Of a stretch of 64,000 nt of DNA, positions 1 through 64,000 are shown in pieces; position 1 is the stretch's first letter; every line of letters begins with the position of its first letter. The DNA comes from Nocardioides luteus. Lineage in GTDB: Bacteria > Actinomycetota > Actinomycetes > Propionibacteriales > Nocardioidaceae. The notes beneath the pieces were generated by a model that saw only the letters and a list, made by a program, of their open reading frames with translations, ran no database searches and was not told where the DNA came from. The position numbers were made by a program, and so were the translations under genes. The stretch lies in assembly GCF_015752315.1 (NCBI RefSeq), contig NZ_JADOVJ010000001.1, positions 3,216,501-3,280,500 on the forward strand, in the 5' to 3' direction.

Positions 1-443
1 GTCGTGTGACCTCCGCCGAGGTTGTTGGCCGCGGCGACGCTCTCACCTTCGGCGGGCGCGTACGCAGCGATGTAGACCAGGCTCTTGACGTGCGGGTTGC
101 CGGTCGCGGCATTGGTGATCACCGCGCCGCCGTAGGAGTGACCGACGAGCACGACGTCGCCGGTGATGGTGGACAGGAACTCACGCAGGTACTGGCCGTC
201 GGCGGCCGGCCCACGCAGCGGGTTGGAGAACGCTATGACCGGGTAGCCGCTGGCGGACAGGCGCTCGGACACGACGGCCCAGCCGCTGGAGTCGGCGAAG
301 GCACCGTGCACCAGGACGATGGTCGGCTTGGCTGTCTGGTGAGTGGCGGCACCGGCTGCCGGACCGCCGCTGCCAACGGGAGCGAAGGCGGCGAAGGCCG
401 CGAGCGCGAGTGCAGCTGCCACGCGGGCGAGTCGAGACTTCAT
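1..443 (-). CDS. Secreted alpha/beta hydrolase (3' end outside window)
   Basis: The reading frame starts at ATG 443 behind a good AGGAGG site and runs off the left edge of the window, so only about 147 N-terminal residues are seen. The N-terminus has basic residues (MKSRLAR), a hydrophobic Ala/Leu core and a small-residue region that fits a Sec signal peptide, so the product is probably exported. After it come the strand and oxyanion motif IVLVHGAF and the nucleophile elbow GHSYGG, the hallmarks of an alpha/beta hydrolase of the esterase/haloperoxidase-like group. The acid and histidine of the triad lie beyond the edge. It is divergent from the LuxR-type regulator next to it, with only about 25-70 bp between the starts, so shared control is plausible. 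The substrate cannot be inferred. Confidence 0.8.
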   Translation of the reverse strand, partial: MKSRLARVAAALALAAFAAFAPVGSGGPAAGAATHQTAKPTIVLVHGAFADSSGWAVVSERLSASGYPVIAFSNPLRGPAADGQYLREFLSTITGDVVLVGHSYGGAVITNAATGNPHVKSLVYIAAYAPAEGESVAAANNLGGGHT

Positions 444-468
444 GATTTCCTCCTGGGTCGGACGGGAC

Positions 469-3267
469 ATGACCGATGCTCCGCGGAAGAGAGGTCGGGT
501 GGACCACGTGATGCGCGTAGTCGATGACATGGCGGCCGGCGGTGGCCTGGTGGGTCGGGAGGAGGAACGCCGGCAGCTGGGCTTGCTGCTGAGCCGTGCC
601 CGCAACGGTCAAGGTGGTGCGGTGCTGGTGCTCGGCGAGCCCGGAGTCGGCAAGACAGCGCTGTTGGAGGCGTCGAGCGCGACCGCGGACGCGATGCAGG
701 TGCTTCGCGTCACCGGCTTCGAGTCGGAGTCGACGATCCCGTACGCCGCAGTGCAGCGCCTGTGCATCCCCCTGCGAGGGCACCTCGATGCGCTTCCGAA
801 GCGGCAGCAGGACGCGCTTCGAGTGGCGGCCGGCGTCGCCGAGGGCCCGCCGCCGGACCGTTTCCTGGTCGGGTTGGGGATCCTGGGGCTGCTGACCACG
901 GCGGCTGCCGCGGACGCCGTTCTCTGCGTCGTCGACGATGCGCATCTGCTCGACCAGGAGAGCCTCGATGCGCTGGCCTTCGTGGCGCGCCGGATCGAGT
1001 TCGAGCCGGTGGCCATGCTGTTCGCGGCCCGGGACGATGTCGAGATCGGCACCCGCCTCGGTGGCGTCCGGGAGCTTCGGGTTGCCGGACTGACGGCGGA
1101 TGCCGCCGTCGTGCTGCTGAACCGGTCCATGGCCGAGCCGATGAGTCCGGTCGCCGCCGCGCAGGTCGCCGAGGCGATGAACGGCAACCCGCTTGCGCTG
1201 ATCGACCTGGCCCACGAGGTCTCCACGAGACAGCTGGAGGACATGGCGCTGAGCGACGACCCGCTCCCCGTCGGATCGCGTCTCGAGGCGCACTACCTGG
1301 GCCGGGTACGGGTCGCTGACGAGGCCGTGCAGGACTGGATGCTCCTGGCTGCCGCCGACTCGACCGGGAGCCTCGAGCTCGTCCGGTCGGCGGCGAGCCT
1401 GCTCGGGATCGCTGCCGACACCGCGGATCGTGCCGAGGAGGCCGGACTCATCGAGCTCGTCGGCGCCGTCCGGTTCCATCACCCGCTGGTGCGTTCGGCG
1501 GTGTACAACGCGGCGACCGGAGCACAGCGGCGCCGCGCGCACGGTGCCCTCGCCCGAGGTGCCGACGGGCTGGGACTGGTGGAGGCCGAAGCCTGGCATG
1601 CGTCGCGCGCGACGGTCGGCACCGATCCCGAGGTCGCCGATCGGCTCGAGCACGCCGCAGATCTCGCAGCTTCGCGCGGTGGTCTGGCGTCACGTTCGAG
1701 CGTGCTGGCCCGGGCCGCGGAGCTGAGCGCGCCGGGACCGCTGCGCGCCGGCCGTCAGGTCGGTGCGGCAGAGGCTGCCCTGGCGGTCGGGGCCATCCAC
1801 ATCGCCCAGTCACACCTGGCCGCCGTCGACCGAACGGTCACAGCCCCGGTCGTCCTGGGGCGAGTCGCAGTCGTGGAGACCTCGATCGCCCTGTTCACCG
1901 CCGACGCCAGTCGGGTGGCCCGCTGCACCGCCGACCTGGTCGCGGCGGCCGAGCAGTTTCGCGGCCGCGAGCCTGATCGAGAGCAGGACGCCTTGCTGCG
2001 TGCCTTCCAGCTGTACATGACCGCCGACACCAGGGCGGAGGGCATCACCACCGCCGAGCTGGGTGCGCGCCTGACCGCCGGCGCCGAGGCCGCGAACGGC
2101 AGCTACGCGACGATCTTGCGCGGCATGGGTGCGCTGATGCAGCTGCCGTACGCCGACGGCGTACCGCTGGTCCGTACCGCGTACGACGAGATCGCCAAGC
2201 TGCCCGACCACCAGCTGATCGGTATGGGCTCGGCGATCGGCTCGCTGGGCATGTACCTGTGGGACGACGCGGGGCGACGCGACCTTCTCACCAGGGCAAG
2301 CGCCGCGGCCCGGTCCGCCGGCGCGCTGCAGGACCTCGACACGCTGCTGTGGGTGGAATCGATCGCCGAGCTGTGGGGAGGCAGCGCGCGTAGGTCCGCC
2401 GCGGCCGTCGACAACGTCCGCGAGGTCCGCCGGATCATGGGGTACGACGCGGAGAACGTCATCAACGCCGCGGTGATGGCTTGGACCGACTACCCACGTG
2501 AAGTCGTGCACGCGATCGCCGACGGAGCCGCGGCCGTGGGTTTCGGTGGGGTCTGGAGCGCGGCGGTCGCCGCCCTCGCGACACGGGACCTGGCCGAAGG
2601 CTCCTACGCAGATGCGTACGAGAAGCTCCAACCGCTCGTCGCGGAGCCCTTTCTCCAGACCGGCCCGTCGTACTTCCCGGACTTCGTGGAGGCTGCGGTG
2701 CGAAGCGATCGTCCAGCAGCGGCCCGTTCCATCCTCGCCGACCTCGAGGACCGCGCCCGGATCAACGGATCGGCCTGGTGCCGCGGTGTCGCCGCGCGCG
2801 CCCGCGGACTCGCCTCCACCGGGCCCGAGGCCGAGGAGCACTTCCAGCTGGCCATCGAGCTGTTGAGCGCGAGCGTGGCACAGGTAGAGCTCGGCAGGGC
2901 ACATCTGGCGTACGGCGAGTGGCTGCGCCGGACGCGGCGTCGTGCCGACGCCGGCCGGCAGCTGGCGCTCTCCGCGGACATCCTCGAGCAGGCCGGGGCC
3001 GCGATGTTCCTGCCGCGGGTCCGGGCAGAGCTGGCAGCGACAGGGGTGACGACCGAAGCCGGGAAGAGGCCCCCACGGCACGAGCTGACGTCGCAGGAGC
3101 TGACCATCGCCCAGCTCGCAGGTGACGGTCACACCAACGCCGAGATCGGGGCGCAGCTCTTCATCAGCCCGAACACGGTCGACTATCACCTGCGCAAGGT
3201 GTTCCAGAAGCTCGCCATCTCCTCGCGCCGTCAGCTCACCGACCGTCTCGACCGGTTGGAGGACTGA
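469..3267 (+). CDS. LuxR-family transcriptional regulator with N-terminal AAA ATPase (LAL-type)
   Basis: A large regulator of about 932 residues. Near the N-terminus it has a Walker A motif [11 protein letters not shown] (about residues 56-66) and a Walker B-like [11 protein letters not shown] (about residue 150), followed by a long helical repeat region. The C-terminus is a LuxR-type helix-turn-helix ([15 protein letters not shown], then [14 protein letters not shown]). This order is typical of LAL/MalT-like ATP-dependent activators that bind an inducer in the middle region. The frame stays open upstream to 343, but that part overlaps the signal-peptide region of the divergent hydrolase. ATG 469 or ATG 511 is therefore more likely, and I use 469. 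Neither has a strong ribosome-binding site. It probably controls the flanking alpha/beta hydrolase genes, an inference from position only. Confidence 0.85.
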
Positions 3268-3349
3268 GGACTACGAGGTCCACGTGGTCCACACCCGCCG
3301 TCCGCGACCCAGGCTTGAAACACCTGATCGCAACCCAAAGGAGCCTCAG

Positions 3350-4174
3350 ATGCCTCATGTCACCGCCGACGACGGCGCACAGATCTTCTACAAGGACCTC
3401 GGGGGCGACGGCACCCCGGTTCTGCTGAGCCACGGATGGCCGCTGAACGCCGACGCCTGGGAGGCGGCGGCGCTGTTCCTGGCCAACCACGGGCACCGGG
3501 TGATCGCCCATGACCGCCGTGGCCATGGACGCTCCAGCCAGACCTGGCACGGCAACGAGATGGACACCTACGCCGATGACCTGGCCTGCCTCATCGACAA
3601 GCTCGACCTCGACGACCTCACCCTCGTCGGTCACTCCACCGGCGGCGGCGAGATCGTCCACTACGTGGGCCGTCACGGCACCGCTCGCGTCGCGAGGCTG
3701 GTGCTCGTCAGCGCCGTCCCGCCCCTGATGCTGCGGACCGACGACAACCCCGACGGCCTGCCGATCGACGTCTTCGACGCCATCCGGGCCGGCGAGACCG
3801 CGAACCGGTCGCAGCTCTACCGAGACCTCGCCGACGGGCCGTTCTTCGGGCACAACCGCCGCGGTGACGTCGCCCAGGGCTTCCGGGACGCGTTCTGGCT
3901 GCAGAGCATGGCGTGCGGCCACCGAGCGGCGTACGAGTGCATCGCCGCCTTCTCCGCCACCGACTTCCGGCCGGACCTGGAGAAGATCGATGTCCCCACG
4001 CTGGTCATCCACGGCGACGACGACCAGATCGTGCCGTTCGAGGTCGGCGGGAAGAGGTCGGCCGAGCTCATCAACGGTGCCGTGCTGAAGGTCTACGAAG
4101 GCAGCGGGCACGCACTGCCCGACACCGACCGTGACCGGCTGCACGCCGACCTGCTCGCGTTCATCGACAACTGA
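3350..4174 (+). CDS. Alpha/beta hydrolase, non-heme chloroperoxidase-like
   Basis: A 274-residue alpha/beta hydrolase of normal length for the cofactor-free haloperoxidase/arylesterase group. ATG 3350 follows AAAGGAG at good spacing; the frame is open further upstream but that part overlaps the regulator. Visible motifs are LLSHGWPL (oxyanion side), HDRRGHGRS, the nucleophile elbow GHSTGGGE, the acid region [11 protein letters not shown] and the catalytic histidine in GSGHALP. The order matches bacterial perhydrolases such as chloroperoxidase F. There is no signal peptide, so it is cytoplasmic. It follows the LuxR regulator and precedes a second hydrolase by 24 bp, which suggests cotranscription. 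The natural substrate is unknown; members commonly act as esterases or lactonases. Confidence 0.9.
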
Positions 4175-4198
4175 GCCACACGACATCAAGGAGACACC

Positions 4199-5026
4199 AT
4201 GACCGACCGACCCGACACCATCGTCCTGGTCCACGGACTCTGGATGACGCCGCGCAGCTGGGAAGGCTGGGTGGCGTACTACGAGGCCCAGGGCTTCACC
4301 GTGCTGGCACCGGCCTACCCCGGCTTCGAGATCGAGGTCGAGGCGCTGCGGGAGAACCCCGACGTGATCGCCGACCTCACCGTGCCCGCGACCGTCGACC
4401 ACCTCGCCTCGGTGATCGAGTCGCTCGCAGCGCCCCCGATCATCATGGGCCACTCGTTCGGCGGCACGCTGACCCAGCTGCTGCTGGCGCGTGGACTCGG
4501 GTCGGCCGGCGTCGTCATCGACTCCGCTCCCACCGAGGGGGTGCGGGTCAATCCGATCTCGCAGGCCAAGTCCCTGTTCCCGGCCCTGAAGAATCCGGCC
4601 AACCGGCACAAGGCGGTCGGCTTCACACCCGAGGAGTTCCACTACGCCTTCACCAACACCCTCACCGAGGAGGAGTCGCTGAAGGTCTGGGAGCGTTACG
4701 CCATCGCGGCGCCGGGCGGCTGGGTGTGGGACTACGGGCTCATCGCCAACTTCAAGCCCGGCCATCAGGAGACCTGGGTGGACTTCAAGGCCGACCGCGC
4801 TCCGCTGCTGTTCATCGCCGGCGAGAAGGACCACATCATGCCGCCGGCCGTGAACAAGTCGAACGCGAAGCACTACCGTCATTCGCCCGCCACGACCGAG
4901 TACGTCGAGCTCGAAGGCCGCGACCACTGGACCTGCGGTGCGCCGGGCTGGGAGGCCGTCGCCGATCGGGCGCTGTCCTGGGCCCTCGAGCACGCACGTA
5001 CGGATCAGCCGTGGGTTGTCAGCTGA
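4199..5026 (+). CDS. Alpha/beta hydrolase
   Basis: A 275-residue cytoplasmic alpha/beta hydrolase with ATG 4199 after AAGGAG. It shows IVLVHGLWM, the nucleophile motif GHSFGG at about residue 83, an acid-region strand LLFIAGEKDHIMPP and a late histidine in EGRDHWTCG, so a full Ser-Asp-His triad can be drawn. It is unlike its upstream neighbour in sequence, so this is not a recent tandem duplication. Its 3' end overlaps the next gene by 16 bases, which suggests translational coupling. The family includes esterases and dehalogenase-like enzymes; I cannot assign a substrate. Confidence 0.88.
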   Translation: MTDRPDTIVLVHGLWMTPRSWEGWVAYYEAQGFTVLAPAYPGFEIEVEALRENPDVIADLTVPATVDHLASVIESLAAPPIIMGHSFGGTLTQLLLARGLGSAGVVIDSAPTEGVRVNPISQAKSLFPALKNPANRHKAVGFTPEEFHYAFTNTLTEEESLKVWERYAIAAPGGWVWDYGLIANFKPGHQETWVDFKADRAPLLFIAGEKDHIMPPAVNKSNAKHYRHSPATTEYVELEGRDHWTCGAPGWEAVADRALSWALEHARTDQPWVVS

Positions 5027-5781
5027 CCCACATCGGCGGCCCGACCGTCCTGATCGAGCTCGACGGCTGGCGGATCCTGACCGATCCGACCTTCGACCCA
5101 CCGGGGCGGCGCTACGAGTTCGGGTTCGGCACGTCGTCGACGAAGACGTCGGGGCCCGCTTTGGCCCCCGCGGAGATAGGACCGATCGACGTGGTGCTGC
5201 TCAGCCACGACCACCACGCCGACAACCTCGACGACCGCGGTCGGGAGCTTCTCCAGACCGCGGGCACGGTGGTCACCACCGTCGCCGGCGCCCGCCGCCT
5301 GGACTCCTCGAACGTTGCCGGGCTTCGCACCGGTGGGTTGGTCGCCCTCGACGGACCGGGCCGGCCCGCACTGACGGTGCGGGCCACGCCCTGTCGACAC
5401 GGCCCGCCCCTGAGCAGTCCGATCACCGGACCGGTGGTCGGGTTCGCGCTGAGCCTCGCCGACGTGGGCCAGGTGGCGCTGTGGATGACCGGCGACACGG
5501 TGCTGCATCGACCACTGCGCAGGATCGCTCAGCGGCTCGACGTCGACATCCTCCTGATGCACCTGGGTGGCGTGCAGTTCCCGATCACCGGGCCGCTTCG
5601 GTACTCCATGAACAGCTCCGACGCCCGCGAGCTCATCCGGCTGACCGGCCCGCGCGTGTCCGTCCCCGTTCACTACGAGGGCTGGTCCCACTTCCGGGAG
5701 CCGTCGACGCAGGCTCGAGACCGCCTGCCGGGCGTCACCTGGCTCGAGCCCGGGCAGGCAACCGACGTGGGCCCACCCTGA
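5011..5781 (+). CDS. Metallo-beta-lactamase-fold hydrolase (UlaG-like)
   Basis: A 256-residue MBL-fold protein. The N-terminus (QLTHIGGPTVLIELDGWRIL, then TDPTF) and the metal motif LLSHDHHADN are typical of UlaG/YtnP-like cytoplasmic metallohydrolases. Further metal-ligand regions are CRHGPP, MTGDT and VPVHYEG. The start is GTG 5011, which lies inside the 3' end of the previous hydrolase gene; the frame is open upstream, but the conserved domain begins right after this codon. The overlap suggests the protein is made together with the hydrolase, possibly as a lactonase or phosphodiesterase step on the same substrate. That last point is inference only. Confidence 0.85.
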   Translation: MGCQLTHIGGPTVLIELDGWRILTDPTFDPPGRRYEFGFGTSSTKTSGPALAPAEIGPIDVVLLSHDHHADNLDDRGRELLQTAGTVVTTVAGARRLDSSNVAGLRTGGLVALDGPGRPALTVRATPCRHGPPLSSPITGPVVGFALSLADVGQVALWMTGDTVLHRPLRRIAQRLDVDILLMHLGGVQFPITGPLRYSMNSSDARELIRLTGPRVSVPVHYEGWSHFREPSTQARDRLPGVTWLEPGQATDVGPP

Positions 5782-5849
5782 CGGATCCGGAACCCTGCGC
5801 TGCCTGTGGCACGCGACCGAGGCTGTACGTCATCTGCGAGACTTCGGGC

Positions 5850-6656
5850 ATGCGCATCGTCTCGGTCAACGCCTGGGGCGGTGCCCGGTACGACGACCTC
5901 GCGGCCTGGCTGCCCACCGCCGGCGCGGACGTCGTCTGCCTCCAGGAGGTGACCCGCACCGCGGGTCTGTCCGGCTGGACGTCCTTCGCCGACGGCGAGC
6001 GGTCGCTCCCCCAGCGGGCGAACCTGCACGGCGACGTACGTCGCCTGCTGCCGTCGTACGAGGGCCTGTTCCTCGCCAGCGATGCCGGCCCGGTGACCGA
6101 CGATGCCGGCCGCCGCCACCGGCAGGACTTCGGCCTCGGCACGTACGTCAGCGAGCAGCTGCCCGTCATCGGCATGGCGGGCGCGTTCGTGCACGGCGGA
6201 TTCGTCGACCACGACGAGTGGACGATCACCGACCGCCCCCGGGCGGTCCAGGCGGTCCGCGTGGTCGACCGCGCAGGCGGGCGGCAGGTGTGCGTCGTAC
6301 AGCTGCACGGCCTGCGTGACCCGGCCGGCAAGGGCGACACCCCGGCCCGGCGCGAGCAGGCCGAGCGGCTCGCCGCCTTCGTCGAGGCGACCCGGGCGCC
6401 CGGCGACCTCGTGGTCGTGGCCGGCGACCTCAACCTGCTGCCGGACAGTGCCACCTTCGACGTGCTGCGCCGGATCGGGCTGCAGGACCTGGTCGGCACG
6501 GCCGACACCCGCACGTCGTCCTACCTCAAGCCGGTGCGGCACGCGAGCTACCTGCTCGTCTCGGACCCGGAAGCCGTGGCGGGCTTCCGGGTCCGGACGG
6601 AGCCGGAGGTCTCCGACCACCGGATCCTCGAGCTCGACCTCACGCCAGCTGGGTGA
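5850..6656 (+). CDS. Endonuclease/exonuclease/phosphatase (EEP) family protein
   Basis: A 268-residue protein with the EEP fold signatures: N-terminal RIVSVNAWGG, the metal-binding glutamate in VVCLQEV, the Asp/Asn pair in VVAGDLNLLPDS and the C-terminal SDHRILELDL containing the catalytic Asp-His. The family covers AP-endonuclease-like nucleases, sphingomyelinases and inositol phosphatases, and nothing here separates them. There is no signal peptide. ATG 5850 was chosen because the conserved fold starts immediately after it. No clear Shine-Dalgarno is present, so it may be leaderless. Its end overlaps the convergent flavoprotein gene by 17 bases. Confidence 0.85.
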   Translation: MRIVSVNAWGGARYDDLAAWLPTAGADVVCLQEVTRTAGLSGWTSFADGERSLPQRANLHGDVRRLLPSYEGLFLASDAGPVTDDAGRRHRQDFGLGTYVSEQLPVIGMAGAFVHGGFVDHDEWTITDRPRAVQAVRVVDRAGGRQVCVVQLHGLRDPAGKGDTPARREQAERLAAFVEATRAPGDLVVVAGDLNLLPDSATFDVLRRIGLQDLVGTADTRTSSYLKPVRHASYLLVSDPEAVAGFRVRTEPEVSDHRILELDLTPAG

Positions 6657-8709
6657 CCTCCCGCCGGAACGGCACCTCGTCGTTGGAGGGCAGCACGGCG
6701 TCGAACTCCTCGGCCGCGCGCCGGCCGGACCACACCGCGGCCGCGATGGTGCCGGGCGCCCAGGAGTCGCCGATGCCGCGTACGGACGCGATCTCGCCGG
6801 CGTCGCGACGGGCGAGGAGGTCGAGGTAGAGCTCCTCGCGCGGGAGCCGGGCGGTCACCATGACGACGGCGTCGCAGTCGAGGTCGCGCTCGGCGCCGGC
6901 GTAGACGTCCTTGATCCGTACGCCGCCGGTCCCGACGGACACGACCGCGTGGTCGGTCACCCGGGTGATGCCGTTCTCTATCAGGCGGCGCTGGATCCGG
7001 TTGATCTCGAAGGTGTTGTTGGTCCACGACGAGACCTGCGAGCCGGTGGTGACGATGGAGACGTCGTAGCCCTTCCGCGCGAGCAGCTCGGCGACGACGC
7101 CGCCGAGGTAGTAGTGGTCGTCGTCGTAGACGACGACCTTCCTGCCGTCGGGCAGGCGACCGGCGAAGAGGTCGTCGGGCCCGAGCACCTGCATGCCCTC
7201 GTCGATCGGCATCGCGGTCGTGTGGAAGCGCGCGACGCCGTCCGTACGCCAGCTGGCGCCCGTCGCGGTGATGACGTGCTCGAAGCCGAACTCGACGATG
7301 TCCGCGGCCGCCATCGGGCTCTCACGGTAGATCTCGACGTTGGGGAGGTCGGCGAGGACGGCCTCGCGGTACTCCTTGACCCGGCCCCAGGCGGACAGTC
7401 CCGGCAGCGCGGACTCCGCGGTCACCCGGCCGCCGAGGTCGCGGCCGGCCTCGGCGAGCACCACCTCGTAGCCCCGCAGGCCGAGAGCACGCGCGGCCTC
7501 CAGGCCGGAGGGACCGGCGCCGACGATCAGCACCCGGGAGTCGCTCTCCTTGGCGCGGATGTTCTCCGGGTGCCAGCCGCGTCGCCACTCCTCCCCCATG
7601 CTCGGGTTCTGGGTGCAGCGGATCGGCGACATGGTGAGGTCGCCGGAGACACAGATGTTGCAGCCGATGCACTCCCGGATCAGGTTCAGCCGGCCGTCGC
7701 GGATCTTGTTCGGCAGGAACGGGTCCGCGATCGACGGGCGCGCGGCGCCGATCAGGTCGAGGATGCCGGCCTTGACCTGGCGCACCATCGCGTCCGGCGA
7801 GGTGAACCGGCCGACACCGACGACGGGCTTGCTGGTGAGCTTCTTCAGCCCGGCGACGAACTCCTCCTGGCGGCCCTCCGGAGCGAACCGGGAGGTGACC
7901 GAGTCGCCCTCCCAGCTGCCCATCGCGAAGTCCCACAGGTCCGGCAGCTCGCCGAGCTCGCGCAGCACGCCCTCGATGTCCTCGCGGGTGATCCCGCCGT
8001 CGATCTCCTCCTCGACCGTGATCCGGCAGGCCACGGCGGCGCGGCCGGCGACCTCCTCGATGGTGTCCTCGAGCAGCTCGCGCAGCAGCCTCATCCGGTT
8101 CTCCAGCGAGCCGCCGTACGCGTCGGTGCGGTTGTTGTAGCGCCGCGAGAGGAAGTGGTGCGGAGCGCCGTAGCCGTGGGCTCCGTAGACGTAGACGACG
8201 TCGTAGCCGGCCTCGAGCGAGCGGCGTACGGCATTGCGGTGCCAGCGGCGCAGGTCCTCGATGTCCTGCAGCGACATCGCCCGGGCCTGGACCGGCGCGA
8301 TCGTGTCGGGGGCGACCGGAAGGTGAGCGGGCCCGAGCGGGGTCTCCCGGCTGAGCTGGTTCGGCGCGTTCATCCCGTTGTGGGCGAGCTCGATGCCGGC
8401 CAGGCCGCCGCCCTCGTGGATCGCGTCGGCGATCCGCTTGAGCGCGGGCAGGTCCTGGTCGTCCCAGATCCGCAGCTCGATGAACGGCGCGATGTCGGAG
8501 GTCGCGTGGATCTCGACCTGCTCGGTGCACACCACCGACCAGCCGCCCTCGGCCTTGATCTTGCGCATCGCCGCCTGGGCGCTGGGGTCGCGGTAGCCCA
8601 TGCCGTTGCAGTGCGGCACCTGGTAGAAGCGGTTCTTCGTGGTGAACGGCCCGATCTGGACCGGCTCGAACAGGATGTCGTACGGGGCAGCCACGGGGGT
8701 CTGCGTCAT
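6640..8709 (-). CDS. Histamine dehydrogenase-like iron-sulfur flavoprotein (TMADH family)
   Basis: A 689-residue enzyme of the trimethylamine/dimethylamine/histamine dehydrogenase family, which oxidatively deaminates amines with 6-S-cysteinyl-FMN and a [4Fe-4S] cluster. The N-terminal barrel has KNRFYQVPHCNG, where Cys34 fits the flavin-linking cysteine. The cluster motif CIGCNICVSGDLTMSPIRC spans residues 347-365, and a nucleotide-binding VLIVGAGPSGLEAA follows. In TMADH the substrate sits in an aromatic bowl (Tyr60, Trp264, Trp355). Here the equivalents are Gln64, Trp266 and Asp357, which match, one residue offset, the Gln65/Trp267/Asp358 set I recall for Nocardioides simplex histamine dehydrogenase. 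ATG 8709 overlaps the permease stop by four bases (ATGA), so it is the third gene of a coupled operon. Histamine is the best substrate guess; another primary amine remains possible. Confidence 0.88.
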   Translation of the reverse strand: MTQTPVAAPYDILFEPVQIGPFTTKNRFYQVPHCNGMGYRDPSAQAAMRKIKAEGGWSVVCTEQVEIHATSDIAPFIELRIWDDQDLPALKRIADAIHEGGGLAGIELAHNGMNAPNQLSRETPLGPAHLPVAPDTIAPVQARAMSLQDIEDLRRWHRNAVRRSLEAGYDVVYVYGAHGYGAPHHFLSRRYNNRTDAYGGSLENRMRLLRELLEDTIEEVAGRAAVACRITVEEEIDGGITREDIEGVLRELGELPDLWDFAMGSWEGDSVTSRFAPEGRQEEFVAGLKKLTSKPVVGVGRFTSPDAMVRQVKAGILDLIGAARPSIADPFLPNKIRDGRLNLIRECIGCNICVSGDLTMSPIRCTQNPSMGEEWRRGWHPENIRAKESDSRVLIVGAGPSGLEAARALGLRGYEVVLAEAGRDLGGRVTAESALPGLSAWGRVKEYREAVLADLPNVEIYRESPMAAADIVEFGFEHVITATGASWRTDGVARFHTTAMPIDEGMQVLGPDDLFAGRLPDGRKVVVYDDDHYYLGGVVAELLARKGYDVSIVTTGSQVSSWTNNTFEINRIQRRLIENGITRVTDHAVVSVGTGGVRIKDVYAGAERDLDCDAVVMVTARLPREELYLDLLARRDAGEIASVRGIGDSWAPGTIAAAVWSGRRAAEEFDAVLPSNDEVPFRREVTQLA

Positions 8710-10220
8710 CGGGTGGGCTCCTCGGTCGGGACGGACGGGACGGGCGCGCCGACCTGCGCGCGGACGCGGGCACCGCGGGCGTACCCGACGGCGCACAGCA
8801 GGAGCAGGAAGGCGAGGGTGCCGAGCGTGAAGGCCTCGAAGGTCAGCTGGCTGACGCCCCAGTACTCCTCGAAGGGGTATTCCTCGCCGAAGAGGCGCTC
8901 GAGCGTGCCCGGGAAGACGGCGACCCAGGAGCCGAGCAGGATCCAGGCGAAGGCCAGCCAGCCGAGCACCGCGAAGCCGCGGTCGGAGACGGGCACCCGG
9001 AACGGGCGCGCGCGGTCGGGGTAGCGGGTGCGCAGCCGGATGGCGGCCGGGATCACCAGCAGGTAGCTGAGCAGGAAGGTGGAGATCGAGATGGTGAGCA
9101 CGACGCCGAAGATCGGGGCGCCGTCGCCGGTGACCTGCATGGCGACGAGCAGGAAGACGGTGGCCACGACGCCGGAGAGCATGTTGACCCGCACCGGGGT
9201 GCCGAGACCCTCGTGGAAGCGCCCGAAGAAGCCGCCGAAGAAGGCGCCGTCGGCAGCGGTCATCGCCTGCATCCGGTCGGAGATGATCATCCACGCGGCG
9301 CCCTGGCTCATCAGGATGTAGACGAAGACCACGGCGGTGAGCGTGAGCAGCGGCTCGGCCGCTGCGCCGTAGACGGAGTACACGGTGCCGACCGCGTCGA
9401 GGAGGCCGCCGATGCCGGTGATGTCGTCGCTGGGGACGACGAGCAGGATCGCGAAGATCGGCACCAGGTAGCAGACCGCGGCGGTCGCGCAGGAGCGGAA
9501 GATCGAGACCGGTACGTCGCGGGCCGGGTTCTCCATCTCGCCGGCGGCGCTGTTGGAGGACTCGAAGCCGAGGTAGGCGAAGAGCAGGATCGGGACCGAG
9601 CCGAACAGGCCGAGCAGGGTCGGGCTGAAGTCCCCGCCGCTGAGGCCGACGACACCGTTCTTCGCGGCGTAGATGACCGTGGTCAGCACGAAGAAGGCGA
9701 GCAGGCCGACCTTGAGGATCGCGCCGCTGGTCGGCAGCCACTTGCCCTTGGCCAGGCTGGCGATCGCCGCGACCACGGTGATCCAGATGAAGACGATCTT
9801 GAAGACGTAGTCACCGATCGAGCCGTGCTCGAGCGGCGTGATGTAGACGCTGACGGTCTCGGCGGCCAGGAAGGCCATCGAGCCGCCGACCCACACCGGC
9901 TGGGTGATCCAGGTGAGGATCGCCGCCACGGCGGCGGCCGGTCGACCGAAGGCGTCCCGGACCCAGGTGTAGGCCCCGCCCTCCTCGCTGAACGCCGCAC
10001 CGGTCTCGGCGAAGATCAGGCCGTACGGCACGAGGAAGAAGATCGCGAGCACGAGCGCCCACGTGAACGCCTCGGCGCCGTAGAGCGAGACCTGCCCGAG
10101 GGTCTCGAGGCCGACGACGGCGGCGATGAGCAGGAAGACGATGTCGAAGCGTCGCAGCGTCTTGCGGAGATGTGACTGTTGCTCGGCCGCGAGCGCGGTC
10201 GGCTGGTTGGTCTGCGTCAT
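8706..10220 (-). CDS. APC-superfamily amino acid/amine permease
   Basis: A 504-residue integral membrane protein with about 12 hydrophobic segments and APC-superfamily features: a first helix with VVGLETLGQVSLYG, then FAETGAAFSEEGGAYTWVRDAFG, and YLGFESSNSAAGEMENPARDVP in the middle. It should act as a proton-coupled importer in the cytoplasmic membrane. ATG 10220 follows AGGGA. The gene lies between an aldehyde dehydrogenase (30 bp gap) and the histamine-dehydrogenase-like gene (4 bp overlap), so the likely cargo is the amine oxidised by that enzyme, for example histamine. The APC family does not by itself define the substrate. Confidence 0.9.
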   Translation of the reverse strand: MTQTNQPTALAAEQQSHLRKTLRRFDIVFLLIAAVVGLETLGQVSLYGAEAFTWALVLAIFFLVPYGLIFAETGAAFSEEGGAYTWVRDAFGRPAAAVAAILTWITQPVWVGGSMAFLAAETVSVYITPLEHGSIGDYVFKIVFIWITVVAAIASLAKGKWLPTSGAILKVGLLAFFVLTTVIYAAKNGVVGLSGGDFSPTLLGLFGSVPILLFAYLGFESSNSAAGEMENPARDVPVSIFRSCATAAVCYLVPIFAILLVVPSDDITGIGGLLDAVGTVYSVYGAAAEPLLTLTAVVFVYILMSQGAAWMIISDRMQAMTAADGAFFGGFFGRFHEGLGTPVRVNMLSGVVATVFLLVAMQVTGDGAPIFGVVLTISISTFLLSYLLVIPAAIRLRTRYPDRARPFRVPVSDRGFAVLGWLAFAWILLGSWVAVFPGTLERLFGEEYPFEEYWGVSQLTFEAFTLGTLAFLLLLCAVGYARGARVRAQVGAPVPSVPTEEPTR

Positions 10221-10250
10221 GGTGTGTCCCTGGCTGTGTGGGGCTGGCGG

Positions 10251-11735
10251 TCAGTGGTTGATCCAGACGGTCTTGAGACCGACGTACTTGTCGAGGGCGT
10301 GGAGCGAGAGGTCGCGTCCGAAGCCGGAGCCCTTGAACCCGCCGAACGGGGTCCAGGCGCTGAAGGCGTCGACGCCGTTCACGGTCACGGTGCCGGCGTG
10401 GATCCGCTCGGCGAGCCGATGGGCGCGGCTCAGGCTGCCGGTCGCGACCGAGGCGGCCAGGCCGTACGCGGTGTCGTTGGCGAGCGCGACGGCCTCGTCC
10501 TCGGTGTCGAAGGCGGTCACCGCCAGGACCGGCCCGAAGACCTCCTCGCGGGCGAGGACGGAGGCCGGGTCGACGCCGTCGAAGACGGTCGGCTGGACGT
10601 AGCAGTCGCTGCCGCCGCGGGTGACCCGCTCGCCACCGGTCACCAGGCGCGCGTCCGAGGTCTTGGCCTCGTCGACGAAATGCATGATGCGGTCGGTCTG
10701 CTCGGGCGAGACGATCGCGCCCATCCCGGCGGCCGGGTCGAGCGGGTCGCCCGGGGCGTACGCCTCGGCCTCCTTCGCGACGAGGTCGATGAACTCCTCG
10801 TGGATCTCGCGCTGGACCAGCACCCGGGAGTGCGCCGAGCAGACCGCGCCCTGGTTGAACCAGATGCCGAAGGCGGTCTGCTTCGCGGTGGTGGCGAGGT
10901 CCTCGGCGTCGGCGAAGACGACGTGCGGGCTCTTGCCGCCGCACTCGAGCCAGACCTGCTTGAGGTTGGACTGGCCGGCGTACTGCAGGAAGTACGCGCC
11001 GACCTCGGTCGAGCCGGTGAAGGCGAGCACGTTGACGTCCGGGTGCAGGCCGAGGGCCTTGCCGGTCGTCTCCCCCAGGCCGGGGACGACGTTGAGGACG
11101 CCGTCGGGGATCCCGGCCTCGGCGGCGAGCTCGGCGATCCGCAGCGCCGAGGACGGCGACTGCTCGGCGGGCTTGAGGACGACGCTGTTGCCGGCCGCCA
11201 TCGCCGGCGCGACCTTCCAGGCGAGCATGTCGACCGGGTAGTTCCACGGGACGACGGCACCGACGACCCCGAGCGGGACGCGGCGGATCAGCGCGGTCGT
11301 GCCCGGCGGGGTCGGCGCGACCTCGTCGTTGATCTTGTCGATCGCCTCGGCGTAGTAGCGGAACAGGTTCACCGAGAACGGCAGGTCCAGGTCGTAGGCG
11401 TCCACCACCCGCTTGCCCATGTCGAGCGAGTCCAGGACCGCGAGCTCGGCGGCATGCTCGGCAAGAAGATCGGCGAAGCGGAGCATCCGCTCGCGCCGGA
11501 ACGCGACTCCGGACCGCGACCAGCCCCCGTCCTCGTACGCAGCCCGCGCCGCCCGCACGGCGGCGTCGACCCCGGCGGCGCCGGCGTCGGCGACCTCGGC
11601 GAGCAGTGCGCCGGACGCGGGGTTCCGGTTCTCGAAGGAGCCCTCCGCGGTGTCGACGGAACGGCCACCGATGAACGCTCGCGTCCGGGGGCGGACCTCG
11701 GCGGCGATCTGGCGCCAGTCCTGGTGGGTTCGCAC
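10251..11735 (-). CDS. Aldehyde dehydrogenase (NAD(P)+), likely imidazole-acetaldehyde or aminoaldehyde type
   Basis: A 494-residue ALDH-superfamily enzyme of standard length. It shows VPWNYPVDMLAWKVAPA, the cofactor motif FTGSTEVG, the general base in LECGGKSP (Glu264) and the nucleophile in NQGAVCSAHSR (Cys299), plus the C-terminal PFGGFKGSGFGRD. It resembles PuuC-like dehydrogenases acting on aldehydes made from amines. TTG 11741 is also in frame, but AAAGGA lies at proper spacing (7 nt) from GTG 11735 and only one base from the TTG, so I use GTG. As first gene of the operon it would oxidise the aldehyde released by the downstream dehydrogenase (imidazole acetaldehyde to imidazole acetate, if histamine is the substrate). 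Confidence 0.9.
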   Translation of the reverse strand: MRTHQDWRQIAAEVRPRTRAFIGGRSVDTAEGSFENRNPASGALLAEVADAGAAGVDAAVRAARAAYEDGGWSRSGVAFRRERMLRFADLLAEHAAELAVLDSLDMGKRVVDAYDLDLPFSVNLFRYYAEAIDKINDEVAPTPPGTTALIRRVPLGVVGAVVPWNYPVDMLAWKVAPAMAAGNSVVLKPAEQSPSSALRIAELAAEAGIPDGVLNVVPGLGETTGKALGLHPDVNVLAFTGSTEVGAYFLQYAGQSNLKQVWLECGGKSPHVVFADAEDLATTAKQTAFGIWFNQGAVCSAHSRVLVQREIHEEFIDLVAKEAEAYAPGDPLDPAAGMGAIVSPEQTDRIMHFVDEAKTSDARLVTGGERVTRGGSDCYVQPTVFDGVDPASVLAREEVFGPVLAVTAFDTEDEAVALANDTAYGLAASVATGSLSRAHRLAERIHAGTVTVNGVDAFSAWTPFGGFKGSGFGRDLSLHALDKYVGLKTVWINH

Positions 11736-11749
11736 AGGCAAGTCCTTTC

Positions 11750-11794
11750 TTTGCGCTTCACCGCAAATATGAAGCGCGCCACATCAGGTGTCAA
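11750..11794 (-). promoter_or_regulatory. Promoter and operator of the amine-catabolism operon
   Basis: The 99-bp region between the divergent aldehyde dehydrogenase and TetR genes holds, on the minus strand, TTGACA (11794-11789) and CATATT (11771-11766) separated by 17 bp, a good sigma-70-type promoter. A perfect inverted repeat GCGCTTCA / TGAAGCGC (11753-11760 and 11770-11777, 9-bp spacer) overlaps the -10 box. A second dyad, TTTGCG / CGCAAA (11750-11755 and 11762-11767), is interleaved with it. A repressor bound here would block initiation, and the adjacent TetR protein is the obvious candidate. Binding itself is inferred. Confidence 0.65.
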
Positions 11795-11834
11795 TCATTC
11801 GCCCGCAGATTTCACATACGCGTTACGGTTGAGC

Positions 11835-12488
11835 ATGGCTCGACGCAAGGACCAGGCCGCTCGGCGCGAACACCTGACCGCGGCAACACTGACCGTGATC
11901 GCCGCTCATGGCTTGGCCGGCGCCACGATGAAGAACATCGCCGCCGAGGCCGGCATCTCGCCGCGGCTGATCGCCTATTACTACCCCGAGCTCGACGGCC
12001 TCATCGAGGCCGCTCACCAGGCCGCGACCGACCGCTACTACTGGTCGCGCCAGCGCGCGATCGAGGGCGACCTGTCCCCCGCCGAGAAGCTCGGCCGCCT
12101 GATGTACTCAGGCCTTCCCCGAGGTGAGGACCTCCTGCTGAGCCAGGTCCTCGACGAGATCTCGGTCAACGCGAGCCGCAGCCCGATGCACGCGACCCTG
12201 ATGACCCTGCTCTTCGACCGCGAGGTCTCGCTCTACACCGCCGTGCTCGAGGTCGGCCGCGCCACCGGCGCCTTCACACTGACCGACTCGGCCGAGGCGA
12301 TCGCCCGCAACTTCGTCGCCCTCGAGGACGCCTTCGGCCTCCATCTGCTCGCCCACAACTCTTCACTCAGCCTGGAGCGGGCCGAGCAGCAGCTGGCGAG
12401 CTACGCCCACTCCGCCCTCGGCGTCCGGGTCACTCCGATCGACCCGTCTTTGCCGAAGGACGCAAAGAATCCGCCGGCAGCGAGGTAG
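11835..12488 (+). CDS. TetR/AcrR-family transcriptional regulator
   Basis: A 217-residue TetR-type regulator. The N-terminal helix-turn-helix is clear (EHLTAATLTVIAAHGLAG, TMKNIAAEAGISPRLIAYYY), followed by a helical ligand-binding half. ATG 11835 is chosen because the DNA-binding domain starts just after it. It is divergent from the aldehyde dehydrogenase/permease/flavoprotein operon, and a palindrome overlaps that operon's -10 box, so it probably represses the operon and responds to the amine or its aldehyde. The 3' end is four bases from the convergent membrane-protein gene. Confidence 0.88.
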   Translation: MARRKDQAARREHLTAATLTVIAAHGLAGATMKNIAAEAGISPRLIAYYYPELDGLIEAAHQAATDRYYWSRQRAIEGDLSPAEKLGRLMYSGLPRGEDLLLSQVLDEISVNASRSPMHATLMTLLFDREVSLYTAVLEVGRATGAFTLTDSAEAIARNFVALEDAFGLHLLAHNSSLSLERAEQQLASYAHSALGVRVTPIDPSLPKDAKNPPAAR

Positions 12489-12491
12489 CGG

Positions 12492-13118
12492 TCAGACCGT
12501 CGCCACCTGAGCCGGGCGCGCCGTCCGCGACAGGACCTCGACGCCCCAGCAGACCAGGCAGCCGACGAGCGGGATGAGCACGCTCGACACCATCATGAAG
12601 AGGTCGGTCACGAAGGTGTCGCCGACCATCGACTCCCAGACCCTCCCCGACCACGTGATCCACACGATCATCAGCACCGCGGGGACGACCAGCCCGACCA
12701 GCCACAGGAATCCCTGACGCCGCGCGATGCCCCACGCAGCCACCAGGCAGAGCACCGTGACCACCATCTGGAGCCGGATCACCCACAGCCACCACTCACC
12801 GTGCGGCAGATCGAACGACCCACGCGCCTGGAGGAAGTTCGCCACCAGCCAGAACGAGTCGAAGAACCACGGCACGATCAGAAGGAGCGGCGCGGTCATC
12901 CGACGGACGAACGTTCGTCCGCGCCAGACCAGCACCGCTGCGTACGTCAGGTAGACCAGCGTGAACAGCACACCCTGGAACGCGTAGATCTCGGGATAGC
13001 CGATCTCCCACTGGAGCCGGCTCAGCAGCATCAGCCGCAGGGCCTCCGCCACCGCGACGATCCCTGCCGCCACCACCGAAAGTCCGACCCGATTCGTCCG
13101 CTCCGCGGTTGTCGTCAT
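12492..13118 (-). CDS. Uncharacterised multi-pass membrane protein
   Basis: A 208-residue protein with about six hydrophobic segments (for example VGLSVVAAGIVAVAEAL, FTLVYLTYAAVLVW, LLLIVPWFFDSFWLV, LVGLVVPAVLMIVWITW). No catalytic motif is visible and I do not recognise the family. ATG 13118 is the only sensible start. It is convergent with the TetR gene and faces the same way as the MFS gene upstream, with 84 bp between them. It could be a small sensor or carrier, but nothing supports a specific role. Confidence 0.75.
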   Translation of the reverse strand: MTTTAERTNRVGLSVVAAGIVAVAEALRLMLLSRLQWEIGYPEIYAFQGVLFTLVYLTYAAVLVWRGRTFVRRMTAPLLLIVPWFFDSFWLVANFLQARGSFDLPHGEWWLWVIRLQMVVTVLCLVAAWGIARRQGFLWLVGLVVPAVLMIVWITWSGRVWESMVGDTFVTDLFMMVSSVLIPLVGCLVCWGVEVLSRTARPAQVATV

Positions 13119-13202
13119 GTCCGGCAGTATTGCGGGTTCGCCGACCTACGCGTTGGTAACGGACCGCCGTGTCGGTCATTCGCGACCCGGCGAGCCGGCC
13201 GC

Positions 13203-14426
13203 TCAGTCCTCGGCGCGGTCTCCGATGACGACCGGCCGGCCGGCGACGTACCCGGCGAAGATCTGGACCACCGCGATGCCCAGCAGCAGCACGATGGGGA
13301 CCGACCACGATCCGGTGGACTCGCGCAGCAGCCCGACGACGAACGGGCCACCGGCCGCGAGCAGGTAGCCGATGCTCTGCCCCATCGAGGAGAGCGCGGT
13401 GGTGCCGGCGGTGGTCGCGGTGCGGATGCTGAACAGGGTGAGGACCACCGGGAAGACCGCGCCGCCGACGCCGATCAGCACCGCCCAGACCCAGGCGCCG
13501 GCGACCGGGGCGAGCCAGAGGCCGGCGAACCCGATCGCGAGCAGCGCGGTCAGGACCGCGACCAGGTGGCCCTGCGACGATGCCCGGATCGCGAGCGACG
13601 GGGCCAGGAAGAAGACCGGTACGCCGACGAGGATGCTCACCGCGAGCAGCAGCCCCGCCGTCGCGTGGTCGAAGCCGGCATCGGCATAGATGCTGGGCAG
13701 CCAGCTCATCACGACGTACGCGAACAGCGACTGGGTGGCGAAGAGGACGGTCACGGCCCACGCCACGGGCTCGCGCCACAGCGAGACCCGGGTCGCGCCA
13801 CCGCGGCGGTGACCGTGGTCGCGCAGGTGCGGCAGCCAGGCGAGCAGAGCCAGGCCGGCGAGCAGCGCCCAGACGCCGAGACCGACCCGCCAGCTTCCGG
13901 CCGCCTCGGCGATCGGCACCGTGACCCCGGCGGCGATCGCCGCGCCCAGCGACATGATCGCGCTGTAGGCACCGGTGACCGCGCCGACCCGGTTCGGGAA
14001 GCCCTCCTTGACCACGGCCGGCAGCAGCACGTTGGCGAGCGCGATGCCCGCGCAGGCGACGAAGGTGCCGGTGAGCAGGAGCCAGGGGTCGCCGATCGCC
14101 CGGACCAGCAGCCCGGCCACCAGCAGACCGAGCGCGACCCCGATGCCGCGATGCACCCCGAGCCGCCGCGCGAGCGTCATCCCGGTCGCGCCGACGACGG
14201 CGAAGCACAGCACGGGCAGCGAGGTCAGGAACGACCTGGTCCCGGCCGAGAGGCCGTCGAGCCCGTCGAGCAGCGCACCGAGGGACGTGATGCCGCCACG
14301 CAGGTTCGCCGCCACCAGCAGGACCGCGACCAGGAGCCACACCGTCGTCCGCAGCGACGTGCTCGACGATGGAGACTCGGGGCGGGACTGGAGTCGGGAG
14401 GTCACGCCCCCTAGGATGCCAGACAT
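13203..14426 (-). CDS. MFS transporter, CynX/NimT type
   Basis: A roughly 400-residue transporter with 12 predicted membrane segments. Features of the CynX/NimT branch of the major facilitator superfamily are VLLVAANLRGGITSLGALL in the first helix and LLPAVVKEGFPNRVGAVTG between helices 4 and 5. CynX members are linked to cyanate or 2-nitroimidazole efflux, but specificity here is open. ATG 14426 and GTG 14405 are both possible; neither has a clean Shine-Dalgarno, so a leaderless transcript is possible. It is divergent from a FadR/GntR regulator 27 bp away, which probably controls it. Confidence 0.88.
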   Translation of the reverse strand: MSGILGGVTSRLQSRPESPSSSTSLRTTVWLLVAVLLVAANLRGGITSLGALLDGLDGLSAGTRSFLTSLPVLCFAVVGATGMTLARRLGVHRGIGVALGLLVAGLLVRAIGDPWLLLTGTFVACAGIALANVLLPAVVKEGFPNRVGAVTGAYSAIMSLGAAIAAGVTVPIAEAAGSWRVGLGVWALLAGLALLAWLPHLRDHGHRRGGATRVSLWREPVAWAVTVLFATQSLFAYVVMSWLPSIYADAGFDHATAGLLLAVSILVGVPVFFLAPSLAIRASSQGHLVAVLTALLAIGFAGLWLAPVAGAWVWAVLIGVGGAVFPVVLTLFSIRTATTAGTTALSSMGQSIGYLLAAGGPFVVGLLRESTGSWSVPIVLLLGIAVVQIFAGYVAGRPVVIGDRAED

Positions 14427-14453
14427 CGGATGATTGGACGAAAGGACGGCACG

Positions 14454-15110
14454 GTGCCGCTCTCCACCACCACGCCTCGCTCCCTGGTCGACCAGGCGAT
14501 CGACGGCATGCGCGAGCTGCTCGCCGACGGCGAGTGGGCCGTCGGCGCTCGCATCCCGCCCGAGCCCGAGCTCGCGGCGGCACTCGGCGTCAGCCGCAAC
14601 ACCGTGCGCGAGGCGGTGCGGGCGCTGGCCCACACCGGCGTGCTGGAGGTGCGACGCGGGGACGGGACGTACGTCGCCGCCGCCAACGAGGTCGCCGCGA
14701 TGATGCGGCGCCAGGTCGGCCGGGTCGACCTGCGGCACGTCCTCGAGGTCCGCCACGCGATCGAGACCCGGGCCGCGGCGCTGGCCGCCGAGCGTCGCTC
14801 CGACGACGACCTGCGGGCCCTGACCGCCGTCATGGCCCGGCGCACCGCCGCGGTCGCGGCCGGCGACGCCGCTGCCTTCGCGGAGGCCGACGCGGAGTTC
14901 CATCTCGGCGTGGTCACCGCCACCCACAACCCCTTCCTCATCGAGCTCTACGCGGGCTTCGAGGACACCCTGCGCGCGACCATCCACCTCGACGACGAGA
15001 CCGCCGAGATCGCCGACGAGCACGTCGCCGTCTTCGACGCGATCCGCGCCCAGGACCCCGACGCCGCCGCGGCCGCCGTCACCGGCCTGCTCCACACCCT
15101 CGCCCGATAG
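14454..15110 (+). CDS. GntR-family regulator, FadR subfamily
   Basis: A 218-residue regulator with an N-terminal winged helix-turn-helix (RIPPEPELAAALGVSRNTVR, then EAVRALAHTGVLEVRRGDG) and a C-terminal all-helical FCD domain (VRHAIETRAAALAAE, FHLGVVTATHNPF). The FCD histidines and Asp normally hold a metal and a carboxylate effector. GTG 14454 is preferred over ATG 14430 because AAAGGA sits six bases before it. The start region is shared with the divergent MFS gene, so the most likely target is that transporter. Confidence 0.88.
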   Translation: MPLSTTTPRSLVDQAIDGMRELLADGEWAVGARIPPEPELAAALGVSRNTVREAVRALAHTGVLEVRRGDGTYVAAANEVAAMMRRQVGRVDLRHVLEVRHAIETRAAALAAERRSDDDLRALTAVMARRTAAVAAGDAAAFAEADAEFHLGVVTATHNPFLIELYAGFEDTLRATIHLDDETAEIADEHVAVFDAIRAQDPDAAAAAVTGLLHTLAR

Positions 15111-15147
15111 CCCAGCGGCTCCGGTCCAGGAGCCCTACCATCGCCGC

Positions 15148-15864
15148 ATGATCGAGTTCGTCAAGCTGATCGTCGATGTGGTCCTCAGGGCCGTCCCGGG
15201 GATCGTCAGCAGGAACGAGCGCGACAGGGCGGCACAGCTCGGGGCGGACCTGTTCCTGCTCTACGTACAGATCAACGAGGTGCTCGTACGGGCGGAGCAG
15301 ATCGTCACCGAGATGGAGCGCTACGACCGGTCGGCCGGCCCAGAGCTCGCCGGGGCGCGCCGGGCGCTGCTGCGGCTGGTGCCGGAGCAGATCGCCGACA
15401 TCCAGGTGATCGCGGAGCGTCTCGACGGCCTGCGGTGGGAGCTCCAGGTGCTCGACGGCCAGTCCGCTCTCGCGCTCGACCTCCTCCTCGACCTCAAGTT
15501 CTCGGCGCTGGATCTGCTCTCGCACGCGCTCAGCCTCGACCACCTCCCGCTCGGAACGACGAGCGTGGAGGTCGACGACGAGGGGATCCGGTTGCCGCAG
15601 ATCCGGCCGACCCACGAGGCCCGCTGGATGGTGTGCCGCAACCTGCGCGACGAGCTCGGCGGGGACCACCCCACCCGGGACGACGAGGCACGCCGCATCC
15701 GGGCTTATCTCGCGCACCGGCAGCCACGGGAGGAGATGCGGGCGATCCGGGAGAGCCTGGAGACGCTGCGCGAGGCGATCGCGGCCAATTTCACGATCCA
15801 GGACATTCTGATCCGGGCCGGCGACCCACGCCTCGACCGCAGGCGCCGGCGCCGGTTCCGCTAG
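15148..15864 (+). CDS. Hypothetical protein
   Basis: A 238-residue protein that I do not recognise. The N-terminal third (FVKLIVDVVLRAVPGIV) is moderately hydrophobic and the rest is long amphipathic helix rich in Glu, Arg and Leu, with an acidic insert around EVDDEGIRLPQIRPTHEARW and a strongly basic tail (DRRRRRRFR). No cysteine or histidine cluster stands out. ATG 15148 begins 37 bases after the GntR gene, so they may be cotranscribed. The 3' end overlaps the convergent membrane protein by four bases. Confidence 0.7.
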   Translation: MIEFVKLIVDVVLRAVPGIVSRNERDRAAQLGADLFLLYVQINEVLVRAEQIVTEMERYDRSAGPELAGARRALLRLVPEQIADIQVIAERLDGLRWELQVLDGQSALALDLLLDLKFSALDLLSHALSLDHLPLGTTSVEVDDEGIRLPQIRPTHEARWMVCRNLRDELGGDHPTRDDEARRIRAYLAHRQPREEMRAIRESLETLREAIAANFTIQDILIRAGDPRLDRRRRRRFR

Positions 15865-17993
15865 CGGTCCGGGAGATCGACGCGGATGAACTTCGGCCGG
15901 TACAGGAGCGGGTTGCGCAGCACCGCTCCGAAGTCGGTGCTGTTGCGGCTGTAGGACACGATCACCGAGTCCGGCTCCTCGAGGATGTCGGGGTGGGCCA
16001 GCGGCATGTAGCGCAGCTCGCCACGTGCGACCCCGGAGGGCAGGGTGCCGACCGGGGGCTGTGCCCGGAACGGTCCCGTCGGTGACGACGAGGTCCAGAA
16101 GACCAGGTCGTCGCCCAGGAACTCGCCGCTCTTGCTGAACGCATACCAGCGCCCGCTGCGCTCGAAGACGCTCAGCGTCTGGGAGACGCCGTCGGCTGCA
16201 GGGATCAGCTCGCTCGCGGCGCCCGGCCGGCGGCCCCAGCGGGCGCCGTCCCAGTAGGTCCAGCGATCCGGCTCCGCGACGTGGTCAGGCTCGACCCGGG
16301 CGACGTGGAGCGAGAAGCCGGTGCCGAGCTCCGGGTCGGGCTCGCGGGCGGTGCCGTAGAGGTAGAGCCACTCCCCCGACACCGCCGCCGCGGCTCCCCA
16401 CATCGGCCGGCGGGTGTCGGCGTCGTCGGCACCGACGTCGGTCACGGCGATCAGCTGCGGCACTCCCCCGTCCGGGACGACGAACTGGGCGATCGCCGGG
16501 CCGAGCGCCTCGAACCCGAACACGTCCTTCGAGGTCGTACGCACCCGCTGAGCGGCCACCACGACCAGGGCATAGCCGGGCTTGTCGAGCGTGGTCACCG
16601 ACATCGGCCAGTAGCCCACGCCGTCGTCGCGGTCGGGGATGATGGCGCCGCCGGACTCCGGCAGGACGACGCGCAGGCAATCAGGCTCGACGAGCAGCAT
16701 CGAGTTGCGTACGAAACCGGCCCCGGGGAGCTTCTTGTCACGCAAGGTGTCGCCGAACATCCAGATGCTCCGCCCGTCGGCCAGGGTCGCGCTGACCCCG
16801 ACGTCACCGCCCTGCAGGGCCGGCTCGGCGCGCAGCCTGGTGATCCGGTTGAGGTCGTCGACGTCCTCGACCGGCCCCGACGGTACGCACTGGGTCGTCG
16901 AGGCGAGGCTGGCCAGCGGTCGCGGCACGGTCTCCGCGTGCAGTGCGGTGGTCAGCGCGGTCGCGGTCACCGTCAGGCAGGTGGCCGAGACCAGGACCAC
17001 GCCGAGGGTCCTCCGCCACCCGCTGACCGAGACGGGATGGCCCTCGGGCTCGACGAGGCCTCGGACCAGCCACCGGCTGGCGACGAGCACGACCAGCCCG
17101 AGGAGCGCCGAACCCACGATGGTCACCACCGGTTGGGCGATGCCGGTCGGAGCCTCGACCGCCCACAGCAGCGACTCGGCAGCCCCGGCGATCGTCCATC
17201 GGGAGCTGGTCGCCCACGGCTCGGCGAGCAGCAGACGGTCGCCGGCGACGACGAGGGGCACCGGGCCGGCGACGATCACCGCGGCCGCGAACAGCAGACC
17301 CGGCAACCTGCCGATGACCTCGCAGGCGAAGGTCAACGCCCCCGCGGCGATCACCGTCGCCGCGAGCACCGATGCGACCAGCAGCCGCTCCCCTGCCGGT
17401 GCCGGCGCGGCGAGCAGCCAGCCCCAGACGCCCGCTCCCACGGCCAGCGCGGCGAGCGCGGTCAGGCGTGCCAGGAGCCGACGCAGCGTACGTGCCAGCG
17501 GTCCCCACACAAGCGAGACGACACACACCAGCAGGAAGCCGGCCAGCGCGCTCACGAACGTGATCCCGGTCCACGACCGCTCCTCGTGCCGGTCCTCAGC
17601 CGGGACGAGCGCGACGGTCCTGCCGCGCGTCTTCTCGATCCGCGTGACCTCGACGTGGATCGCGCGGGCGAGCTCGGGCCGGTGCGCGGCCGCGACCCGC
17701 AGGTCGTCGCGCGTCCCGGACAGATCGAGGTGGACCGCCGCGACCACGTCACCGCTCTCCAGCAGCTCCGCCGCCTCGGCCGGGTCGTCGACCGCGCCGG
17801 CCGTGAACGGGCGCCCGGGCACCGCGTTCACCTGCTTCACGAGCGGCGCGGTCACGACGTCGGGACCGACCAGCACCACCGGCGCCTCGTGCAGCTCACC
17901 GGAGTCGGTACGCAGCCCGGTGACGATCCACCCCAGGGCGATCAGCACCAGGACGGCACAGAGCACGACCTCACGACGACTCCCCGGCCGCAC
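15861..17993 (-). CDS. Membrane protein with YhgE/ABC-2-like N-terminus and DUF4185-like propeller domain
   Basis: A 710-residue two-part protein. The first 350 residues have an N-terminal membrane anchor, an extracytoplasmic loop (about 30-140) and five or six more membrane segments (for example TFVSALAGFLLVCVVSLVW). This resembles the YhgE/ABC-2-type permease layout (DUF3533-like). After a last segment near 345 the protein leaves the membrane. The remaining 340 residues contain repeated Trp/Gly-rich strands (SIWMFGDTLRDKK, YWPMSVTTLDK, PMWGAAAAVSGEWLYLYGTA) that look like a DUF4185-type beta-propeller, probably outside the cell. The start is GTG 17993 with GGAGG upstream. Function unknown; domain names rest on pattern recognition. 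Confidence 0.72.
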   Translation of the reverse strand: MRPGSRREVVLCAVLVLIALGWIVTGLRTDSGELHEAPVVLVGPDVVTAPLVKQVNAVPGRPFTAGAVDDPAEAAELLESGDVVAAVHLDLSGTRDDLRVAAAHRPELARAIHVEVTRIEKTRGRTVALVPAEDRHEERSWTGITFVSALAGFLLVCVVSLVWGPLARTLRRLLARLTALAALAVGAGVWGWLLAAPAPAGERLLVASVLAATVIAAGALTFACEVIGRLPGLLFAAAVIVAGPVPLVVAGDRLLLAEPWATSSRWTIAGAAESLLWAVEAPTGIAQPVVTIVGSALLGLVVLVASRWLVRGLVEPEGHPVSVSGWRRTLGVVLVSATCLTVTATALTTALHAETVPRPLASLASTTQCVPSGPVEDVDDLNRITRLRAEPALQGGDVGVSATLADGRSIWMFGDTLRDKKLPGAGFVRNSMLLVEPDCLRVVLPESGGAIIPDRDDGVGYWPMSVTTLDKPGYALVVVAAQRVRTTSKDVFGFEALGPAIAQFVVPDGGVPQLIAVTDVGADDADTRRPMWGAAAAVSGEWLYLYGTAREPDPELGTGFSLHVARVEPDHVAEPDRWTYWDGARWGRRPGAASELIPAADGVSQTLSVFERSGRWYAFSKSGEFLGDDLVFWTSSSPTGPFRAQPPVGTLPSGVARGELRYMPLAHPDILEEPDSVIVSYSRNSTDFGAVLRNPLLYRPKFIRVDLPDR

Positions 17994-18078
17994 CGCTCAC
18001 CGCCCTCCTCGGTCACCGCACAGCGCGGCGCTCATCGAGGGTCATGTAAGCAGTGCGACCGGGTCGCCCGCCACCGGC

Positions 18079-21000
18079 CTAGTTCGGAGTGGCGCGCCAG
18101 CGCTGCGAGCCGGCCGCGGAGTCGGTCTGCTGGATCACCAGTCCGTCGGCACGGGCCACGAGACTGAGACCGCTGTGCTTGGCGGAGATCTTCAGGGCAG
18201 CGCCGTCGGCCGCGATCACCCAGCGCTGGTTGGCCGTGCCGGTGCAGGTGTACTCCACGACCGGGTCACCGCTCGTCCTCGAGCTGTAGGCGACGTCGGC
18301 GCACAGCCCGGTGCCGGCGTTCTTCAGCTGGTAGCTGCCGTCGTCCTCGTTCCGGGTGACCACCCACTTCTGCGACGCCGCCGCCCCGACCGCCGACGTG
18401 GTCAGCTGGCCGTCGCTGGTCCCGGTCGCCGCGTCGAGCGCGAGCCCGGAGGCGGCGTTGCCGAGCGAGTACTGGCCGTCCGCCAGCGCCGGCGGGACGA
18501 CCTCCTCGTCACCGACCGTCATCGCGAACACGTGCACCGCCGCGTTGGCGGGCAGCGTGACGGCCGCGATCTCCTTGGCGGGGTCGGTGCGCAGGGTCTT
18601 GGTGAACAGCCGGTAGGAGACGGTCGGGTAGGCCGGACCGCTCGGGGTGTTCTTCCCCAGGGTGGTGACGGCCACCTTGGCGCCGTAGCTGTCGGTCGCC
18701 GCGCAGCACCAGTTGGGGAAGCCGAGCGTCCCCGTGGACGAGGTGCCGTCGGCGTAGTGGACCGTTGCCTTCCCGGCTGCCGACAGGCTGGTGCCGGTCC
18801 CGAGGAACGCCAGCGCGTTGCCCCGTCCGCCGATCCTGATGGTCTCGCCGCCGGAGGCCACGTTGTCCTTCGTGCCCGGCACGGAGTCCGGCCAGGTGAA
18901 GTCGAAGCCGTTCGCACTCACCCTCGCTCCGGGGGTGACGCCCTTCTCGGCGAGCTTGCCGGCGAGGAAGCTGCTGCCCCCGCCGTCGATGTCGCCCGGG
19001 GCCGGGTCCTCGGCCCTGGTGACACCCACGTTGTCGAACGCCGAGGCCAGGTCCGGGTGAGCGACGGTGGTGGTGGCCGAGTCGGTCACCGCGTACGTCC
19101 GGTCGTGGGTCACGTACGTCGCGTTCACGTCGATCCGGACGCGCCCGGGTTCGGCGTCGGCCGGCGGAGTGACGCCGAAGGTCGCGGTGCGGGAGGCACC
19201 CGGGGCGAGACCCCCGGAGACCTCAGCGGCCGGGCGTACGTCCCAGCCCTCGGGTGCGGTGGCCGTGATCGACTCGAGCTGCACGCGGGAGCCGGTGTCG
19301 TTGGTGAAGGTGGCGCTGACCTCAGCCTCCTCACCGGCGACCGCGATCGCGGAGGTGGTGGCATCCAGGCTCACATTGCGGTCGCCCGGGTGGCCGCCGC
19401 CGACGGCCGAGGAGCCGTTGAGCGAGACCACGGCCGCCGCGGACGTGGACAGCTTCCCCGTCTTCACCGACGTGATGCCCGTCGCGGCATCGTGGAACCA
19501 TCCGGTCGCGGCGCCCTCCAGCTCAGCGGCGGAGCCCCGCTGCGGCAGCTCCTCGCCGCCCAGCTCCACGCTGCCCGGCTCGGCATCGGCATGCACCGCG
19601 AGGCCGTACTCGCGCGAGGCCGGCTTGCCGGCGTAGGAGCCGTCGACCTTCCCCAGCCGCACCACGACGCGGCCGCGGCCCTCCTCGGGGGCGTCCACCT
19701 CGAACTTCTGGGTGGCGGACTCGCCCGAGGCGTGCGCCTGGCTGCGACCGTCGTCCTCGTAGTTCACGAACGACGAGGACCCCTGCGGGTAGATGTCCAG
19801 GTCGAGGCGGCCCGACTTCTTGCCCTGCTGCCAGTCGAGCGTGCCCTCGGGGAACTGCGGCACGACCGCCCCGGCGCGTACGAACAGCGGCAGGGTGTCC
19901 AGCGGGGCCTTGTAGCCGTCGATCGTGGTCGGCCCCTGGTGGACCCGGCCGCTCCAGTAGTCGACCCAGGTGCCTTCGGGCAGGTAGATCCCGTCGCGGG
20001 TCGTGGCGTCCTCGTAGACCGGGGCGACCAGGAAGTCGTCACCGGCGAGGAACTCGTACTTCACGTCGTCGCCCCAGGTCTTCGGGTCCTCGGGGTAGTT
20101 CAGGTAGAGCGGCTTGACCGCACCGACGCCGTTGCGGTGGGCGCGCATCGTGTGCGTGTAGAAGTAGGGCAGCAACCGCTCGTGCAGGCTCAGATACTTC
20201 CGGTTGATCGAGGTGTACGGCTCGCCGTAGCGCCACGGCTGCTTGTCGGAGGCCGCCCACCCGCTCATCAGGTAGGTCATCGGCAGGAACATCTTCCACT
20301 GCATGTCCCGGACGTACGTCTCGGCGCTGCCGCCGAAGATGCCGTCGACGTCGCCGGTGGCGAGGTGCTGGCCGGACATGGTGGAACCGGCGTACGTCGG
20401 GATCTGCCAGCGGATGTAGTCCCAGCTCCCGGACTGGTCGCCGCTCCACACCGCGGCGCAGCGCTGGGTGCCGGCCCAGCCTTCGACGGTGAGGACGGTC
20501 GAGCGGTCGGTGCTGTTGGTCTCGATGCCGTCGCGGGCCTGCTCGCAGGCGTCGAGCGCGAAGCGGTAGCCCGGACCGACCCAGGCGACGTCGGTCTTGC
20601 GGACGCGTACGCCGGCCTGGACCTCGCTCTCCTGCTCGGTGAGGTCGTCCTCGGTCCACAGGCCGAGCTCGGCGCCGTGATCGTTGAGCATGTCGCCGGT
20701 CTCGGCCAGGTCCTCGTAGCCACAGCCGTAGCCGTCGTTGACCAGCATCCAGCCCAGCGGCAGGTCGTGCTCGGCGTAGCCCTCGGCGATCGCGGTGGAG
20801 TCGCGCAGGGTCTCGCGCTCGCCACGGTTGGCGTTGTGGAGGTAGCAGTCGGCGTCGCCGACCTCGAGGGCGTACATCGGGACAGCGACCGGCCGGCCGG
20901 TCAGCTCGGTGTAGGAGTCGATGACGCGCTCGGCGTCACCGACGAAGTAATAGGCGTCGAAGCGCTGCTCGTCGTGGGTCGTCGTGGTCGGCGCGCCGAA

Positions 21001-21687
21001 GTCGTAGCTGCCGGGAGCGAAGGTGTTGCGCAGCACGCCGTAGCCGCGGGAGGAGACGTAGAACGGCACCGCGTTGGGGTTGCCGCCGTCGTTCCAGTTG
21101 AAGTCGCGCGAGATCTTGATCGTCTCGCCGCGGTGGCTGAACCGGCCGTTCTGCATCCCGCCGCCGAAGAATTGCTCCTCGGCACCGCGCTCCAGGTGCT
21201 GCGCCGTGCCGTTGTCGTCCCAGGTCAGTGGCGAGGACTCCGCCATCAGCACGCGTCCGCTCGGGTCGGTGAGACGCAGCGTGATCGGCCGCTTCGTCAC
21301 GGTCAGCACGGCCTCGCCGGTGCTGATGACGTACGCCGCGTCGGTCTCCTTCACCTGCGACCGCCCGCCGGGGTAGTCGCGCTTGACGACGATGTCGGCG
21401 TCCGGAGCACCGGGGTCGGTGGGGTCCTCGTTGGCCGGGTCGTCGAACTCGCCGTTCGGGGCCAGGCGTACGCGCACCATGTCGGCGTCCTCGAAGGTCA
21501 CGCGCAGTGCGGCCTCTCCGGAGGCGAAGGTGTAGCTGTCGCCGTCGTGCTCGAAGCCGGTGACGTCGCCGAGCTCGTTCGTCGCCTCGGCCGCCACCGA
21601 GCTCACCGGGCTGAGTGCGACCAGGCCTGCGGCCAACGCGACGCCCGTGACCAGAAACCGTCTGAATGATTGATTGAACATGATCAC
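18079..21687 (-). CDS. Secreted glycoside hydrolase family 31, alpha-N-acetylgalactosaminidase-like, with NEW3 and ricin-type lectin domains
   Basis: A 1,202-residue exported hydrolase. Residues 1-33 form a signal peptide (RRFLVTGVALAAGLVALSP). The GH31 catalytic part covers about 40-700; RKTDVAW places the nucleophile at Asp366 by comparison with the KTDFG motif of YicI, and VWSGDQSG places the acid/base at Asp417. The stretch GDVDGIFGGS (445-454) resembles what I recall of the GH31 alpha-GalNAcase group (Nag31-type). A NEW3-like domain (about 780-860), a galactose-binding-like domain (880-1030) and a C-terminal ricin-B lectin with QKW/QRW repeats follow. GTG 21687 is favoured because AGGG lies six bases upstream. 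It ends the predicted O-glycan operon and should remove terminal alpha-linked GalNAc outside the cell. An alpha-galactosidase or other alpha-hexosidase activity is possible. Confidence 0.85.
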   Translation of the reverse strand: MIMFNQSFRRFLVTGVALAAGLVALSPVSSVAAEATNELGDVTGFEHDGDSYTFASGEAALRVTFEDADMVRVRLAPNGEFDDPANEDPTDPGAPDADIVVKRDYPGGRSQVKETDAAYVISTGEAVLTVTKRPITLRLTDPSGRVLMAESSPLTWDDNGTAQHLERGAEEQFFGGGMQNGRFSHRGETIKISRDFNWNDGGNPNAVPFYVSSRGYGVLRNTFAPGSYDFGAPTTTTHDEQRFDAYYFVGDAERVIDSYTELTGRPVAVPMYALEVGDADCYLHNANRGERETLRDSTAIAEGYAEHDLPLGWMLVNDGYGCGYEDLAETGDMLNDHGAELGLWTEDDLTEQESEVQAGVRVRKTDVAWVGPGYRFALDACEQARDGIETNSTDRSTVLTVEGWAGTQRCAAVWSGDQSGSWDYIRWQIPTYAGSTMSGQHLATGDVDGIFGGSAETYVRDMQWKMFLPMTYLMSGWAASDKQPWRYGEPYTSINRKYLSLHERLLPYFYTHTMRAHRNGVGAVKPLYLNYPEDPKTWGDDVKYEFLAGDDFLVAPVYEDATTRDGIYLPEGTWVDYWSGRVHQGPTTIDGYKAPLDTLPLFVRAGAVVPQFPEGTLDWQQGKKSGRLDLDIYPQGSSSFVNYEDDGRSQAHASGESATQKFEVDAPEEGRGRVVVRLGKVDGSYAGKPASREYGLAVHADAEPGSVELGGEELPQRGSAAELEGAATGWFHDAATGITSVKTGKLSTSAAAVVSLNGSSAVGGGHPGDRNVSLDATTSAIAVAGEEAEVSATFTNDTGSRVQLESITATAPEGWDVRPAAEVSGGLAPGASRTATFGVTPPADAEPGRVRIDVNATYVTHDRTYAVTDSATTTVAHPDLASAFDNVGVTRAEDPAPGDIDGGGSSFLAGKLAEKGVTPGARVSANGFDFTWPDSVPGTKDNVASGGETIRIGGRGNALAFLGTGTSLSAAGKATVHYADGTSSTGTLGFPNWCCAATDSYGAKVAVTTLGKNTPSGPAYPTVSYRLFTKTLRTDPAKEIAAVTLPANAAVHVFAMTVGDEEVVPPALADGQYSLGNAASGLALDAATGTSDGQLTTSAVGAAASQKWVVTRNEDDGSYQLKNAGTGLCADVAYSSRTSGDPVVEYTCTGTANQRWVIAADGAALKISAKHSGLSLVARADGLVIQQTDSAAGSQRWRATPN

Positions 21688-21741
21688 ATCACGCCCTAAT
21701 TAGTCAGAATCAATCGAAGCCGAGGGCGAGCGTAGCGTGGG

Positions 21742-22593
21742 TCACACGGCGCGGTCCACCCTCGGTCCACCGATCAGGGCGAGCAGGCGCGCGGCCTCGC
21801 CGGCGACCGCGTCACGGCCGGCGCCGAGGTACTTGCGGGGGTCGACCTTCGTCTCGTCCGTCAGCGCCGCGCGCACGGCTCGGGTGAACGTCGCGTTGAG
21901 GTGGGTCGCGATGTTGACCTTGGTCATCCCCGCGGCGATCGCCGCGACGATGCCCTCGTCGGGAACCCCGGAGGAGCCGTGGAGGACGAGCGGCACGTCG
22001 ACGGCATCGGCGAGCCGGGCGATGAGCTCGTTGTCGAGCGAGGCCGTACGCGTCGTCATCGCGTGCGAGGAGCCGACCGCGACGGCGAGCGCGTCGACCC
22101 CGGTGGCCTCCACGTACGCCGCGGCCTCGTCCGGCCGGGTGCGGACCCCGGGTGCGTGCACGCCGTCCTTGCCGCCCACCTCGCCGAGCTCGGACTCGAT
22201 GGAGGCGCCGCGCTCGTGGCACCAGGCCGCGACCTTGGCCGTGGCGGCCACGTTCGAGTCGTAGTCGAGCTTGGAGGCGTCGAACATCACCGAGGGACAG
22301 CCCAGCTCGACGGCCTCCTCGACGAGCTCGACGCGGGTCGCATGGTCGAGATGCACGCACACCGGCACCGTGGCCCGCTCGGCGATCGCGAGGGTCGCCC
22401 CCAGCAGCGGCCCGAGAGCACCACGGTAGTCGGCGGTGTTCTCGGAGATCTGCAGGACGACCGGGCGGCCGGCCTGCTCGGCGCCGGCCACGATCGCCTC
22501 GGCCAGCTCGAGCTGGATGACGTTCATCGCGCCCAGCCCGCGTCCGGTCCCGCGGGCGTTGTCGAGCAGCAGCGACATCGGTACCAGCGGCAT
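21742..22593 (-). CDS. gatY: Class II tagatose/fructose-1,6-bisphosphate aldolase
   Basis: A 283-residue zinc-dependent aldolase. The motif VCVHLDHA (Asp83 as catalytic acid, His84 as zinc ligand), ESELGEVGG, SSHAMTT (His177) and VLHGSSG (His205) are the class II signature in the right order. The short length and sequence style fit the GatY/KbaY branch, which splits tagatose-1,6-bisphosphate to dihydroxyacetone phosphate and glyceraldehyde-3-phosphate. ATG 22593 follows AAGGAG at seven bases and starts one base after the stop of the PfkB kinase gene. With that kinase and the AgaS-like enzyme it would finish GalNAc catabolism. Fructose-bisphosphate as substrate cannot be excluded. Confidence 0.87.
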   Translation of the reverse strand: MPLVPMSLLLDNARGTGRGLGAMNVIQLELAEAIVAGAEQAGRPVVLQISENTADYRGALGPLLGATLAIAERATVPVCVHLDHATRVELVEEAVELGCPSVMFDASKLDYDSNVAATAKVAAWCHERGASIESELGEVGGKDGVHAPGVRTRPDEAAAYVEATGVDALAVAVGSSHAMTTRTASLDNELIARLADAVDVPLVLHGSSGVPDEGIVAAIAAGMTKVNIATHLNATFTRAVRAALTDETKVDPRKYLGAGRDAVAGEAARLLALIGGPRVDRAV

Positions 22594-22594
22594 G

Positions 22595-23506
22595 TCAGGG
22601 CTCCTTGTGGTCGATCCGTGCGACGCTGAGGCTTGCCAGGACCGAGGCGTACGTCTCGGTGTCGATCTCGCCGGCGACCGGCGTGGCCACCGCGGCGGCG
22701 CCCAGCGCGGCGGCATCGCGGAGGATCTCCGGCCACGGCCTGCCGTGGGCGAGGCCGCGGGCGATCCCCGCGGCGGTGGCGTCGCCGGCACCGGTCGGAT
22801 TTCCGGCGATCCCGGCAGGCGGGCTCACCTCCCAGCAGACGCCGTCGGCGCATGCGATCAGCCCGAGGCGTCCCCGGGTCAGCACGATCGGTCCGCCGTG
22901 TCGGGTGGCGAGCTCGGTGACCGCTGCGACCGGGTCCTCGGGGGCGTGCCAGAGAAGGCGTGCGGCCTCGTCCTCGTTGGGCGTCAGCACGGCGCCGGTC
23001 CCGACCGCGGCCGCGAGGGCGGCGTCGTCGAGATCGAGGAGGACCGGGACCCCGGCGGCAGCGGCGAGGCGTGCGATCCGTGCCGGCAGGTCGACGGGCA
23101 CGCCGGGGGCCAGGCTGCCGGAGACGGTGAGAGCCGTCGCGTCCACGACCCAGTCCCCAAGGAGGTCGAGCATCCGCAGGTCTGCGCCGGGCGCGGCCTG
23201 CCGGCCCGGCTCCCACAGCGAGGTCGTCGACCCGGTGGCGGCGACGACCACGGTGCGGCGTACCTCCTCGAGCTCGGGCAGGAAGGTGGAGGGCAGCTCG
23301 CTCGCCAGGGCTTCGGCGAAGGCATCGTCGGCAAGACCGACGGCATGCGTCGGCTCGCCCAGCTGGTGCAGCACCCGGGCGACGTTGACGCCCTTGCCGC
23401 CGAGGCGGCTGGTGACCTCGGCGACCCGGTGGACCTCGCCGACGGTCAGCCGGGGCAGCCGGTAGGTCACGTCGATCGCCGGGTTGAGCGTGACCGTGAG
23501 GATCAT
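22595..23506 (-). CDS. PfkB-family hexose-phosphate kinase (tagatose-6-phosphate or 1-phosphofructokinase)
   Basis: A 303-residue PfkB-type sugar kinase. It begins with the FruK/LacC-type N-terminus MILTVTLNPAIDVTY, has the sugar-binding GGKGVNVARVLHQLG (36-50), and the ATP/catalytic motif NPTGAGDATAAG with Asp242 as the base. In this operon the expected reaction is ATP-dependent phosphorylation of tagatose-6-phosphate at C1, feeding the aldolase encoded next. The family also includes 1-phosphofructokinases, which are very similar. ATG 23506 overlaps the stop of the ROK gene by four bases (ATGA), so translation is coupled. Confidence 0.87.
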   Translation of the reverse strand: MILTVTLNPAIDVTYRLPRLTVGEVHRVAEVTSRLGGKGVNVARVLHQLGEPTHAVGLADDAFAEALASELPSTFLPELEEVRRTVVVAATGSTTSLWEPGRQAAPGADLRMLDLLGDWVVDATALTVSGSLAPGVPVDLPARIARLAAAAGVPVLLDLDDAALAAAVGTGAVLTPNEDEAARLLWHAPEDPVAAVTELATRHGGPIVLTRGRLGLIACADGVCWEVSPPAGIAGNPTGAGDATAAGIARGLAHGRPWPEILRDAAALGAAAVATPVAGEIDTETYASVLASLSVARIDHKEP

Positions 23507-24414
23507 GGGTTCGTCCTCACCGCGGCCAGGGCCAGCCGGGCGGCACCGACCAGACCGGCTCGGCCGCCGAGGGCGGAGAGGCGTACGGGCGGGACCGCCG
23601 TGACGCCGGCCCGCTCGCGCATCCGGGCCTGCAGCGGGTCGAGCAGGGCTCTCCTGGCCTCGGCGACGCCGCCGCCCAGGATGATCTCGCCGGGCGCGAG
23701 CAGGGCACCGACCGCGAGGAACCCGTCCGCGAGCGCGGTGATCGCCGCGGACCAGACCTCGGCGGCGAGGCGGTCGTACTCCGCCCGCGCGACCAGCTCG
23801 GCCACGCCGGAGACCCTGATGTCGCCGCCCAGCGACGCATACCTCTCCAGCATCGCGCGCGCACCCACGTACGCCTCCACGCAGCCGCGCAGCCCACAGC
23901 CGCACCGCGGCCCAGCCGGGTCGACCACCAGGTGGCCGATCTCGCCGGCCTGCCCGGAGACCCCGAGGATCGCCCTCCCCCCGACGTACGTCACCGCAGC
24001 AACACCCGTCCCGAGCACGGCCACGAACGCGGAGGCCGGCGAGCCGGCGTCCTCCCAGATCGCACCCGCGGCAGCGGCCGTGTCGTGCACGACCGTGACC
24101 GGAAGACCCAGGCGCTCGGCGAGCGGGGCCGCCACGAGGGTGTCGACGAGACCGAGGTTGACCGCCCTGCGGGAGATACCGGCCTCGGCGTCGACGAGAC
24201 CGGGGAAGGCGACCCCGACGCCGGCCACCTCCGCGCGAGCCGCGGGACTCAGGCCGGCGAGGAGCCCTTCACCCATCCGCGCGATGTCGTCGAGCACCGC
24301 CGGACCGGTCCGGGTGGCCACCCGCGACTCGGCGATCACCACGTCTGCGGCGCCGACCACCGCTCCGCGCACCGAGGTGCCGCCGACGTCGAAGGCCAGG
24401 GCGAGCGCCGGCAT
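23503..24414 (-). CDS. ROK-family sugar kinase (candidate N-acetylgalactosamine kinase)
   Basis: A 303-residue ROK protein. The N-terminus has the phosphate-binding DVGGTSVRGAVV, a second ATP motif appears at VAVLGTGVAAVTYVGG, and the ROK zinc-binding signature HLVVDPAGPRCGCGLRGC is intact (CxCGxxGC). There is no N-terminal helix-turn-helix, so it is a kinase rather than a ROK repressor. In the operon it fits phosphorylation of imported GalNAc to GalNAc-6-phosphate. GTG 24417 is an alternative start; I use ATG 24414, which overlaps the upstream stop by one base (TGATG). Substrate choice is inferred from neighbours; glucose or GlcNAc kinase activity is possible. Confidence 0.85.
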   Translation of the reverse strand: MPALALAFDVGGTSVRGAVVGAADVVIAESRVATRTGPAVLDDIARMGEGLLAGLSPAARAEVAGVGVAFPGLVDAEAGISRRAVNLGLVDTLVAAPLAERLGLPVTVVHDTAAAAGAIWEDAGSPASAFVAVLGTGVAAVTYVGGRAILGVSGQAGEIGHLVVDPAGPRCGCGLRGCVEAYVGARAMLERYASLGGDIRVSGVAELVARAEYDRLAAEVWSAAITALADGFLAVGALLAPGEIILGGGVAEARRALLDPLQARMRERAGVTAVPPVRLSALGGRAGLVGAARLALAAVRTNP

Positions 24415-25334
24415 CACGCTGGAGGGGCGGCAGTCGGGTCGAGGATGATCGAGCGCGTGAGGTTGCGCGGCGCGTCGGGATCGAGCCCGGCTCGCCGGGC
24501 CCGCTCGACGCAGAGCAGGTGCACGCGCACCAGCTCGGCGAGCGGGTCGACCTCGTCGTGGATCAGGTCGGCGCCGGTGACCGCGACGTCCTCGGCGAAC
24601 CCGGGCACCAGGTCACCGAAGGCCCACACGACCCGGCCGGGTGCGCTGATCGAGAGCGGACCGTGGCGGTACTCCATCATCGGGTAGGACTCGGTCCACA
24701 GCTGCGCGGACTCCCGCAGCTTGAGGGCCGCCTCCTGGGCCACGCCGTTGGTCCAGCCTCGGCCGACGAAGGTGAGCTGGTCGGCGGTCAGCGCCGGGCC
24801 GAACCCGCTGACGCCGGCGTCGATGATCCGCTGGGCCTGCTCGGCGGCCAGGCTCAGGTCGCGGCCGAGGTGCCAGCGCAGCATGGCGAGCGCGGTGGTC
24901 GCGAAGCGGGTCTGGACCACCGACTTCTCGTCCACCTCGGGCATCAGGATCGGCTCCGCCAGCTCGAGCGCCGGGGTGCCGGGCGAGGAGGAGATCACCG
25001 AGGCCGGGATCTTGCCGTTGACGCGGGTGAGCAGGTCGATGACCTCGGTCGTGGTTCCGGACCGGGTGATGGCGAGCAGCCGGTCGTAGCCCCGGTCGAT
25101 CCGGGCCTCGGTCGGCGTCCAGGCGTCGGTGACGCCCTGGCCCTGCTCCTCCCGGAGCGCGGCGTAGGCCTGTGCCATGTAGAGCGAGGTGCCGCAGCCG
25201 ACGACCGCGACCTTCTCCCCCGGCCGCGGCAGGGCGCCGGCGTTGCGTTCGGCGGTGCTCCTGGCGGCCATCCAGTTGGCGGGCTGGGTCGCGATCTCGG
25301 CAGCGAGATGTGTCGTCGGTGCTGGTCCGGTCAT
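24414..25334 (-). CDS. agaS: SIS-domain aldose-ketose isomerase/deaminase, AgaS-like
   Basis: A 306-residue double SIS-domain protein. The first SIS domain carries VAVVGCGTSLYMAQAYAAL and LLAITRSGTTTEVIDLL; the second carries FVGRGWTNGVAQEAALKLRE and the late motif YRHGPLSI. This is the layout of AgaS and of the isomerase half of GlmS. AgaS converts galactosamine-6-phosphate to tagatose-6-phosphate plus ammonia. The start ATG 25334 lies only about 8 bp after a GGATGA element that can serve as -10 box, so the mRNA may be leaderless; TTG 25349 is a weaker alternative. It is the first metabolic gene after the DeoR regulator. Confidence 0.85.
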   Translation of the reverse strand: MTGPAPTTHLAAEIATQPANWMAARSTAERNAGALPRPGEKVAVVGCGTSLYMAQAYAALREEQGQGVTDAWTPTEARIDRGYDRLLAITRSGTTTEVIDLLTRVNGKIPASVISSSPGTPALELAEPILMPEVDEKSVVQTRFATTALAMLRWHLGRDLSLAAEQAQRIIDAGVSGFGPALTADQLTFVGRGWTNGVAQEAALKLRESAQLWTESYPMMEYRHGPLSISAPGRVVWAFGDLVPGFAEDVAVTGADLIHDEVDPLAELVRVHLLCVERARRAGLDPDAPRNLTRSIILDPTAAPPA

Positions 25335-25341
25335 GGCTGAA

Positions 25342-25390
25342 TCATCCAACGCATTGATCGTTTATGTCAATAACGGTGCTTAAATGATCA
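25342..25390 (-). promoter_or_regulatory. Promoter and DeoR-type operator upstream of agaS
   Basis: The short AT-rich gap between the DeoR gene and agaS carries TTGACA (25370-25365, minus strand) and GGATGA (25347-25342) with a 17-bp spacer. Near-palindromic arms TGATCGTTTA (25355-25364) and TAAATGATCA (25381-25390) bracket the -35 box, one mismatch apart from perfect. One arm overlaps the stop codon of the DeoR gene. This is a plausible binding site for that regulator and would let the catabolic genes be induced separately from the GH101 gene. The assignment is from sequence pattern only. Confidence 0.55.
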
Positions 25391-26173
25391 TTTTCGCTCA
25401 CCAGCAATCACGATCTCCGCCCCCTGCTCGGCCAGCGCCTTTGCTAGCGCCTCGGGCACCGCACGGTCGGTGACCAGCATGGAGACGCTGTCGAGGTCGC
25501 GGATGCGCGCGAAGGTCGGGTGCTCGAGCTTCGTGCTGTCGGCCACGACGATGGTGCGCTGCGCGGCCGCGATGAAGTCGGCGCTGATCTTGGCCTCGGC
25601 CGGGTGGATCGTGGTGAGCCCGGCACGGGTGCTGATGCCGTCGACGCCGAGGATCGCGGTGTCGATGTTGATCTTCGACAGCACGCCCTCGCTCAACGGG
25701 CCGACCAGCTCGTAGGACTGGGTGCGGGCGGCGCCACCGGTCACCACGATGTTGACGTTGGGCCGGATCGAGAGCTCGTAGGCGATGTTGAGCGCGTTGG
25801 TGACGACCGTGATGCTGTCGTCCTCGGCCAGGTCGGGGTGGCGCCCGATCGAGCGGGCCACCTCGCTGGTCGTCGTCCCGCCGTTGAGCGCCACGGTCTC
25901 GCCCGGCACGAGCAGGTCCGCGACCGCGGCCGCGATCGCCCGCTTGGCCTCCGCCTGGCGGCCGATCTTGTACTGCAACGGCAGCTCGTACGCCGAGCCG
26001 AGCGCCGTCGCGCCGCCATGTGTCCGGGTGACCAGCCGCTGGTCGGCGAGGTGCCCGATGTCGCGGCGGGCGGTCGCCGCCGAGACACCGAGCGCGCTCT
26101 CCACCTCCGCGATCGAGACGTGCCCGTGCTCGCTGATCAGCTCGAGCAGCTGGTTGAGTCGCTGTTGTCTCAT
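25388..26173 (-). CDS. DeoR-family transcriptional regulator (AgaR-like)
   Basis: A 261-residue DeoR repressor. The N-terminal helix-turn-helix is RQQRLNQLLELISEHGHVS, then SAATARRDIGHLADQRLVTR with the GGATAL hinge, followed by the sugar-phosphate-binding domain (LVPGETVALNGGTTTSEVA, VVTNALNIAYEL, LGVDGIST). Members bind phosphorylated sugars as inducers; AgaR responds to the GalNAc/GalN pathway. ATG 26173 has AGGAAGGGGG upstream. It sits between the GH101 gene (38 bp upstream) and agaS (53 bp downstream) and next to a matching dyad, so it most likely controls this locus. Confidence 0.88.
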   Translation of the reverse strand: MRQQRLNQLLELISEHGHVSIAEVESALGVSAATARRDIGHLADQRLVTRTHGGATALGSAYELPLQYKIGRQAEAKRAIAAAVADLLVPGETVALNGGTTTSEVARSIGRHPDLAEDDSITVVTNALNIAYELSIRPNVNIVVTGGAARTQSYELVGPLSEGVLSKINIDTAILGVDGISTRAGLTTIHPAEAKISADFIAAAQRTIVVADSTKLEHPTFARIRDLDSVSMLVTDRAVPEALAKALAEQGAEIVIAGERK

Positions 26174-26211
26174 GGGCCCCCTTCCTGGGTCCCGGACAGC
26201 CTACGCAGATC

Positions 26212-29200
26212 TCACCCTCCGCAGTGGAAGGTCGCGTCGGCCCAGTCGCCGTGGTCGTTGCCGTTCCCGTCGCCGGCATCGCCGACCACGAGGTCGACGT
26301 AGTCGGCGCCGGTGACGTCGGCGGTGATCGACGCGGTGGCGCTGGCCGGCCCGAGCGTGCCGGTCTCGGCGACCGTCCGGCCGTCCGCGACGACCGAGAA
26401 CCTCACCGAACCCCGGGTTGTCTGGACGTCGTCGACCCCCACGTCGGCGGTGAAGCCGGTGCAGTTGCCGGCCAGGTAGTAGCGGACCGTCGAGACGGCG
26501 TGCGCGCCCAGCCCCTTGGCGTAGACCTTGCCGGCGAGCGTGATCGGCCCGCCGTCGCCGGCGGCGTTCTCCCCCACGCTGGTGTCGCGCTCGACCGGCC
26601 CCCAGCCGTTGCTGGCCGAGATCCAGCCGAGATCGCTGGCATAGGTGTCCGCGGCCGGCGGGGGCGGTGCGGTCTGCACCGTGGCCGCGCGCGTCACCGT
26701 GCGGGTCTTCCCACCGACGTCGTACGTCGCGGACGCATCGAGCCGATAGCTCGACTCGGCCGCATCGGCGGGCGGCGTGACCTTCCAGGTGACGGCATGA
26801 CGCTCTCCCGGAGCGAGCGCGTCGAACGCCGCCGGGGTGGTGGCCTCCGCCGTCCACCCGTCGGGGACGTCGAGGGCGATCAACCCGGTGCCGGTCGCCG
26901 ACGCCTCGTCGCTGGTCAGTGTCGTGGTGACCTCGGCGGCCGCGCCCGGCAGCAGCTTCTCCTCACCGGCGTCGACGGCGAGGGTGGCGCAGGCCGGCAG
27001 GTCGCCGGCCTCACCGAGGTCCTCGACGGTGAAGTCGTCGATGCTGATGTCGCCGCTCGCTCCGTTCTCGTCCGCGGTCCGCAGGCCGACCCAGTAGTCG
27101 CCGCAGCCGCCAGCCACGAGCTCGTCGCTGAACCGGGCCGTCTCGACCTGTCTGCCGATCGGGCGGGCAGCGACCTCGACCGAGCGCGGCTCGCCGCTCG
27201 CGACCGAGTCGTAGCCCGTCACCCACTCGTAGTCGTCGGCCCGCTCGGTCTGGTGGTCGAAGGAGACCCGGTAGCGGTGGCCGGGCTCGAGACGTACGGT
27301 CTGCGGGACCGTGCGGTAGACGAGGCCGCCGTTCTCGGCGTGCGACTTCAGCGACCAGTCGCCGCTGATCACGTCATCGGTGACCTTGCCGTTCCAGCCG
27401 CTCTGCGTGTACGGCTCGTGCCGCTCGGCCAGGTGGGTGCGCGGGTCGGTGACGCCGCCCGAGGTGCCCTTGACGAACGGCGACCACCCCTGGACGACCT
27501 CCTCGAAGTCCTCCTGGGCGACGACCTTCGCCCCCGGCGCGGCGGGCAGATCGCGGTCGATCGGGACGACGCGTACGTCATCGAGACGGACACGACCCGA
27601 GCCCGCCTCCGCGGAGATCTTGACGGTCGCGGTGCCATCGTGGGCGGCGTCGAAGGGCACCTCGACCCGCTGGAAGTAGGTGCTGTGCAGCTCGTCGGCG
27701 GCGACCAGGTTCTTCGCGGTCGAGCGCTCGACGCGGTTGGTGTAGGTCTTCCCGCCGGAGGTGACGGTGACCGTGGTGGCGCGGCTGTGGCCGGGCTCGA
27801 CCTCGACCCAGACGCCCAGCGCGTTGCGGCCGCTGCGCAGGCCGGTCAGGCGCTGGCTGATCGCGGCCTTCCCGCCGGCGCCCAGGACGGCGACCCGCTG
27901 CCCGGTCGAGGTACGTCCCGTCGCGGCCGACCCGCTGGGGTGCCACGCGTCGAGGGTGCCGGCGTTGAAGCCGGGGTCGGCGATGTGGCTGCCCTGACCC
28001 CACTGCGGGTCGGGCGAGCCGCCGGGAGACTTCGTGAGGACGTACGCCGTCCCGGGCTTCGCGTCGAGCGTGACCTTCCCGGAACGGACCGGCACGCTGC
28101 CGGCCGCGACCCGGCCCTGCTCGGTGAGCCGGTAGACGTTGAGCCGGCTGCTGTCGCTCCACCCGTCGGTGAGGCTCCAGGTGGTCCGGCCGCCGTCGGT
28201 GTTGTAGTGGTAGAGCTTCGAGTCGTTCTTCCACGGGAGCAGGTAGGCGTCGCCGTCGAGGACGAGGTCGCCGTCCTGGTAGATCTTCCGGGTCGCCGCG
28301 GTCGTGCCGGTGTTGACGACGCGGACGCCGCCGTCCTGGACGACCTCGTCCGGGCTCCAGCGCAGGATCGGGTTCTGCTGGAGATACTTGGTCGGCAGGT
28401 TCGTCCGCCAGATGTTGTCGTAGAAGGCGTCGACGTCGTTCTCGCCGGTCCAGCCCTCGAACTCGACGATCTCGGTGTGCCCGAGCAGCTTGTCGGGGTT
28501 CCAGGTGTCCTTCTGGCCGTTGCGTACGAACCGGATCAGCTGGCTGTTCAGGCCCTTGTTGGTGGCACCACCGTAGGACTCGTCGTTGGCCCAGTGGGAC
28601 CAGAGCGCGTCCTCCTCGAAGTGGTAGGACCACTCGGTGCCGATGTTCCAGCCCTGGCCGCGCAGCTCCCGGGCGAGCCGCTCCTGCAGCCAGCCGTAGG
28701 AGTAGTAGACGTCGATGTAGAGGAAGTCGAGGTTCGGGTGCGTCTCGCGGCGCAACTGGGCGAAGCGGTCGACGATGTTCTTCGTCGCGAGGTCGGTGCG
28801 CTGGTCGATGTAGTAGGACTGGTCGATCCAGTCCCAGCCGGGGCTGTTCTCGTTCACGAGGGTCTCGTCGAAGGTCTTGGCCTCGGGGTAGGCCTCGGTC
28901 GCGTTGACGTGGACCCCGAAGTCGGCGCCCCACTTCTCGCCCTCATGGGCGAGGGTGTTGAGGTCCTCGAGACCGCCGGCGCGGGTGTTGTAGTTGCCGC
29001 CGTAGTCGGGGTGCGCGGAGTCGTGGCCCTCGGAGCCGTAGCCCTTCAGCACCGCCAGCTGACCCAGCCCGTCGGTGGCCAGCGAGACCCGCTTGACGTC
29101 GTCGAGCGTACGCAGGAACGGATGCGTCGCCTGGCTGGCGAAGTTGAACGGGATGTGGGTGACCACCCGCTCGGGCGTCTCGTCCGCGCCGTTCACCGGC

Positions 29201-30057
29201 CGCTGGATGTCGCGGAGCGCGATCGCGCCGTCCTGCCAGTCGACCCGCTGGTCGTCGTTGGCGTCGGGGGTGATGGTGACCTTCGCCCACGGGAGCTCCT
29301 CGGTGTAGGGCGAGCCGGCCGCGCGGTAGGTCCACTGGCCGCTCCACAGCCCGACCCGGCGGCCGTCGTCGGTGGCACTCACGCTGCGCCAGATCCGGCC
29401 GCGCTCGTTGGTCGCGTCGCCACCGCTCTGGTCGTAGACCGAGTTGGTCTCGATGGCGGCGGCCAGCTGGTCGGTGTCGACGATGGCGTACGCCGATCCG
29501 ACCGGCTTCTCGGTCGTGGCCAGGTCCGCGGTCACCTCGGTGTGGGTGTCGCCGTTCTTGGTGCGGTCGGCGCTGACGACGGCGGTGCTCACCGTCGCGC
29601 CGGCCTGGTCAGAGCTGACCGACAGGAGATCGTGTCCGGGGATGTCGAGGGTGCCGACCCGGTGCTCGGCGGTGTCGGTGATCTCGGTGACGGCGAAGGT
29701 GACGACGTCACCGGCGACCTCGAGCTTCGCGTCGAGCTCGACGCCGGGCACGTCGGCGAAGGTCAGCCGGTAGGTCGCGGTGTCGGCGTCGACCTGGGTG
29801 CCGGTCACGGTCGCGGTGTGCACGCTGCCGTTGATCCGTACGGAGGTGGGCAGCGTCGAGGCGCCGCCGACCTCGCCGCCGGCGGTGTGCCGGTAGCCGA
29901 GCACGGCCGGGAAGTCCTCGGCCACCTGGACGGTCAGCACGGACGAGGTCAGGGTGAAACCGCCCGCGGGGGCGGCGTGGCCTTCGGGCGCGACGGCGAC
30001 CACGCCGGCGAAGGCCGTCACGGACGCGAGGAGGGCGGTGGGGAAACGCTTCGGCAT
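26212..30057 (-). CDS. Secreted GH101 endo-alpha-N-acetylgalactosaminidase with carbohydrate-binding modules
   Basis: A 1,281-residue exported enzyme. ATG 30057 follows GGGAG and starts a signal peptide (FPTALLASVTAFAGVVAVAP). A beta-rich N-terminal domain leads into the catalytic barrel (about 270-560), where FLYIDVYYSYGW contains the likely nucleophile Asp449 and GTEWSYHFEEDALWSHW the likely acid/base glutamate (475, 481 or 482). Galactose-binding-like modules follow, then a NEW3-type domain and a C-terminal NPCBM-like domain (DLGWISASNGWGPVERD onward). GH101 enzymes release intact Gal-beta-1,3-GalNAc from serine/threonine of mucin-type glycoproteins. There is no LPXTG or other wall anchor, so it is probably released. 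It heads the predicted O-glycan operon and is divergent from a GH35 gene. Confidence 0.9.
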   Translation of the reverse strand: MPKRFPTALLASVTAFAGVVAVAPEGHAAPAGGFTLTSSVLTVQVAEDFPAVLGYRHTAGGEVGGASTLPTSVRINGSVHTATVTGTQVDADTATYRLTFADVPGVELDAKLEVAGDVVTFAVTEITDTAEHRVGTLDIPGHDLLSVSSDQAGATVSTAVVSADRTKNGDTHTEVTADLATTEKPVGSAYAIVDTDQLAAAIETNSVYDQSGGDATNERGRIWRSVSATDDGRRVGLWSGQWTYRAAGSPYTEELPWAKVTITPDANDDQRVDWQDGAIALRDIQRPVNGADETPERVVTHIPFNFASQATHPFLRTLDDVKRVSLATDGLGQLAVLKGYGSEGHDSAHPDYGGNYNTRAGGLEDLNTLAHEGEKWGADFGVHVNATEAYPEAKTFDETLVNENSPGWDWIDQSYYIDQRTDLATKNIVDRFAQLRRETHPNLDFLYIDVYYSYGWLQERLARELRGQGWNIGTEWSYHFEEDALWSHWANDESYGGATNKGLNSQLIRFVRNGQKDTWNPDKLLGHTEIVEFEGWTGENDVDAFYDNIWRTNLPTKYLQQNPILRWSPDEVVQDGGVRVVNTGTTAATRKIYQDGDLVLDGDAYLLPWKNDSKLYHYNTDGGRTTWSLTDGWSDSSRLNVYRLTEQGRVAAGSVPVRSGKVTLDAKPGTAYVLTKSPGGSPDPQWGQGSHIADPGFNAGTLDAWHPSGSAATGRTSTGQRVAVLGAGGKAAISQRLTGLRSGRNALGVWVEVEPGHSRATTVTVTSGGKTYTNRVERSTAKNLVAADELHSTYFQRVEVPFDAAHDGTATVKISAEAGSGRVRLDDVRVVPIDRDLPAAPGAKVVAQEDFEEVVQGWSPFVKGTSGGVTDPRTHLAERHEPYTQSGWNGKVTDDVISGDWSLKSHAENGGLVYRTVPQTVRLEPGHRYRVSFDHQTERADDYEWVTGYDSVASGEPRSVEVAARPIGRQVETARFSDELVAGGCGDYWVGLRTADENGASGDISIDDFTVEDLGEAGDLPACATLAVDAGEEKLLPGAAAEVTTTLTSDEASATGTGLIALDVPDGWTAEATTPAAFDALAPGERHAVTWKVTPPADAAESSYRLDASATYDVGGKTRTVTRAATVQTAPPPPAADTYASDLGWISASNGWGPVERDTSVGENAAGDGGPITLAGKVYAKGLGAHAVSTVRYYLAGNCTGFTADVGVDDVQTTRGSVRFSVVADGRTVAETGTLGPASATASITADVTGADYVDLVVGDAGDGNGNDHGDWADATFHCGG

Positions 30058-30160
30058 CGAGACTCCCGAGGGTGGGGGTGGGCCTGAGGTTCCGTCCATC
30101 ATGCAGAGTTTTGCGCGGATTGGCTACGTTATGAGCAAAAGTTGTCATAGCCTCGGGCGG
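30058..30160. promoter_or_regulatory. Shared control region between GH101 and GH35 genes
   Basis: This 103-bp divergent region includes an AT-rich core unlike the surrounding DNA. It holds an inverted repeat TTTTGC / GCAAAA (30109-30114 and 30135-30140) and an overlapping dyad TATGA / TCATA (30130-30134 and 30145-30149) extended by CAA / TTG with a one-base asymmetry. These are good candidates for a regulator site serving both genes. I could not fix convincing -35/-10 pairs. The dyads differ from the TGATC-type arms in front of agaS, so the DeoR protein may not be the factor that binds here. Confidence 0.45.
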
Positions 30161-31972
30161 GTGACCCCCACCTTGGCCTGGCAGGACGGCGAGTTCCTGA
30201 AGCACGGCGTCCAGCACCGGATCCTGTCCGGCTCGATCCACTACTTCCGCATCCACCCGGACCTGTGGGAGGACCGGCTGCGCCGGGTCGCCGCCACCGG
30301 CTTCAACACCGTCGACACCTACGTCGCCTGGAACTTCCACGAGCCGGACGAGGGGTCCCCGGACTTCACCGGACCTCGCGACCTGGCCCGTTTCGTCACG
30401 ATCGCCGGCGATCTCGGGCTGGATGTGATCGTCCGCCCCGGGCCCTACATCTGCGCCGAGTGGACCAACGGCGGGCTGCCCTCATGGCTGACCGCGCGCA
30501 CCCGAGCACCGCGCAGCAGCGACGCGGTCTATCAGGACGCGGTCGCTCGCTGGCTCGACGTCCTGCTTCCCCGGCTCGTCCCGCTCCAGGCCGGCCACGG
30601 CGGACCGGTCGTCGCGGTGCAGCTCGAGAACGAGTACGGCTCCTACGGCGACGACGCCGCGCATCTCGTCTGGCTCCGCCAGGCGCTCCTCGACCGCGGC
30701 GTCACCGAGCTGCTCTACACCGCCGACGGTCCGACCGACGTCATGCTCGACGCCGGCATGGTCGAGGGCACCCTCGCCGCGGCGACGTTCGGCAGCCGCG
30801 CCACGGAGGCCGCGACGAAGCTGAGCGCGCGACGGCCCGGCGAGCCGTTCCTGTGCGCCGAGTTCTGGAACGGCTGGTTCGACCACTGGGGCGAGAACCA
30901 CCACGTCCGCTCCCCCGAGAGCGCCGCCGCGACGCTGCGGGAGATCGTCGACCTCGGTGGCTCGGTCAGCGTCTACATGGCCCACGGTGGGACCAACTTC
31001 GGGCTCTGGGCCGGGTCCAACCACGACGGCCGCCGGATCCAGCCCACGGTCACGAGCTACGACTCCGACGCGCCGGTCGGCGAGGACGGCCGGGTCTCGG
31101 AGAAGTTCCGGCTCTACCGCGAGATCCTCGCGCCGGCCACCGGGCGCACCGTCGACGAGCTGCCCGCGCTGCCACCCACTCCCGCGCGGCACGCGCAGGC
31201 CTCGGTGCCGCTCGTGCCCGGCGCCGACCTGCTCTCGTTGGTGACGCGCAAGCCGGCGACCCGTGCGGCGCGGCCGCTGAGCTTCGAGGAGCTGGGCATC
31301 GACACCGGCCTGGTGACGTACCGGTCCTCGGTCACGCTCCCCGGCCACGACGTCCATCTCACCGTGCGCGGGCTGCACGACCGGGCGTACGTCTTCCTCG
31401 ACGGGGAGCCGCTCGGCATCCTCGAGCGCGACGACGCCGAGCCCGCGATGCTCACGCTTCCCGGCCTCGGCAGGGTCGCCGAGCTGACCCTGGTCGTCGA
31501 GGCGCTCGGCCGGGTCAACTACGGCCCGCTGCTCGGCGAGCACAAGGGCATCCTCGGCGGCGTCCAGGTGGACCGGCGCCTCGTCCACGGCTGGAACCAC
31601 CACCTCGCTCCCCTCGACCGCTGGGACGACCTCGACGGTCTCCCCCACGCCACCTTCGAGGTCGAGGCGCCCGCCGACGGCTGGCTCGCCGTCCCGGGCG
31701 ACGGTGACCGGTTCGTCTGGCTCAACGGCACCCTGCTCGGCCGGCTCTGGGCCCGCGGACCACAACGACGCCTCTACGCCCCCGCTCCCCTGTGGCGCGC
31801 CGGCGCCAACCAGGTCGCCGTCCTCGACCTCACCACCCCGGCGACCCACGTCGAGGTGCACCCGGACCCGGACTTCGGACCGAGCGAGGAGTACGTCGAG
31901 TCGCTGCCGACCGGCACTCAGCCCAGTCGCCGCAAGGCGGCCTCGGCCGCATGGAACCCGCCCATGCCGTGA
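30161..31972 (+). CDS. GH35 beta-galactosidase (cytoplasmic)
   Basis: A 603-residue family 35 beta-galactosidase. Typical features are ILSGSIHYFRIHPDLWEDRL, VDTYVAWNFHEP, RPGPYICAEWTNGGLP, the acid/base Glu158 in QLENEYGSYG and the nucleophile Glu234 in FLCAEFWNGWFDHWG; jelly-roll beta domains fill the C-terminal half. GTG 30161 is preferred since the family's N-terminus starts there and the upstream ATG 30131 lies in a likely operator. There is no signal peptide, so it should act inside the cell, for instance on imported Gal-beta-1,3-GalNAc released by the GH101 enzyme. The 3' end overlaps the convergent oxidoreductase gene by 55 bases, which is long for such pairs. Confidence 0.88.
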   Translation: MTPTLAWQDGEFLKHGVQHRILSGSIHYFRIHPDLWEDRLRRVAATGFNTVDTYVAWNFHEPDEGSPDFTGPRDLARFVTIAGDLGLDVIVRPGPYICAEWTNGGLPSWLTARTRAPRSSDAVYQDAVARWLDVLLPRLVPLQAGHGGPVVAVQLENEYGSYGDDAAHLVWLRQALLDRGVTELLYTADGPTDVMLDAGMVEGTLAAATFGSRATEAATKLSARRPGEPFLCAEFWNGWFDHWGENHHVRSPESAAATLREIVDLGGSVSVYMAHGGTNFGLWAGSNHDGRRIQPTVTSYDSDAPVGEDGRVSEKFRLYREILAPATGRTVDELPALPPTPARHAQASVPLVPGADLLSLVTRKPATRAARPLSFEELGIDTGLVTYRSSVTLPGHDVHLTVRGLHDRAYVFLDGEPLGILERDDAEPAMLTLPGLGRVAELTLVVEALGRVNYGPLLGEHKGILGGVQVDRRLVHGWNHHLAPLDRWDDLDGLPHATFEVEAPADGWLAVPGDGDRFVWLNGTLLGRLWARGPQRRLYAPAPLWRAGANQVAVLDLTTPATHVEVHPDPDFGPSEEYVESLPTGTQPSRRKAASAAWNPPMP

Positions 31973-33345
31973 ACCCCGGCTCCGGGCGGCGTCGCCGAGG
32001 AGCACAGGTAGACACCGGGCACCCCAAGAGCGTAGGGATCGAGCGCCGGGCGCGGGCGCAGCGCGATCTGCCGAGCGGTGTTCGCGCCGGCGCTGATGTC
32101 GCCGCCCACCCAGTTCGGGTTGTACGTCTCCAGCTCCGCGGGATTGCGGGTGGAGACGGCCACGATGCGGTCGCGGAATCCAGGGGCGAAGCGCTCGATC
32201 TGGCCGATGATCGCGTCGGTGGCGTCCCCATCGTAGGCGTGCGGAACGTGGGCGTAGGCGTAGATCGGGTTGACCGAGCCCTGGGAGCGGGACGGGTCGG
32301 CGAGATATTGCTGGCCGAGCAGGACGAAGGGACGCTCGGCCATGGTGCCGCGGCCCGTGCGCTTCTCGACAGCCGCGATCTCGGAGGCGGTGCCACCCAG
32401 GTGCAGCGTGCCGGCGCGGCGGCAGGCCTCGTTCGTCCACGGGATGTCGCCCTCGACGGCGAGGTCGATCTTGAACGCCGCCGGGCCGTAGCGATAGCGC
32501 CCGAGCGCACGGCGGACGTGGCCGGGCAGTGCCTCGCCGACGATGTCGAGCACCCCGCGCGGTGCTGTGTCGAGCATGGTGACGTCGGGCGCGCCGCCCG
32601 CGAGGTCCCGCAGCTGGTCCAGGGAGGTGACCCGGACGCCGGTGACCATCTTGCCGCCGAGCTCCTCCAGCTCGGCCAGCAGCGCCCGGGTGATGTTCTC
32701 GGTCCCCCCTTCGGCCACCGGCCACCCCACCACGTGCGCGGCCGCGGTCAGCATCAGGCCGACCGAGCTGCTGAGCGGGGTGTCGAGGCGGCCGAAGGCG
32801 TGGGCGGCCACACCCATGAACAGCGCCCGCGCCGGGTCGTCGCGGAAGTGGCGCGCGGTCCAGGTCGCCGGCTGGAGGGCGCCGACACCGAACCGGCCCA
32901 GCACGACGGGGTGGCGAGGCAGGTGCAGGGCCGACTGGAACACCTCCTCGATGAGCGCCTCGAAGTTCCGGGTGGGGTTGTCGAACAGACGGTCCCACCG
33001 GTCGGCGTCCGCGCCGAGCGAGTGTCGGGTCAGCTCCCGGTCGCGGGCCGCGACTCCCGCCCGGCCGTCGTCGAGCGGGTGGGCCAGGTCGATCTCCGGC
33101 CACAGCCACCGCAGCCCGTGCCGTTCCAGCCCGAGGGAGGCGAAGAACGGCGAGGCGACACCTGTCGGATGGAACGCCGCGCAGTCGTCGTGGAGCACGC
33201 CGGGGACGGTGCGCTCGCTGGTCCGGGTGCCCCCACCGGGACGCTCGTACGCCTCGATGACGGTCACCTCGACCCCGGCCTGCGCGAGCCTGATGGCCGC
33301 AGCGAGCCCGTTGGGCCCGCTGCCCACCACCATAGCGGTGCTCAT
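31918..33345 (-). CDS. FAD-dependent oxidoreductase, phytoene desaturase (CrtI)-like
   Basis: A 475-residue protein with the N-terminal dinucleotide motif AMVVGSGPNGLAAAIRLA, the acidic end VTVIEAYERPGGGTRT, and the C-terminal FAD-binding stretch GVYLCSSATPPGAGVHGMGG. This is the COG1233/CrtI-like amine-oxidase fold, whose bacterial members act on carotenoids, retinoids or other hydrophobic substrates. There are no other carotenoid genes here, so carotenoid synthesis is unlikely. ATG 33345 overlaps the DUF3556 gene's stop by four bases (ATGA), making this the third gene of a coupled operon with an AMP ligase. Confidence 0.87.
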   Translation of the reverse strand: MSTAMVVGSGPNGLAAAIRLAQAGVEVTVIEAYERPGGGTRTSERTVPGVLHDDCAAFHPTGVASPFFASLGLERHGLRWLWPEIDLAHPLDDGRAGVAARDRELTRHSLGADADRWDRLFDNPTRNFEALIEEVFQSALHLPRHPVVLGRFGVGALQPATWTARHFRDDPARALFMGVAAHAFGRLDTPLSSSVGLMLTAAAHVVGWPVAEGGTENITRALLAELEELGGKMVTGVRVTSLDQLRDLAGGAPDVTMLDTAPRGVLDIVGEALPGHVRRALGRYRYGPAAFKIDLAVEGDIPWTNEACRRAGTLHLGGTASEIAAVEKRTGRGTMAERPFVLLGQQYLADPSRSQGSVNPIYAYAHVPHAYDGDATDAIIGQIERFAPGFRDRIVAVSTRNPAELETYNPNWVGGDISAGANTARQIALRPRPALDPYALGVPGVYLCSSATPPGAGVHGMGGFHAAEAALRRLG

Positions 33346-35207
33346 GCCATCATCTCCCTGCCGCTCGAAGGCCCGGCCGTCAGCGTACGCCGGCGACGGA
33401 ACCCCGGCGCGCTCCAGGACACCTTCAGCGGGACCGGCCCGTTCGGCAGCCACGGCTGCTCGGCGACGCAGTCTTTTACGTTCCAGGTGCCCGTCTCCAC
33501 CACGCCGAGGGCGGCGTCGATGACGCGGTAGGCCTGCGGCGGGTTGGCCCAGGGGATGGCCTGGGACTCGCAGTAGGCCACGACGAGGTCGCCGGGAGCC
33601 AGGTTCAGGCGCTTCTGGACGGCCGCGACCAGGCGTTCGTCGTGGAGGTGGCCGTCGCCGAAGTTCCAGCCGAGGACGGCGTTGCAGACGAATTCGCCAT
33701 CACGGACCGTGCGCGTCTCGATGTCGTCCAGGTGCTCGTAGAGCACCGAGAGCAACCCTCGCCCCTGGCTGTGCATCGAGCGCCACGCGAGCACCTTCTG
33801 CATGGTCATCTCGGCGTCGTCGGGCTCGTAGGGCGTGGGCAGCATCCGCTGGAGCTGGTCGACCTGGTTCTCGACGAGCGGAAGCTCGTTGAGCCGCTCC
33901 TCGACCCCGGGCCTCATCGTCCAGACCGCGGAGGCCCAGTTGCCGGCGTACTGCCGCATCGAGGGCAGGAAGGACACCAGGTCCGGGCGCAGGTTGCCGA
34001 GCACCGGGCCGAAGCACAGCAGCGCGAAGATCGGGATCAGCAGCAGCGGCTCGGAGAAGTTCCAGATGTTGTAGACCTCGGCGTCGAACCCGCCGCCGAG
34101 CCCGCCCCACAGCACGATGGCGATGTAGCCGAAGTAGACGTTCCACTCCAGCGGCACGGCCAGCGGGAAGGTCGAGGTGATGTAGATGTGGAAGACGAGC
34201 ATCGCGACCGCGCCGAGCAGGGCGACGGTGTTGTTCGTGGTCAGCAGCAGCACCAGCGGGATCAGGATCTCGACGGTCGTGCCGCCGACGTGTGCCATGA
34301 ACCAGGCGAGCCGGCTGGGCCGGATGTCGTCCGGTGCGTCGCGGTAGTGCAGCCTCTTGACGAAGCCCAGCTGGCCGGGGCTGTTGGAGACCATCGGCGG
34401 CACCACGTTGATGAAGTGCTCACCGAGCTTGGAGACGCCGGCACCGATCCAGACGACGCAGATGATGATCTTGAACACGACCACGAGGTTCACGAAGGCC
34501 GCGCTGCCGGCGTCCTCGGCCATCACCAGCGCACCGAACGTCGCGGACATGAGCATGATCGGGAGGTACTGCTCGGAGCGCGCGGCGAGGAAGATCACCT
34601 TGTCACGCAGACCCATCAGGGGCATCACGATCAGGATCGGGACGAACGCCTCGGGCGGGACGAGCTCTTGCGGGCTGGTGCCCTCCGGGAGGAACCGGAC
34701 CGGTTCGGCCCCGGCCAGCAGCGGGTAGGCCAGGCTCGCCAGCACCGCGACGTACAGGACGACGTCGAGGACCGTCCGCTCGTCGCCTCCGGTGCCGGGC
34801 ACGTGTCGCCCCCATGGCGCCATCCGGATCGTGCCCGGTCGCAGCCAGTAGCGGATGTTGCCGAGCATGGGGGCGAAGTGACCGCACAGCGGCCCGAACG
34901 CGCCACCGAGACCGATCACCTCGAGCAGCATCAGCCACACCGCGAGCTTCTGGTAGACGACCACGTTGTCGAACCAGGACGCGGGGTCGGTGAAGTGCAC
35001 GTGGTCGGTCGTCCACGAGGTGATGGCGAGCCCGAGCGCGAAGTAGAGGCCCAGCATCTTCAGGATGTAGACCACGTGCAGGACGCGCGGGGTCCCGAAC
35101 CCGTCCTCGACCCAGTGGGCGGCGAGGATCCGGATGCGGTCGCGCAGGGGCAGGCGTACGAAGTCGGCCGGCGGCACCGGCTGCGGCGAAGGGGTGAGGA
35201 ATCCCAT
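33342..35207 (-). CDS. DUF3556 family multi-pass membrane protein
   Basis: A 621-residue protein with about nine membrane segments (for example ILKMLGLYFALGLAI, LVVVFKIIICVVWIGAG, FGYIAIVLWGG) followed by a soluble 230-residue C-terminal part (from about SMRQYAGNWASAVWTMRPG). The overall sequence fits the actinobacterial DUF3556 family, whose function is not known to me. ATG 35207 begins one base after the AMP-ligase stop (TGAGATG), so translation is coupled. The context (ligase before, oxidoreductase after) suggests handling of an acyl-type or lipid substrate at the membrane, which is inference. Confidence 0.8.
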   Translation of the reverse strand: MGFLTPSPQPVPPADFVRLPLRDRIRILAAHWVEDGFGTPRVLHVVYILKMLGLYFALGLAITSWTTDHVHFTDPASWFDNVVVYQKLAVWLMLLEVIGLGGAFGPLCGHFAPMLGNIRYWLRPGTIRMAPWGRHVPGTGGDERTVLDVVLYVAVLASLAYPLLAGAEPVRFLPEGTSPQELVPPEAFVPILIVMPLMGLRDKVIFLAARSEQYLPIMLMSATFGALVMAEDAGSAAFVNLVVVFKIIICVVWIGAGVSKLGEHFINVVPPMVSNSPGQLGFVKRLHYRDAPDDIRPSRLAWFMAHVGGTTVEILIPLVLLLTTNNTVALLGAVAMLVFHIYITSTFPLAVPLEWNVYFGYIAIVLWGGLGGGFDAEVYNIWNFSEPLLLIPIFALLCFGPVLGNLRPDLVSFLPSMRQYAGNWASAVWTMRPGVEERLNELPLVENQVDQLQRMLPTPYEPDDAEMTMQKVLAWRSMHSQGRGLLSVLYEHLDDIETRTVRDGEFVCNAVLGWNFGDGHLHDERLVAAVQKRLNLAPGDLVVAYCESQAIPWANPPQAYRVIDAALGVVETGTWNVKDCVAEQPWLPNGPVPLKVSWSAPGFRRRRTLTAGPSSGREMMA

Positions 35208-35208
35208 C

Positions 35209-36675
35209 TCAGGCTCCTTGGAGTGCGAGCTCGGCGCGGAGCGCCGGCTTGTCGGTCTTGCCGACCGGGTTCTTGGGAAGCGCCTCGCGCACGGTGAGCG
35301 AGACCGGGACCTTGATCTTCGTGAGCTGCTCGCGGCACAGGGCCAGCAACTCGTCCTCGGTCGCGGTGCGCTCCGGGTGCAGGGCGACGTACGCCACCGG
35401 CACCTCGCCGTAGGTCGGGTGCGGCGCGCCGACGACGGCCGCGTCCAGGACGGCCGGATGGGTGTGGAGGACGGTCTCGATCTCCTTGGGGTAGATGTTC
35501 TCCCCGCCTCGGATGATCATGTCCTTGATCCGGTCGACGATGGCGAGGTAGCCGTCCTCGTCGAGGATCCCGACATCGCCGGTGTGCAGCCAGCCGTCGC
35601 CGAGCGCGTCCGCGGTGGCGTCCTCGCGGTTGAGGTAGCCCTGCATGACGTTGGCGCCCCTGATCACGACCTCGCCGCGCTCCCCCGGCGGCAGCAGGCG
35701 GCCGCCGGGGTCCATGATCGCGACCTCCTGGCCGGGGAGGGCCACGCCGACGGTGCCGGCCTTGCGCGGACCGTCCACCGGGTTCGCGGTCGAGGCGCAA
35801 GTGCCCTCGGTCAGCCCGTACCCCTCGATCAGCGGAAAGCCGAACCGTTCCTCCGTCGCCCGGATCAGCTCCTTGGACGCGGGTGCTGCACCGCAGAACG
35901 CGAACCGGACCGAGCCGGTGTCGCGTACGACCGCGGCGGGGAGGGAGACCAGATGGGAGTAGATCGTCGGCACCGCCGAGAAGTACGTCGGGCGCAGCCG
36001 CTCGATGGCGTCGAGGAACTCGACCGGGTGGAACCGCCCCAGGATCGTCAGCTGTCCCCCACCCAGCATCGTGGCGATGAAGCTGACGCAGATCGCGTTG
36101 ACGTGGAACAGCGGCAGGACCAGCAGACAGTGGTCGCGCTCGGTGAGCGTGAAGGCCTGAGCCATCGACTCCGCCATCGCGGCCACGTTGGAGTGGCTGA
36201 GCATCACGCCCTTCGGCCTGCCGGTCGAGCCGCTGGTGTAGATCAGCAGCGCGAGGTCGCCGCTCGACGTCGCCGGGCGCAGCAGCGCGCTGCCGGCGGG
36301 AGCCGTACGCAGCTCGTCGACGAGGAGGCTGCGACGGCCGCCGTCCGGGGCGTCGGGCGACGCCTTGATCACGAGCGTCGCCCCCGCGTCGTTGATCTGG
36401 TAGTCGGCCTCGTTCGCGGTGAAGACCGGGTTGACCGGTGTCGCCACGGCACCGAGACGCCAGGCGGCGACCAGGCTCACCAGCAGCTCGACCCGGTTGG
36501 GCAGCATCACCGCCACGACCGAGCCGGGCCCGACACCGTGGTCGGCGAACTGCTCGGCGGCGCCGTCGACGCGGGTGGCGAACTCGGCATAGGTCAGCTC
36601 GACCCGGTCATCACGCATGCAGGGTCGGTCCGCCCGGTGGTCGGGCTGGTTCCAGGGCACATAGTCGAGGTCCAT
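35209..36675 (-). CDS. AMP-dependent acyl-CoA synthetase/ligase
   Basis: A 488-residue adenylate-forming enzyme. The P-loop-like LLIYTSGSTGRPKGVMLSHS, the motifs EGYGLTEGT and GWLHTGDVGILDEDGYLAIVDR, IIRGGENIYPKEIE and the C-terminal catalytic lysine in KNPVGKTDKP are all intact, so it should activate a carboxylic acid as acyl-AMP and then acyl-CoA. ATG 36675 has GAGGAG upstream. It is the first gene of a coupled three-gene operon and is divergent from a PucR-type regulator. The acid is not known; length and motif style fit medium/long-chain or aromatic acid ligases. Confidence 0.9.
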   Translation of the reverse strand: MDLDYVPWNQPDHRADRPCMRDDRVELTYAEFATRVDGAAEQFADHGVGPGSVVAVMLPNRVELLVSLVAAWRLGAVATPVNPVFTANEADYQINDAGATLVIKASPDAPDGGRRSLLVDELRTAPAGSALLRPATSSGDLALLIYTSGSTGRPKGVMLSHSNVAAMAESMAQAFTLTERDHCLLVLPLFHVNAICVSFIATMLGGGQLTILGRFHPVEFLDAIERLRPTYFSAVPTIYSHLVSLPAAVVRDTGSVRFAFCGAAPASKELIRATEERFGFPLIEGYGLTEGTCASTANPVDGPRKAGTVGVALPGQEVAIMDPGGRLLPPGERGEVVIRGANVMQGYLNREDATADALGDGWLHTGDVGILDEDGYLAIVDRIKDMIIRGGENIYPKEIETVLHTHPAVLDAAVVGAPHPTYGEVPVAYVALHPERTATEDELLALCREQLTKIKVPVSLTVREALPKNPVGKTDKPALRAELALQGA

Positions 36676-36792
36676 CGTCGCGCTCCTCAGCTGCTGGGCG
36701 GGTGTGGGACCAGACGATAAGAACGAAGGCCGGTTCGGCGTTTGGTTCCTGAGCACAAAGATCCATCGCACTCTTGTGACAGGCTTCACACC

Positions 36793-38112
36793 ATGGGACG
36801 CATGAATGGGACCCCCGCGGAGCTGGAGGTCAGAGCAGCAGCTCGGGCGGCGGAGACCACCAGGCGGATGGGCACCGGGCTCACCGCGATCGCGACCGCG
36901 CTGCACACCGAGATCGCGGATGCGGTCCCCGAGCTGGGCGGCGACGACGTCATCCTCGAGCTGCTCCGCGCCAGCGTCGAGAGCAACGTCGAGACGTTCT
37001 TCCACATGCTCCAGCACGGGATCGCGACCGAGGAGATCGGGGCTCCGCCGGCGGCGATCGAGTATGCCCGGCGACTGGCCCAGCGCGGCATCTCCTCGAA
37101 CGCGTTGGTGCGGGCCTATCGCATCGGCCAGAGCCGGGTCCTCGACCTGGCCATCGCGGAGGTCACCCGCCACGAGCCCGACCGCGAGGTCGCGCTGGCC
37201 GCGACCCAGATCCTCCAACGTGGTGGCTTCGCCTACGTGGACCGGGTCGCCGAGCAGGTCGTGGCAGAGTACGAGTCCGAGCTCGAACGGTGGCTGGCCA
37301 ACCGCAACACCGTCCGCGCCAGCACGCTCGCCAGCCTCCTGGCCGGCAGTGACATCGAGCTCGGTGTGGCGGAGAACGCGCTCGGCTACCGGCTGCGGCA
37401 GCACCACCTCGGCCTCATCGTGTGGGACGCCGACGGCGACGGTGCCGCCTGCGGGCTGCGGCTGCTGGAGTCGCTGGTCGCGGAGGTGGGTGAACAGGTC
37501 GGGGCCGTCGGGCAGCCCTTCTTCATGCCCCAGGACAGCAGTCACGCCTGGGCGTGGATCCCGTTGGGCAGGGCGCCGCGTACGGACCCGCTGAACCTGC
37601 AGGCGATCGTCGAGCTGGTCACCGCGACCGCCGACGGCGCCAGGATCGCGATCGGTCGCCCGCGTCCGGCCGTCGCCGGGTTCCGCACCTCCCACGAGGA
37701 GGCGGTACGGGCTCACACGGTCGCCGCCATCGCCAACGAACGTGCCGGAGCTGTGACGGTCTACGACGACCCGGGCGTCCAGGTCGCCTCGATCCTCGCC
37801 CACGACCTCGATGGGACCCGACAGCTGGTGGCGACGTCCCTGGGACGTCTGGCCGTCGACGACGAACCGCACCAGCGCCTCCGCGAGACCCTGCTCGCCT
37901 TCCTCGGCGCCAAGAGCAGCTATCTCGCCACCGCCGAGGTGCTGCACGTCCACAAGAACACCGTGAAGTACCGGGTCGACAAGGCCGCCGAGGTGCGTGG
38001 CCGCGCGATCGACGAGGACCGGTTGAATCTCGAGCTCGCGCTGACCGCGTGCAGGTGGCTCGGCGCCGCGGTCCTCGTCAGCGGCGACCGCGACGGCACT
38101 GGCCGGCCCTGA
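36793..38112 (+). CDS. PucR/CdaR-type transcriptional regulator
   Basis: A 439-residue regulator. The N-terminal half is helical and ligand-sensing in type (LHTEIADAVPELGGDDVILELL, then ISSNALVRAYRIGQSRVLDLA), the middle is a GGDEF-like degenerate domain, and the C-terminus is the PucR helix-turn-helix (SYLATAEVLHVHKNTVKYRVDKA). The frame is open from 36742, but ATG 36793 fits the domain start better; the ribosome-binding site is weak. It is divergent from the AMP-ligase operon with about 117 bp between, so that operon is its most likely target, with the acid or its CoA ester as effector. Confidence 0.85.
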   Translation: MGRMNGTPAELEVRAAARAAETTRRMGTGLTAIATALHTEIADAVPELGGDDVILELLRASVESNVETFFHMLQHGIATEEIGAPPAAIEYARRLAQRGISSNALVRAYRIGQSRVLDLAIAEVTRHEPDREVALAATQILQRGGFAYVDRVAEQVVAEYESELERWLANRNTVRASTLASLLAGSDIELGVAENALGYRLRQHHLGLIVWDADGDGAACGLRLLESLVAEVGEQVGAVGQPFFMPQDSSHAWAWIPLGRAPRTDPLNLQAIVELVTATADGARIAIGRPRPAVAGFRTSHEEAVRAHTVAAIANERAGAVTVYDDPGVQVASILAHDLDGTRQLVATSLGRLAVDDEPHQRLRETLLAFLGAKSSYLATAEVLHVHKNTVKYRVDKAAEVRGRAIDEDRLNLELALTACRWLGAAVLVSGDRDGTGRP

Positions 38113-38235
38113 CGGCCGGCTTGTGCCGAGGGAACAATCGGTCGGTCGAACTTCGTCGTCCCGTGCGTGGATGACCGCTGCCGGCGGTTGGCATGGTCCC
38201 CCCATCCCGACCTTCGTGCCGTAAGGAGCTCCGTC

Positions 38236-38448
38236 ATGGCCGATGCGCTGACCACCTGCCTGCCGATGATCGCCTTCATGTTCATCCCGGTGTGGATCCC
38301 GATCATCGGCACTGCCGTCGGCGGTCTCGTCGACCGGCTTCGACCACCGGTCTCCTCGCCCGCCGAGCGCGCGGTGGCCGCGGCGAAGAGGCGATCCAGC
38401 GAAGCACGCAGCGCGACTCAGCCCGCTGCCGCTGCGACAACCACCTGA
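38236..38448 (+). CDS. Small membrane protein
   Basis: A 70-residue protein with ATG 38236 after AAGGAG at good spacing. The N-terminal half is one hydrophobic hairpin or helix (CLPMIAFMFIPVWIPIIGTAVGGLV) and the C-terminal half is a basic, Ala/Ser/Thr-rich soluble tail. No family is recognised. It stands alone between the PucR-type gene and ilvD. The strong ribosome-binding site and clean membrane segment make it a credible small gene. Confidence 0.65.
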   Translation: MADALTTCLPMIAFMFIPVWIPIIGTAVGGLVDRLRPPVSSPAERAVAAAKRRSSEARSATQPAAAATTT

Positions 38449-38532
38449 TCACGGGCAGCCCAGCTGATTCGCGAAGCTCCGGCCCGGCGATGCCGACCTC
38501 ATCGAGGTCACCACGCGGTTAGCCTCGTACCT

Positions 38533-40227
38533 GTGAACCCACCAAGCCCCGACACACCTGACATCAAACCCAGGTCGCGCGCCGTCACCGATGGCCTGGA
38601 GGCCACCGCCGCCCGAGGCATGTTGCGGGCCGTCGGCATGGGAGACGACGACTTCGCCAAGCCGCAGATCGGTGTCGCGTCGTCGTGGAACGAGATCACC
38701 CCGTGCAACCTGTCCCTCGACCGGCTGGCCAAGGCGGTGAAGAACGGCGTCCACGCGGCCGGCGGCTATCCGCTGGAGTTCGGCACCATCTCCGTCTCCG
38801 ACGGGATCTCGATGGGCCACGAGGGCATGCACTTCTCGCTGGTGTCGCGCGAGATCATCGCCGACTCGGTCGAGACCGTGATGAACGCCGAGCGGCTCGA
38901 CGGCTCCGTGCTGCTCGCCGGCTGCGACAAGTCGTTGCCCGGCATGCTGATGGCGGCCGCTCGCCTCGATCTCGCCTCGGTCTTCCTCTACGCCGGCTCG
39001 ATCATGCCCGGGCAGCTCGACGGTCGCGATGTCACGATCATCGACGCCTTCGAAGCGGTCGGCGCCTGTATCGCGGGCAAGATGAGCCGCGACGAGGTCA
39101 CCCGTGTCGAGAAGGCGATCTGCCCCGGCGAGGGCGCCTGCGGGGGTATGTACACCGCCAACACGATGGCAGCCGTCGCCGAGGCGCTCGGCATGTCGTT
39201 GCCCGGCTCGGCCGCTCCGCCCGCGGTGGACCGGCGTCGCGACGGCTTCGCCCACCGCTCCGGCGAGGCGGTGGTCGGGCTGCTGCGGAAGGGCATCACC
39301 GCGCGTCAGATCATGACCAAGGATGCCTTCGAGAACGCCATCGCCGTCGTGATGGCCCTCGGTGGCTCCACCAACGCCGTGCTGCACCTGTTGGCCATCG
39401 CCAACGAGGCCGAGGTCGACCTGACTCTTGACGACTTCACCCGGATCGGAGACAAGGTCCCCCACCTCGCCGACCTCAAGCCCTACGGCAAGTACGTCAT
39501 GAACGACGTCGACAGGATCGGCGGGATCCCGGTCGTGATGAAGGCGCTCCTGGACGCGGGCCTGCTCCACGGCAGCTGCCTCACGGTGACCGGGAAGACC
39601 ATGGCGCAGAACCTCGCGGAGCTGAGCCCGCCCGCACTCGACGACGACGTGATCCACTCCTTCGAGCGGCCGATCCACCGCACCGGTGGTCTCACCATCC
39701 TGAAGGGCTCGCTGGCGCCCGAGGGTGCCGTCGTCAAGACGGCCGGCTTCGACGACACGGTCTTCCGCGGCACCGCCCGGGTCTTCGACGGGGAGCGGGC
39801 CGCGATGGACGCCCTCGAAGCGGGGCTCATCGTCGCGGGCGACGTCGTCGTCATCCGGAACGAGGGCCCGAAGGGCGGCCCGGGCATGCGGGAGATGCTC
39901 GCCATCACCGGAGCCATCAAGGGCGCCGGCCTCGGGAAGGATGTCCTGCTGATCACCGACGGCCGGTTCTCGGGAGGAACCACGGGCCTCTGCGTCGGCC
40001 ACATCGCCCCCGAGGCCGTCGACGCCGGCCCGATCGCCTTCGTCCGCGACGGCGACCCCATCGTCCTCGACGTCGTCAACCGCACCCTCGAGGTCGAGGT
40101 GGAACCCGAGGAGCTGGAGCGGCGGAAGGTCGGCTGGGAGCCGCTTCCCTCGAAGTATCGTCGCGGCGTGCTCGGCAAGTACCGACGTACGGTGCAGTCA
40201 GCCGCCGTCGGCGCCGTCACGAGCTAG
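38533..40227 (+). CDS. ilvD: Dihydroxy-acid dehydratase
   Basis: A 564-residue IlvD/Edd-family enzyme of normal length. It shows [24 protein letters not shown], the cluster motif [42 protein letters not shown] and the C-terminal [21 protein letters not shown]. The three conserved cysteines that hold the iron-sulfur cluster are present. It makes 2-keto acids from 2,3-dihydroxy acids, the third step of valine/isoleucine synthesis. The start is GTG 38533. It is not linked to other ilv genes here, which is common in actinobacteria. A role in sugar-acid dehydration is less likely given the length and motifs. Confidence 0.95.
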
Positions 40228-40257
40228 CTGGCTGCCCGGGCCGGCGGGCCGTCGAGA

Positions 40258-41076
40258 TCATGACGCGAGGTCCGCGAAGGCATCCTCGAACGCCCGCCGG
40301 ACGACCGCTCCCGGCGTACGGTCGAGGATCCCGAACACCACCTGCTCGAAGGTTCCTTCGAACCGGCCTCCTGGACCGAGCAGGTCGCGGAACGACCCGG
40401 CGACCATCGCCGGGTCGTTCTGGAACACCCCGCATCCCCAGGCGCCGAGGACCAGGCTGCGATAGCCGTTGGCCGCCGCGGTCTCCAGGACCCGCTCCGC
40501 GCGTCCGGCGAGCACGGCCGGGATCTCGTCCACACGCTCCGGAGCCTTCTTGCGGATGACGCCTGCGTTCGGCGCCGGCGAGGTCAGGAAGCCGACCTCG
40601 AACGGCTCGTCGAGCAGCTGGCCGCGGTCGTCGCGGAAGACGGGCACGCCCGGCGAGTGGATGACGCGGTCGCTGTAGAACGGGTCGCGCATGGCGCGAT
40701 GATGCACGTAGTAGGCGGGGGCCTCCAGCAGGCAGGTGTAGAGCGCCGAGGCCCGGCACAGCGCCTCCTCCTGAGCCTGAGCTCCGTTGACGTACCCGCC
40801 TCCGGGGTTCCTCGCCGAGGCGAAGTTCAGCACCGCGACCGGCCCCGGCAGCCGCCGCGCCTCCCACAGACTGCTGCCGCCGGTGACCGCGAACCGCGTC
40901 TGCACCGGCTCGGTCGCAGGCACCTCGACCGGCTCCGGCCCATACAGCCGGGTTCCTTCCCGCGCCGCCCGGACGGCTTCGCCGATGACCACCTTCGTGC
41001 CATCCGTACGCCGGTAGGAACCGGCCTCGATGAGGTGCTGGTTCTCCCGCGCGAGCGCGCGCAGCCGCGCGCTCAT
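40258..41076 (-). CDS. Bacterial-type poly(ADP-ribose) glycohydrolase (TIGR02452/DUF2263)
   Basis: A 272-residue macrodomain-like protein. It carries the PARG signature: NPGGG (91-95), then QAQEEALCR with the catalytic glutamates at 103-104. Other conserved pieces are VAVLNFASARNPGGG, FYSDRVIHSPGVPVFRDD and VLGAWGCGVFQNDP. Bacterial PARGs of this class remove poly(ADP-ribose) from proteins. ATG 41076 has GAGGGTG upstream; the frame is open to 41169 but that extension is not conserved-looking. It stands alone, convergent with ilvD, with no ADP-ribosyltransferase in the window. Confidence 0.88.
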   Translation of the reverse strand: MSARLRALARENQHLIEAGSYRRTDGTKVVIGEAVRAAREGTRLYGPEPVEVPATEPVQTRFAVTGGSSLWEARRLPGPVAVLNFASARNPGGGYVNGAQAQEEALCRASALYTCLLEAPAYYVHHRAMRDPFYSDRVIHSPGVPVFRDDRGQLLDEPFEVGFLTSPAPNAGVIRKKAPERVDEIPAVLAGRAERVLETAAANGYRSLVLGAWGCGVFQNDPAMVAGSFRDLLGPGGRFEGTFEQVVFGILDRTPGAVVRRAFEDAFADLAS

Positions 41077-41187
41077 CCGGTCACCCTCGTGGTGACCGCC
41101 GTCGCCCCTGCGACGGCCCTTTCGATCTTCACGGTACGCATCGTCCGGTCCTCGAGGTTTCCATTGCAACCAGGTTTCTTCGACCGC

Positions 41188-41976
41188 CTAGGGATCCATC
41201 ACCACGATGTCGAGCCCGTGGGCGAGCATCTCCGTGGCGGTGAGTCCGAACATCGCCCGGAAGGTGTCGCTGAAGTGGCTCGGGGAGGCGAACCCCGCGT
41301 CGCTGGCTGCCGTCGACAGGTCCGCACCCTGGGCGACAGCCGTTGCCGCACGACGCATCTTCGCCCACAGACGATAGCGACGAAAGCTGGTGCCCGCATA
41401 GGCCGAGAACAGGTGCAGGAAGCGCGACTGCGACAGGTTGACCGAGGCGGCGAGCTCGGCCGCGCTCCCCCACTCCCCCGGCCGGTCGCGCAGGAGCTGC
41501 AAGGCGACGCGGATCCGCTCGTCGGCCGCTTCGGGCTCCCCGGCATCGAGGAGACGTCGTCGCAGCATCTCCGGATCCGTCACGGGACCCTGGCTCCATT
41601 CTGTGATCAGCGCTGCCTCCTCGCGATGCCGGTAGGCGATCGCGTCCGCGCGATCGGTCATCCGGTCCAGCAGCGGCGCCGTCCGCGAGGCACCCGGGTC
41701 GACGTAGAAGAAGAGCATCCTGTCCCCCTCGGCGGCGACGATCTGATGAGGCGTACGCGCCGGGATCAACGCGCTCCGCACCGACCGTGACTCCCGCCCT
41801 GATCGCAGCACGAAGGGCGCATCCAGCCCCAGCGCGAAGCAGGTGACCGACCCGGAGTGAGTGCCCAGGCGCAGCGACGGACCCCGATACGCCGCATGCC
41901 CCGACCAGAGCCACACCGTCGGCCGCTCGTCGTCGCAGCACGAATCCGGAAGCGGCTCGGTCGCCATGCGCGTCAT
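41188..41976 (-). CDS. AraC-family transcriptional regulator
   Basis: A 262-residue regulator with an N-terminal cupin-like sensing part (LRLGTHSGSVTCFALGL, PARTPHQIVAAEGDRM) and a C-terminal pair of helix-turn-helix motifs (SAAELAASVNLSQSRFLHLF and TAASDAGFASPSHFSDTFRA), as in AraC/XylS proteins. ATG 41976 or ATG 41967 may start translation. It is divergent, by about 9 bp, from a small membrane protein of DUF4345 type, which it may control. Confidence 0.87.
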   Translation of the reverse strand: MTRMATEPLPDSCCDDERPTVWLWSGHAAYRGPSLRLGTHSGSVTCFALGLDAPFVLRSGRESRSVRSALIPARTPHQIVAAEGDRMLFFYVDPGASRTAPLLDRMTDRADAIAYRHREEAALITEWSQGPVTDPEMLRRRLLDAGEPEAADERIRVALQLLRDRPGEWGSAAELAASVNLSQSRFLHLFSAYAGTSFRRYRLWAKMRRAATAVAQGADLSTAASDAGFASPSHFSDTFRAMFGLTATEMLAHGLDIVVMDP

Positions 41977-41985
41977 GATCCCACG

Positions 41986-42360
41986 GTGAGCACCGTGGCC
42001 AGCCTGACCATCGCCGTCGTCGGCGTCTTCTTCCTCGCGATGGGGACGTACGCCCTGATCTCTCCGGCCGCCCTCGTCGCCCCGTTCCGTCTTGCGGCGC
42101 AGTCACCTGAGTCCCGCTCCGAGATCCGAGCGGTCTACGGCGGCTTCGGCATCGCCATGGCCGCTGTCCTCGGCACCGCTGCTCTCGACATCGGCGGCAT
42201 CCGGACCGGTGCGGTCACCGCCGTCGGTCTCGCCCTGATCGGGATGGCCGGAGGTCGGCTGGTCTCGCGCCTGTTCGACACGGCCGTACGCTTCTATCCG
42301 ATCTGGTTCTACTTCGGAATCGAGGTTTTGACCGGAACGGCCTTGCTTGTGTGCGCCTGA
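41986..42360 (+). CDS. DUF4345-like small membrane protein
   Basis: A 124-residue protein with four hydrophobic segments (TIAVVGVFFLAMGTYALI, AVYGGFGIAMAAVLG, AVTAVGLALIGMAGG, YFGIEVLTGTALLVCA) and a conserved-looking Arg/Tyr patch (RSEIRAVYGG). This layout fits the DUF4345 family, of unknown function. GTG 41986 or GTG 41995 starts it; both lie directly beside the AraC start, and no ribosome-binding site is clear. Upstream in-frame codons overlap the regulator and are rejected. Confidence 0.75.
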   Translation: MSTVASLTIAVVGVFFLAMGTYALISPAALVAPFRLAAQSPESRSEIRAVYGGFGIAMAAVLGTAALDIGGIRTGAVTAVGLALIGMAGGRLVSRLFDTAVRFYPIWFYFGIEVLTGTALLVCA

Positions 42361-42449
42361 GGTCGGCTGATTCGGCTATGCTCGCGCCCGTGGGATCTCG
42401 GCCAACCATCGACGCGTCTGTACAACCGCCACGTCCTCGCTCCCCTGAG

Positions 42450-42941
42450 GTGAGCAGCACGGGCCGACGAGTCGACTGGCACAACGATCCCTCGGCCCCC
42501 GAGGTCAACACCATCAGGCCGAGCGCCAGCGTCTTCGTACTCGACGACCCGGGCCGGATGCTGCTCGTCCGCCGCGACGACACCGGCAACTGGACGATGC
42601 CGGGCGGCGCGATGGACCCCGGCGAGTCGCTCACCGCCTGCGCGGTCCGCGGGACGTTTCAGGAGACCGGCATCACCATCGAGGTGACCGGCCTGGTCGG
42701 GATCTGGACCGATCCCCGCCACCGCATCGAATACACCGCCAACGGCGAGGTGCGCCAGGAGTTCAGCATCATCTACGCCGGCCGCTACCTCGCCGGCGAG
42801 CCCACCCCCTCGGCCGCGAGCACCCACGTCGAGTGGCTCTACCCCGAGAGCGTCCCCAGCCTCCAGATGGACCGCAGCCAGCGCATGCGGATCGACTGGG
42901 CCCTCAACCGCAACTTCCCCCACCTCGACCCCAACCCCTGA
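42450..42941 (+). CDS. Nudix-fold protein with altered Nudix box
   Basis: A protein of about 163 residues with the Nudix fold (TIRPSASVFVLDDPGRMLLV, then NWTMPGGAMDPGES). The Nudix box GX5EX7REUXEEXGU is recognisable but reads RGTFQETG where REUXEEXG is expected. The glutamate of RE is glycine and the first glutamate of EE is glutamine, both checked in the DNA. Metal binding and pyrophosphohydrolase activity may be weak or different. The start is uncertain: GTG 42450 fits the family's N-terminus, while the frame is open to ATG 42351. Its 3' end overlaps the convergent TetR gene by 38 bases. Confidence 0.8.
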   Translation: MSSTGRRVDWHNDPSAPEVNTIRPSASVFVLDDPGRMLLVRRDDTGNWTMPGGAMDPGESLTACAVRGTFQETGITIEVTGLVGIWTDPRHRIEYTANGEVRQEFSIIYAGRYLAGEPTPSAASTHVEWLYPESVPSLQMDRSQRMRIDWALNRNFPHLDPNP

Positions 42942-43620
42942 TCACCTCGGCCGCGGCTGCCGCGCGAGCGATCTTCTCCTCCGGCGCACCGCAGATCCGC
43001 AGGCAGGTCGCCGCGATCGCCTGCCCATGGGCACCGGTCACCTCGTCGCCGCGGGACCGGATCCTGGTCACCACCTCGACCACCTGAATCAGCAGCCCAC
43101 CCAGCTGGTCCACGCCCACCGTCACCGCAACAGGGCTGCTGACGACAGCAGCACCCAACCGGCCGTACGCAGCGACCAGCTCGCGAAGGGCAGGCTGGAA
43201 CTCCTCGAAGACCTCGCTGCTCCTGACGTCCGGCATCCGGTAGAGCCGGCCGATGTTGTGCGGCACCGTCGCGAGCGTGTCCGCGTCGATCAGCGCGAGC
43301 AGGTAGAGCGCCGCCTCCGGGACGTCCGCCGGGCACTCCCGCTCGATCCTCTCGACCTGGTCGAGGCTCGGCCGCACCGAGAGCTCGAGGAGCTCGGCGA
43401 GGATCCCGGGCTTGCCCGCGAAGTGGTAGTACAGCGACGCCTGCCGGATCCCCACCTTCTCCGCGATGTCCCGCGTCGAGGTCGCCGCGAACCCACGGAT
43501 GACGAAGAGCTCCGCCGCCGCGTGGAGGATCTCCTCCCGAGGAGCACGTGCGCTGGCCAACCGCGGGATCACCCGAGGCCGGCCCGGTCGGGTTGCGGTG
43601 GCTAGCGCGTACTGGCTCAT
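42904..43620 (-). CDS. TetR/AcrR-family transcriptional regulator
   Basis: A 238-residue TetR protein with ATG 43620 behind AAAGGA. The DNA-binding part is typical (EEILHAAAELFVIRGFAAT, TRDIAEKVGIRQASLYYHF), and the C-terminal domain is helical (LLALIDADTLATVPHNIGRL). It carries an N-terminal basic extension of about 25 residues before the helix-turn-helix. There is no divergent transporter or enzyme next to it, only the XRE-TPR regulator 191 bp away, so its targets are not evident. Confidence 0.85.
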   Translation of the reverse strand: MSQYALATATRPGRPRVIPRLASARAPREEILHAAAELFVIRGFAATSTRDIAEKVGIRQASLYYHFAGKPGILAELLELSVRPSLDQVERIERECPADVPEAALYLLALIDADTLATVPHNIGRLYRMPDVRSSEVFEEFQPALRELVAAYGRLGAAVVSSPVAVTVGVDQLGGLLIQVVEVVTRIRSRGDEVTGAHGQAIAATCLRICGAPEEKIARAAAAAEVIRGWGRGGGSCG

Positions 43621-43811
43621 CGCGATCCTTTCGCCGAGGTCTTGTCACACTCACGATTGCCGCGGACGACCGCGGCTGGGAGAGAGCAGCTGGGGAGCAC
43701 CGCCGTTGATCCCAGTGGTCCCCCGGTCCTCGGCGTTCGTTGTTAGGTTGGTGCGAGTCGTCCTGTCGCCTCGGAGCGCGCGACGAGACACCGAACGCAC
43801 CGGGAGGCCGG

Positions 43812-45038
43812 ATGGCTGAGCAGTGGCACGAGAGGTTGATCCGTCTTCAGGCCGCCAAGGGCTGGAGCAACCGGGAGACCGCGATGCACTACATCGCTCT
43901 GTCGCCGTTCCACGAGGAGACTCAGCTCGACTCCGTGCTCGCGATGTTCAAGCGCTACCGGCGCGGCGAGATCGCCAACCCGTCCCCCGAGACTCAGCAG
44001 GCCATCGCCGCGATGTTCGACCTGCCGGTCGCCGACCTCTTCGCCCAGCGTCCGCTCGCGAACCAGAACGTCCCGGACCGGTTGAGCCCGACCGAGTTCA
44101 CCGACCTGGTGGCCGCGCTGCGTATGCCGAAGGTGGGCGAGGCTCATCTCGCTCAGGCGGAAGCTGAGGTCGAGCGCCTGTGCACGGCTTATTCAGCCCA
44201 AGACGCCCGCTCGCTGACCATCGAGGTCGACGACTGGCTGAAGGAGCTCGCCTCGCTGGTGCATGAAGGGCGAGTGTCCCTCGCCGGCCACGAGCGAGTC
44301 ATCCACCTCACCGGCTGGTTGTCGCTTCTCCGGGCTTGCCTCATGTGGGACCAGGGCGACGAGCAGGCCACCCACCAGGCCCGCGTCGCTGCCGAGGGTT
44401 TCGCGGCCGACCTGGGCGACAACGTCATGGCCGCGTGGACGTGGGAGATCCGTGCCTGGATGGCACTGACCCAAGGCGACATGCCCAACGTCATCGCGGC
44501 CGCCGACGCCGGCATCCGCTGCGCCCCCAACGCCTCGGTCGCTGCGCAGCTCCACGCGCAGAAGGCCAAGGCGTACGCCCGGATGAAGGACAGTCACAAG
44601 ACCGAGGTCGCCCTCGACCGGGTCCGCGAGGTCCTCGACGGCAACGACCTGCCGTCGAACGTACGCAACCACTTCACCGTCGACCCGACCAAAGCCTCTT
44701 TCTACGCGATGGACGCCTACCGCACCCTGCACGGCCGTGAACGCATGGCCGACGCCATGGCCGACACCGTCATCGCCACCAGCACTCGTCCGGACGGCAC
44801 CGTCATCAGCCCGATGCGACTCGCCGAGGCACAGCTGACCAAGGCCGTCCTCGCCGCCCGCGACGGCAGCCCGGTCACCGCACTCGAGCTCGCCGAGACC
44901 GCGCTCAACCACGAACGGCGATCGCAGCCCAGCCTGCTGCTCGTCGCCAGCGAGGTCGCCCACGAGCTCGAGTACCGCTCCCCCGCCGACGGCGCCGAGT
45001 TCCGCAGCCACCTACGTGAGCTCAACGGGCGAGCATGA
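43812..45038 (+). CDS. XRE-type helix-turn-helix protein with C-terminal TPR-like repeats
   Basis: A 408-residue protein with ATG 43812 after GGGAGG. The first 80 residues look like an XRE-type DNA-binding domain (ERLIRLQAAKGWSNRETAMHY, then ETQQAIAAMFDLPVADLF). The rest is helical and TPR-like (LTGWLSLLRACLMWDQGDEQATHQA, AWMALTQGDMPNVIAAADAG, AQKAKAYARMKDSHKTEVAL). Such proteins are common developmental or antibiotic regulators in actinobacteria. It ends directly against the stop codon of the convergent reductase gene, with no gap. Confidence 0.82.
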   Translation: MAEQWHERLIRLQAAKGWSNRETAMHYIALSPFHEETQLDSVLAMFKRYRRGEIANPSPETQQAIAAMFDLPVADLFAQRPLANQNVPDRLSPTEFTDLVAALRMPKVGEAHLAQAEAEVERLCTAYSAQDARSLTIEVDDWLKELASLVHEGRVSLAGHERVIHLTGWLSLLRACLMWDQGDEQATHQARVAAEGFAADLGDNVMAAWTWEIRAWMALTQGDMPNVIAAADAGIRCAPNASVAAQLHAQKAKAYARMKDSHKTEVALDRVREVLDGNDLPSNVRNHFTVDPTKASFYAMDAYRTLHGRERMADAMADTVIATSTRPDGTVISPMRLAEAQLTKAVLAARDGSPVTALELAETALNHERRSQPSLLLVASEVAHELEYRSPADGAEFRSHLRELNGRA

Positions 45039-45416
45039 TCAGGCCGTACGCAGCAGCCTGAACTCGTGCTTCTGCAGAACCTGCAGCACCAGCTTGGCCG
45101 GATAGCCGAAGGCGTCGCGCCCGGCCTCGGAGGGATAGGGCTCGATCGCGGACACCTGATGCCACTGGCCGTCGACGAACACCTCGCAGCGCCCGGCGGC
45201 GACGATGTTGCGATACCAGTTGACGTCCTCGCCGTAGGTCAGCTCCGCGATGAACCCTTCCGGCACCCGTGCCAACATGATCGGCGTCTCGTACGTCTTC
45301 CCCGACTTCCGCCCGACGTGCCGGACCAGCGAGAACGGACCGTGTCCCGAGCGGGCCACCCGGATGGTCACCCGGTTGAGCGTGTTCTTCATAAACCACA
45401 GCCACTTGCGACGCAT
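45039..45416 (-). CDS. Deazaflavin (F420)-dependent nitroreductase-family protein
   Basis: A 125-residue split-barrel protein of the DDN/FDOR family. GPFSLVRHVGRKSGKTYETPIML and ELTYGEDVNWYRNIVAAGRCEVFVDG are typical of these F420H2-binding actinobacterial reductases. ATG 45416 follows one base after the stop of the upstream paralogue (TGAGATG), so the two are translated together. Members reduce quinones, enones or nitro compounds; the physiological substrate is unknown. Confidence 0.85.
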   Translation of the reverse strand: MRRKWLWFMKNTLNRVTIRVARSGHGPFSLVRHVGRKSGKTYETPIMLARVPEGFIAELTYGEDVNWYRNIVAAGRCEVFVDGQWHQVSAIEPYPSEAGRDAFGYPAKLVLQVLQKHEFRLLRTA

Positions 45417-45417
45417 C

Positions 45418-45882
45418 TCAGTCTCCTATGAGCTTCAGGTTCACCATCGGCAGTCCGTCTACCTCATGGCCGACCGCCGTCTCGATCGCGCCGTGCAGGC
45501 GCTTCCAGGCCCTCGGATGTGCCCGCTGATAGCGACCCAGCGCGGCGGCGGACTCCTCCTCGTCGAGGAACCGAGCCTGTGCCGTGACGCTGGTTCGTGT
45601 CCCGATGCTGACGCGGCACGACGGCTCGGCCAGGAGGTTCTGGTACCACTGCGCACCCGCGCCGAACCCACTCACCACCACGATCTCGTCCGCGGTCGGC
45701 CGCTCGACCACCTCGAGACACACGTACCGCGCGACACCTGATCGGCGACCGACGTGCTCGAGCATCAGCATCCTGGACCCGAAGAGCCAGCCGGCGTTGT
45801 GACGGTAGAGCCAGATCGGCGCACGTACGACGGCCCGGGCCCGCAGCAGCCGGGACACGATCGAGTCGATCATCGACGTCAC
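45418..45882 (-). CDS. Deazaflavin (F420)-dependent nitroreductase-family protein, paralogue
   Basis: A 154-residue FDOR-type protein, related to but longer than the downstream gene. It shows LYRHNAGWLFGSRMLMLEHV, then GRRSGVARYVCLEVV and VVSGFGAGAQWYQNLLAEPS. A short amphipathic N-terminus precedes the barrel. ATG 45882 is the only good start. The coupled pair may form a heterodimer, since these proteins are often dimeric; that is inference. Confidence 0.85.
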   Translation of the reverse strand: MTSMIDSIVSRLLRARAVVRAPIWLYRHNAGWLFGSRMLMLEHVGRRSGVARYVCLEVVERPTADEIVVVSGFGAGAQWYQNLLAEPSCRVSIGTRTSVTAQARFLDEEESAAALGRYQRAHPRAWKRLHGAIETAVGHEVDGLPMVNLKLIGD

Positions 45883-45950
45883 GAACCGACCTTACCGACC
45901 GGCTCGGTCGATCCGCCCCGATCTGGCGGCACCGGAGTTACGCTCCAGGA

Positions 45951-46334
45951 ATGGCAACGCTCGAAGACCTCGCCCGGATCATCGGCGAGCTGCCCGAGGT
46001 CACCGAGGGCGAGCGGCACGGACACCCGACCTGGTCCGTACGCGGCAAGAGCATCGCCTGGCTGCGGCAATTCAGCAAGGCCGACATCAAGCGCTTCGGC
46101 GACCAAACCCCGCCGTCCCCGCCGATCCTCGCGGTCAACACCGCCGACCTGCACGAGAAGGAAGGCGTCCTCGCCGCCGCCATCGACGGAGTCTTCACGA
46201 TCGAACACTTCAACAACTACCCCGCCGTGCTCATCGAGCTCAGCGTCATCGCCCCAGGAGATCTCCGCGACCTGCTGGTCGATGCCTGGCTTGCCGCCGC
46301 CCCAGCCGAGCTTGTCGAAGGGTTCGACGGCTGA
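45951..46334 (+). CDS. MmcQ/YjbR-family protein
   Basis: A 127-residue protein of the MmcQ/YjbR family (CyaY-like fold, often annotated as DNA-binding). Supporting pieces are LPEVTEGERHGHPTWSVRGKSIAWLR in the N-terminal half and a late helix DLRDLLVDAWLAAAPAELV. Full-length for the family. ATG 45951 is chosen, with CAGG upstream. It is a single gene, just left of the accessory island. Confidence 0.82.
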   Translation: MATLEDLARIIGELPEVTEGERHGHPTWSVRGKSIAWLRQFSKADIKRFGDQTPPSPPILAVNTADLHEKEGVLAAAIDGVFTIEHFNNYPAVLIELSVIAPGDLRDLLVDAWLAAAPAELVEGFDG

Positions 46335-46397
46335 AGCGCTGACTCAGCGTGACCACGTGAGTGACAGCGCGCGACATACCGCCCAGAATGACCCGGT

Positions 46398-47471
46398 TCA
46401 CTTCGCCGTCTCGAAGTACTCGAGGATGAGTCTGTTGCCACGAAACCAGGAACATGCGACTTCGGACCAACTGGCTACTGGGAACTGTCCGTCGATGCGG
46501 AAGAGTTTGCGGTATCTATCGCCCTTGCCTCGGGTCCGAAAGCCCTGCTGTGACGTTGGGTAGCCAGCACCCGCAAATGCCTTGACTGCGCCGTCGCAGT
46601 GTACGAAGGCCTTCGTCTCGGTGTCTCGGATTGCGTGCAGGTACCGAGCGAAGACCCATTCATTTCCAGGCTTCGGCGGCGGCATGAATTCTTCGATCTC
46701 AACACCCTTGAGCGGTCCGTCGGCGGTCCACCGGACGGATAGGCCCGCGTAGGGGTGTAGCCAAGAGGTTCCTCCGTCCCGGTCGCCGTAGAACGTCTCC
46801 CCCACCGCCGAGAGGTTGTCGAGATCCTCATCAGCAAGGCTGCGCCCGTACCAGAAGTCTTTCTCCTCCCACTCCTGGTACTCGTCCTTGTAGCGGAGGC
46901 GCCGGTCGTCGAGTGCGAACCGGGCGATGAGGTCATGTTGCTTGGCTAGGCGGAGAACTGTGCCGATGAGTTCGTAGTGAATGTTGGAGCTGTATCCGCG
47001 TCGAAGGAGTTGGTGATACTGGAAGGCGTAGTTGCCGGTGTGAAGACCCCATGGACGGGCGTCGAGGTCGGTGACGGTGACGAGTCCGCTCTCGTCGAGC
47101 AGGGGGACGAGATTCGGAGCGGCTGCGAAGACTCTGGAATCAGAACTCGGGTTCTCGAAGAGATCAATCGACAACTTGGACTGCGTTGCCCAGGTGACGG
47201 CCACCAGGAGCGACTCGGACACCGACGGCGTCTGGAAAACGTCCATGAGTCGGTCGAAGATGCCTGCGACGACGTCGGGCACCTCAATGGCCCACCGGTC
47301 GAGGGCCGTCACGGCTTTGTCACGGACCTCCACGAGCCTTGGAGTCTCCGTCGAGAACAGAAAGATGGGGGCCGCGTCGACGTCGAGCATCACCTGGTGC
47401 AGTTCATCATTGAGGGGACCAAGTCTCCCCCGGATCGCTGCCATGTCGCTGATGTTCAGGTCGTCTGCCAT
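46398..47471 (-). CDS. Hypothetical protein of accessory island
   Basis: A 357-residue protein that I do not recognise. It starts at ATG 47471 (or ATG 47474) close behind GGAGGG, has a helical N-terminal half (IRGRLGPLNDELHQVMLDVDA, VVAGIFDRLMDVFQTPS) and an aromatic-rich C-terminal half (EWEEKDFWYGRSLADEDLDNL, SWLHPYAGLSVRW, EWVFARYLHAIRD). There is no signal peptide or membrane segment. The codon composition is less GC-extreme than in neighbouring chromosomal genes, which suggests recent acquisition. It is divergent from the TIR-domain gene, so a joint role is possible but unproven. Confidence 0.75.
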   Translation of the reverse strand: MADDLNISDMAAIRGRLGPLNDELHQVMLDVDAAPIFLFSTETPRLVEVRDKAVTALDRWAIEVPDVVAGIFDRLMDVFQTPSVSESLLVAVTWATQSKLSIDLFENPSSDSRVFAAAPNLVPLLDESGLVTVTDLDARPWGLHTGNYAFQYHQLLRRGYSSNIHYELIGTVLRLAKQHDLIARFALDDRRLRYKDEYQEWEEKDFWYGRSLADEDLDNLSAVGETFYGDRDGGTSWLHPYAGLSVRWTADGPLKGVEIEEFMPPPKPGNEWVFARYLHAIRDTETKAFVHCDGAVKAFAGAGYPTSQQGFRTRGKGDRYRKLFRIDGQFPVASWSEVACSWFRGNRLILEYFETAK

Positions 47472-47782
47472 CATCCCTCCGATGGTTCCCTTGCCGGCAA
47501 GATTGCATCATTCCGGACACTGTCGGCGGCCGATGCGGATCGGACAACTCGTCCGGACCCGGCCGCCGGCTTCACTCCGCCGCTTGTTGGGCGTACTCGT
47601 GGGTCGAGGTCGAGACGTGAAGGACACACTGGCCATTAAACACACACCCCCGCGGTGAGAAACGCCGTCGACGTCCATGAGGCCGACGAGGTCTGGATCA
47701 ACCACCCGTCTCTGGTTCGTCAGGCGTAACCGATGGCCCGCGTTTCCCCGACATGTCGGTGCCACGTTCTACGCTGCCTGAC
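47472..47782. other. Gene-free divergent spacer
   Basis: This 311-bp stretch separates the divergent unknown gene and TIR gene and holds no convincing coding frame. It has an AT-richer patch around 47635 (TTAAACACACACC) and a degenerate copy of the repeat seen further right (CATCATTCCGG near 47506). I could not define promoters or dyads with confidence. Confidence 0.5.
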
Positions 47783-49291
47783 ATGAGCCAAGACGAGGGA
47801 AAGCACGTCTTTGTGTCGTACGTGCACGAGGACAACACCGAAGTCGACAAGCTGTGCGCAGTGCTGGAGGCAGCCAAGATCCCGTACTGGCGTGACCGCA
47901 ACTCGCTCGGTCCTGGGGACGCTTGGAAGGCGAAGATCCGCGAGGCCATCCGGGGCGGCTCCCTTGTGTTCCTAGCCTGTTTCTCGGACAACTCGCGGGC
48001 CAAGGAGAAGTCGCACATGAACGAGGAACTGACGCTCGCGGTCGAGGAGTACCGCAAGATGCCTCCGGGCCGGACCTGGCTGATCCCGGTCCGCTTCGAC
48101 TCCGACGACGTCCCAGAGTGGGACCTGGGTGCAGGTCGAACTCTCAGCGATCTCAACTACTCCGACCTCTTCGGCGAGGGCTACGCCGCGCAGGCCGCAG
48201 CTCTCGTGACCACAGTGCACGGCGTAATGGGCCAGAAGCAGCTCGGCCCCGCCGCTGCCCTGGAAGCGGTAGAGCAGGCAACGTCCGCCGACCGCGCCGA
48301 CCTCCTGAAGAAGCTCACTAAGGAGATGCTGGTCGACCCCACGCGCCGGATCGAGCTGGACGACCTCGTCTCGCAGGAAGTCCAGCGCGTCTTGAAGGCG
48401 ATCAGCGACCCCGACCGGGTGAACAAGCCCTTCGGAGGGACCGGCAACGAGCAGATGATCTCTCTCGCCACCCAAGCGCGGGAACTGTGGGAGCTCACCA
48501 AGCCGTTCTGTGCGTCGCTACAGGTGGCCGCCAGGTGGGGTTCGCCTGATCTACTCGCCCCGTGGACGAACGGGCTGCGGTCGTTCGTGCAGGCGCCGCT
48601 CAAGGCCCAGGGAGGGGTCACGGCGCTGCTGGAGCTGAGGCACCTGCCGGGCATGGTGTCGCTGATGACTGCGGGACTGGCCGCTGGGTCAGCTCGAAAG
48701 TGGGAGAACCTGAAGGCGTTGGTCGCTGACCTCTCGGTGCGGGATCGCTACGAGGCTAAGCCGCAAGCGCTCCTCGAGGCGACCAACCCATGGGCACCGT
48801 TCGACCACGACGGCTGGACCGCCAACATCCTTGCCAAGAGTGAGCTGGCAGCGAAGCCTTTCGATGAGGCTCTCGCGGACTTCACTGAGAACCGCGTGGG
48901 CAAGTACCACACGCCGGTCGGGGAATGGCTCCACGCCATCCTGCGCCCGATCTTCCTGGATCAATGGCCGGACGATGACGCGTACGCCGCCGAGTTCGAC
49001 CGGGCAGAGGTCGTGCTTGGAGTGCTAGCACAGGATGCTGTGAACGTGCGGATTGCCGCTGCGACTGACGGTCGAGGCTGGGGGCGGTCGCGCTGGTTCG
49101 GACGGTCGACCTGGAGATCGGCGCACTCGTACGGTAACCCTGTGGAAGACCTGCAGCACGAACTCGCCACCGAGGGTGCGCTTTGGGGACCGCTACGCGC
49201 GGAGCTATTCGGGGGCGACCTTGGCCGCGCGCAAGCAGCGGTGGAGAAGTACGCGGAGAGCTTCGCCGAGACCGCCCGGCATCGCTTCTGA
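47783..49291 (+). CDS. TIR-domain protein (candidate immune effector)
   Basis: A 502-residue protein. The N-terminal 130 residues are a TIR domain: KHVFVSYVHEDNTEVDKL, AKIPYWRDRNSLGPGDAW, REAIRGGSLVFLACFSDNS and SHMNEELTLAVEEYRK. The last contains Glu81/Glu82 at the place where NAD-cleaving TIRs have their catalytic glutamate. The remaining 370 residues are mostly helical with no recognised domain. ATG 47783 is chosen, since the TIR fold starts just after; ATG 47753 is possible. Bacterial TIR proteins often deplete NAD+ or make signal nucleotides in phage defence. It lies in an accessory island next to unknown genes; a general signalling role is the alternative. Confidence 0.82.
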   Translation: MSQDEGKHVFVSYVHEDNTEVDKLCAVLEAAKIPYWRDRNSLGPGDAWKAKIREAIRGGSLVFLACFSDNSRAKEKSHMNEELTLAVEEYRKMPPGRTWLIPVRFDSDDVPEWDLGAGRTLSDLNYSDLFGEGYAAQAAALVTTVHGVMGQKQLGPAAALEAVEQATSADRADLLKKLTKEMLVDPTRRIELDDLVSQEVQRVLKAISDPDRVNKPFGGTGNEQMISLATQARELWELTKPFCASLQVAARWGSPDLLAPWTNGLRSFVQAPLKAQGGVTALLELRHLPGMVSLMTAGLAAGSARKWENLKALVADLSVRDRYEAKPQALLEATNPWAPFDHDGWTANILAKSELAAKPFDEALADFTENRVGKYHTPVGEWLHAILRPIFLDQWPDDDAYAAEFDRAEVVLGVLAQDAVNVRIAAATDGRGWGRSRWFGRSTWRSAHSYGNPVEDLQHELATEGALWGPLRAELFGGDLGRAQAAVEKYAESFAETARHRF

Positions 49292-49408
49292 GGGGCTCAG
49301 CATGGACGTCCTCGCGCTGGTTCTCTCTGGTCTGCCCCTGGCCGATCAGTCTGACCTACTGGCGGGAGCCCGACCCGAATTCAGTAGAAGCTGGCAGCAA
49401 ACGACGGA

Positions 49409-50479
49409 TCAGTCGTCGATGTTCATCCGGGCACTGCGCAGGACATCCAGTGCCAGACTCGGTACCTCGACGACTGCGGCGGCCAAGAGTTGCTCGACTG
49501 CAGACGCCTCATCGTGACGGTCGATATCGAGGAGCTTGACCCAGGCATCGGGGTGATAGCGAGCGAGTGATGAGAGCACCAGCAGGACTGCCCACCAGAG
49601 CGCGAGCGGGTGATCTGGCGTGCCACAGCCGTCAACATCCGGGTGAACGAACAGTCCTCCGTTGAAACGCTGCGCAATCCGCGTCGGCATGTCTAGGTTG
49701 TGCTCGCCCTCATGCAGGGGAAGCTCAAGCGCAAGCGCAAGGCCACCTGGTTGGTGACGCACGATCGGAACCGTGGCAGCGGTGTTCATGTTGAAGCGCC
49801 AACCCGACAGCCCTGGATACTGATCGAGCAGTCCAGTGAGCGCCTCGCGAGCGGTGACTTTGGAGGTGCCGACAAGCGGCTGATCCAAAGGCGTGCTGAC
49901 ACCCTGTGGGGCGAGATTGCGTGGCACAGGGTGGACCACAAACCGTACCATCGCCGGCCCCTGCGTCATCCACGGGATGGCACCAGCACCGACAGCGCCT
50001 GGATCATCGAGAAGGAACGGATGGAGTGTGTCTTCAGGGAGAGTGTCACTGCGCAGGAACGTCTGGCCGATAGGGATGCGAGCGATCAGGTCGTCGAGAC
50101 GACGCCCACGGGATAGGTCACAGCAGCCGAGCACACGAGCGAGCGATCCCAGGGACGAACGCGCGTCGCCATCTCCCATCACAGACATCCTGGCGAGACT
50201 GACCGGACGCTCATCCAAACCCCGCGGGGTGGCGCCGTGGCCCGCGACTCGGGCTTGAGCGTTGGGAATCTCCGGCGAGGCCGCCACGATCGCTCGACCA
50301 AGCTGAGCCGTGCCGTAGAAGAGCAAGATGGGACTCGTAGCCACGCCGACGCGCTCGGCAGCCGAGAAAAGCTGCTCGGCCTGCTCCAGCGCCGCCCCGT
50401 AGATGCTGGCGCGATTGCCGGAATCGCGGGCAAATCCTGGGCGCGCGGCCCTGGTGGCGCGCAAGTCGTTCCATGTCAT
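49409..50479 (-). CDS. YaaC-like protein
   Basis: A 356-residue protein of the YaaC-like family, supported by GAALEQAEQLFSAAERVG followed by PILLFYGTAQLGRAIVAASP and, near the end, ALWWAVLLVLSSLARYHPDAW. The biochemical role of the family is not known to me. ATG 50479 has GGAGAG five bases upstream; the open frame extends to 50554, but that part is Pro-rich and lacks a ribosome-binding site. It is convergent with the TIR gene and sits just left of the repeat-bounded small genes. It is large compared with them and may be a separate insertion. Confidence 0.72.
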   Translation of the reverse strand: MTWNDLRATRAARPGFARDSGNRASIYGAALEQAEQLFSAAERVGVATSPILLFYGTAQLGRAIVAASPEIPNAQARVAGHGATPRGLDERPVSLARMSVMGDGDARSSLGSLARVLGCCDLSRGRRLDDLIARIPIGQTFLRSDTLPEDTLHPFLLDDPGAVGAGAIPWMTQGPAMVRFVVHPVPRNLAPQGVSTPLDQPLVGTSKVTAREALTGLLDQYPGLSGWRFNMNTAATVPIVRHQPGGLALALELPLHEGEHNLDMPTRIAQRFNGGLFVHPDVDGCGTPDHPLALWWAVLLVLSSLARYHPDAWVKLLDIDRHDEASAVEQLLAAAVVEVPSLALDVLRSARMNIDD

Positions 50480-50838
50480 GAACTCTCCAGTCAGTGAGTC
50501 AGGCGGCGGCGGCGCCGTGGGTCGAGGAGTCAGGCGACCATCGCCTTCATTCAAGCGCCTTCGCGCCGACCAAGACCATCGGCCAGCGAAGGGCCATTCG
50601 TTGAGAAGGAAAGCTGTGATCGCAGAACCTGAATCATTCCGCCGCTAAGCGGCGCCGTGGCCAGAACTTCGGCGGTTCGGTCGATCGGGTCGATAGTGGG
50701 CAGCGCGCGCGTCGCCCATAGCAGGTGGCGCATGGACCCGACGAGATCCCGACGAGATCCCGACGCCACCGGGTGGCTTCTCCGGCTTGGCCCGGGTCCG
50801 CCTTTTGGCAACCGGCCACCCAGCCGTAGGACCGAACC
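50480..50838. other. Gene-free spacer with short repeats
   Basis: No supported gene is present in these 359 bp. The stretch contains the first copy of the island repeat at 50634, a perfect hairpin CGCCGC-TAA-GCGGCG (50640-50654), two separate GGCGCCGTGG words near 50511 and 50652, and an 11-bp tandem (CCGACGAGATC twice plus a half unit, 50738-50765). Open frames here are short and lack ribosome-binding sites. Confidence 0.5.
50634..50645 (+). repeat. Island direct repeat, copy A
   Basis: TCATTCCGCCGC, identical over 12 bases to copies B and C. It runs into a perfect hairpin (CGCCGC-TAA-GCGGCG). It lies 185 bp beyond the stop of the beta-flower gene. Confidence 0.6.
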
Positions 50839-51222
50839 TCACGAGGTTGAGAACGCCTCCAAGTCCTGAGCGGAATGGCCCATGGAAAGTACGGGACGAA
50901 CGTGAGCAACGCTTCGCACCGACTTAACTGAACGGACCGATTTCACGCTCTTGACCGGCGACACGCTGACCACAACCGGAGAGCGCGCGCCGATGAACCC
51001 GATGCGGCCGCCCCGACCGTCGTACATGACGCCGTCGACAAACCACCCGAGGTGATTGCCGCGCCAGCTGTAGACCTTGTCATGCACCAGGTACGCGACT
51101 GCCCTTCCTCGCCAGGTGTAGATGGTCTCGCCGTCGTCGGCAATGTAGACGCGCGGCTTTCCTCGTCCGTCGTAAATCGTCGTTTCACTCACGCCCTCCA
51201 CTGTAGGTGTGGGCACCGACAT
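50839..51222 (-). CDS. 4-fold beta-flower domain protein
   Basis: A protein of about 127 residues. It repeats a short strand unit: TTIYDGRGKPRVYIAD, ETIYTWRGRAVAYLV, KVYSWRGNHLGWFVDG and VMYDGRGGRIGFIG. Four such units match the so-called 4-fold beta-flower domain, found in many small bacterial accessory proteins. The C-terminal tail is a low-complexity run of SVK/SVR units (VKSVKSVRSVKSVRSV) with net positive charge. ATG 51222 has GGATAGGT upstream; ATG 51243 is also in frame. It fills the interval between repeat copies A and B. Role unknown; the tail could bind nucleic acid. Confidence 0.7.
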   Translation of the reverse strand: MSVPTPTVEGVSETTIYDGRGKPRVYIADDGETIYTWRGRAVAYLVHDKVYSWRGNHLGWFVDGVMYDGRGGRIGFIGARSPVVVSVSPVKSVKSVRSVKSVRSVAHVRPVLSMGHSAQDLEAFSTS

Positions 51223-51237
51223 ACCTATCCGCCATCG

Positions 51238-51252
51238 CGTCATTCCGCCGCG
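51238..51252 (+). repeat. Island direct repeat, copy B
   Basis: CGTCATTCCGCCGCG, identical over 15 bases to copy C at 52333. It is followed by a short complementary arm (CGGCG), allowing CGCCG-CGAGT-CGGCG to fold. It sits 16 bp upstream of the beta-flower gene's start. Confidence 0.65.
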
Positions 51253-51403
51253 AGTCGGCGTGATCTCGAAGCGCGCTTACGTGCCGGGAAGGGCGAGGGC
51301 TCCTGGGCGCGGCCGTGGTTGATCTTCACGTCAATGTGACGCCAGGTGTTTCCAGATCCGCACAGCTGCAGCATCAAGCCTACGCGGACGCTAGCGTTCA
51401 GGC

Positions 51404-51802
51404 ATGGCCTACGATCTCCATCTCTTCCGCGGCGACGATTGGTCTGATCCGGAGCCGTTCTCGATCGAGGAGTGGGAAGAGTTCGTCGCTGCGACGAGCG
51501 ACGTGCGTAGGACTGGGCTCGTGGAAACAACCTCCCCGACAGGTGAGGCGATCCGAATGGAGGATCGAGGTCTGACCGAGTGGACAGGTCATAGTAGCCG
51601 CCAGATCATCCTGCTGTTCCGCAACAACAGGATGACGGTCACGAACCCCGATGACGAGACGATCGCGTGGCTCATCTCGATCGCCAACCCACTCAGGGCG
51701 CGCGTCCAGGGCGACGAAGGCGAATTCTATTCCGACGACAGTGATACCGATTTCCGAGTCGCCGCGCGCGGTTGGTTACACCGTCTCCGCCGCCGTACAT
51801 GA
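51404..51802 (+). CDS. Hypothetical small acidic protein
   Basis: A 132-residue protein with ATG 51404. It is acidic and Trp-rich (YDLHLFRGDDWSDPEPFSIE, EWEEFVAAT, FRNNRMTVTNPDDETIAWL). It looks like one compact alpha/beta domain of the kind often seen as immunity or cassette-borne orphan proteins, but I do not recognise a named family. No strong ribosome-binding site is present. It is the only credible gene between repeat copies B and E. Confidence 0.65.
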   Translation: MAYDLHLFRGDDWSDPEPFSIEEWEEFVAATSDVRRTGLVETTSPTGEAIRMEDRGLTEWTGHSSRQIILLFRNNRMTVTNPDDETIAWLISIANPLRARVQGDEGEFYSDDSDTDFRVAARGWLHRLRRRT

Positions 51803-51979
51803 CCGACGTGAGCACGGCCCAACCGCGCGAAGCCCTCTACGAGTGCTCAAGCGCTTTCGCCGTCGTGGCCCCTCGCGGGATCATCGAAGCCGTAGGGCCG
51901 ATGTCTTGCCTCCAGGATCTACGACGTGGTGCCGCTTCCGTCCCTGCCCCTCTCCCCCCGTTGCGACGATCCGTCGGGC

Positions 51980-51994
51980 GCGTCACACCGCCGC
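51980..51994 (+). repeat. Island direct repeat, copy E
   Basis: GCGTCACACCGCCGC, identical over 15 bases to copy D at 53114. The inverted arms CGTCA / TGACG (51981-51985 and 51996-52000) give it a perfect 5-bp dyad. It lies 30 bp beyond the stop of the gene at 52025. Confidence 0.65.
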
Positions 51995-52024
51995 CTGACG
52001 GACACCTTGATCTGCAGCGAGAAG

Positions 52025-52279
52025 CTACTCAGCCGGTCGCAGGTGTCGCTCCAGCACCTGCGCCGTTGCGTACGGCCCGTCGCCATCAACGTCGCGTTGC
52101 GGCTCGTCGAACCGGATCCACCACATCCGCTCGATACCTCGTCGAGTTTCGACAACACTGAACGGCTCGCCTGAGGGCAACGCCGTGATCTGGCCAGTCG
52201 GCTCGGCTGGCCACGGTCCTGGGCCGAAGTCCGGGTCCTGCATCACTTGGACGCGCGATCCTGTCTCGTACGTGGACAC
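52025..52279 (-). CDS. Hypothetical small protein, SH3-like
   Basis: An 84-residue protein starting at GTG 52279. The order of strands (GSRVQVMQDPDFGPGPWPAE, GQITALPSGEPFSVVE, MWWIRFDEPQRDVDGDGPY) looks like a small SH3/KOW-type beta barrel ending in a short helix (TAQVLERHLR). Similar small orphan proteins are common in actinobacteria; no function is known to me. No Shine-Dalgarno is evident. It is the only gene between repeat copies E and C. Confidence 0.6.
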   Translation of the reverse strand: MSTYETGSRVQVMQDPDFGPGPWPAEPTGQITALPSGEPFSVVETRRGIERMWWIRFDEPQRDVDGDGPYATAQVLERHLRPAE

Positions 52280-52332
52280 GGTGAGGAGTTTGACATGGAC
52301 CCTTTGTAGGGCAGGTCTTAGCCCGATGAGTC

Positions 52333-52347
52333 CGTCATTCCGCCGCG
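52333..52347 (+). repeat. Island direct repeat, copy C
   Basis: CGTCATTCCGCCGCG, identical over 15 bases to copy B. A GACG nearby can pair with its CGTC end. It stands 71 bp before the gene at 52418. Confidence 0.65.
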
Positions 52348-52417
52348 TTTGCCGACGATCCTTCGGAGACCTGGCCCGCCCACTGCTGCCAGCGTCAGGT
52401 CCCCGTACGGTTCGACC

Positions 52418-52876
52418 GTGGACATTGCGACCTGGATCGGCCTTGGAACCGGCCTTGGAACCCTCGTCACCGCCATCATTGGATTGAGATTCGTCGGTCG
52501 GCAGCTCCGCGAACAGCAGCGGACGCTGCGGGCGGAGTTGGGGAACCTCTACATCGAACGCTACTGGCAGATCGATGATGATCTACTCCTCGAGCGCAAG
52601 GGGTCGAAGCGGCACCGACAGCACCGGCACCGCTACCTACGCCTCTTCGAGGACGAGTTCGATGTCGCGAAGCTCGGGTTCCTAGACCCCGAACAGTGGC
52701 GAGCTTGGCACGGCGTGCTAAGCGACGAGGGCGCTCGTGAGCTGATCAGGGACGACCTTCGCGTATGTGATCCGAAAGGTGACTCGTTTCGTCGACTAAG
52801 GGCATGCATCACCCAGCGCGAGCGGGACGGCGCGGACCACGATGTGCGCCATTGTGAAGGTAACTACGCAGAGTAG
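52418..52876 (+). CDS. Hypothetical membrane-anchored protein
   Basis: A 152-residue protein with start GTG 52418. One N-terminal membrane segment (ATWIGLGTGLGTLVTAIIGL) is followed by a charged cytoplasmic-type region (REQQRTLRAELGNLYIERYWQIDD, FEDEFDVAKLGFLDPEQWRAW). Proteins of this shape are common orphan membrane proteins in bacterial accessory DNA. No catalytic motif is seen. It is the only supported gene between repeat copies C and D. Confidence 0.62.
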   Translation: MDIATWIGLGTGLGTLVTAIIGLRFVGRQLREQQRTLRAELGNLYIERYWQIDDDLLLERKGSKRHRQHRHRYLRLFEDEFDVAKLGFLDPEQWRAWHGVLSDEGARELIRDDLRVCDPKGDSFRRLRACITQRERDGADHDVRHCEGNYAE

Positions 52877-53237
52877 CGTCAGGGATGGATCTCTCCCGGA
52901 CCGGGTGCTTTCGGACCTCAAACTCCGCCGCGATCTCATGCCGTCGCGCTAATCCGCCACAGGGCGTCACCCCAGACCCGAGCCAAGTCTCCGGTTAGCT
53001 TTCCTTCGTGAGATTCCGTGAGCCGATGCCGCTGTTCGAGGTTCCCGCCGGCGCGCGCCGCTGACACCTCAGCTGAACGTCCCTTCCGTGCCCCGATCCA
53101 CTCGCGCAGTGGTGCGTCACACCGCCGCGCCTGATCGCCCAGATTGTCGCGGGCTGGATCGAACCGGTCGAAATCTGGTGTCACCCGCGGTGACGATTGG
53201 CCTGTGGGCAGGCCCGGACTGGCGATAACATGGCGAC
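52877..53237. other. Gene-free spacer
   Basis: This 361-bp stretch has no supported gene. It contains repeat copy D (53114) and a related degenerate sequence (CTCAAACTCCGCCGCG, 52917-52932). An open frame on the minus strand (52936-53253) starts at TTG, has no ribosome-binding site and shows no recognisable domain; it could be a gene remnant. Confidence 0.5.
53114..53128 (+). repeat. Island direct repeat, copy D
   Basis: GCGTCACACCGCCGC, identical over 15 bases to copy E. It lies about 110 bp upstream of the small zinc-finger-like gene. Confidence 0.65.
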
Positions 53238-53429
53238 GTGCCAGGGATGACAAGTGAACCCATTGGATTGCCAGACGATGGGCCGCCCGAAGGGTACGAA
53301 GGCCACTCGTCGATTGGCTTCGACTGCCTAGTCTGCGGTGCCCACGTGAAAGCCAAGCACGTTCGCCGTCACTCGGAATGGCACGAGAAGGTGGAACACC
53401 TCATACGGCGCATCCGCGGTGAGGGCTGA
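53238..53429 (+). CDS. Small zinc-finger-like protein
   Basis: A 63-residue protein starting at GTG 53238 (or ATG 53247). It has a possible Cys2-His metal site: FDCLVCGAHVKAKHVRRHSEWHEKVEHL, given here only as CLVC followed by histidines at short spacing (HVRRH, WH). The layout is that of a single C2H2-like finger with a basic helix. It could bind nucleic acid. It is a lone small gene between repeat copies D and F. Confidence 0.58.
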   Translation: MPGMTSEPIGLPDDGPPEGYEGHSSIGFDCLVCGAHVKAKHVRRHSEWHEKVEHLIRRIRGEG

Positions 53430-53554
53430 CCGTCCGGCCTGTGCCCGGAGAGGTCAGCATGCATCGCATCATCGGAGAGGCCGTCTCGCCTCAGCCCGGT
53501 AATGATGAAGCGGTGCCCGGGCAGTAGTTCGCCGCAGTCGAGTGCGATGCTCAT
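53369..53554 (-). CDS. Possible small protein
   Basis: A 61-residue frame starting at ATG 53554 behind a strong GGGGAGGAG site. The N-terminal half (MSIALDCGELLPGHRFIITG) looks protein-like, while the C-terminal half is Arg/Ser-rich. It overlaps the end of the zinc-finger-like gene by 61 bases on the other strand. The ribosome-binding site is the main support; it may be spurious or a remnant. Confidence 0.28.
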   Translation of the reverse strand: MSIALDCGELLPGHRFIITGLRRDGLSDDAMHADLSGHRPDGQPSPRMRRMRCSTFSCHSE

Positions 53555-53801
53555 GACGCTCCTCCCCACGGTCCTCGCGGTCCACCAACCTGTTCTGGTC
53601 CTTGCATTAAACCGGTAGCGAGACTCGGCGGGAAGGAACGGGTGCCTGACATAGCACGGACATGCCGCGGTCCGGTCGGGCGGCGAAACGTCCACTCGTG
53701 CCGCAGGTCATGTGCTTCAGAGGTACGTCACTTCGCCGCGAGCGCGCTACATCGCCGCGATGGATCAGCCACCGAAAGGGGGCTGTCGAGGTCTCCCTTT
53801 C
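53555..53801. other. Spacer carrying repeat copy F
   Basis: No supported gene is present; the stretch holds the last clear copy of the island repeat (53726) and a nearby second TCGCCGCGA word at 53752. Open frames crossing it lack start signals. Confidence 0.45.
53726..53740 (+). repeat. Island direct repeat, copy F
   Basis: CGTCACTTCGCCGCG, matching the consensus CGTCAYWYCGCCGC in the same orientation except at one variable position. It lies 62 bp beyond the stop of the RemA-like gene and is the rightmost copy seen. Confidence 0.5.
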
Positions 53802-54134
53802 CTACGGCGTCGTCGTGGCGAGGAGGCGTCGCGCACGACGACCCAGATCGCTCAGATCCACGCGACCCTCCTCAGCCGCGGCCGCCAGACGCGCGGCGAG
53901 GTCCATTGCCTCGTCGAGCTCGGGTGCGGTGACCGCGGACTCCTGGCCCATATCGCGAAGGATCGTGATCTCGGTCCTGGACGCGATCAAGGGGTCGGTG
54001 ACCCCGTCGATCCAGACTCGAGTGCGGCGGCCATCGCCGCGTTCCTCCCCGGTGATGCGCTCCAGGGCGAAGATACGGTCGGCGCGCGCGAACTTTCCGA
54101 AACCCAATGCCACCATCCGGGAGTCCGATGCCAT
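53802..54134 (-). CDS. RemA-like (DUF370) protein
   Basis: A 110-residue protein. The first 65 residues resemble RemA/DUF370: MVALGFGKFARADRIFALE, then RRTRVWIDGVTDPLIASRTE. RemA of Bacillus is a DNA-binding activator of biofilm matrix genes. The actinobacterial version has a longer, Ala/Glu/Arg-rich helical tail (ELDEAMDLAARLAAAAEEG). ATG 54134 starts it. It marks the right border of the repeat-bounded region. The DUF370 assignment is from pattern recognition. Confidence 0.6.
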   Translation of the reverse strand: MASDSRMVALGFGKFARADRIFALERITGEERGDGRRTRVWIDGVTDPLIASRTEITILRDMGQESAVTAPELDEAMDLAARLAAAAEEGRVDLSDLGRRARRLLATTTP

Positions 54135-54231
54135 GTTGTCATCTTGCCATCACGCATCGAACTTTTGATCTGGCGTGCAACCCCGGCCGGCGCGTCTACT
54201 TGATGGGACTATCCCAACAGGAGGTTCCGAG

Positions 54232-54612
54232 ATGCCGCGTCAGATCATCACGACACCGAACGCACCGAGCTCGCCGCTTTTCAGCCAGGGAGTCAAAGCC
54301 GGCTCCCAGGTGTTCATCTCGGGAACCACCGGCGTCGACCCGAGCACGGGTCGCATGGCCGGCGACAGCATCCAGGCCCAGACCCGCCAGGCGCTGGCGA
54401 ACTGCGAGGCCATCCTGCGGGAGGCGGGTGCGACCCTCGACGACGTCGTTGAGGTAGGCGTGCTGCTGACAGACCCGGGGGACTTCGCAGGAATGAACGA
54501 GGAATACGCCCGCTGGTTCCCGTCTGATCCACCAACTCGCTACGCGGCCAAACTGGGAGCCGAGATACCAGGACTACGTGTCTCGATTCGCATGACGGCG
54601 TGCGTTGCCTGA
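54232..54612 (+). CDS. ridA: RidA-family enamine/imine deaminase
   Basis: A 126-residue protein of standard RidA (YjgF/YER057c/UK114) length. Characteristic parts are APSSPLFSQGVKAGSQVFISG, TRQALANCEAILREAGATLDDVVEVGVLL and the pocket segment PPTRYAAKLGAEIPG. Family members hydrolyse reactive enamines from PLP enzymes. ATG 54232 follows AGGAGG. The usual catalytic-arginine position near the C-terminus reads VSIRMTACVA rather than the VEIEA motif of canonical RidA, so it may belong to a side branch with different substrates. Confidence 0.87.
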   Translation: MPRQIITTPNAPSSPLFSQGVKAGSQVFISGTTGVDPSTGRMAGDSIQAQTRQALANCEAILREAGATLDDVVEVGVLLTDPGDFAGMNEEYARWFPSDPPTRYAAKLGAEIPGLRVSIRMTACVA

Positions 54613-54751
54613 CCAAGCCTCATCCCGCTCACGTACACGACCTTGTGGCTCACTGGCATCGTCCTCTCCCCGGGAATGATGATCTGCCACCTCGGGCCCG
54701 ACCACTCCCGACGAAAACCACTAGCGTCGCGAGCGGGGAACGGGGGGCGCG

Positions 54752-55585
54752 ATGGCGCGGAGGCGGTGGGTCGGCATCGCGACAATGGTCGCGATCGCAG
54801 TGCTTGCCTCGACCGGCTGCGGCTCCGACGACGCTCAGGGCAGCGAAACCCCCGACACTTCCCCGACGTCCGTGACATCGCCGGAGGACGAGTCGTCTCT
54901 TCCTAGCGCTGCGTCAGAAGAGGTGCGGTGCCCCAGCGAGGAACTCACCGAGCTGTACGTCCCGCAGGACTGGACAGCCTCGAGCATCAACGTGTGCCAC
55001 GACGTCGGCCAGAGCAAGGTGCTGGTCATCAACGTGTCGGCGGTCTTCCTCAGAGTTGCTCCGGGTGCGGGTTCCGCACTCGCCTCATGGGGTCACGCCG
55101 AGACCGGCTCCTTCGAGAGCATGGTCTACGACGAGATCGTTGCCAGCTCCGACACAACGGATGCGTGGCTGATCCCTCCTGGTGGCTGGGTGGTGGTGAA
55201 CGGTTCTCCAGCCTCGGCGACTGTGGGCCTACCGCTGACCGAGCTCGCAACCGCGTACGCATTGGACAAGCTCGTCGGTTATGTCCTTTCCAAGCTGACC
55301 AGTCCTGACCTCGCTGCCGCCCAGCGCGTGTCGGCATGCGCTGTGGAATTCGGCGTGACCATCGCCAACACGCAGGACCCATCCGTTGACCTCGATTACC
55401 TGCTGGCCGACGCGATGCTGGGGGCCGGCGTTCAATGCGGGCCGTTGTTCCGGGAGCTTGCCACCGAAACGCCACCACCGGCTGCGCTCCAGGACGAGCT
55501 CGCCCGCTTCCGCAGCAGTATGAAGGCGAGCGTGGCTGACGATCTGATCCGGGCAGCGCGGAACTCTGTCCAAGTGCTTCGGTGA
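54752..55585 (+). CDS. Putative lipoprotein
   Basis: A 277-residue exported protein. ATG 54752 begins a lipoprotein signal (MARRRWVGIATMVAIAVL) with lipobox ASTGC, followed by a Ser/Thr/Asp/Pro-rich linker of about 35 residues. The mature part has four or five cysteines (VRCPSEELTELYVPQ, NVCHDVGQ, RVSACAVEF, GVQCGPLF), suggesting disulfides. I do not recognise the fold. It stands alone between ridA and the ABM-domain gene. Confidence 0.75.
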   Translation: MARRRWVGIATMVAIAVLASTGCGSDDAQGSETPDTSPTSVTSPEDESSLPSAASEEVRCPSEELTELYVPQDWTASSINVCHDVGQSKVLVINVSAVFLRVAPGAGSALASWGHAETGSFESMVYDEIVASSDTTDAWLIPPGGWVVVNGSPASATVGLPLTELATAYALDKLVGYVLSKLTSPDLAAAQRVSACAVEFGVTIANTQDPSVDLDYLLADAMLGAGVQCGPLFRELATETPPPAALQDELARFRSSMKASVADDLIRAARNSVQVLR

Positions 55586-55624
55586 ACGCAGAGTGGGTAT
55601 GGCATCCACGCGCCTAGAGGAGTA

Positions 55625-55667
55625 GACAGGGAAGAACCGGCGGTGCCGGTTCGGGCACTGCCCTGTC
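55625..55667 (+). promoter_or_regulatory. Two-tier stem-loop in front of the ABM-domain gene
   Basis: A perfect inner hairpin GAACCGGC-GGT-GCCGGTTC (55634-55652) is enclosed by outer arms GACAGGG / CCCTGTC (55625-55631 and 55661-55667), joined by an uneven internal loop. It ends four bases before the AAAGGAG ribosome-binding site of the next gene. It is either the terminator of the lipoprotein gene 40 bp upstream (no T-run is present) or a structured 5' leader. Confidence 0.55.
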
Positions 55668-55684
55668 CTAGAAAGGAGCGGGCT

Positions 55685-56287
55685 GTGTACGCACGTTCCA
55701 CTACGTTCCACGGGAGTCCCGGCAACATCGACGCGGGCATCACGTTCGTCAAGAACGAGGCCGGGCCCATGCTCGACAGCATCGAGGGCTGTCGCGGCCT
55801 GTCGATGCTGGTCGACCGCGAGTCCGGGCGATGCATCGCCACGAGTTCGTGGGAAGACGAGGCGACCATGCGCGCCAGCGATGGGCAGCTTCGTGCGCTA
55901 CGCGATCGAGGGAAGGACATCCTCGGTGGCGACATGCAGATCGACGAGTGGGAGATCGTCGTCATGCACCGTAGCCATCACGGCGAGTGCGCCCGGGTCA
56001 GCTGGCTGCAGGGTGACGTCGACGCCATGGCCGAGATCTTCCGGGTCGGGATCCTTCCCGAGCTCGAGCAGACCGATGGGTTCTGCAGCGCCAGCCTGCT
56101 GGTGAACCGGTCCTCCGGATTGGGGTGCGCCACCACGGCCTGGGAGTCCCGCGCCGCGATGGAAGCCAGCCGCCCGGCGGCCGACGACATGCGCAACCGG
56201 GCCGCGAGCGACGCGCGCGGCGAGATCGTCGACGTGCAAGAGTTCGACCTCGCGTACGCCCACCTGCACGTCCCCGAGATGGCCTGA
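55685..56287 (+). CDS. Protein with two ABM-like (antibiotic biosynthesis monooxygenase) domains
   Basis: A 200-residue protein starting at GTG 55685 behind AAAGGAG. It contains two tandem ferredoxin-like ABM units: RSTTFHGSPGNIDAGITF through the CRGLSMLVDRESGRCIATSSW region, and RVSWLQGDVDAMAEIF through CSASLLVNRSSGLGCATTAW. The internal repeat is evident in MLVDRESGRC versus LLVNRSSGLGC. Such proteins act as small cofactor-free monooxygenases or heme-binding/stress proteins. There are no biosynthetic genes nearby. Confidence 0.82.
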   Translation: MYARSTTFHGSPGNIDAGITFVKNEAGPMLDSIEGCRGLSMLVDRESGRCIATSSWEDEATMRASDGQLRALRDRGKDILGGDMQIDEWEIVVMHRSHHGECARVSWLQGDVDAMAEIFRVGILPELEQTDGFCSASLLVNRSSGLGCATTAWESRAAMEASRPAADDMRNRAASDARGEIVDVQEFDLAYAHLHVPEMA

Positions 56288-56376
56288 GTCCACGTCTCTT
56301 CGCCGAGCCCGCCCCGCCGTGGCCCGGGCTCGGCCAAGCCATCACGCGTCTCGCGCCAGCGTCCCGTCCGATGACC

Positions 56377-57540
56377 TCAGGTGATGCCGAGCATCGCAAC
56401 GTCCAGCTCGGGCAGGGCGGACATCTCCGCGGCGACCTCGGCCGCGCGCTCGCGGACCGTCTCTGAAGCCATCGTCTCGGCGACGAGCTCCTGCAGCCGT
56501 TCCACCTCGCCGCCCTGAGGAACGTGGAAGGCGGAGGCTCCGGAGCCGGGCAGGGCGGTCCCCACGCCTGCCTTCACGATGGCAGAACCGTTCGCGCCCT
56601 GATCGGCGAAGAGGGGCACGATCACCTGCGGGACGCCGGCGGCGAGCGCGTCGAGAACAGTGCCCGAGCCGCCGTGGTGGAGGATCACGGCCGCGTGGGA
56701 GAGGACGTCGGCGTGGTCGGCCCACGGTTCGATCCGTACGTCGGGGGCAGCGGCGATCTGTGCGGGGTCGAGGTCGTGGCCGATGGTGAAGACGGCTCTG
56801 ACCGGAAGAGCGCCGAGAACCTCGGCGACGATGTCGAACCACGGTCGCATCGGGAGCATCGTGGGCGCGACGGTGCCGAGGGTGGCATAGACGAAGCGTG
56901 GGTCGACGTCGCGTACGAGGGGCTCACCGACCCGGTAGCGCACGACAGCGGAGAACGGTGAGGGGTCGAGGCTCGCCGGGAACCTGGTCAGGACCGGCGA
57001 CTCGACGATCTCGCGGTGCAGCCCTGGTCGCCAGTCGTCGAGCACCGGTGCCGCCGTGCTTTCGAAGAACGCGATCTCCGAGCAGAGACTGACGCCGAGC
57101 CGCGCCTGGGGAACGCCCGCTTCGGCGGCGGCCAGGGCAGAGGCGTACTCGGCAGGATCTCGCAGGACCAGGTCGGGCCGGAGATCATCGATCGCGGCGC
57201 GAACGGCCGGGATCATGGCCCCGGAGTTGACCCGCGCGAAGAGGTCCCGCAGCACCAGCTCCCGCGACACCTCCATCGGCGATTCCGCCACCCGTTGCCA
57301 GATCGCTGCCACCGACGCCGGGTCAGGCGCAGCCCCGGCCCGGAAGTCGAACCCGCTGGCGGCCGCAGCCAGCCCCGGCGGCCCCACCACCGTGACCTCG
57401 TGCCCGTGCTCGGCGAGGCGTTTCAACCACGGCTTCATCGGGTTGAAGTGGCCCGCGCCTGCCGTCGACACCGCCAGGACGCGCATGCTGGGCACCGTGC
57501 CGGGCACCGGCGCGGTCCGGTCGGCGTCTGTCCCCGTCAT
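56377..57540 (-). CDS. Glycosyltransferase, GT1/UGT-like
   Basis: A 387-residue GT-B enzyme. The N-terminal acceptor domain starts with MRVLAVSTAGAGHFNPM and the C-terminal donor domain has the GT1 nucleotide-sugar motif VILHHGGSGTVLDALAAGVP, then QVIVPLFADQGANG. This resembles macrolide and natural-product glycosyltransferases (ErmE/OleD type). ATG 57540 overlaps the stop of the upstream metallophosphoesterase gene by one base (TGATG); ATG 57486 would begin right at the domain. The substrate is unknown. Coupling to a membrane phosphoesterase hints at cell-envelope or detoxification glycosylation, but this is inference. Confidence 0.86.
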   Translation of the reverse strand: MTGTDADRTAPVPGTVPSMRVLAVSTAGAGHFNPMKPWLKRLAEHGHEVTVVGPPGLAAAASGFDFRAGAAPDPASVAAIWQRVAESPMEVSRELVLRDLFARVNSGAMIPAVRAAIDDLRPDLVLRDPAEYASALAAAEAGVPQARLGVSLCSEIAFFESTAAPVLDDWRPGLHREIVESPVLTRFPASLDPSPFSAVVRYRVGEPLVRDVDPRFVYATLGTVAPTMLPMRPWFDIVAEVLGALPVRAVFTIGHDLDPAQIAAAPDVRIEPWADHADVLSHAAVILHHGGSGTVLDALAAGVPQVIVPLFADQGANGSAIVKAGVGTALPGSGASAFHVPQGGEVERLQELVAETMASETVRERAAEVAAEMSALPELDVAMLGIT

Positions 57541-60527
57541 CAGATGGGTCGGCCCTCGCCGGTCTGCGCTCCCACGGGAACGCGGATGGAAGCCACGATC
57601 TCCTCGTCGGGGTCGTCCGAGTCGAGCGTCTCGTACCCGCGGACCCGGTGGATCTTCACCAGGACGTCCGTGTAGTCGTCCGTGGCGCTCGTCTGGAACT
57701 CCAGGAAGTGCTTGAAGAACGGCGGCTCGTCGAGCGAGTAGATCTCGGAGACGAACCGCTGGATCGGACCGAAGGGCGGGTTCAGGCCGGGGAAGGCGAT
57801 ATAGGCGCGACGCTTCGCCCACCAGCCGACACCCACGACCGCTGCCGGCTCGGCGCCGACCCGTTCCCGCTCGGCCTTGATGATCTTCTTCGCGTCCTCC
57901 TCGCTGATGAACCGCTTGTAGGCACCCGGACCGTCGCGGTAGGGGCCGTCGAACCACGCCTTGGGGTCGACGAACAGCGAGTACGCACCGAGGAACACGA
58001 GGTGGGCCAACATGATGGAGAAGGCGACGGCGACCGTGATGACGACGGCGGCGCCGACGGCGACAGCCGGCCAGGACGTACGCAGCCACTGCGCGATCCC
58101 GCTCGGCACATCACCGGCGAAGTCGAGCAGGCCAGGCACGGCCGCGCCCAGCAGGAGCGTCCCGGCGACGAGGAGTCCGACGACCGTCAGCAGCCTGTGC
58201 CACGACGGGTGGTCACGACGCATCCAGTCGCTGACGAACAGCCAGACCGCGGCAGCCACCGCGAGTGCGGGAAGCCCGAAGGCGGCCCGAAGCACCGCAG
58301 CCGGCGCCGTCCCGATCCACTCGCGCACCGACGGCAGGCCGACCAGGTAGGCGGCCACGACCCAGAGCGTCATCACCACCGGAGCCGCGGCGAGGATGGC
58401 GCCCCGGACCCACCCTCGATAGCTGATCCACGTGCTCCGGCGGCGTACGAGATCTTCGATACCGCGGGTGCGCCGATCCGGGAGCAGCACCAGCCACACG
58501 ACCACTCCCCCGATCACGACCAGCGGGAGCAGGCCGAGCAGCCCGCTCCAGAACAGCAGCGGCGGCAGGTCGTGGTCGCTCATCACGCGCAGCATCTCGC
58601 CCAGGACGACGGCCGCCTGCGCGCCGGTGGCCCACCAGACCGAGTGGTTGAGCCACCTGGCAGCGTCATCATCGAGCACGTTGTCGACCCTGCGGCCGCG
58701 GAACCACCCCCACAGCATGATGGCGAGGTAGACGACGAGGGCCACGACCAACGGCCAGACCTCCCGGCCCGGCGGCTCGGAGCGTACGGAGTCCAGCACC
58801 GTCGGGATCGCCGCCGTTGCCGCGAGCGCTGCCGTGGTGAGCAGGAACGCGACGTCCCTCAACCCGCCGGCGGCCGCGTCGACGGGGTTCCACCAGCGCG
58901 TCACGCGTAGCACCCACGCGTTGAGGCAGACCCAGAACGTGCAGGTCGCGTAGAGCCACAGCATCGCCGTGGCATCGTCGCCGTCCGGCAGGACGTGATG
59001 GACGAAGAGCGTCGCCAGGACACCGGCGACCAAGGAGTCGAGCCGAAAGAGCAGCCGCCACCAGAAACGCGTACGCCCCGGGCGTCTCGGCAGCAGATGG
59101 AGCATCACCAGCGCCGTCATCGCCAGGACGGCGGCGCCACCGGGACCGACGGGAGGGCCTGACGGATACAGCGTCCACCGAGCCCAGCCACCGTGGGCGA
59201 ACCACGTACCCAGCGCGACGCCGGCGCCGAAGAAGATGGCGCTGAGCATCAGCCGCCAGATGCTCGGGACGAGCTGCTGGGCGAAGAAGGACAGGGACTC
59301 GTGCGACCGGGGAAACAGCATCTCCTTGGCCGGCATGACCGTCGTCTCCGCCCGCGGGTCCGGCTCCGCCGTCTTGATCGGGTGGGTGGCGTGGGTGTAC
59401 GCCCCGCCGCCACCGCTGACGATGTGCCACAGTCCTCTCCGGACGCCGGTCTGCTTGTCCTTCGGTGGTTCGTACAGCTGGAAGTTGTGCGTGTCGCCAC
59501 CGACCGTGGCGATGAACCCGTGATCCGGGTCGGACACGAAGCCGTGGATGGGGTCCGCAACCTTCTCCCGCTGGCCGGGCACCGTGCACTTCCGCACCGC
59601 ACCGTTGACCACCAGCGGCTTGCCGGTCATCAGGATCTTCGGCTTCCCGTCGCCGAGCGACTCCAGCCACGCCATCTGCTCGCGATCGATCGCGCCGTCG
59701 ATGCCGGTGTCGAGGCACACCAGCCGCACGTGCTCGGTCTCGATGAGGAAGTACGGGGCCGGCTGCAGCGGCTTCTCCTTCGCCGGATCCCCATCGTCGG
59801 TCGGCTTCCCCCACCGCGCCGGCGCGGCGTTGCCGACCGGCTCGCTGGGTGTGCGCCACATGATGCGGCCGAAGCGGTCGCGGAACAGCTGCCACCGCCC
59901 GAACGTCCCGTCGAACGACGGCGCCAGGAGCTCGCCGGGCCAGGTCGGCCGGCCGTCCGCCGGATACAGGAACTGGTGGGCGAAGCCGTAGAGGCCGTCG
60001 TACCAGTCGTGGTTGCCCGGGATCGCGTAGACCGGGACGTTCTCGGGGAGCGCGAACTTGTCCCGCACGTCTGTGGGCGCGTTGAGGCCCAGCACCCGGT
60101 TCGAGCGGTACGGCTTGTAGAAGCCGTCCACGTAGTCGTTGACGTTGCCCGACGGGTAGATCACGTCGCTCAGCACGAGCACGAAGCCAGCCTGCTCCCG
60201 GTCCGAGCGGGCACGCGCGGCTCGCGCCAGGGCAGGCGCGACCACGTACTGCGACGGGTCCTGCTCGCCGGTGTCGCCGATGACCAGGAACCTCGAGACC
60301 TTCGTGGCGCGGATCGTCAGGTTCTCGCGCGTCGTCCAGTGCGCACGCAGGCTCTCCACGAGCCCCTGCGTACCTTTGCCCAAGATGTCGTTGACCGAGT
60401 CGATCAGGGTGCGAGCGGTGATCCAGGAGAGGCTGTTCCACTTGGTCGGGTCGTGCTGCAGATACGCCTTCGTGCGGCCCCAGTCCGTGCTCCCGGTCTC
60501 GGCGTCATCGCCCTGAGCCATGGACAT
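57540..60527 (-). CDS. Large membrane protein with N-terminal metallophosphoesterase domain
   Basis: A 995-residue protein starting at ATG 60527 behind GAGAGGGG. Residues about 80-430 form a calcineurin-type phosphoesterase: FLVIGDTGEQDPSQ, LVLSDVIYPSGNVNDYV, IPGNHDWYDG, LVCLDTGIDG and GGDTHNF. Around 450-870 come roughly ten membrane segments (for example LMLSAIFFGAGVALGTWF, AVLAMTALVMLHLLP). A soluble C-terminal part ends with KRRAYIAFPGLNPPFGPIQRFVSE. There is no N-terminal signal, so the catalytic domain is likely cytoplasmic. It is coupled to the glycosyltransferase gene. The substrate is unknown; nucleotide or lipid-linked phosphates are possible. Confidence 0.82.
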   Translation of the reverse strand: MSMAQGDDAETGSTDWGRTKAYLQHDPTKWNSLSWITARTLIDSVNDILGKGTQGLVESLRAHWTTRENLTIRATKVSRFLVIGDTGEQDPSQYVVAPALARAARARSDREQAGFVLVLSDVIYPSGNVNDYVDGFYKPYRSNRVLGLNAPTDVRDKFALPENVPVYAIPGNHDWYDGLYGFAHQFLYPADGRPTWPGELLAPSFDGTFGRWQLFRDRFGRIMWRTPSEPVGNAAPARWGKPTDDGDPAKEKPLQPAPYFLIETEHVRLVCLDTGIDGAIDREQMAWLESLGDGKPKILMTGKPLVVNGAVRKCTVPGQREKVADPIHGFVSDPDHGFIATVGGDTHNFQLYEPPKDKQTGVRRGLWHIVSGGGGAYTHATHPIKTAEPDPRAETTVMPAKEMLFPRSHESLSFFAQQLVPSIWRLMLSAIFFGAGVALGTWFAHGGWARWTLYPSGPPVGPGGAAVLAMTALVMLHLLPRRPGRTRFWWRLLFRLDSLVAGVLATLFVHHVLPDGDDATAMLWLYATCTFWVCLNAWVLRVTRWWNPVDAAAGGLRDVAFLLTTAALAATAAIPTVLDSVRSEPPGREVWPLVVALVVYLAIMLWGWFRGRRVDNVLDDDAARWLNHSVWWATGAQAAVVLGEMLRVMSDHDLPPLLFWSGLLGLLPLVVIGGVVVWLVLLPDRRTRGIEDLVRRRSTWISYRGWVRGAILAAAPVVMTLWVVAAYLVGLPSVREWIGTAPAAVLRAAFGLPALAVAAAVWLFVSDWMRRDHPSWHRLLTVVGLLVAGTLLLGAAVPGLLDFAGDVPSGIAQWLRTSWPAVAVGAAVVITVAVAFSIMLAHLVFLGAYSLFVDPKAWFDGPYRDGPGAYKRFISEEDAKKIIKAERERVGAEPAAVVGVGWWAKRRAYIAFPGLNPPFGPIQRFVSEIYSLDEPPFFKHFLEFQTSATDDYTDVLVKIHRVRGYETLDSDDPDEEIVASIRVPVGAQTGEGRPI

Positions 60528-60796
60528 CCCCTCTCCCGGACCGGAAATCGTCAGCTTGGACCCGTGCAACCGCATGCAACAGGTCTAGACAGAACCCCAC
60601 GCGGCGCATCGATAGCACGTGGGACTCCCCCAGATTGGCGTATGACAACCCGTCGGCGCCGACTGATGATGAAAATGCAAGCCCACACGACATCTCGGCC
60701 TTCCTGGCCAAACGTCCGGTCGAGCGGAGACGCCGACCGAAGCTCGGTGCCACGGCAGGTCAGGTCAGGGGCATCGAGACGGAAGGAACAGAGGTC
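60528..60796. other. Intergenic region
   Basis: The 269 bp between the divergent phosphoesterase and small secreted protein genes hold no supported gene. There is an AT-richer patch (GATGATGAAAATGC near 60664) and two GGTCAG repeats (60758-60769) shortly before the secreted protein's start. No clear promoter boxes were defined. Confidence 0.45.
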
Positions 60797-61129
60797 ATGA
60801 AGTTGTTGATGAAGAGCTGTGCCATCGCGGCCGGGCTCGTGCTGGCCGGAGCCGGGGCCGCGAGCGCGGCAGAGGTGAACGGCAACGGCGAAGACATCCC
60901 CGCGCCGGACCGCGCCTCCTCGGAGTGCGTGTTCTCAGGTCAGGACACCGCCGACTCCATCGAGGGCAACCCGCCGGGCTTCGACGACGACGCCCTGGCC
61001 GTACGCGGCAACCAGAGCCCCGGCGGCGAGGACCGCTACAACGGGGTGCAGAGCTACGGCATCTTCGTGCGCGCCGGGCTCAAGGAGTTCGTGCCGTCGC
61101 CGGGCGACGCCTGCAGGGGCAACCACTGA
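60797..61129 (+). CDS. Small secreted protein
   Basis: A 110-residue exported protein. ATG 60797 starts a signal peptide (KSCAIAAGLVLAGAGAASA). The mature part is about 85 residues, acidic, with two cysteines (SECVFSGQDTAD and GDACRGNH) likely joined in a disulfide, and conserved-looking Gly/Asn/Pro patches (EGNPPGFDDDALA). I do not recognise a named family. The frame extends upstream to 60635, but without signal-peptide character. Confidence 0.72.
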   Translation: MKLLMKSCAIAAGLVLAGAGAASAAEVNGNGEDIPAPDRASSECVFSGQDTADSIEGNPPGFDDDALAVRGNQSPGGEDRYNGVQSYGIFVRAGLKEFVPSPGDACRGNH

Positions 61130-61163
61130 CGCCTCGTAGGCTCGGCCGCCCGGATCGGTCCGG

Positions 61164-62006
61164 CTAGCGCGGCGGCGAGTTCCGGAACTGGAACTGGACC
61201 CGTACGTCGTCGTCCAGCCGGACCAGGATGGTGGTGCCGCCGGCGCTCCAGGTGTCGGGCACGAGGAACATCCGGTCATCGCCCTGGATCAGGAGCCTCA
61301 GCCGCCAGTAGCGGAAGCGGTAGTCGTCCTCACCGGCATCGGGACGTACGACCTCCTGGACCCCGGCGGTGGCCGGGATGTGCATGCGCTCGCGGGTGTC
61401 GAGGACGACGCTGGGCAGGCTGCGCAGGTTGCGGGCCTGCTCCATCGCCAGGCCTCGGCCGGTCCACTGCGCGGTCGTGGCCGTCGCCCAGACCACGCAG
61501 GCGGCGACGCCCACCCAGAGCAGGGCGACGCGCGGCTCGAACCTGCCGCGCAGCCGGAGGGCGTACGCCACGAGCGCTGCCCCGACCCCGAGCACGACCG
61601 GCGTCACCAGCGAGTAGTAGGCCCAGCCGCCGATCACGGAGTACGCCGCCAGCAGCACCGTTCCGGCCGCCAGCAGGACCAGTCCGGTACCGAGGACGGT
61701 GCTGACCGCCCGACGGAACCAGCTCTCGGTGTCGTGCCGGCCCACCCAGCGGTGGAGTGCGACGACCGCGACGCCACCGAGCACCAGGACCAGCATCGGG
61801 GTCAGCAGCGGCTGCGGGCTGCGCATCACGTAGGCGCGGGTGCTGAGTCCGATGACGTCCACGTCGAGGCCGAAGTAGTCGTACTGGGCGCGGGCCGCGA
61901 CGTACCCGAAGTAGAAGAGGACGCCGCTGATCAACGTCACCGGCGCGACGAAGCTCGTCGCCAGGCTCACCCAGCGGTCGATCCCTGCCGGCGGCGTCTC
62001 GGACAT
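61164..62006 (-). CDS. Uncharacterised membrane protein
   Basis: A 280-residue protein with four or five membrane segments (FVAPVTLISGVLFYFGYVAA, LLTPMLVLVLGGVAVVALH, VSTVLGTGLVLLAAGTVLL, LVTPVVLGVGAALVAYAL, VALLWVGVAACVVWATA) and a soluble C-terminal part of about 100 residues with a beta-rich look (YRFRYWRLRLLIQGDDRMFLV). It follows the lipoprotein gene by three bases, so they form an operon. Function unknown. Confidence 0.78.
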   Translation of the reverse strand: MSETPPAGIDRWVSLATSFVAPVTLISGVLFYFGYVAARAQYDYFGLDVDVIGLSTRAYVMRSPQPLLTPMLVLVLGGVAVVALHRWVGRHDTESWFRRAVSTVLGTGLVLLAAGTVLLAAYSVIGGWAYYSLVTPVVLGVGAALVAYALRLRGRFEPRVALLWVGVAACVVWATATTAQWTGRGLAMEQARNLRSLPSVVLDTRERMHIPATAGVQEVVRPDAGEDDYRFRYWRLRLLIQGDDRMFLVPDTWSAGGTTILVRLDDDVRVQFQFRNSPPR

Positions 62007-62009
62007 GAC

Positions 62010-62675
62010 TCAGCCCGACTCGGTCGAGTCGGTCGAGTCCGTCGTCTCCGTCGACTCCTCCGACTCCGTCGGATCGGTCGGCTCGGTGTCGACCTCCGGC
62101 GCCTCCAGGTCCACCTCGATGTCGCCGTCCTCGACGTTCTCGAGCTCGCAGGGCTCGGCCGGGCAGGTCATCTCGCCGCCGAGCCGCAGCACGGCATCCT
62201 CGCCCTGCTGCTCGTCGGTCCAGGGCACCAGCGAACGCATCGGGATCTGGCAGCCGGTCGAGCCGCTGGTGAAGACGAACCCGTCCAGGCAGGACGCGCC
62301 GTCGCACGCCGCGGCCGTCGCCGGCTCGAAGACCTCCGGCTCGACGACGTAGTCGGTCACCCGGACCGAGATCCCCTCGGGGACCGATGGGTTGTTGCCG
62401 TCGGGCCAGAGCCAGCTGACGTCGGCGCAGACCACGCCGGGAGTGCCGTCGAGCGGGTAGGACCCGCCGCCGATCGGGAGCGTCGGCACGGACACCACCG
62501 GCTCGTCGGGATCCGTCGGATCGTCGGGATCGGGGTCTACGTTCCCTGTCGTCGTCGAGCTCGCATCGGCGACGTCCACCTCCGAACCTCCCGACTCTTC
62601 GTCGGTCGAACCGCAGGCGGCAAGGAGAAACAGTGTGCTGGCAATGCCAGCGAGGAGTGAACGACTCATCCACAT
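62010..62675 (-). CDS. Putative lipoprotein with acidic repetitive tail
   Basis: A 221-residue lipoprotein. ATG 62675 lies eight bases after AGGAGG and starts a lipoprotein signal with lipobox FLLAAC. The N-terminal mature linker and the C-terminal 40 residues are low-complexity and acidic (PDPDDPTDPDEP; DSTDSTESG at the end). The middle has paired cysteines (GVVCADVSWLW, AACDGASCLDGF, TGCQIPMRS, TCPAEPCELENV). TTG 62684 is an alternative start but does not fit the ribosome-binding site. It is cotranscribed with the membrane protein that follows. Function unknown. Confidence 0.78.
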   Translation of the reverse strand: MWMSRSLLAGIASTLFLLAACGSTDEESGGSEVDVADASSTTTGNVDPDPDDPTDPDEPVVSVPTLPIGGGSYPLDGTPGVVCADVSWLWPDGNNPSVPEGISVRVTDYVVEPEVFEPATAAACDGASCLDGFVFTSGSTGCQIPMRSLVPWTDEQQGEDAVLRLGGEMTCPAEPCELENVEDGDIEVDLEAPEVDTEPTDPTESEESTETTDSTDSTESG

Positions 62676-62682
62676 GATCAAC

Positions 62683-62703
62683 ACCTCCTGGTAACAAGGA
62701 GGT
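62683..62703 (-). promoter_or_regulatory. Hairpin that can mask the lipoprotein's ribosome-binding site
   Basis: On the minus strand ACCTCCT (62703-62697) is followed by the loop TGTTACC and then AGGAGGT (62689-62683), the Shine-Dalgarno of the lipoprotein gene. The arms pair perfectly over 7 bp. An SD/anti-SD stem this close to the start codon (62675) can hold back translation, as in thermosensors or other translational switches. What would open it is not evident. Confidence 0.6.
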
Positions 62704-62776
62704 ACGGCCGCCGGGCACTGATACCCGCGCCCCGTGGCAGGTGACGCACATCAGGACCGTTCATCATGCGCTCAGC

Positions 62777-64000
62777 TCAGGTGAGCTCAGCGAGCCGCGC
62801 GAGTCCGGGCTTGGTGTGCTTCGCCAACCGTTCGCGTGCGTCGTCGAGGGCCGCGGACGCGGGATGGCCGGGCGGCACCCGGGCCGGGTTGAGTGCGACC
62901 CCGTCCGACCAGGCCTTGATGTCCGGCTCGGAGGAGAACGACATCGCGGCCTGGGTGCCGAGGACGTTCATCCGCGCCCAGCTCGCCATCGTGTCGGGGA
63001 ACGGGCTCGGCGGGCAGAGCCGGTTCTTCTCTGCGTCGGAGTGGCGTGTCGCCTCCACATAGCCGGTGACCGCGGCGCCGAAGCAGGGGAAGCCGGCCCG
63101 GATCGGCTGCAGCGTGATCGCCTCGGGGCCCCACACCGGGACCAGGGGCGGGTATTTCAGGGCGTCCGCGGCGCAGTGGACCACCAGCGCGTCGGAGGCG
63201 ACGGCGACGGACCCGTCGGCGAAGGTGAGGGCACCTCGGTCGACGTGCTGGATGTGGCCGCGGCGTACGACGTTCTCGAGCGTACGCAGCTTCTCGAGCT
63301 CCCACGTCGCCAGCGTCGGCGCCTTGGCCATGGTCGGCACGACCGTGCGGTCGATGCGAAGCATGATGCCGGCGTCCTCGAGCCGGAGGAACAGCTCCTC
63401 CGCCGAGGTCGACCGCTCCGCGGCCTGCATCGTGTCGGCGGCCATGCCGAGGAAGATCGCCGGGTCGGGCTGGATGACGGCCCGGTTGAGCATCCACGGG
63501 TCACGCGGCCGCACCCAGCAGATCGCGTCGGGGTCGACGCCCCGCGAGAGCAGCCAGATGCATGCGTCGGTCGCGGTCTTGCCGGAGCCGACGACGACGT
63601 ACTGGCTCGGCGCCTCATCGAGCCGCGCGAGCTCGTTGACCGGCACCACCCGGGCGTCCTCGGCGACGCCGAACGGTGGCGGCTTCTCGGCGGGGATGCT
63701 GGGCGCCAGGTAGCGGGCGTCGACGACCCGGGCCCCGGGCATCTCGAACCGCTCCCCCGAGATGTGCGAGACGACGGTGTTGTCGCCGACGTACTCGCTG
63801 TTCGGGAAGAACTCGACCTGGCCGGACTCCACCATCCGGTCGAGGGCTCGGGCGTAGTAGGCGCAGATCTCCGCCTGGGTGGCCCGCTCCTGCAGCCCCT
63901 TCTCGGGCCCGCGCTGCTGCAGCTGCCCGCCACCGAGCAGCGTCGAGGCGACGCCGTAGAAGGCGGAGGCCTGGTGCAGACGTACGAACGGGTACGCCTC
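62777..64000 (-). CDS. FAD/NAD(P)-binding oxidoreductase (N-terminal part outside window)
   Basis: The frame is open from the right window edge to the stop at 62777, giving 407 C-terminal residues of a longer protein; the internal ATG 63835 is not its start. It contains a second dinucleotide-binding motif YVVVGSGKTATDACIWLLSRG and flavoprotein-like strands (GALTFADGSVAVASDALVVHC). It begins in the window with LHQASAFYGVASTLLGGGQL. This resembles flavin-containing monooxygenase or pyridine-nucleotide oxidoreductase-like proteins. The first FAD-binding motif should lie beyond the edge. It stands alone on this side. Confidence 0.78.
   Translation of the reverse strand, partial: EAYPFVRLHQASAFYGVASTLLGGGQLQQRGPEKGLQERATQAEICAYYARALDRMVESGQVEFFPNSEYVGDNTVVSHISGERFEMPGARVVDARYLAPSIPAEKPPPFGVAEDARVVPVNELARLDEAPSQYVVVGSGKTATDACIWLLSRGVDPDAICWVRPRDPWMLNRAVIQPDPAIFLGMAADTMQAAERSTSAEELFLRLEDAGIMLRIDRTVVPTMAKAPTLATWELEKLRTLENVVRRGHIQHVDRGALTFADGSVAVASDALVVHCAADALKYPPLVPVWGPEAITLQPIRAGFPCFGAAVTGYVEATRHSDAEKNRLCPPSPFPDTMASWARMNVLGTQAAMSFSSEPDIKAWSDGVALNPARVPPGHPASAALDDARERLAKHTKPGLARLAELT

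Follow-up and report, generated by a model that had tools for sequence, protein, structure and literature searches.

A probable catabolic operon for mucin-type O-glycan cores in Nocardioides luteus

Organization of the locus

Positions 18079-31972 of the window, a 64,000-nucleotide stretch of the Nocardioides luteus contig NZ_JADOVJ010000001.1, carry seven genes on the minus strand and, divergent from them, one on the plus strand; together these are probably an operon for breaking down mucin-type (GalNAc-alpha-Ser/Thr) O-glycan cores. The three glycosidases, each from a different family (GH101, GH31 and GH35), point to one glycan structure. All the components are of familiar types, and their combination in a soil-type bacterium looks able to cut core sugars off animal-type glycoproteins and to use GalNAc. 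The features are as follows.

30131..31972, plus strand: GH35 beta-galactosidase (Pfam GH35, 349.5 bits); start at 30131 (ATG) or 30161 (GTG)
30058..30130, no strand: GH101/GH35 divergent intergenic region, presumed shared regulatory region; compared side by side across relatives
26212..30057, minus strand: GH101 endo-alpha-N-acetylgalactosaminidase, probably secreted, with an NPCBM module (PF12905, 410 bits, and six further domains)
25388..26173, minus strand: DeoR-family regulator, AgaR/GlpR-like (PF00455, 151 bits; HTH_DeoR, 60 bits)
24414..25334, minus strand: SIS-domain phosphosugar deaminase/isomerase, predicted galactosamine-6-phosphate deaminase (SIS, 32 bits; cut-off 25)
23503..24414, minus strand: ROK sugar kinase, predicted GalNAc (6-)kinase (PF00480, 142.6 bits)
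22595..23506, minus strand: PfkB-type kinase, predicted tagatose-6-phosphate kinase (PF00294, 118 bits)
21742..22593, minus strand: class II ketose-bisphosphate aldolase, predicted tagatose-1,6-bisphosphate aldolase (PF01116, 272 bits)
18079..21681, minus strand: GH31 alpha-N-acetylgalactosaminidase (GH31_18-like), probably secreted; start at 21681 (ATG) or 21687 (GTG)
15861..17966, minus strand: DUF4185 membrane protein, accessory, directly downstream of GH31 (PF13810, 49 bits)

All eight genes that the initial annotation had placed here were confirmed, with their domains, by Pfam hits above the curated cut-offs, and the stop/start overlaps it described are present at the SIS/ROK and ROK/PfkB junctions. 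The catabolic genes are tightly packed; besides the two overlapping pairs, the gaps measure 38 nt (GH101/DeoR), 53 nt (DeoR/SIS), 1 nt (PfkB/aldolase) and 54 nt (aldolase/GH31). For several genes the open reading frame list begins too far upstream, and starts were reassigned to 22593 for the aldolase, 23506 for PfkB, probably 30057 for GH101, and 30131 or 30161 for GH35. Long open reading frames on the opposite strand received no gene call, which argues weakly against them because the gene caller had been trained on the same genes. The DUF4185 protein gave no match in a PHROGs scan; it is matched in two of the compared loci (L002 and L004) and without a match in three (L003, L005 and L006), and is thus not conserved.

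The glycosidases and their predicted substrate

The GH101 catalytic domain scores 410 bits against a Pfam cut-off of 25 and is accompanied by Gal_mutarotas_3 (235 bits) and Glyco_hyd_101C (95 bits). The closest PDB entries are EngBF and other endo-alpha-N-acetylgalactosaminidases, with an EngBF fusion (6qfo) at E 5.3e-168. Asp449 and Glu475 lie in IDVY and TEW motifs that align with LDVW and TEW of the EngBF entry, and we take the aligned Asp and Glu to be the catalytic residues of EngBF. The protein falls below the NCBIfam SpGH101 model NF040533 (607.5 versus 2900 bits); that model spans 1962 positions and the protein 1281-1296 residues.

The GH31 protein contains a TIM barrel (89 bits) together with mutarotase-like, C-terminal, DUF5110, NEW3 and ricin-lectin domains. 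Its three best PDB sequences are 6m76, 7f7r and 7f7q (E 1e-125 to 2e-124), the two beside 6m76 being named alpha-N-acetylgalactosaminidase, and the next best match follows at E 6.3e-55; EfNag31A is, we believe, the name of the enzyme in these structures. Asp366 (numbering of the 1202-aa open reading frame) aligns with the residue that is Asn or Ala in 7f7r and 7f7q, so the nucleophile Asp is kept. With alpha-GalNAcase structures nearest and this Asp in place, the protein is predicted to be a GH31_18-like alpha-N-acetylgalactosaminidase, a placement made by comparison with PDB sequences. According to a 2026 paper (PMC13096917), GH31_18 has so far been associated with alpha-GalNAc activity only, and one characterized member is described there as active on pNP-alpha-GalNAc and inactive on more native substrates.

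Hydrophobic N-terminal stretches in GH101 and GH31 (15-residue Kyte-Doolittle maxima of 2.29 and 2.42, respectively) fit the secretion proposed for both in the initial annotation, a reading based on hydropathy. GH35, which had been placed inside the cell, has no such stretch (maximum 0.61) and is probably cytoplasmic. Its closest PDB entries are 4mad (E 5.7e-139) and 4e8c (E 1.9e-110), both of which we take to be of the beta-1,3-preferring BgaC type.

A somewhat unlikely alternative is that the glycosidases act on alpha-GalNAc outside mucins, in the wall or capsule glycans of bacteria or fungi or in the glycoproteins of soil organisms, and feed the same intracellular route; apart from the natural substrate, it coincides with the mucin-type interpretation. 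The soil-type hosts speak for it, as does the presence of GH101 in 56 of the 391 genomes of the order (Propionibacteriales), and the lectin module of GH31 and the NPCBM module of GH101 leave the target open to other glycans. Against it, the relatives with solved structures carry the names endo-alpha-N-acetylgalactosaminidase and GH31 alpha-N-acetylgalactosaminidase, enzymes that act on GalNAc-O-peptides. The same genome count, together with GH101 homologues in records named Streptomyces and similar actinobacteria, shows GH101 to be common in actinobacteria, so the surprise first expressed at finding the locus in a soil-type genus is not supported.

Conservation across relatives

The same gene order is found in five named Nocardioides records, single pieces being absent in three (GH35 in L003, GH31 in L005 and GH101 in L006), and this recurrence indicates that the locus is not a product of chance. 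GH101 and the catabolic genes keep their order in six of the seven GH101-bearing congeners, N. luteus itself included, and GH101 is 88-94% identical in the five others that carry the operon. Two further congeners (L123 and L126) have the operon without GH101, and both keep the alpha-GalNAcase-type GH31. Outside the luteus group, a GH31 of the same type, 44-46% identical, lies inside 3 of the 46 SIS loci, directly adjoining the SIS gene in L048 and at a distance of some 4-5 kb from it in L040 and L045. By eye, two upstream elements look kept across the compared loci: TTTTGC/GCAAAA words before GH101 and, before SIS, a TTGACA...GGATGAT stretch.

The SIS protein and the lower pathway

The SIS protein had been labelled AgaS, a family assignment that does not hold: it scores 22.6 bits against a cut-off of 529.2 for AgaS (TIGR02815), as its L007 relative does (22.5 bits), and is closer to GlmD. 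It also falls short of the GlmD (62.8 versus 580 bits) and NagB-II (28.2 versus 430 bits) cut-offs. It may be a non-orthologous GalN-6-P deaminase. Ten SIS-domain matches, three of them weak, were found in the genome including the locus gene; four belong to two open reading frames (652 and 612 aa) that each contain a pair of SIS domains, a GlmS-like layout, and two further SIS-domain frames look by eye like RpiR-type regulators.

The ROK kinase has DVGGT and GCGLRGC motifs. ROK, PfkB, aldolase, SIS and DeoR each remain below every curated NCBIfam cut-off listed, among them TIGR03168 hexose kinase for PfkB (204 versus 216 bits) and NF040755 AgaR for DeoR (180 versus 260 bits). The best aldolase model is TIGR01859 (fructose-bisphosphate, 234.5 bits), followed by GatY (214.1 bits), both below cut-off as are all tagatose-specific kinase and aldolase models; these scores do not tell tagatose from fructose intermediates.

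It is conceivable, and in our view unlikely, that the SIS protein acts on another phosphosugar (GlcN-6-P or a fructosamine), that PfkB and the aldolase are of the fructose-1-P type, and that the operon feeds on mixed amino sugars. The closest relatives of the SIS protein in sequence and fold appear to be GlcN-6-P deaminases, many of its relatives bear the JGI name fructoselysine-6-P-deglycase FrlB-like, and the kinase and aldolase do not reach the tagatose models, the best aldolase model being the fructose-bisphosphate one. In favor of the GalNAc route, a canonical NagB is encoded elsewhere in the genome (241 bits, exceeding its cut-off), and GlcN-6-P therefore does not require the SIS protein. 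Against that route, 30 of the 46 loci outside the luteus group lack PfkB, the aldolase or both, and the SIS clade may thus have other roles.

Deacetylase and transport

The deacetylation of GalNAc-6-P had been regarded as a missing step. A genome search found, at C1:4841079-4842086, a gene of the NagA type that shares 50% identity with one from the gene cluster of a relative, and nagA can replace agaA in E. coli as described in PMC3668189; for these reasons the gap is not upheld, and the chromosomal gene is a good candidate for the deacetylase of the pathway. It scores below the nagA equivalog cut-off (187 versus 225.65 bits), as do three relatives' deacetylases (194.9-222.5 bits). Six of the 46 SIS loci outside the luteus group contain an amidohydrolase cluster, and the three scanned are all NagA-type.

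That the operon is nothing but a galactose/galactosamine operon, in which GH35 supplies galactose, the lower pathway serves free GalN and GH101 was captured by chance, would fit the lack of a deacetylase in the operon and the operons without GH101 in L123 and L126, but is very unlikely given the GH31 kept in both, the deacetylase-type genes in relatives' SIS loci and the NagA-type gene in the genome.

The locus was also said to lack a transporter, and none could be assigned after a genome search for EIID-AGA and SBP_bac_1 matches. No EIID-AGA match to an Aga-type PTS was found in the genome, and none of its 23 SBP_bac_1 places could be assigned to the pathway. Nine binding proteins from relatives' SIS loci had no close match among 20 of these 23 places (the comparison left out C1:2633453, 5042884 and 2325771); the best match was 30-32% identical, to L127 (C1:2138500-2142500), whereas, compared with one another, the nine reached 41-93% identity in their 30 top-scoring pairs. 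ABC-permease clusters lie in the SIS locus in 16 of the 46 loci outside the luteus group, of which two permeases and one binding protein were scanned. An MFS gene (13203-15095, minus strand; family call MFS_1 only) comes after the operon, and in L003 and L006 it is the first conserved gene beyond GH31; it was not assigned as the transporter because it reads, to us, like a CynX-type permease. L013 4456-5769 was considered as a GH109 because of its GFO/IDH domain and rejected, its PDB matches being oxidoreductase and GAL80-type with no GH109 among the names.

Proposed pathway

In the mucin-type reading, GH101 would release Gal-beta-1,3-GalNAc (core 1) and GH31 bare GalNAc (Tn) from protein outside the cell, and a permease would import both. 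GH35 would then split the disaccharide into Gal and GalNAc, the ROK kinase would form GalNAc-6-P, and the chromosomal NagA-type enzyme, presumably in shared use, would convert it to GalN-6-P. The SIS protein would deaminate and isomerize this to tagatose-6-P, which the PfkB kinase and class II aldolase would carry to trioses, with DeoR presumably repressing the unit. This route and substrate, as first put forward, are supported by the nearest PDB entries of GH101, GH31 and GH35; the deacetylase gap, the AgaS label and the soil-genus surprise fall away.

We are evenly divided on a broader proposal, that the SIS protein founds a widespread actinobacterial GalN-6-P deaminase family replacing AgaS without orthology, and that the luteus-group operon shed the deacetylase and ABC importer carried elsewhere and acquired GH101 and GH31, which would make it a self-contained island for O-glycan scavenging in soil-type bacteria. 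Pathway reconstructions use AgaS as a signature gene (PMC5583593); should the SIS protein prove to be a GalN-6-P deaminase, they would miss such organisms. About 40% of the putative actinobacterial carriers of sialic acid catabolism are free-living species according to PMC8754123; in parallel, this compact locus offers a testable case of O-glycan turnover outside animals.

Comparison with known systems

In the open-licence PMC literature we found no publication on this locus. Most work on the use of mucin-type O-glycans concerns gut and pathogenic bacteria. In Bifidobacterium, the disaccharide is freed by a secreted GH101, is taken up intact and enters an N-acetylhexosamine 1-kinase route, not the hydrolysis and tagatose-6-P route. 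The Escherichia coli aga/gam system presumably relies on PTS uptake, and we know of no glycosidases in it.

For the bifidobacterial galacto-N-biose/lacto-N-biose pathway, PMC5583593 describes an ABC importer and an intracellular phosphorylase. E. coli aga/gam shares deacetylation and deamination with our proposal, including the replacement of agaA by nagA that we suggest for Nocardioides, but the deaminase there is a true AgaS (PMC3668189). The Shewanella Aga pathway (AgaP, AgaK, AgaA-II and AgaS) likewise combines a permease and kinase instead of a PTS with a deacetylase and deaminase; as far as the account in PMC2996990 goes, it differs in having no GH101, GH31 or GH35, in a deaminase named AgaS and in a deacetylase among the pathway genes. 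The Lactobacillus casei gnb system (GnbPTS, GnbG; PMC7366668, PMC5583593) resembles the proposed route in the uptake of Gal-beta-1,3-GalNAc, its intracellular splitting and the passage of GalNAc through tagatose-6-P, but is described with PTS import and a phospho-beta-1,3-galactosidase, whereas Nocardioides has a ROK kinase and no EIID-AGA PTS. In Bacteroides thetaiotaomicron, PUL BT4240-50 similarly couples core-1/Tn glycosidases with GalNAc phosphorylation in one locus, there with SusD-type binding, GH109 and an APH-type kinase that phosphorylates O1 (PMC11992087).

Gene content and predicted activities

Domains expected for all eight genes recognized in the initial annotation were found by Pfam scan, and NCBIfam agrees on the families, with none of the eight operon proteins reaching curated NCBIfam cut-offs. 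The genome is a single contig (C1) of 5.82 Mb, the window being C1:3216501-3280500. GH101, DeoR, SIS, ROK, PfkB, aldolase and GH31 follow one another on the minus strand, with GH35 divergent; gene spacing is operon-like, and SIS, ROK and PfkB overlap. Upstream of SIS, a TTGACA-like stretch and a GGATGAT word (window 25335-25387) are apparently kept in the eight loci compared and are perhaps an internal promoter candidate. Directly after GH31 lies a gene for a predicted membrane protein with a C-terminal DUF4185 (15861-17966, minus strand), also present in the relatives' loci L002 and L004; DUF4185 is reportedly linked to D-arabinan-degrading enzymes.

In the PDB, GH101 is closest to EngBF fusions and further endo-alpha-N-acetylgalactosaminidase entries (E 5.3e-168 to 5e-164), and its aligned motifs retain the Asp and the Glu that we take to be the catalytic residues. 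GH31 has 6m76 and two entries labelled GH31 alpha-N-acetylgalactosaminidase as its top three PDB sequences (E ~1e-125), the fourth being far weaker (E 6e-55). One Asp of 6m76 is Asn or Ala in the aligned stretches of those two entries and Asp in the window protein. GH35 best matches 4mad and 4e8c, presumably BgaC-type, beta-1,3-preferring enzymes. By sequence hydrophobicity, the N-terminus is hydrophobic in GH101 and GH31 and not in GH35, and the secreted and cytoplasmic roles proposed for them therefore fit.

Conservation within Nocardioides

Of 215 congeners, this genome among them, seven have GH101, and six of these seven (the window and L076-L080) carry GH101-DeoR-SIS-ROK-PfkB-aldolase in the same order. 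Within the 19 kb compared, GH31 and GH35 are each found in five of the six, GH31 being absent from N. albus (L080) and GH35 from N. turkmenicus (L079). In the seventh congener (L081) GH101 is 53% identical and lies outside such an operon; the only other operon-gene match nearby is a ROK-family gene directly downstream (7498-8160, minus strand, 33% identity), either a kinase or a regulator. Two further congeners, L123 and L126, have all the other operon genes and lack GH101. The PfkB match of L126 (8927-9828; same record as L006) is split in two, frame-shift-like, which may be an assembly error of this MAG. Strong SIS matches (E <=1e-40) occur in 23 of 209 congeners by count of rows, and weak matches, mostly <=36% identical among those listed, bring the tally to 168. 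A further SIS gene of N. albus (L125, 7969-9724) is 53% identical and has an aldolase and ABC permeases in its vicinity.

SIS and GH101 loci in other genomes

A scan of genome contigs for the SIS protein found 53 loci, and in 51 a SIS gene was called; five of these belong to the Nocardioides luteus group.

Gene content of the 46 SIS loci outside the luteus group, as sequence clusters from our own gene calls, part of the members checked against Pfam; counts are lower bounds because flanks extend for at most 10 kb, in many loci for less
PfkB together with aldolase: 16/46
ROK-cluster genes: 15/46
NagA-type cluster: 6/46
ABC-permease clusters: 16/46
SBP: 9/46
GH31: 3/46
GH35: 1/46
GH101: 0/46

The GH31 proteins of L040, L045 and L048 are 44-46% identical to that of the window and keep KTDVAW and GWAGTQR...GD; the gene adjoins SIS in L048 and lies 4-5 kb away in L040 and L045, with DeoR and ABC genes between. 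Judged by sequence, these link the SIS family to predicted alpha-GalNAcases a second time and independently, in only three of the 46 loci. In Micromonospora sp. MP36 (L012, 3-1184) a sulfatase gene directly precedes SIS-ROK-PfkB-aldolase, perhaps pointing to sulfated GalNAc substrates.

GH101 was found in 56 of 391 genomes of the order, and a protein search returned 1526 proteins; among the 120 listed, every organism-named row is actinobacterial, most being Streptomyces. In ten GH101 regions outside the genus (19 kb each, one 10 kb), no operon gene matched except GH101. The surprise initially expressed at a soil-type genus is thus not borne out: given these counts, the protein matches and the SIS-locus survey, soil actinobacteria with GH101 are not unexpected, nor is the pathway by itself, and the special point is their coupling in one operon.

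Deacetylase and transporter

A GalNAc-6-P deacetylase had been listed as missing, and the search of the rest of the genome yielded a NagA-type candidate at C1:4841088-4842053, the one strong TIGR00221 match (186.5 bits, cut-off 225.65; the second, 22.1 bits, is weak). The deacetylase of the relative L014 matched only this place (50% identity, E 4.8e-73). A score below the cut-off is common to relatives, since the three deacetylases scanned (L007, L008 and L014) reach only 194.9-222.5 bits. NagB lies at C1:277730-278470 (241.3 bits, above cut-off). In E. coli, nagA is able to replace agaA function (PMC3668189), and it is by this analogy plausible that NagA is shared with the GalNAc route in N. 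luteus.

The transporter likewise noted as absent could not be assigned from the two families searched: EIID-AGA of the PTS had no match in the genome, the same search being positive in 3 of 14 genomes as a control, and 20 of the 23 SBP_bac_1 places, aligned to nine SBPs that lie in the SIS loci of relatives, gave at best 30-32% identity. Downstream of the operon lies an MFS transporter gene (13203-15095, minus strand). In L003 and L006 it is the first conserved gene past GH31; nothing about it points to sugar transport.

Proposed origin and comparison with known systems

The lower operon would be the older unit. Loci such as L007, which holds GH35, ABC permeases, SIS, ROK, NagA-type, PfkB and aldolase genes, would represent a fuller version, from which the luteus group may have lost the deacetylase and importer and gained GH31 and GH101; we infer the direction of these changes. 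The locus is real, well conserved and coherent, and its predicted function is O-glycan/GalNAc utilization. Its parts belong to known families; as read from sequence, it is set apart as a variant by its arrangement, by a predicted ROK kinase that replaces a PTS and by the putative non-AgaS SIS enzyme.
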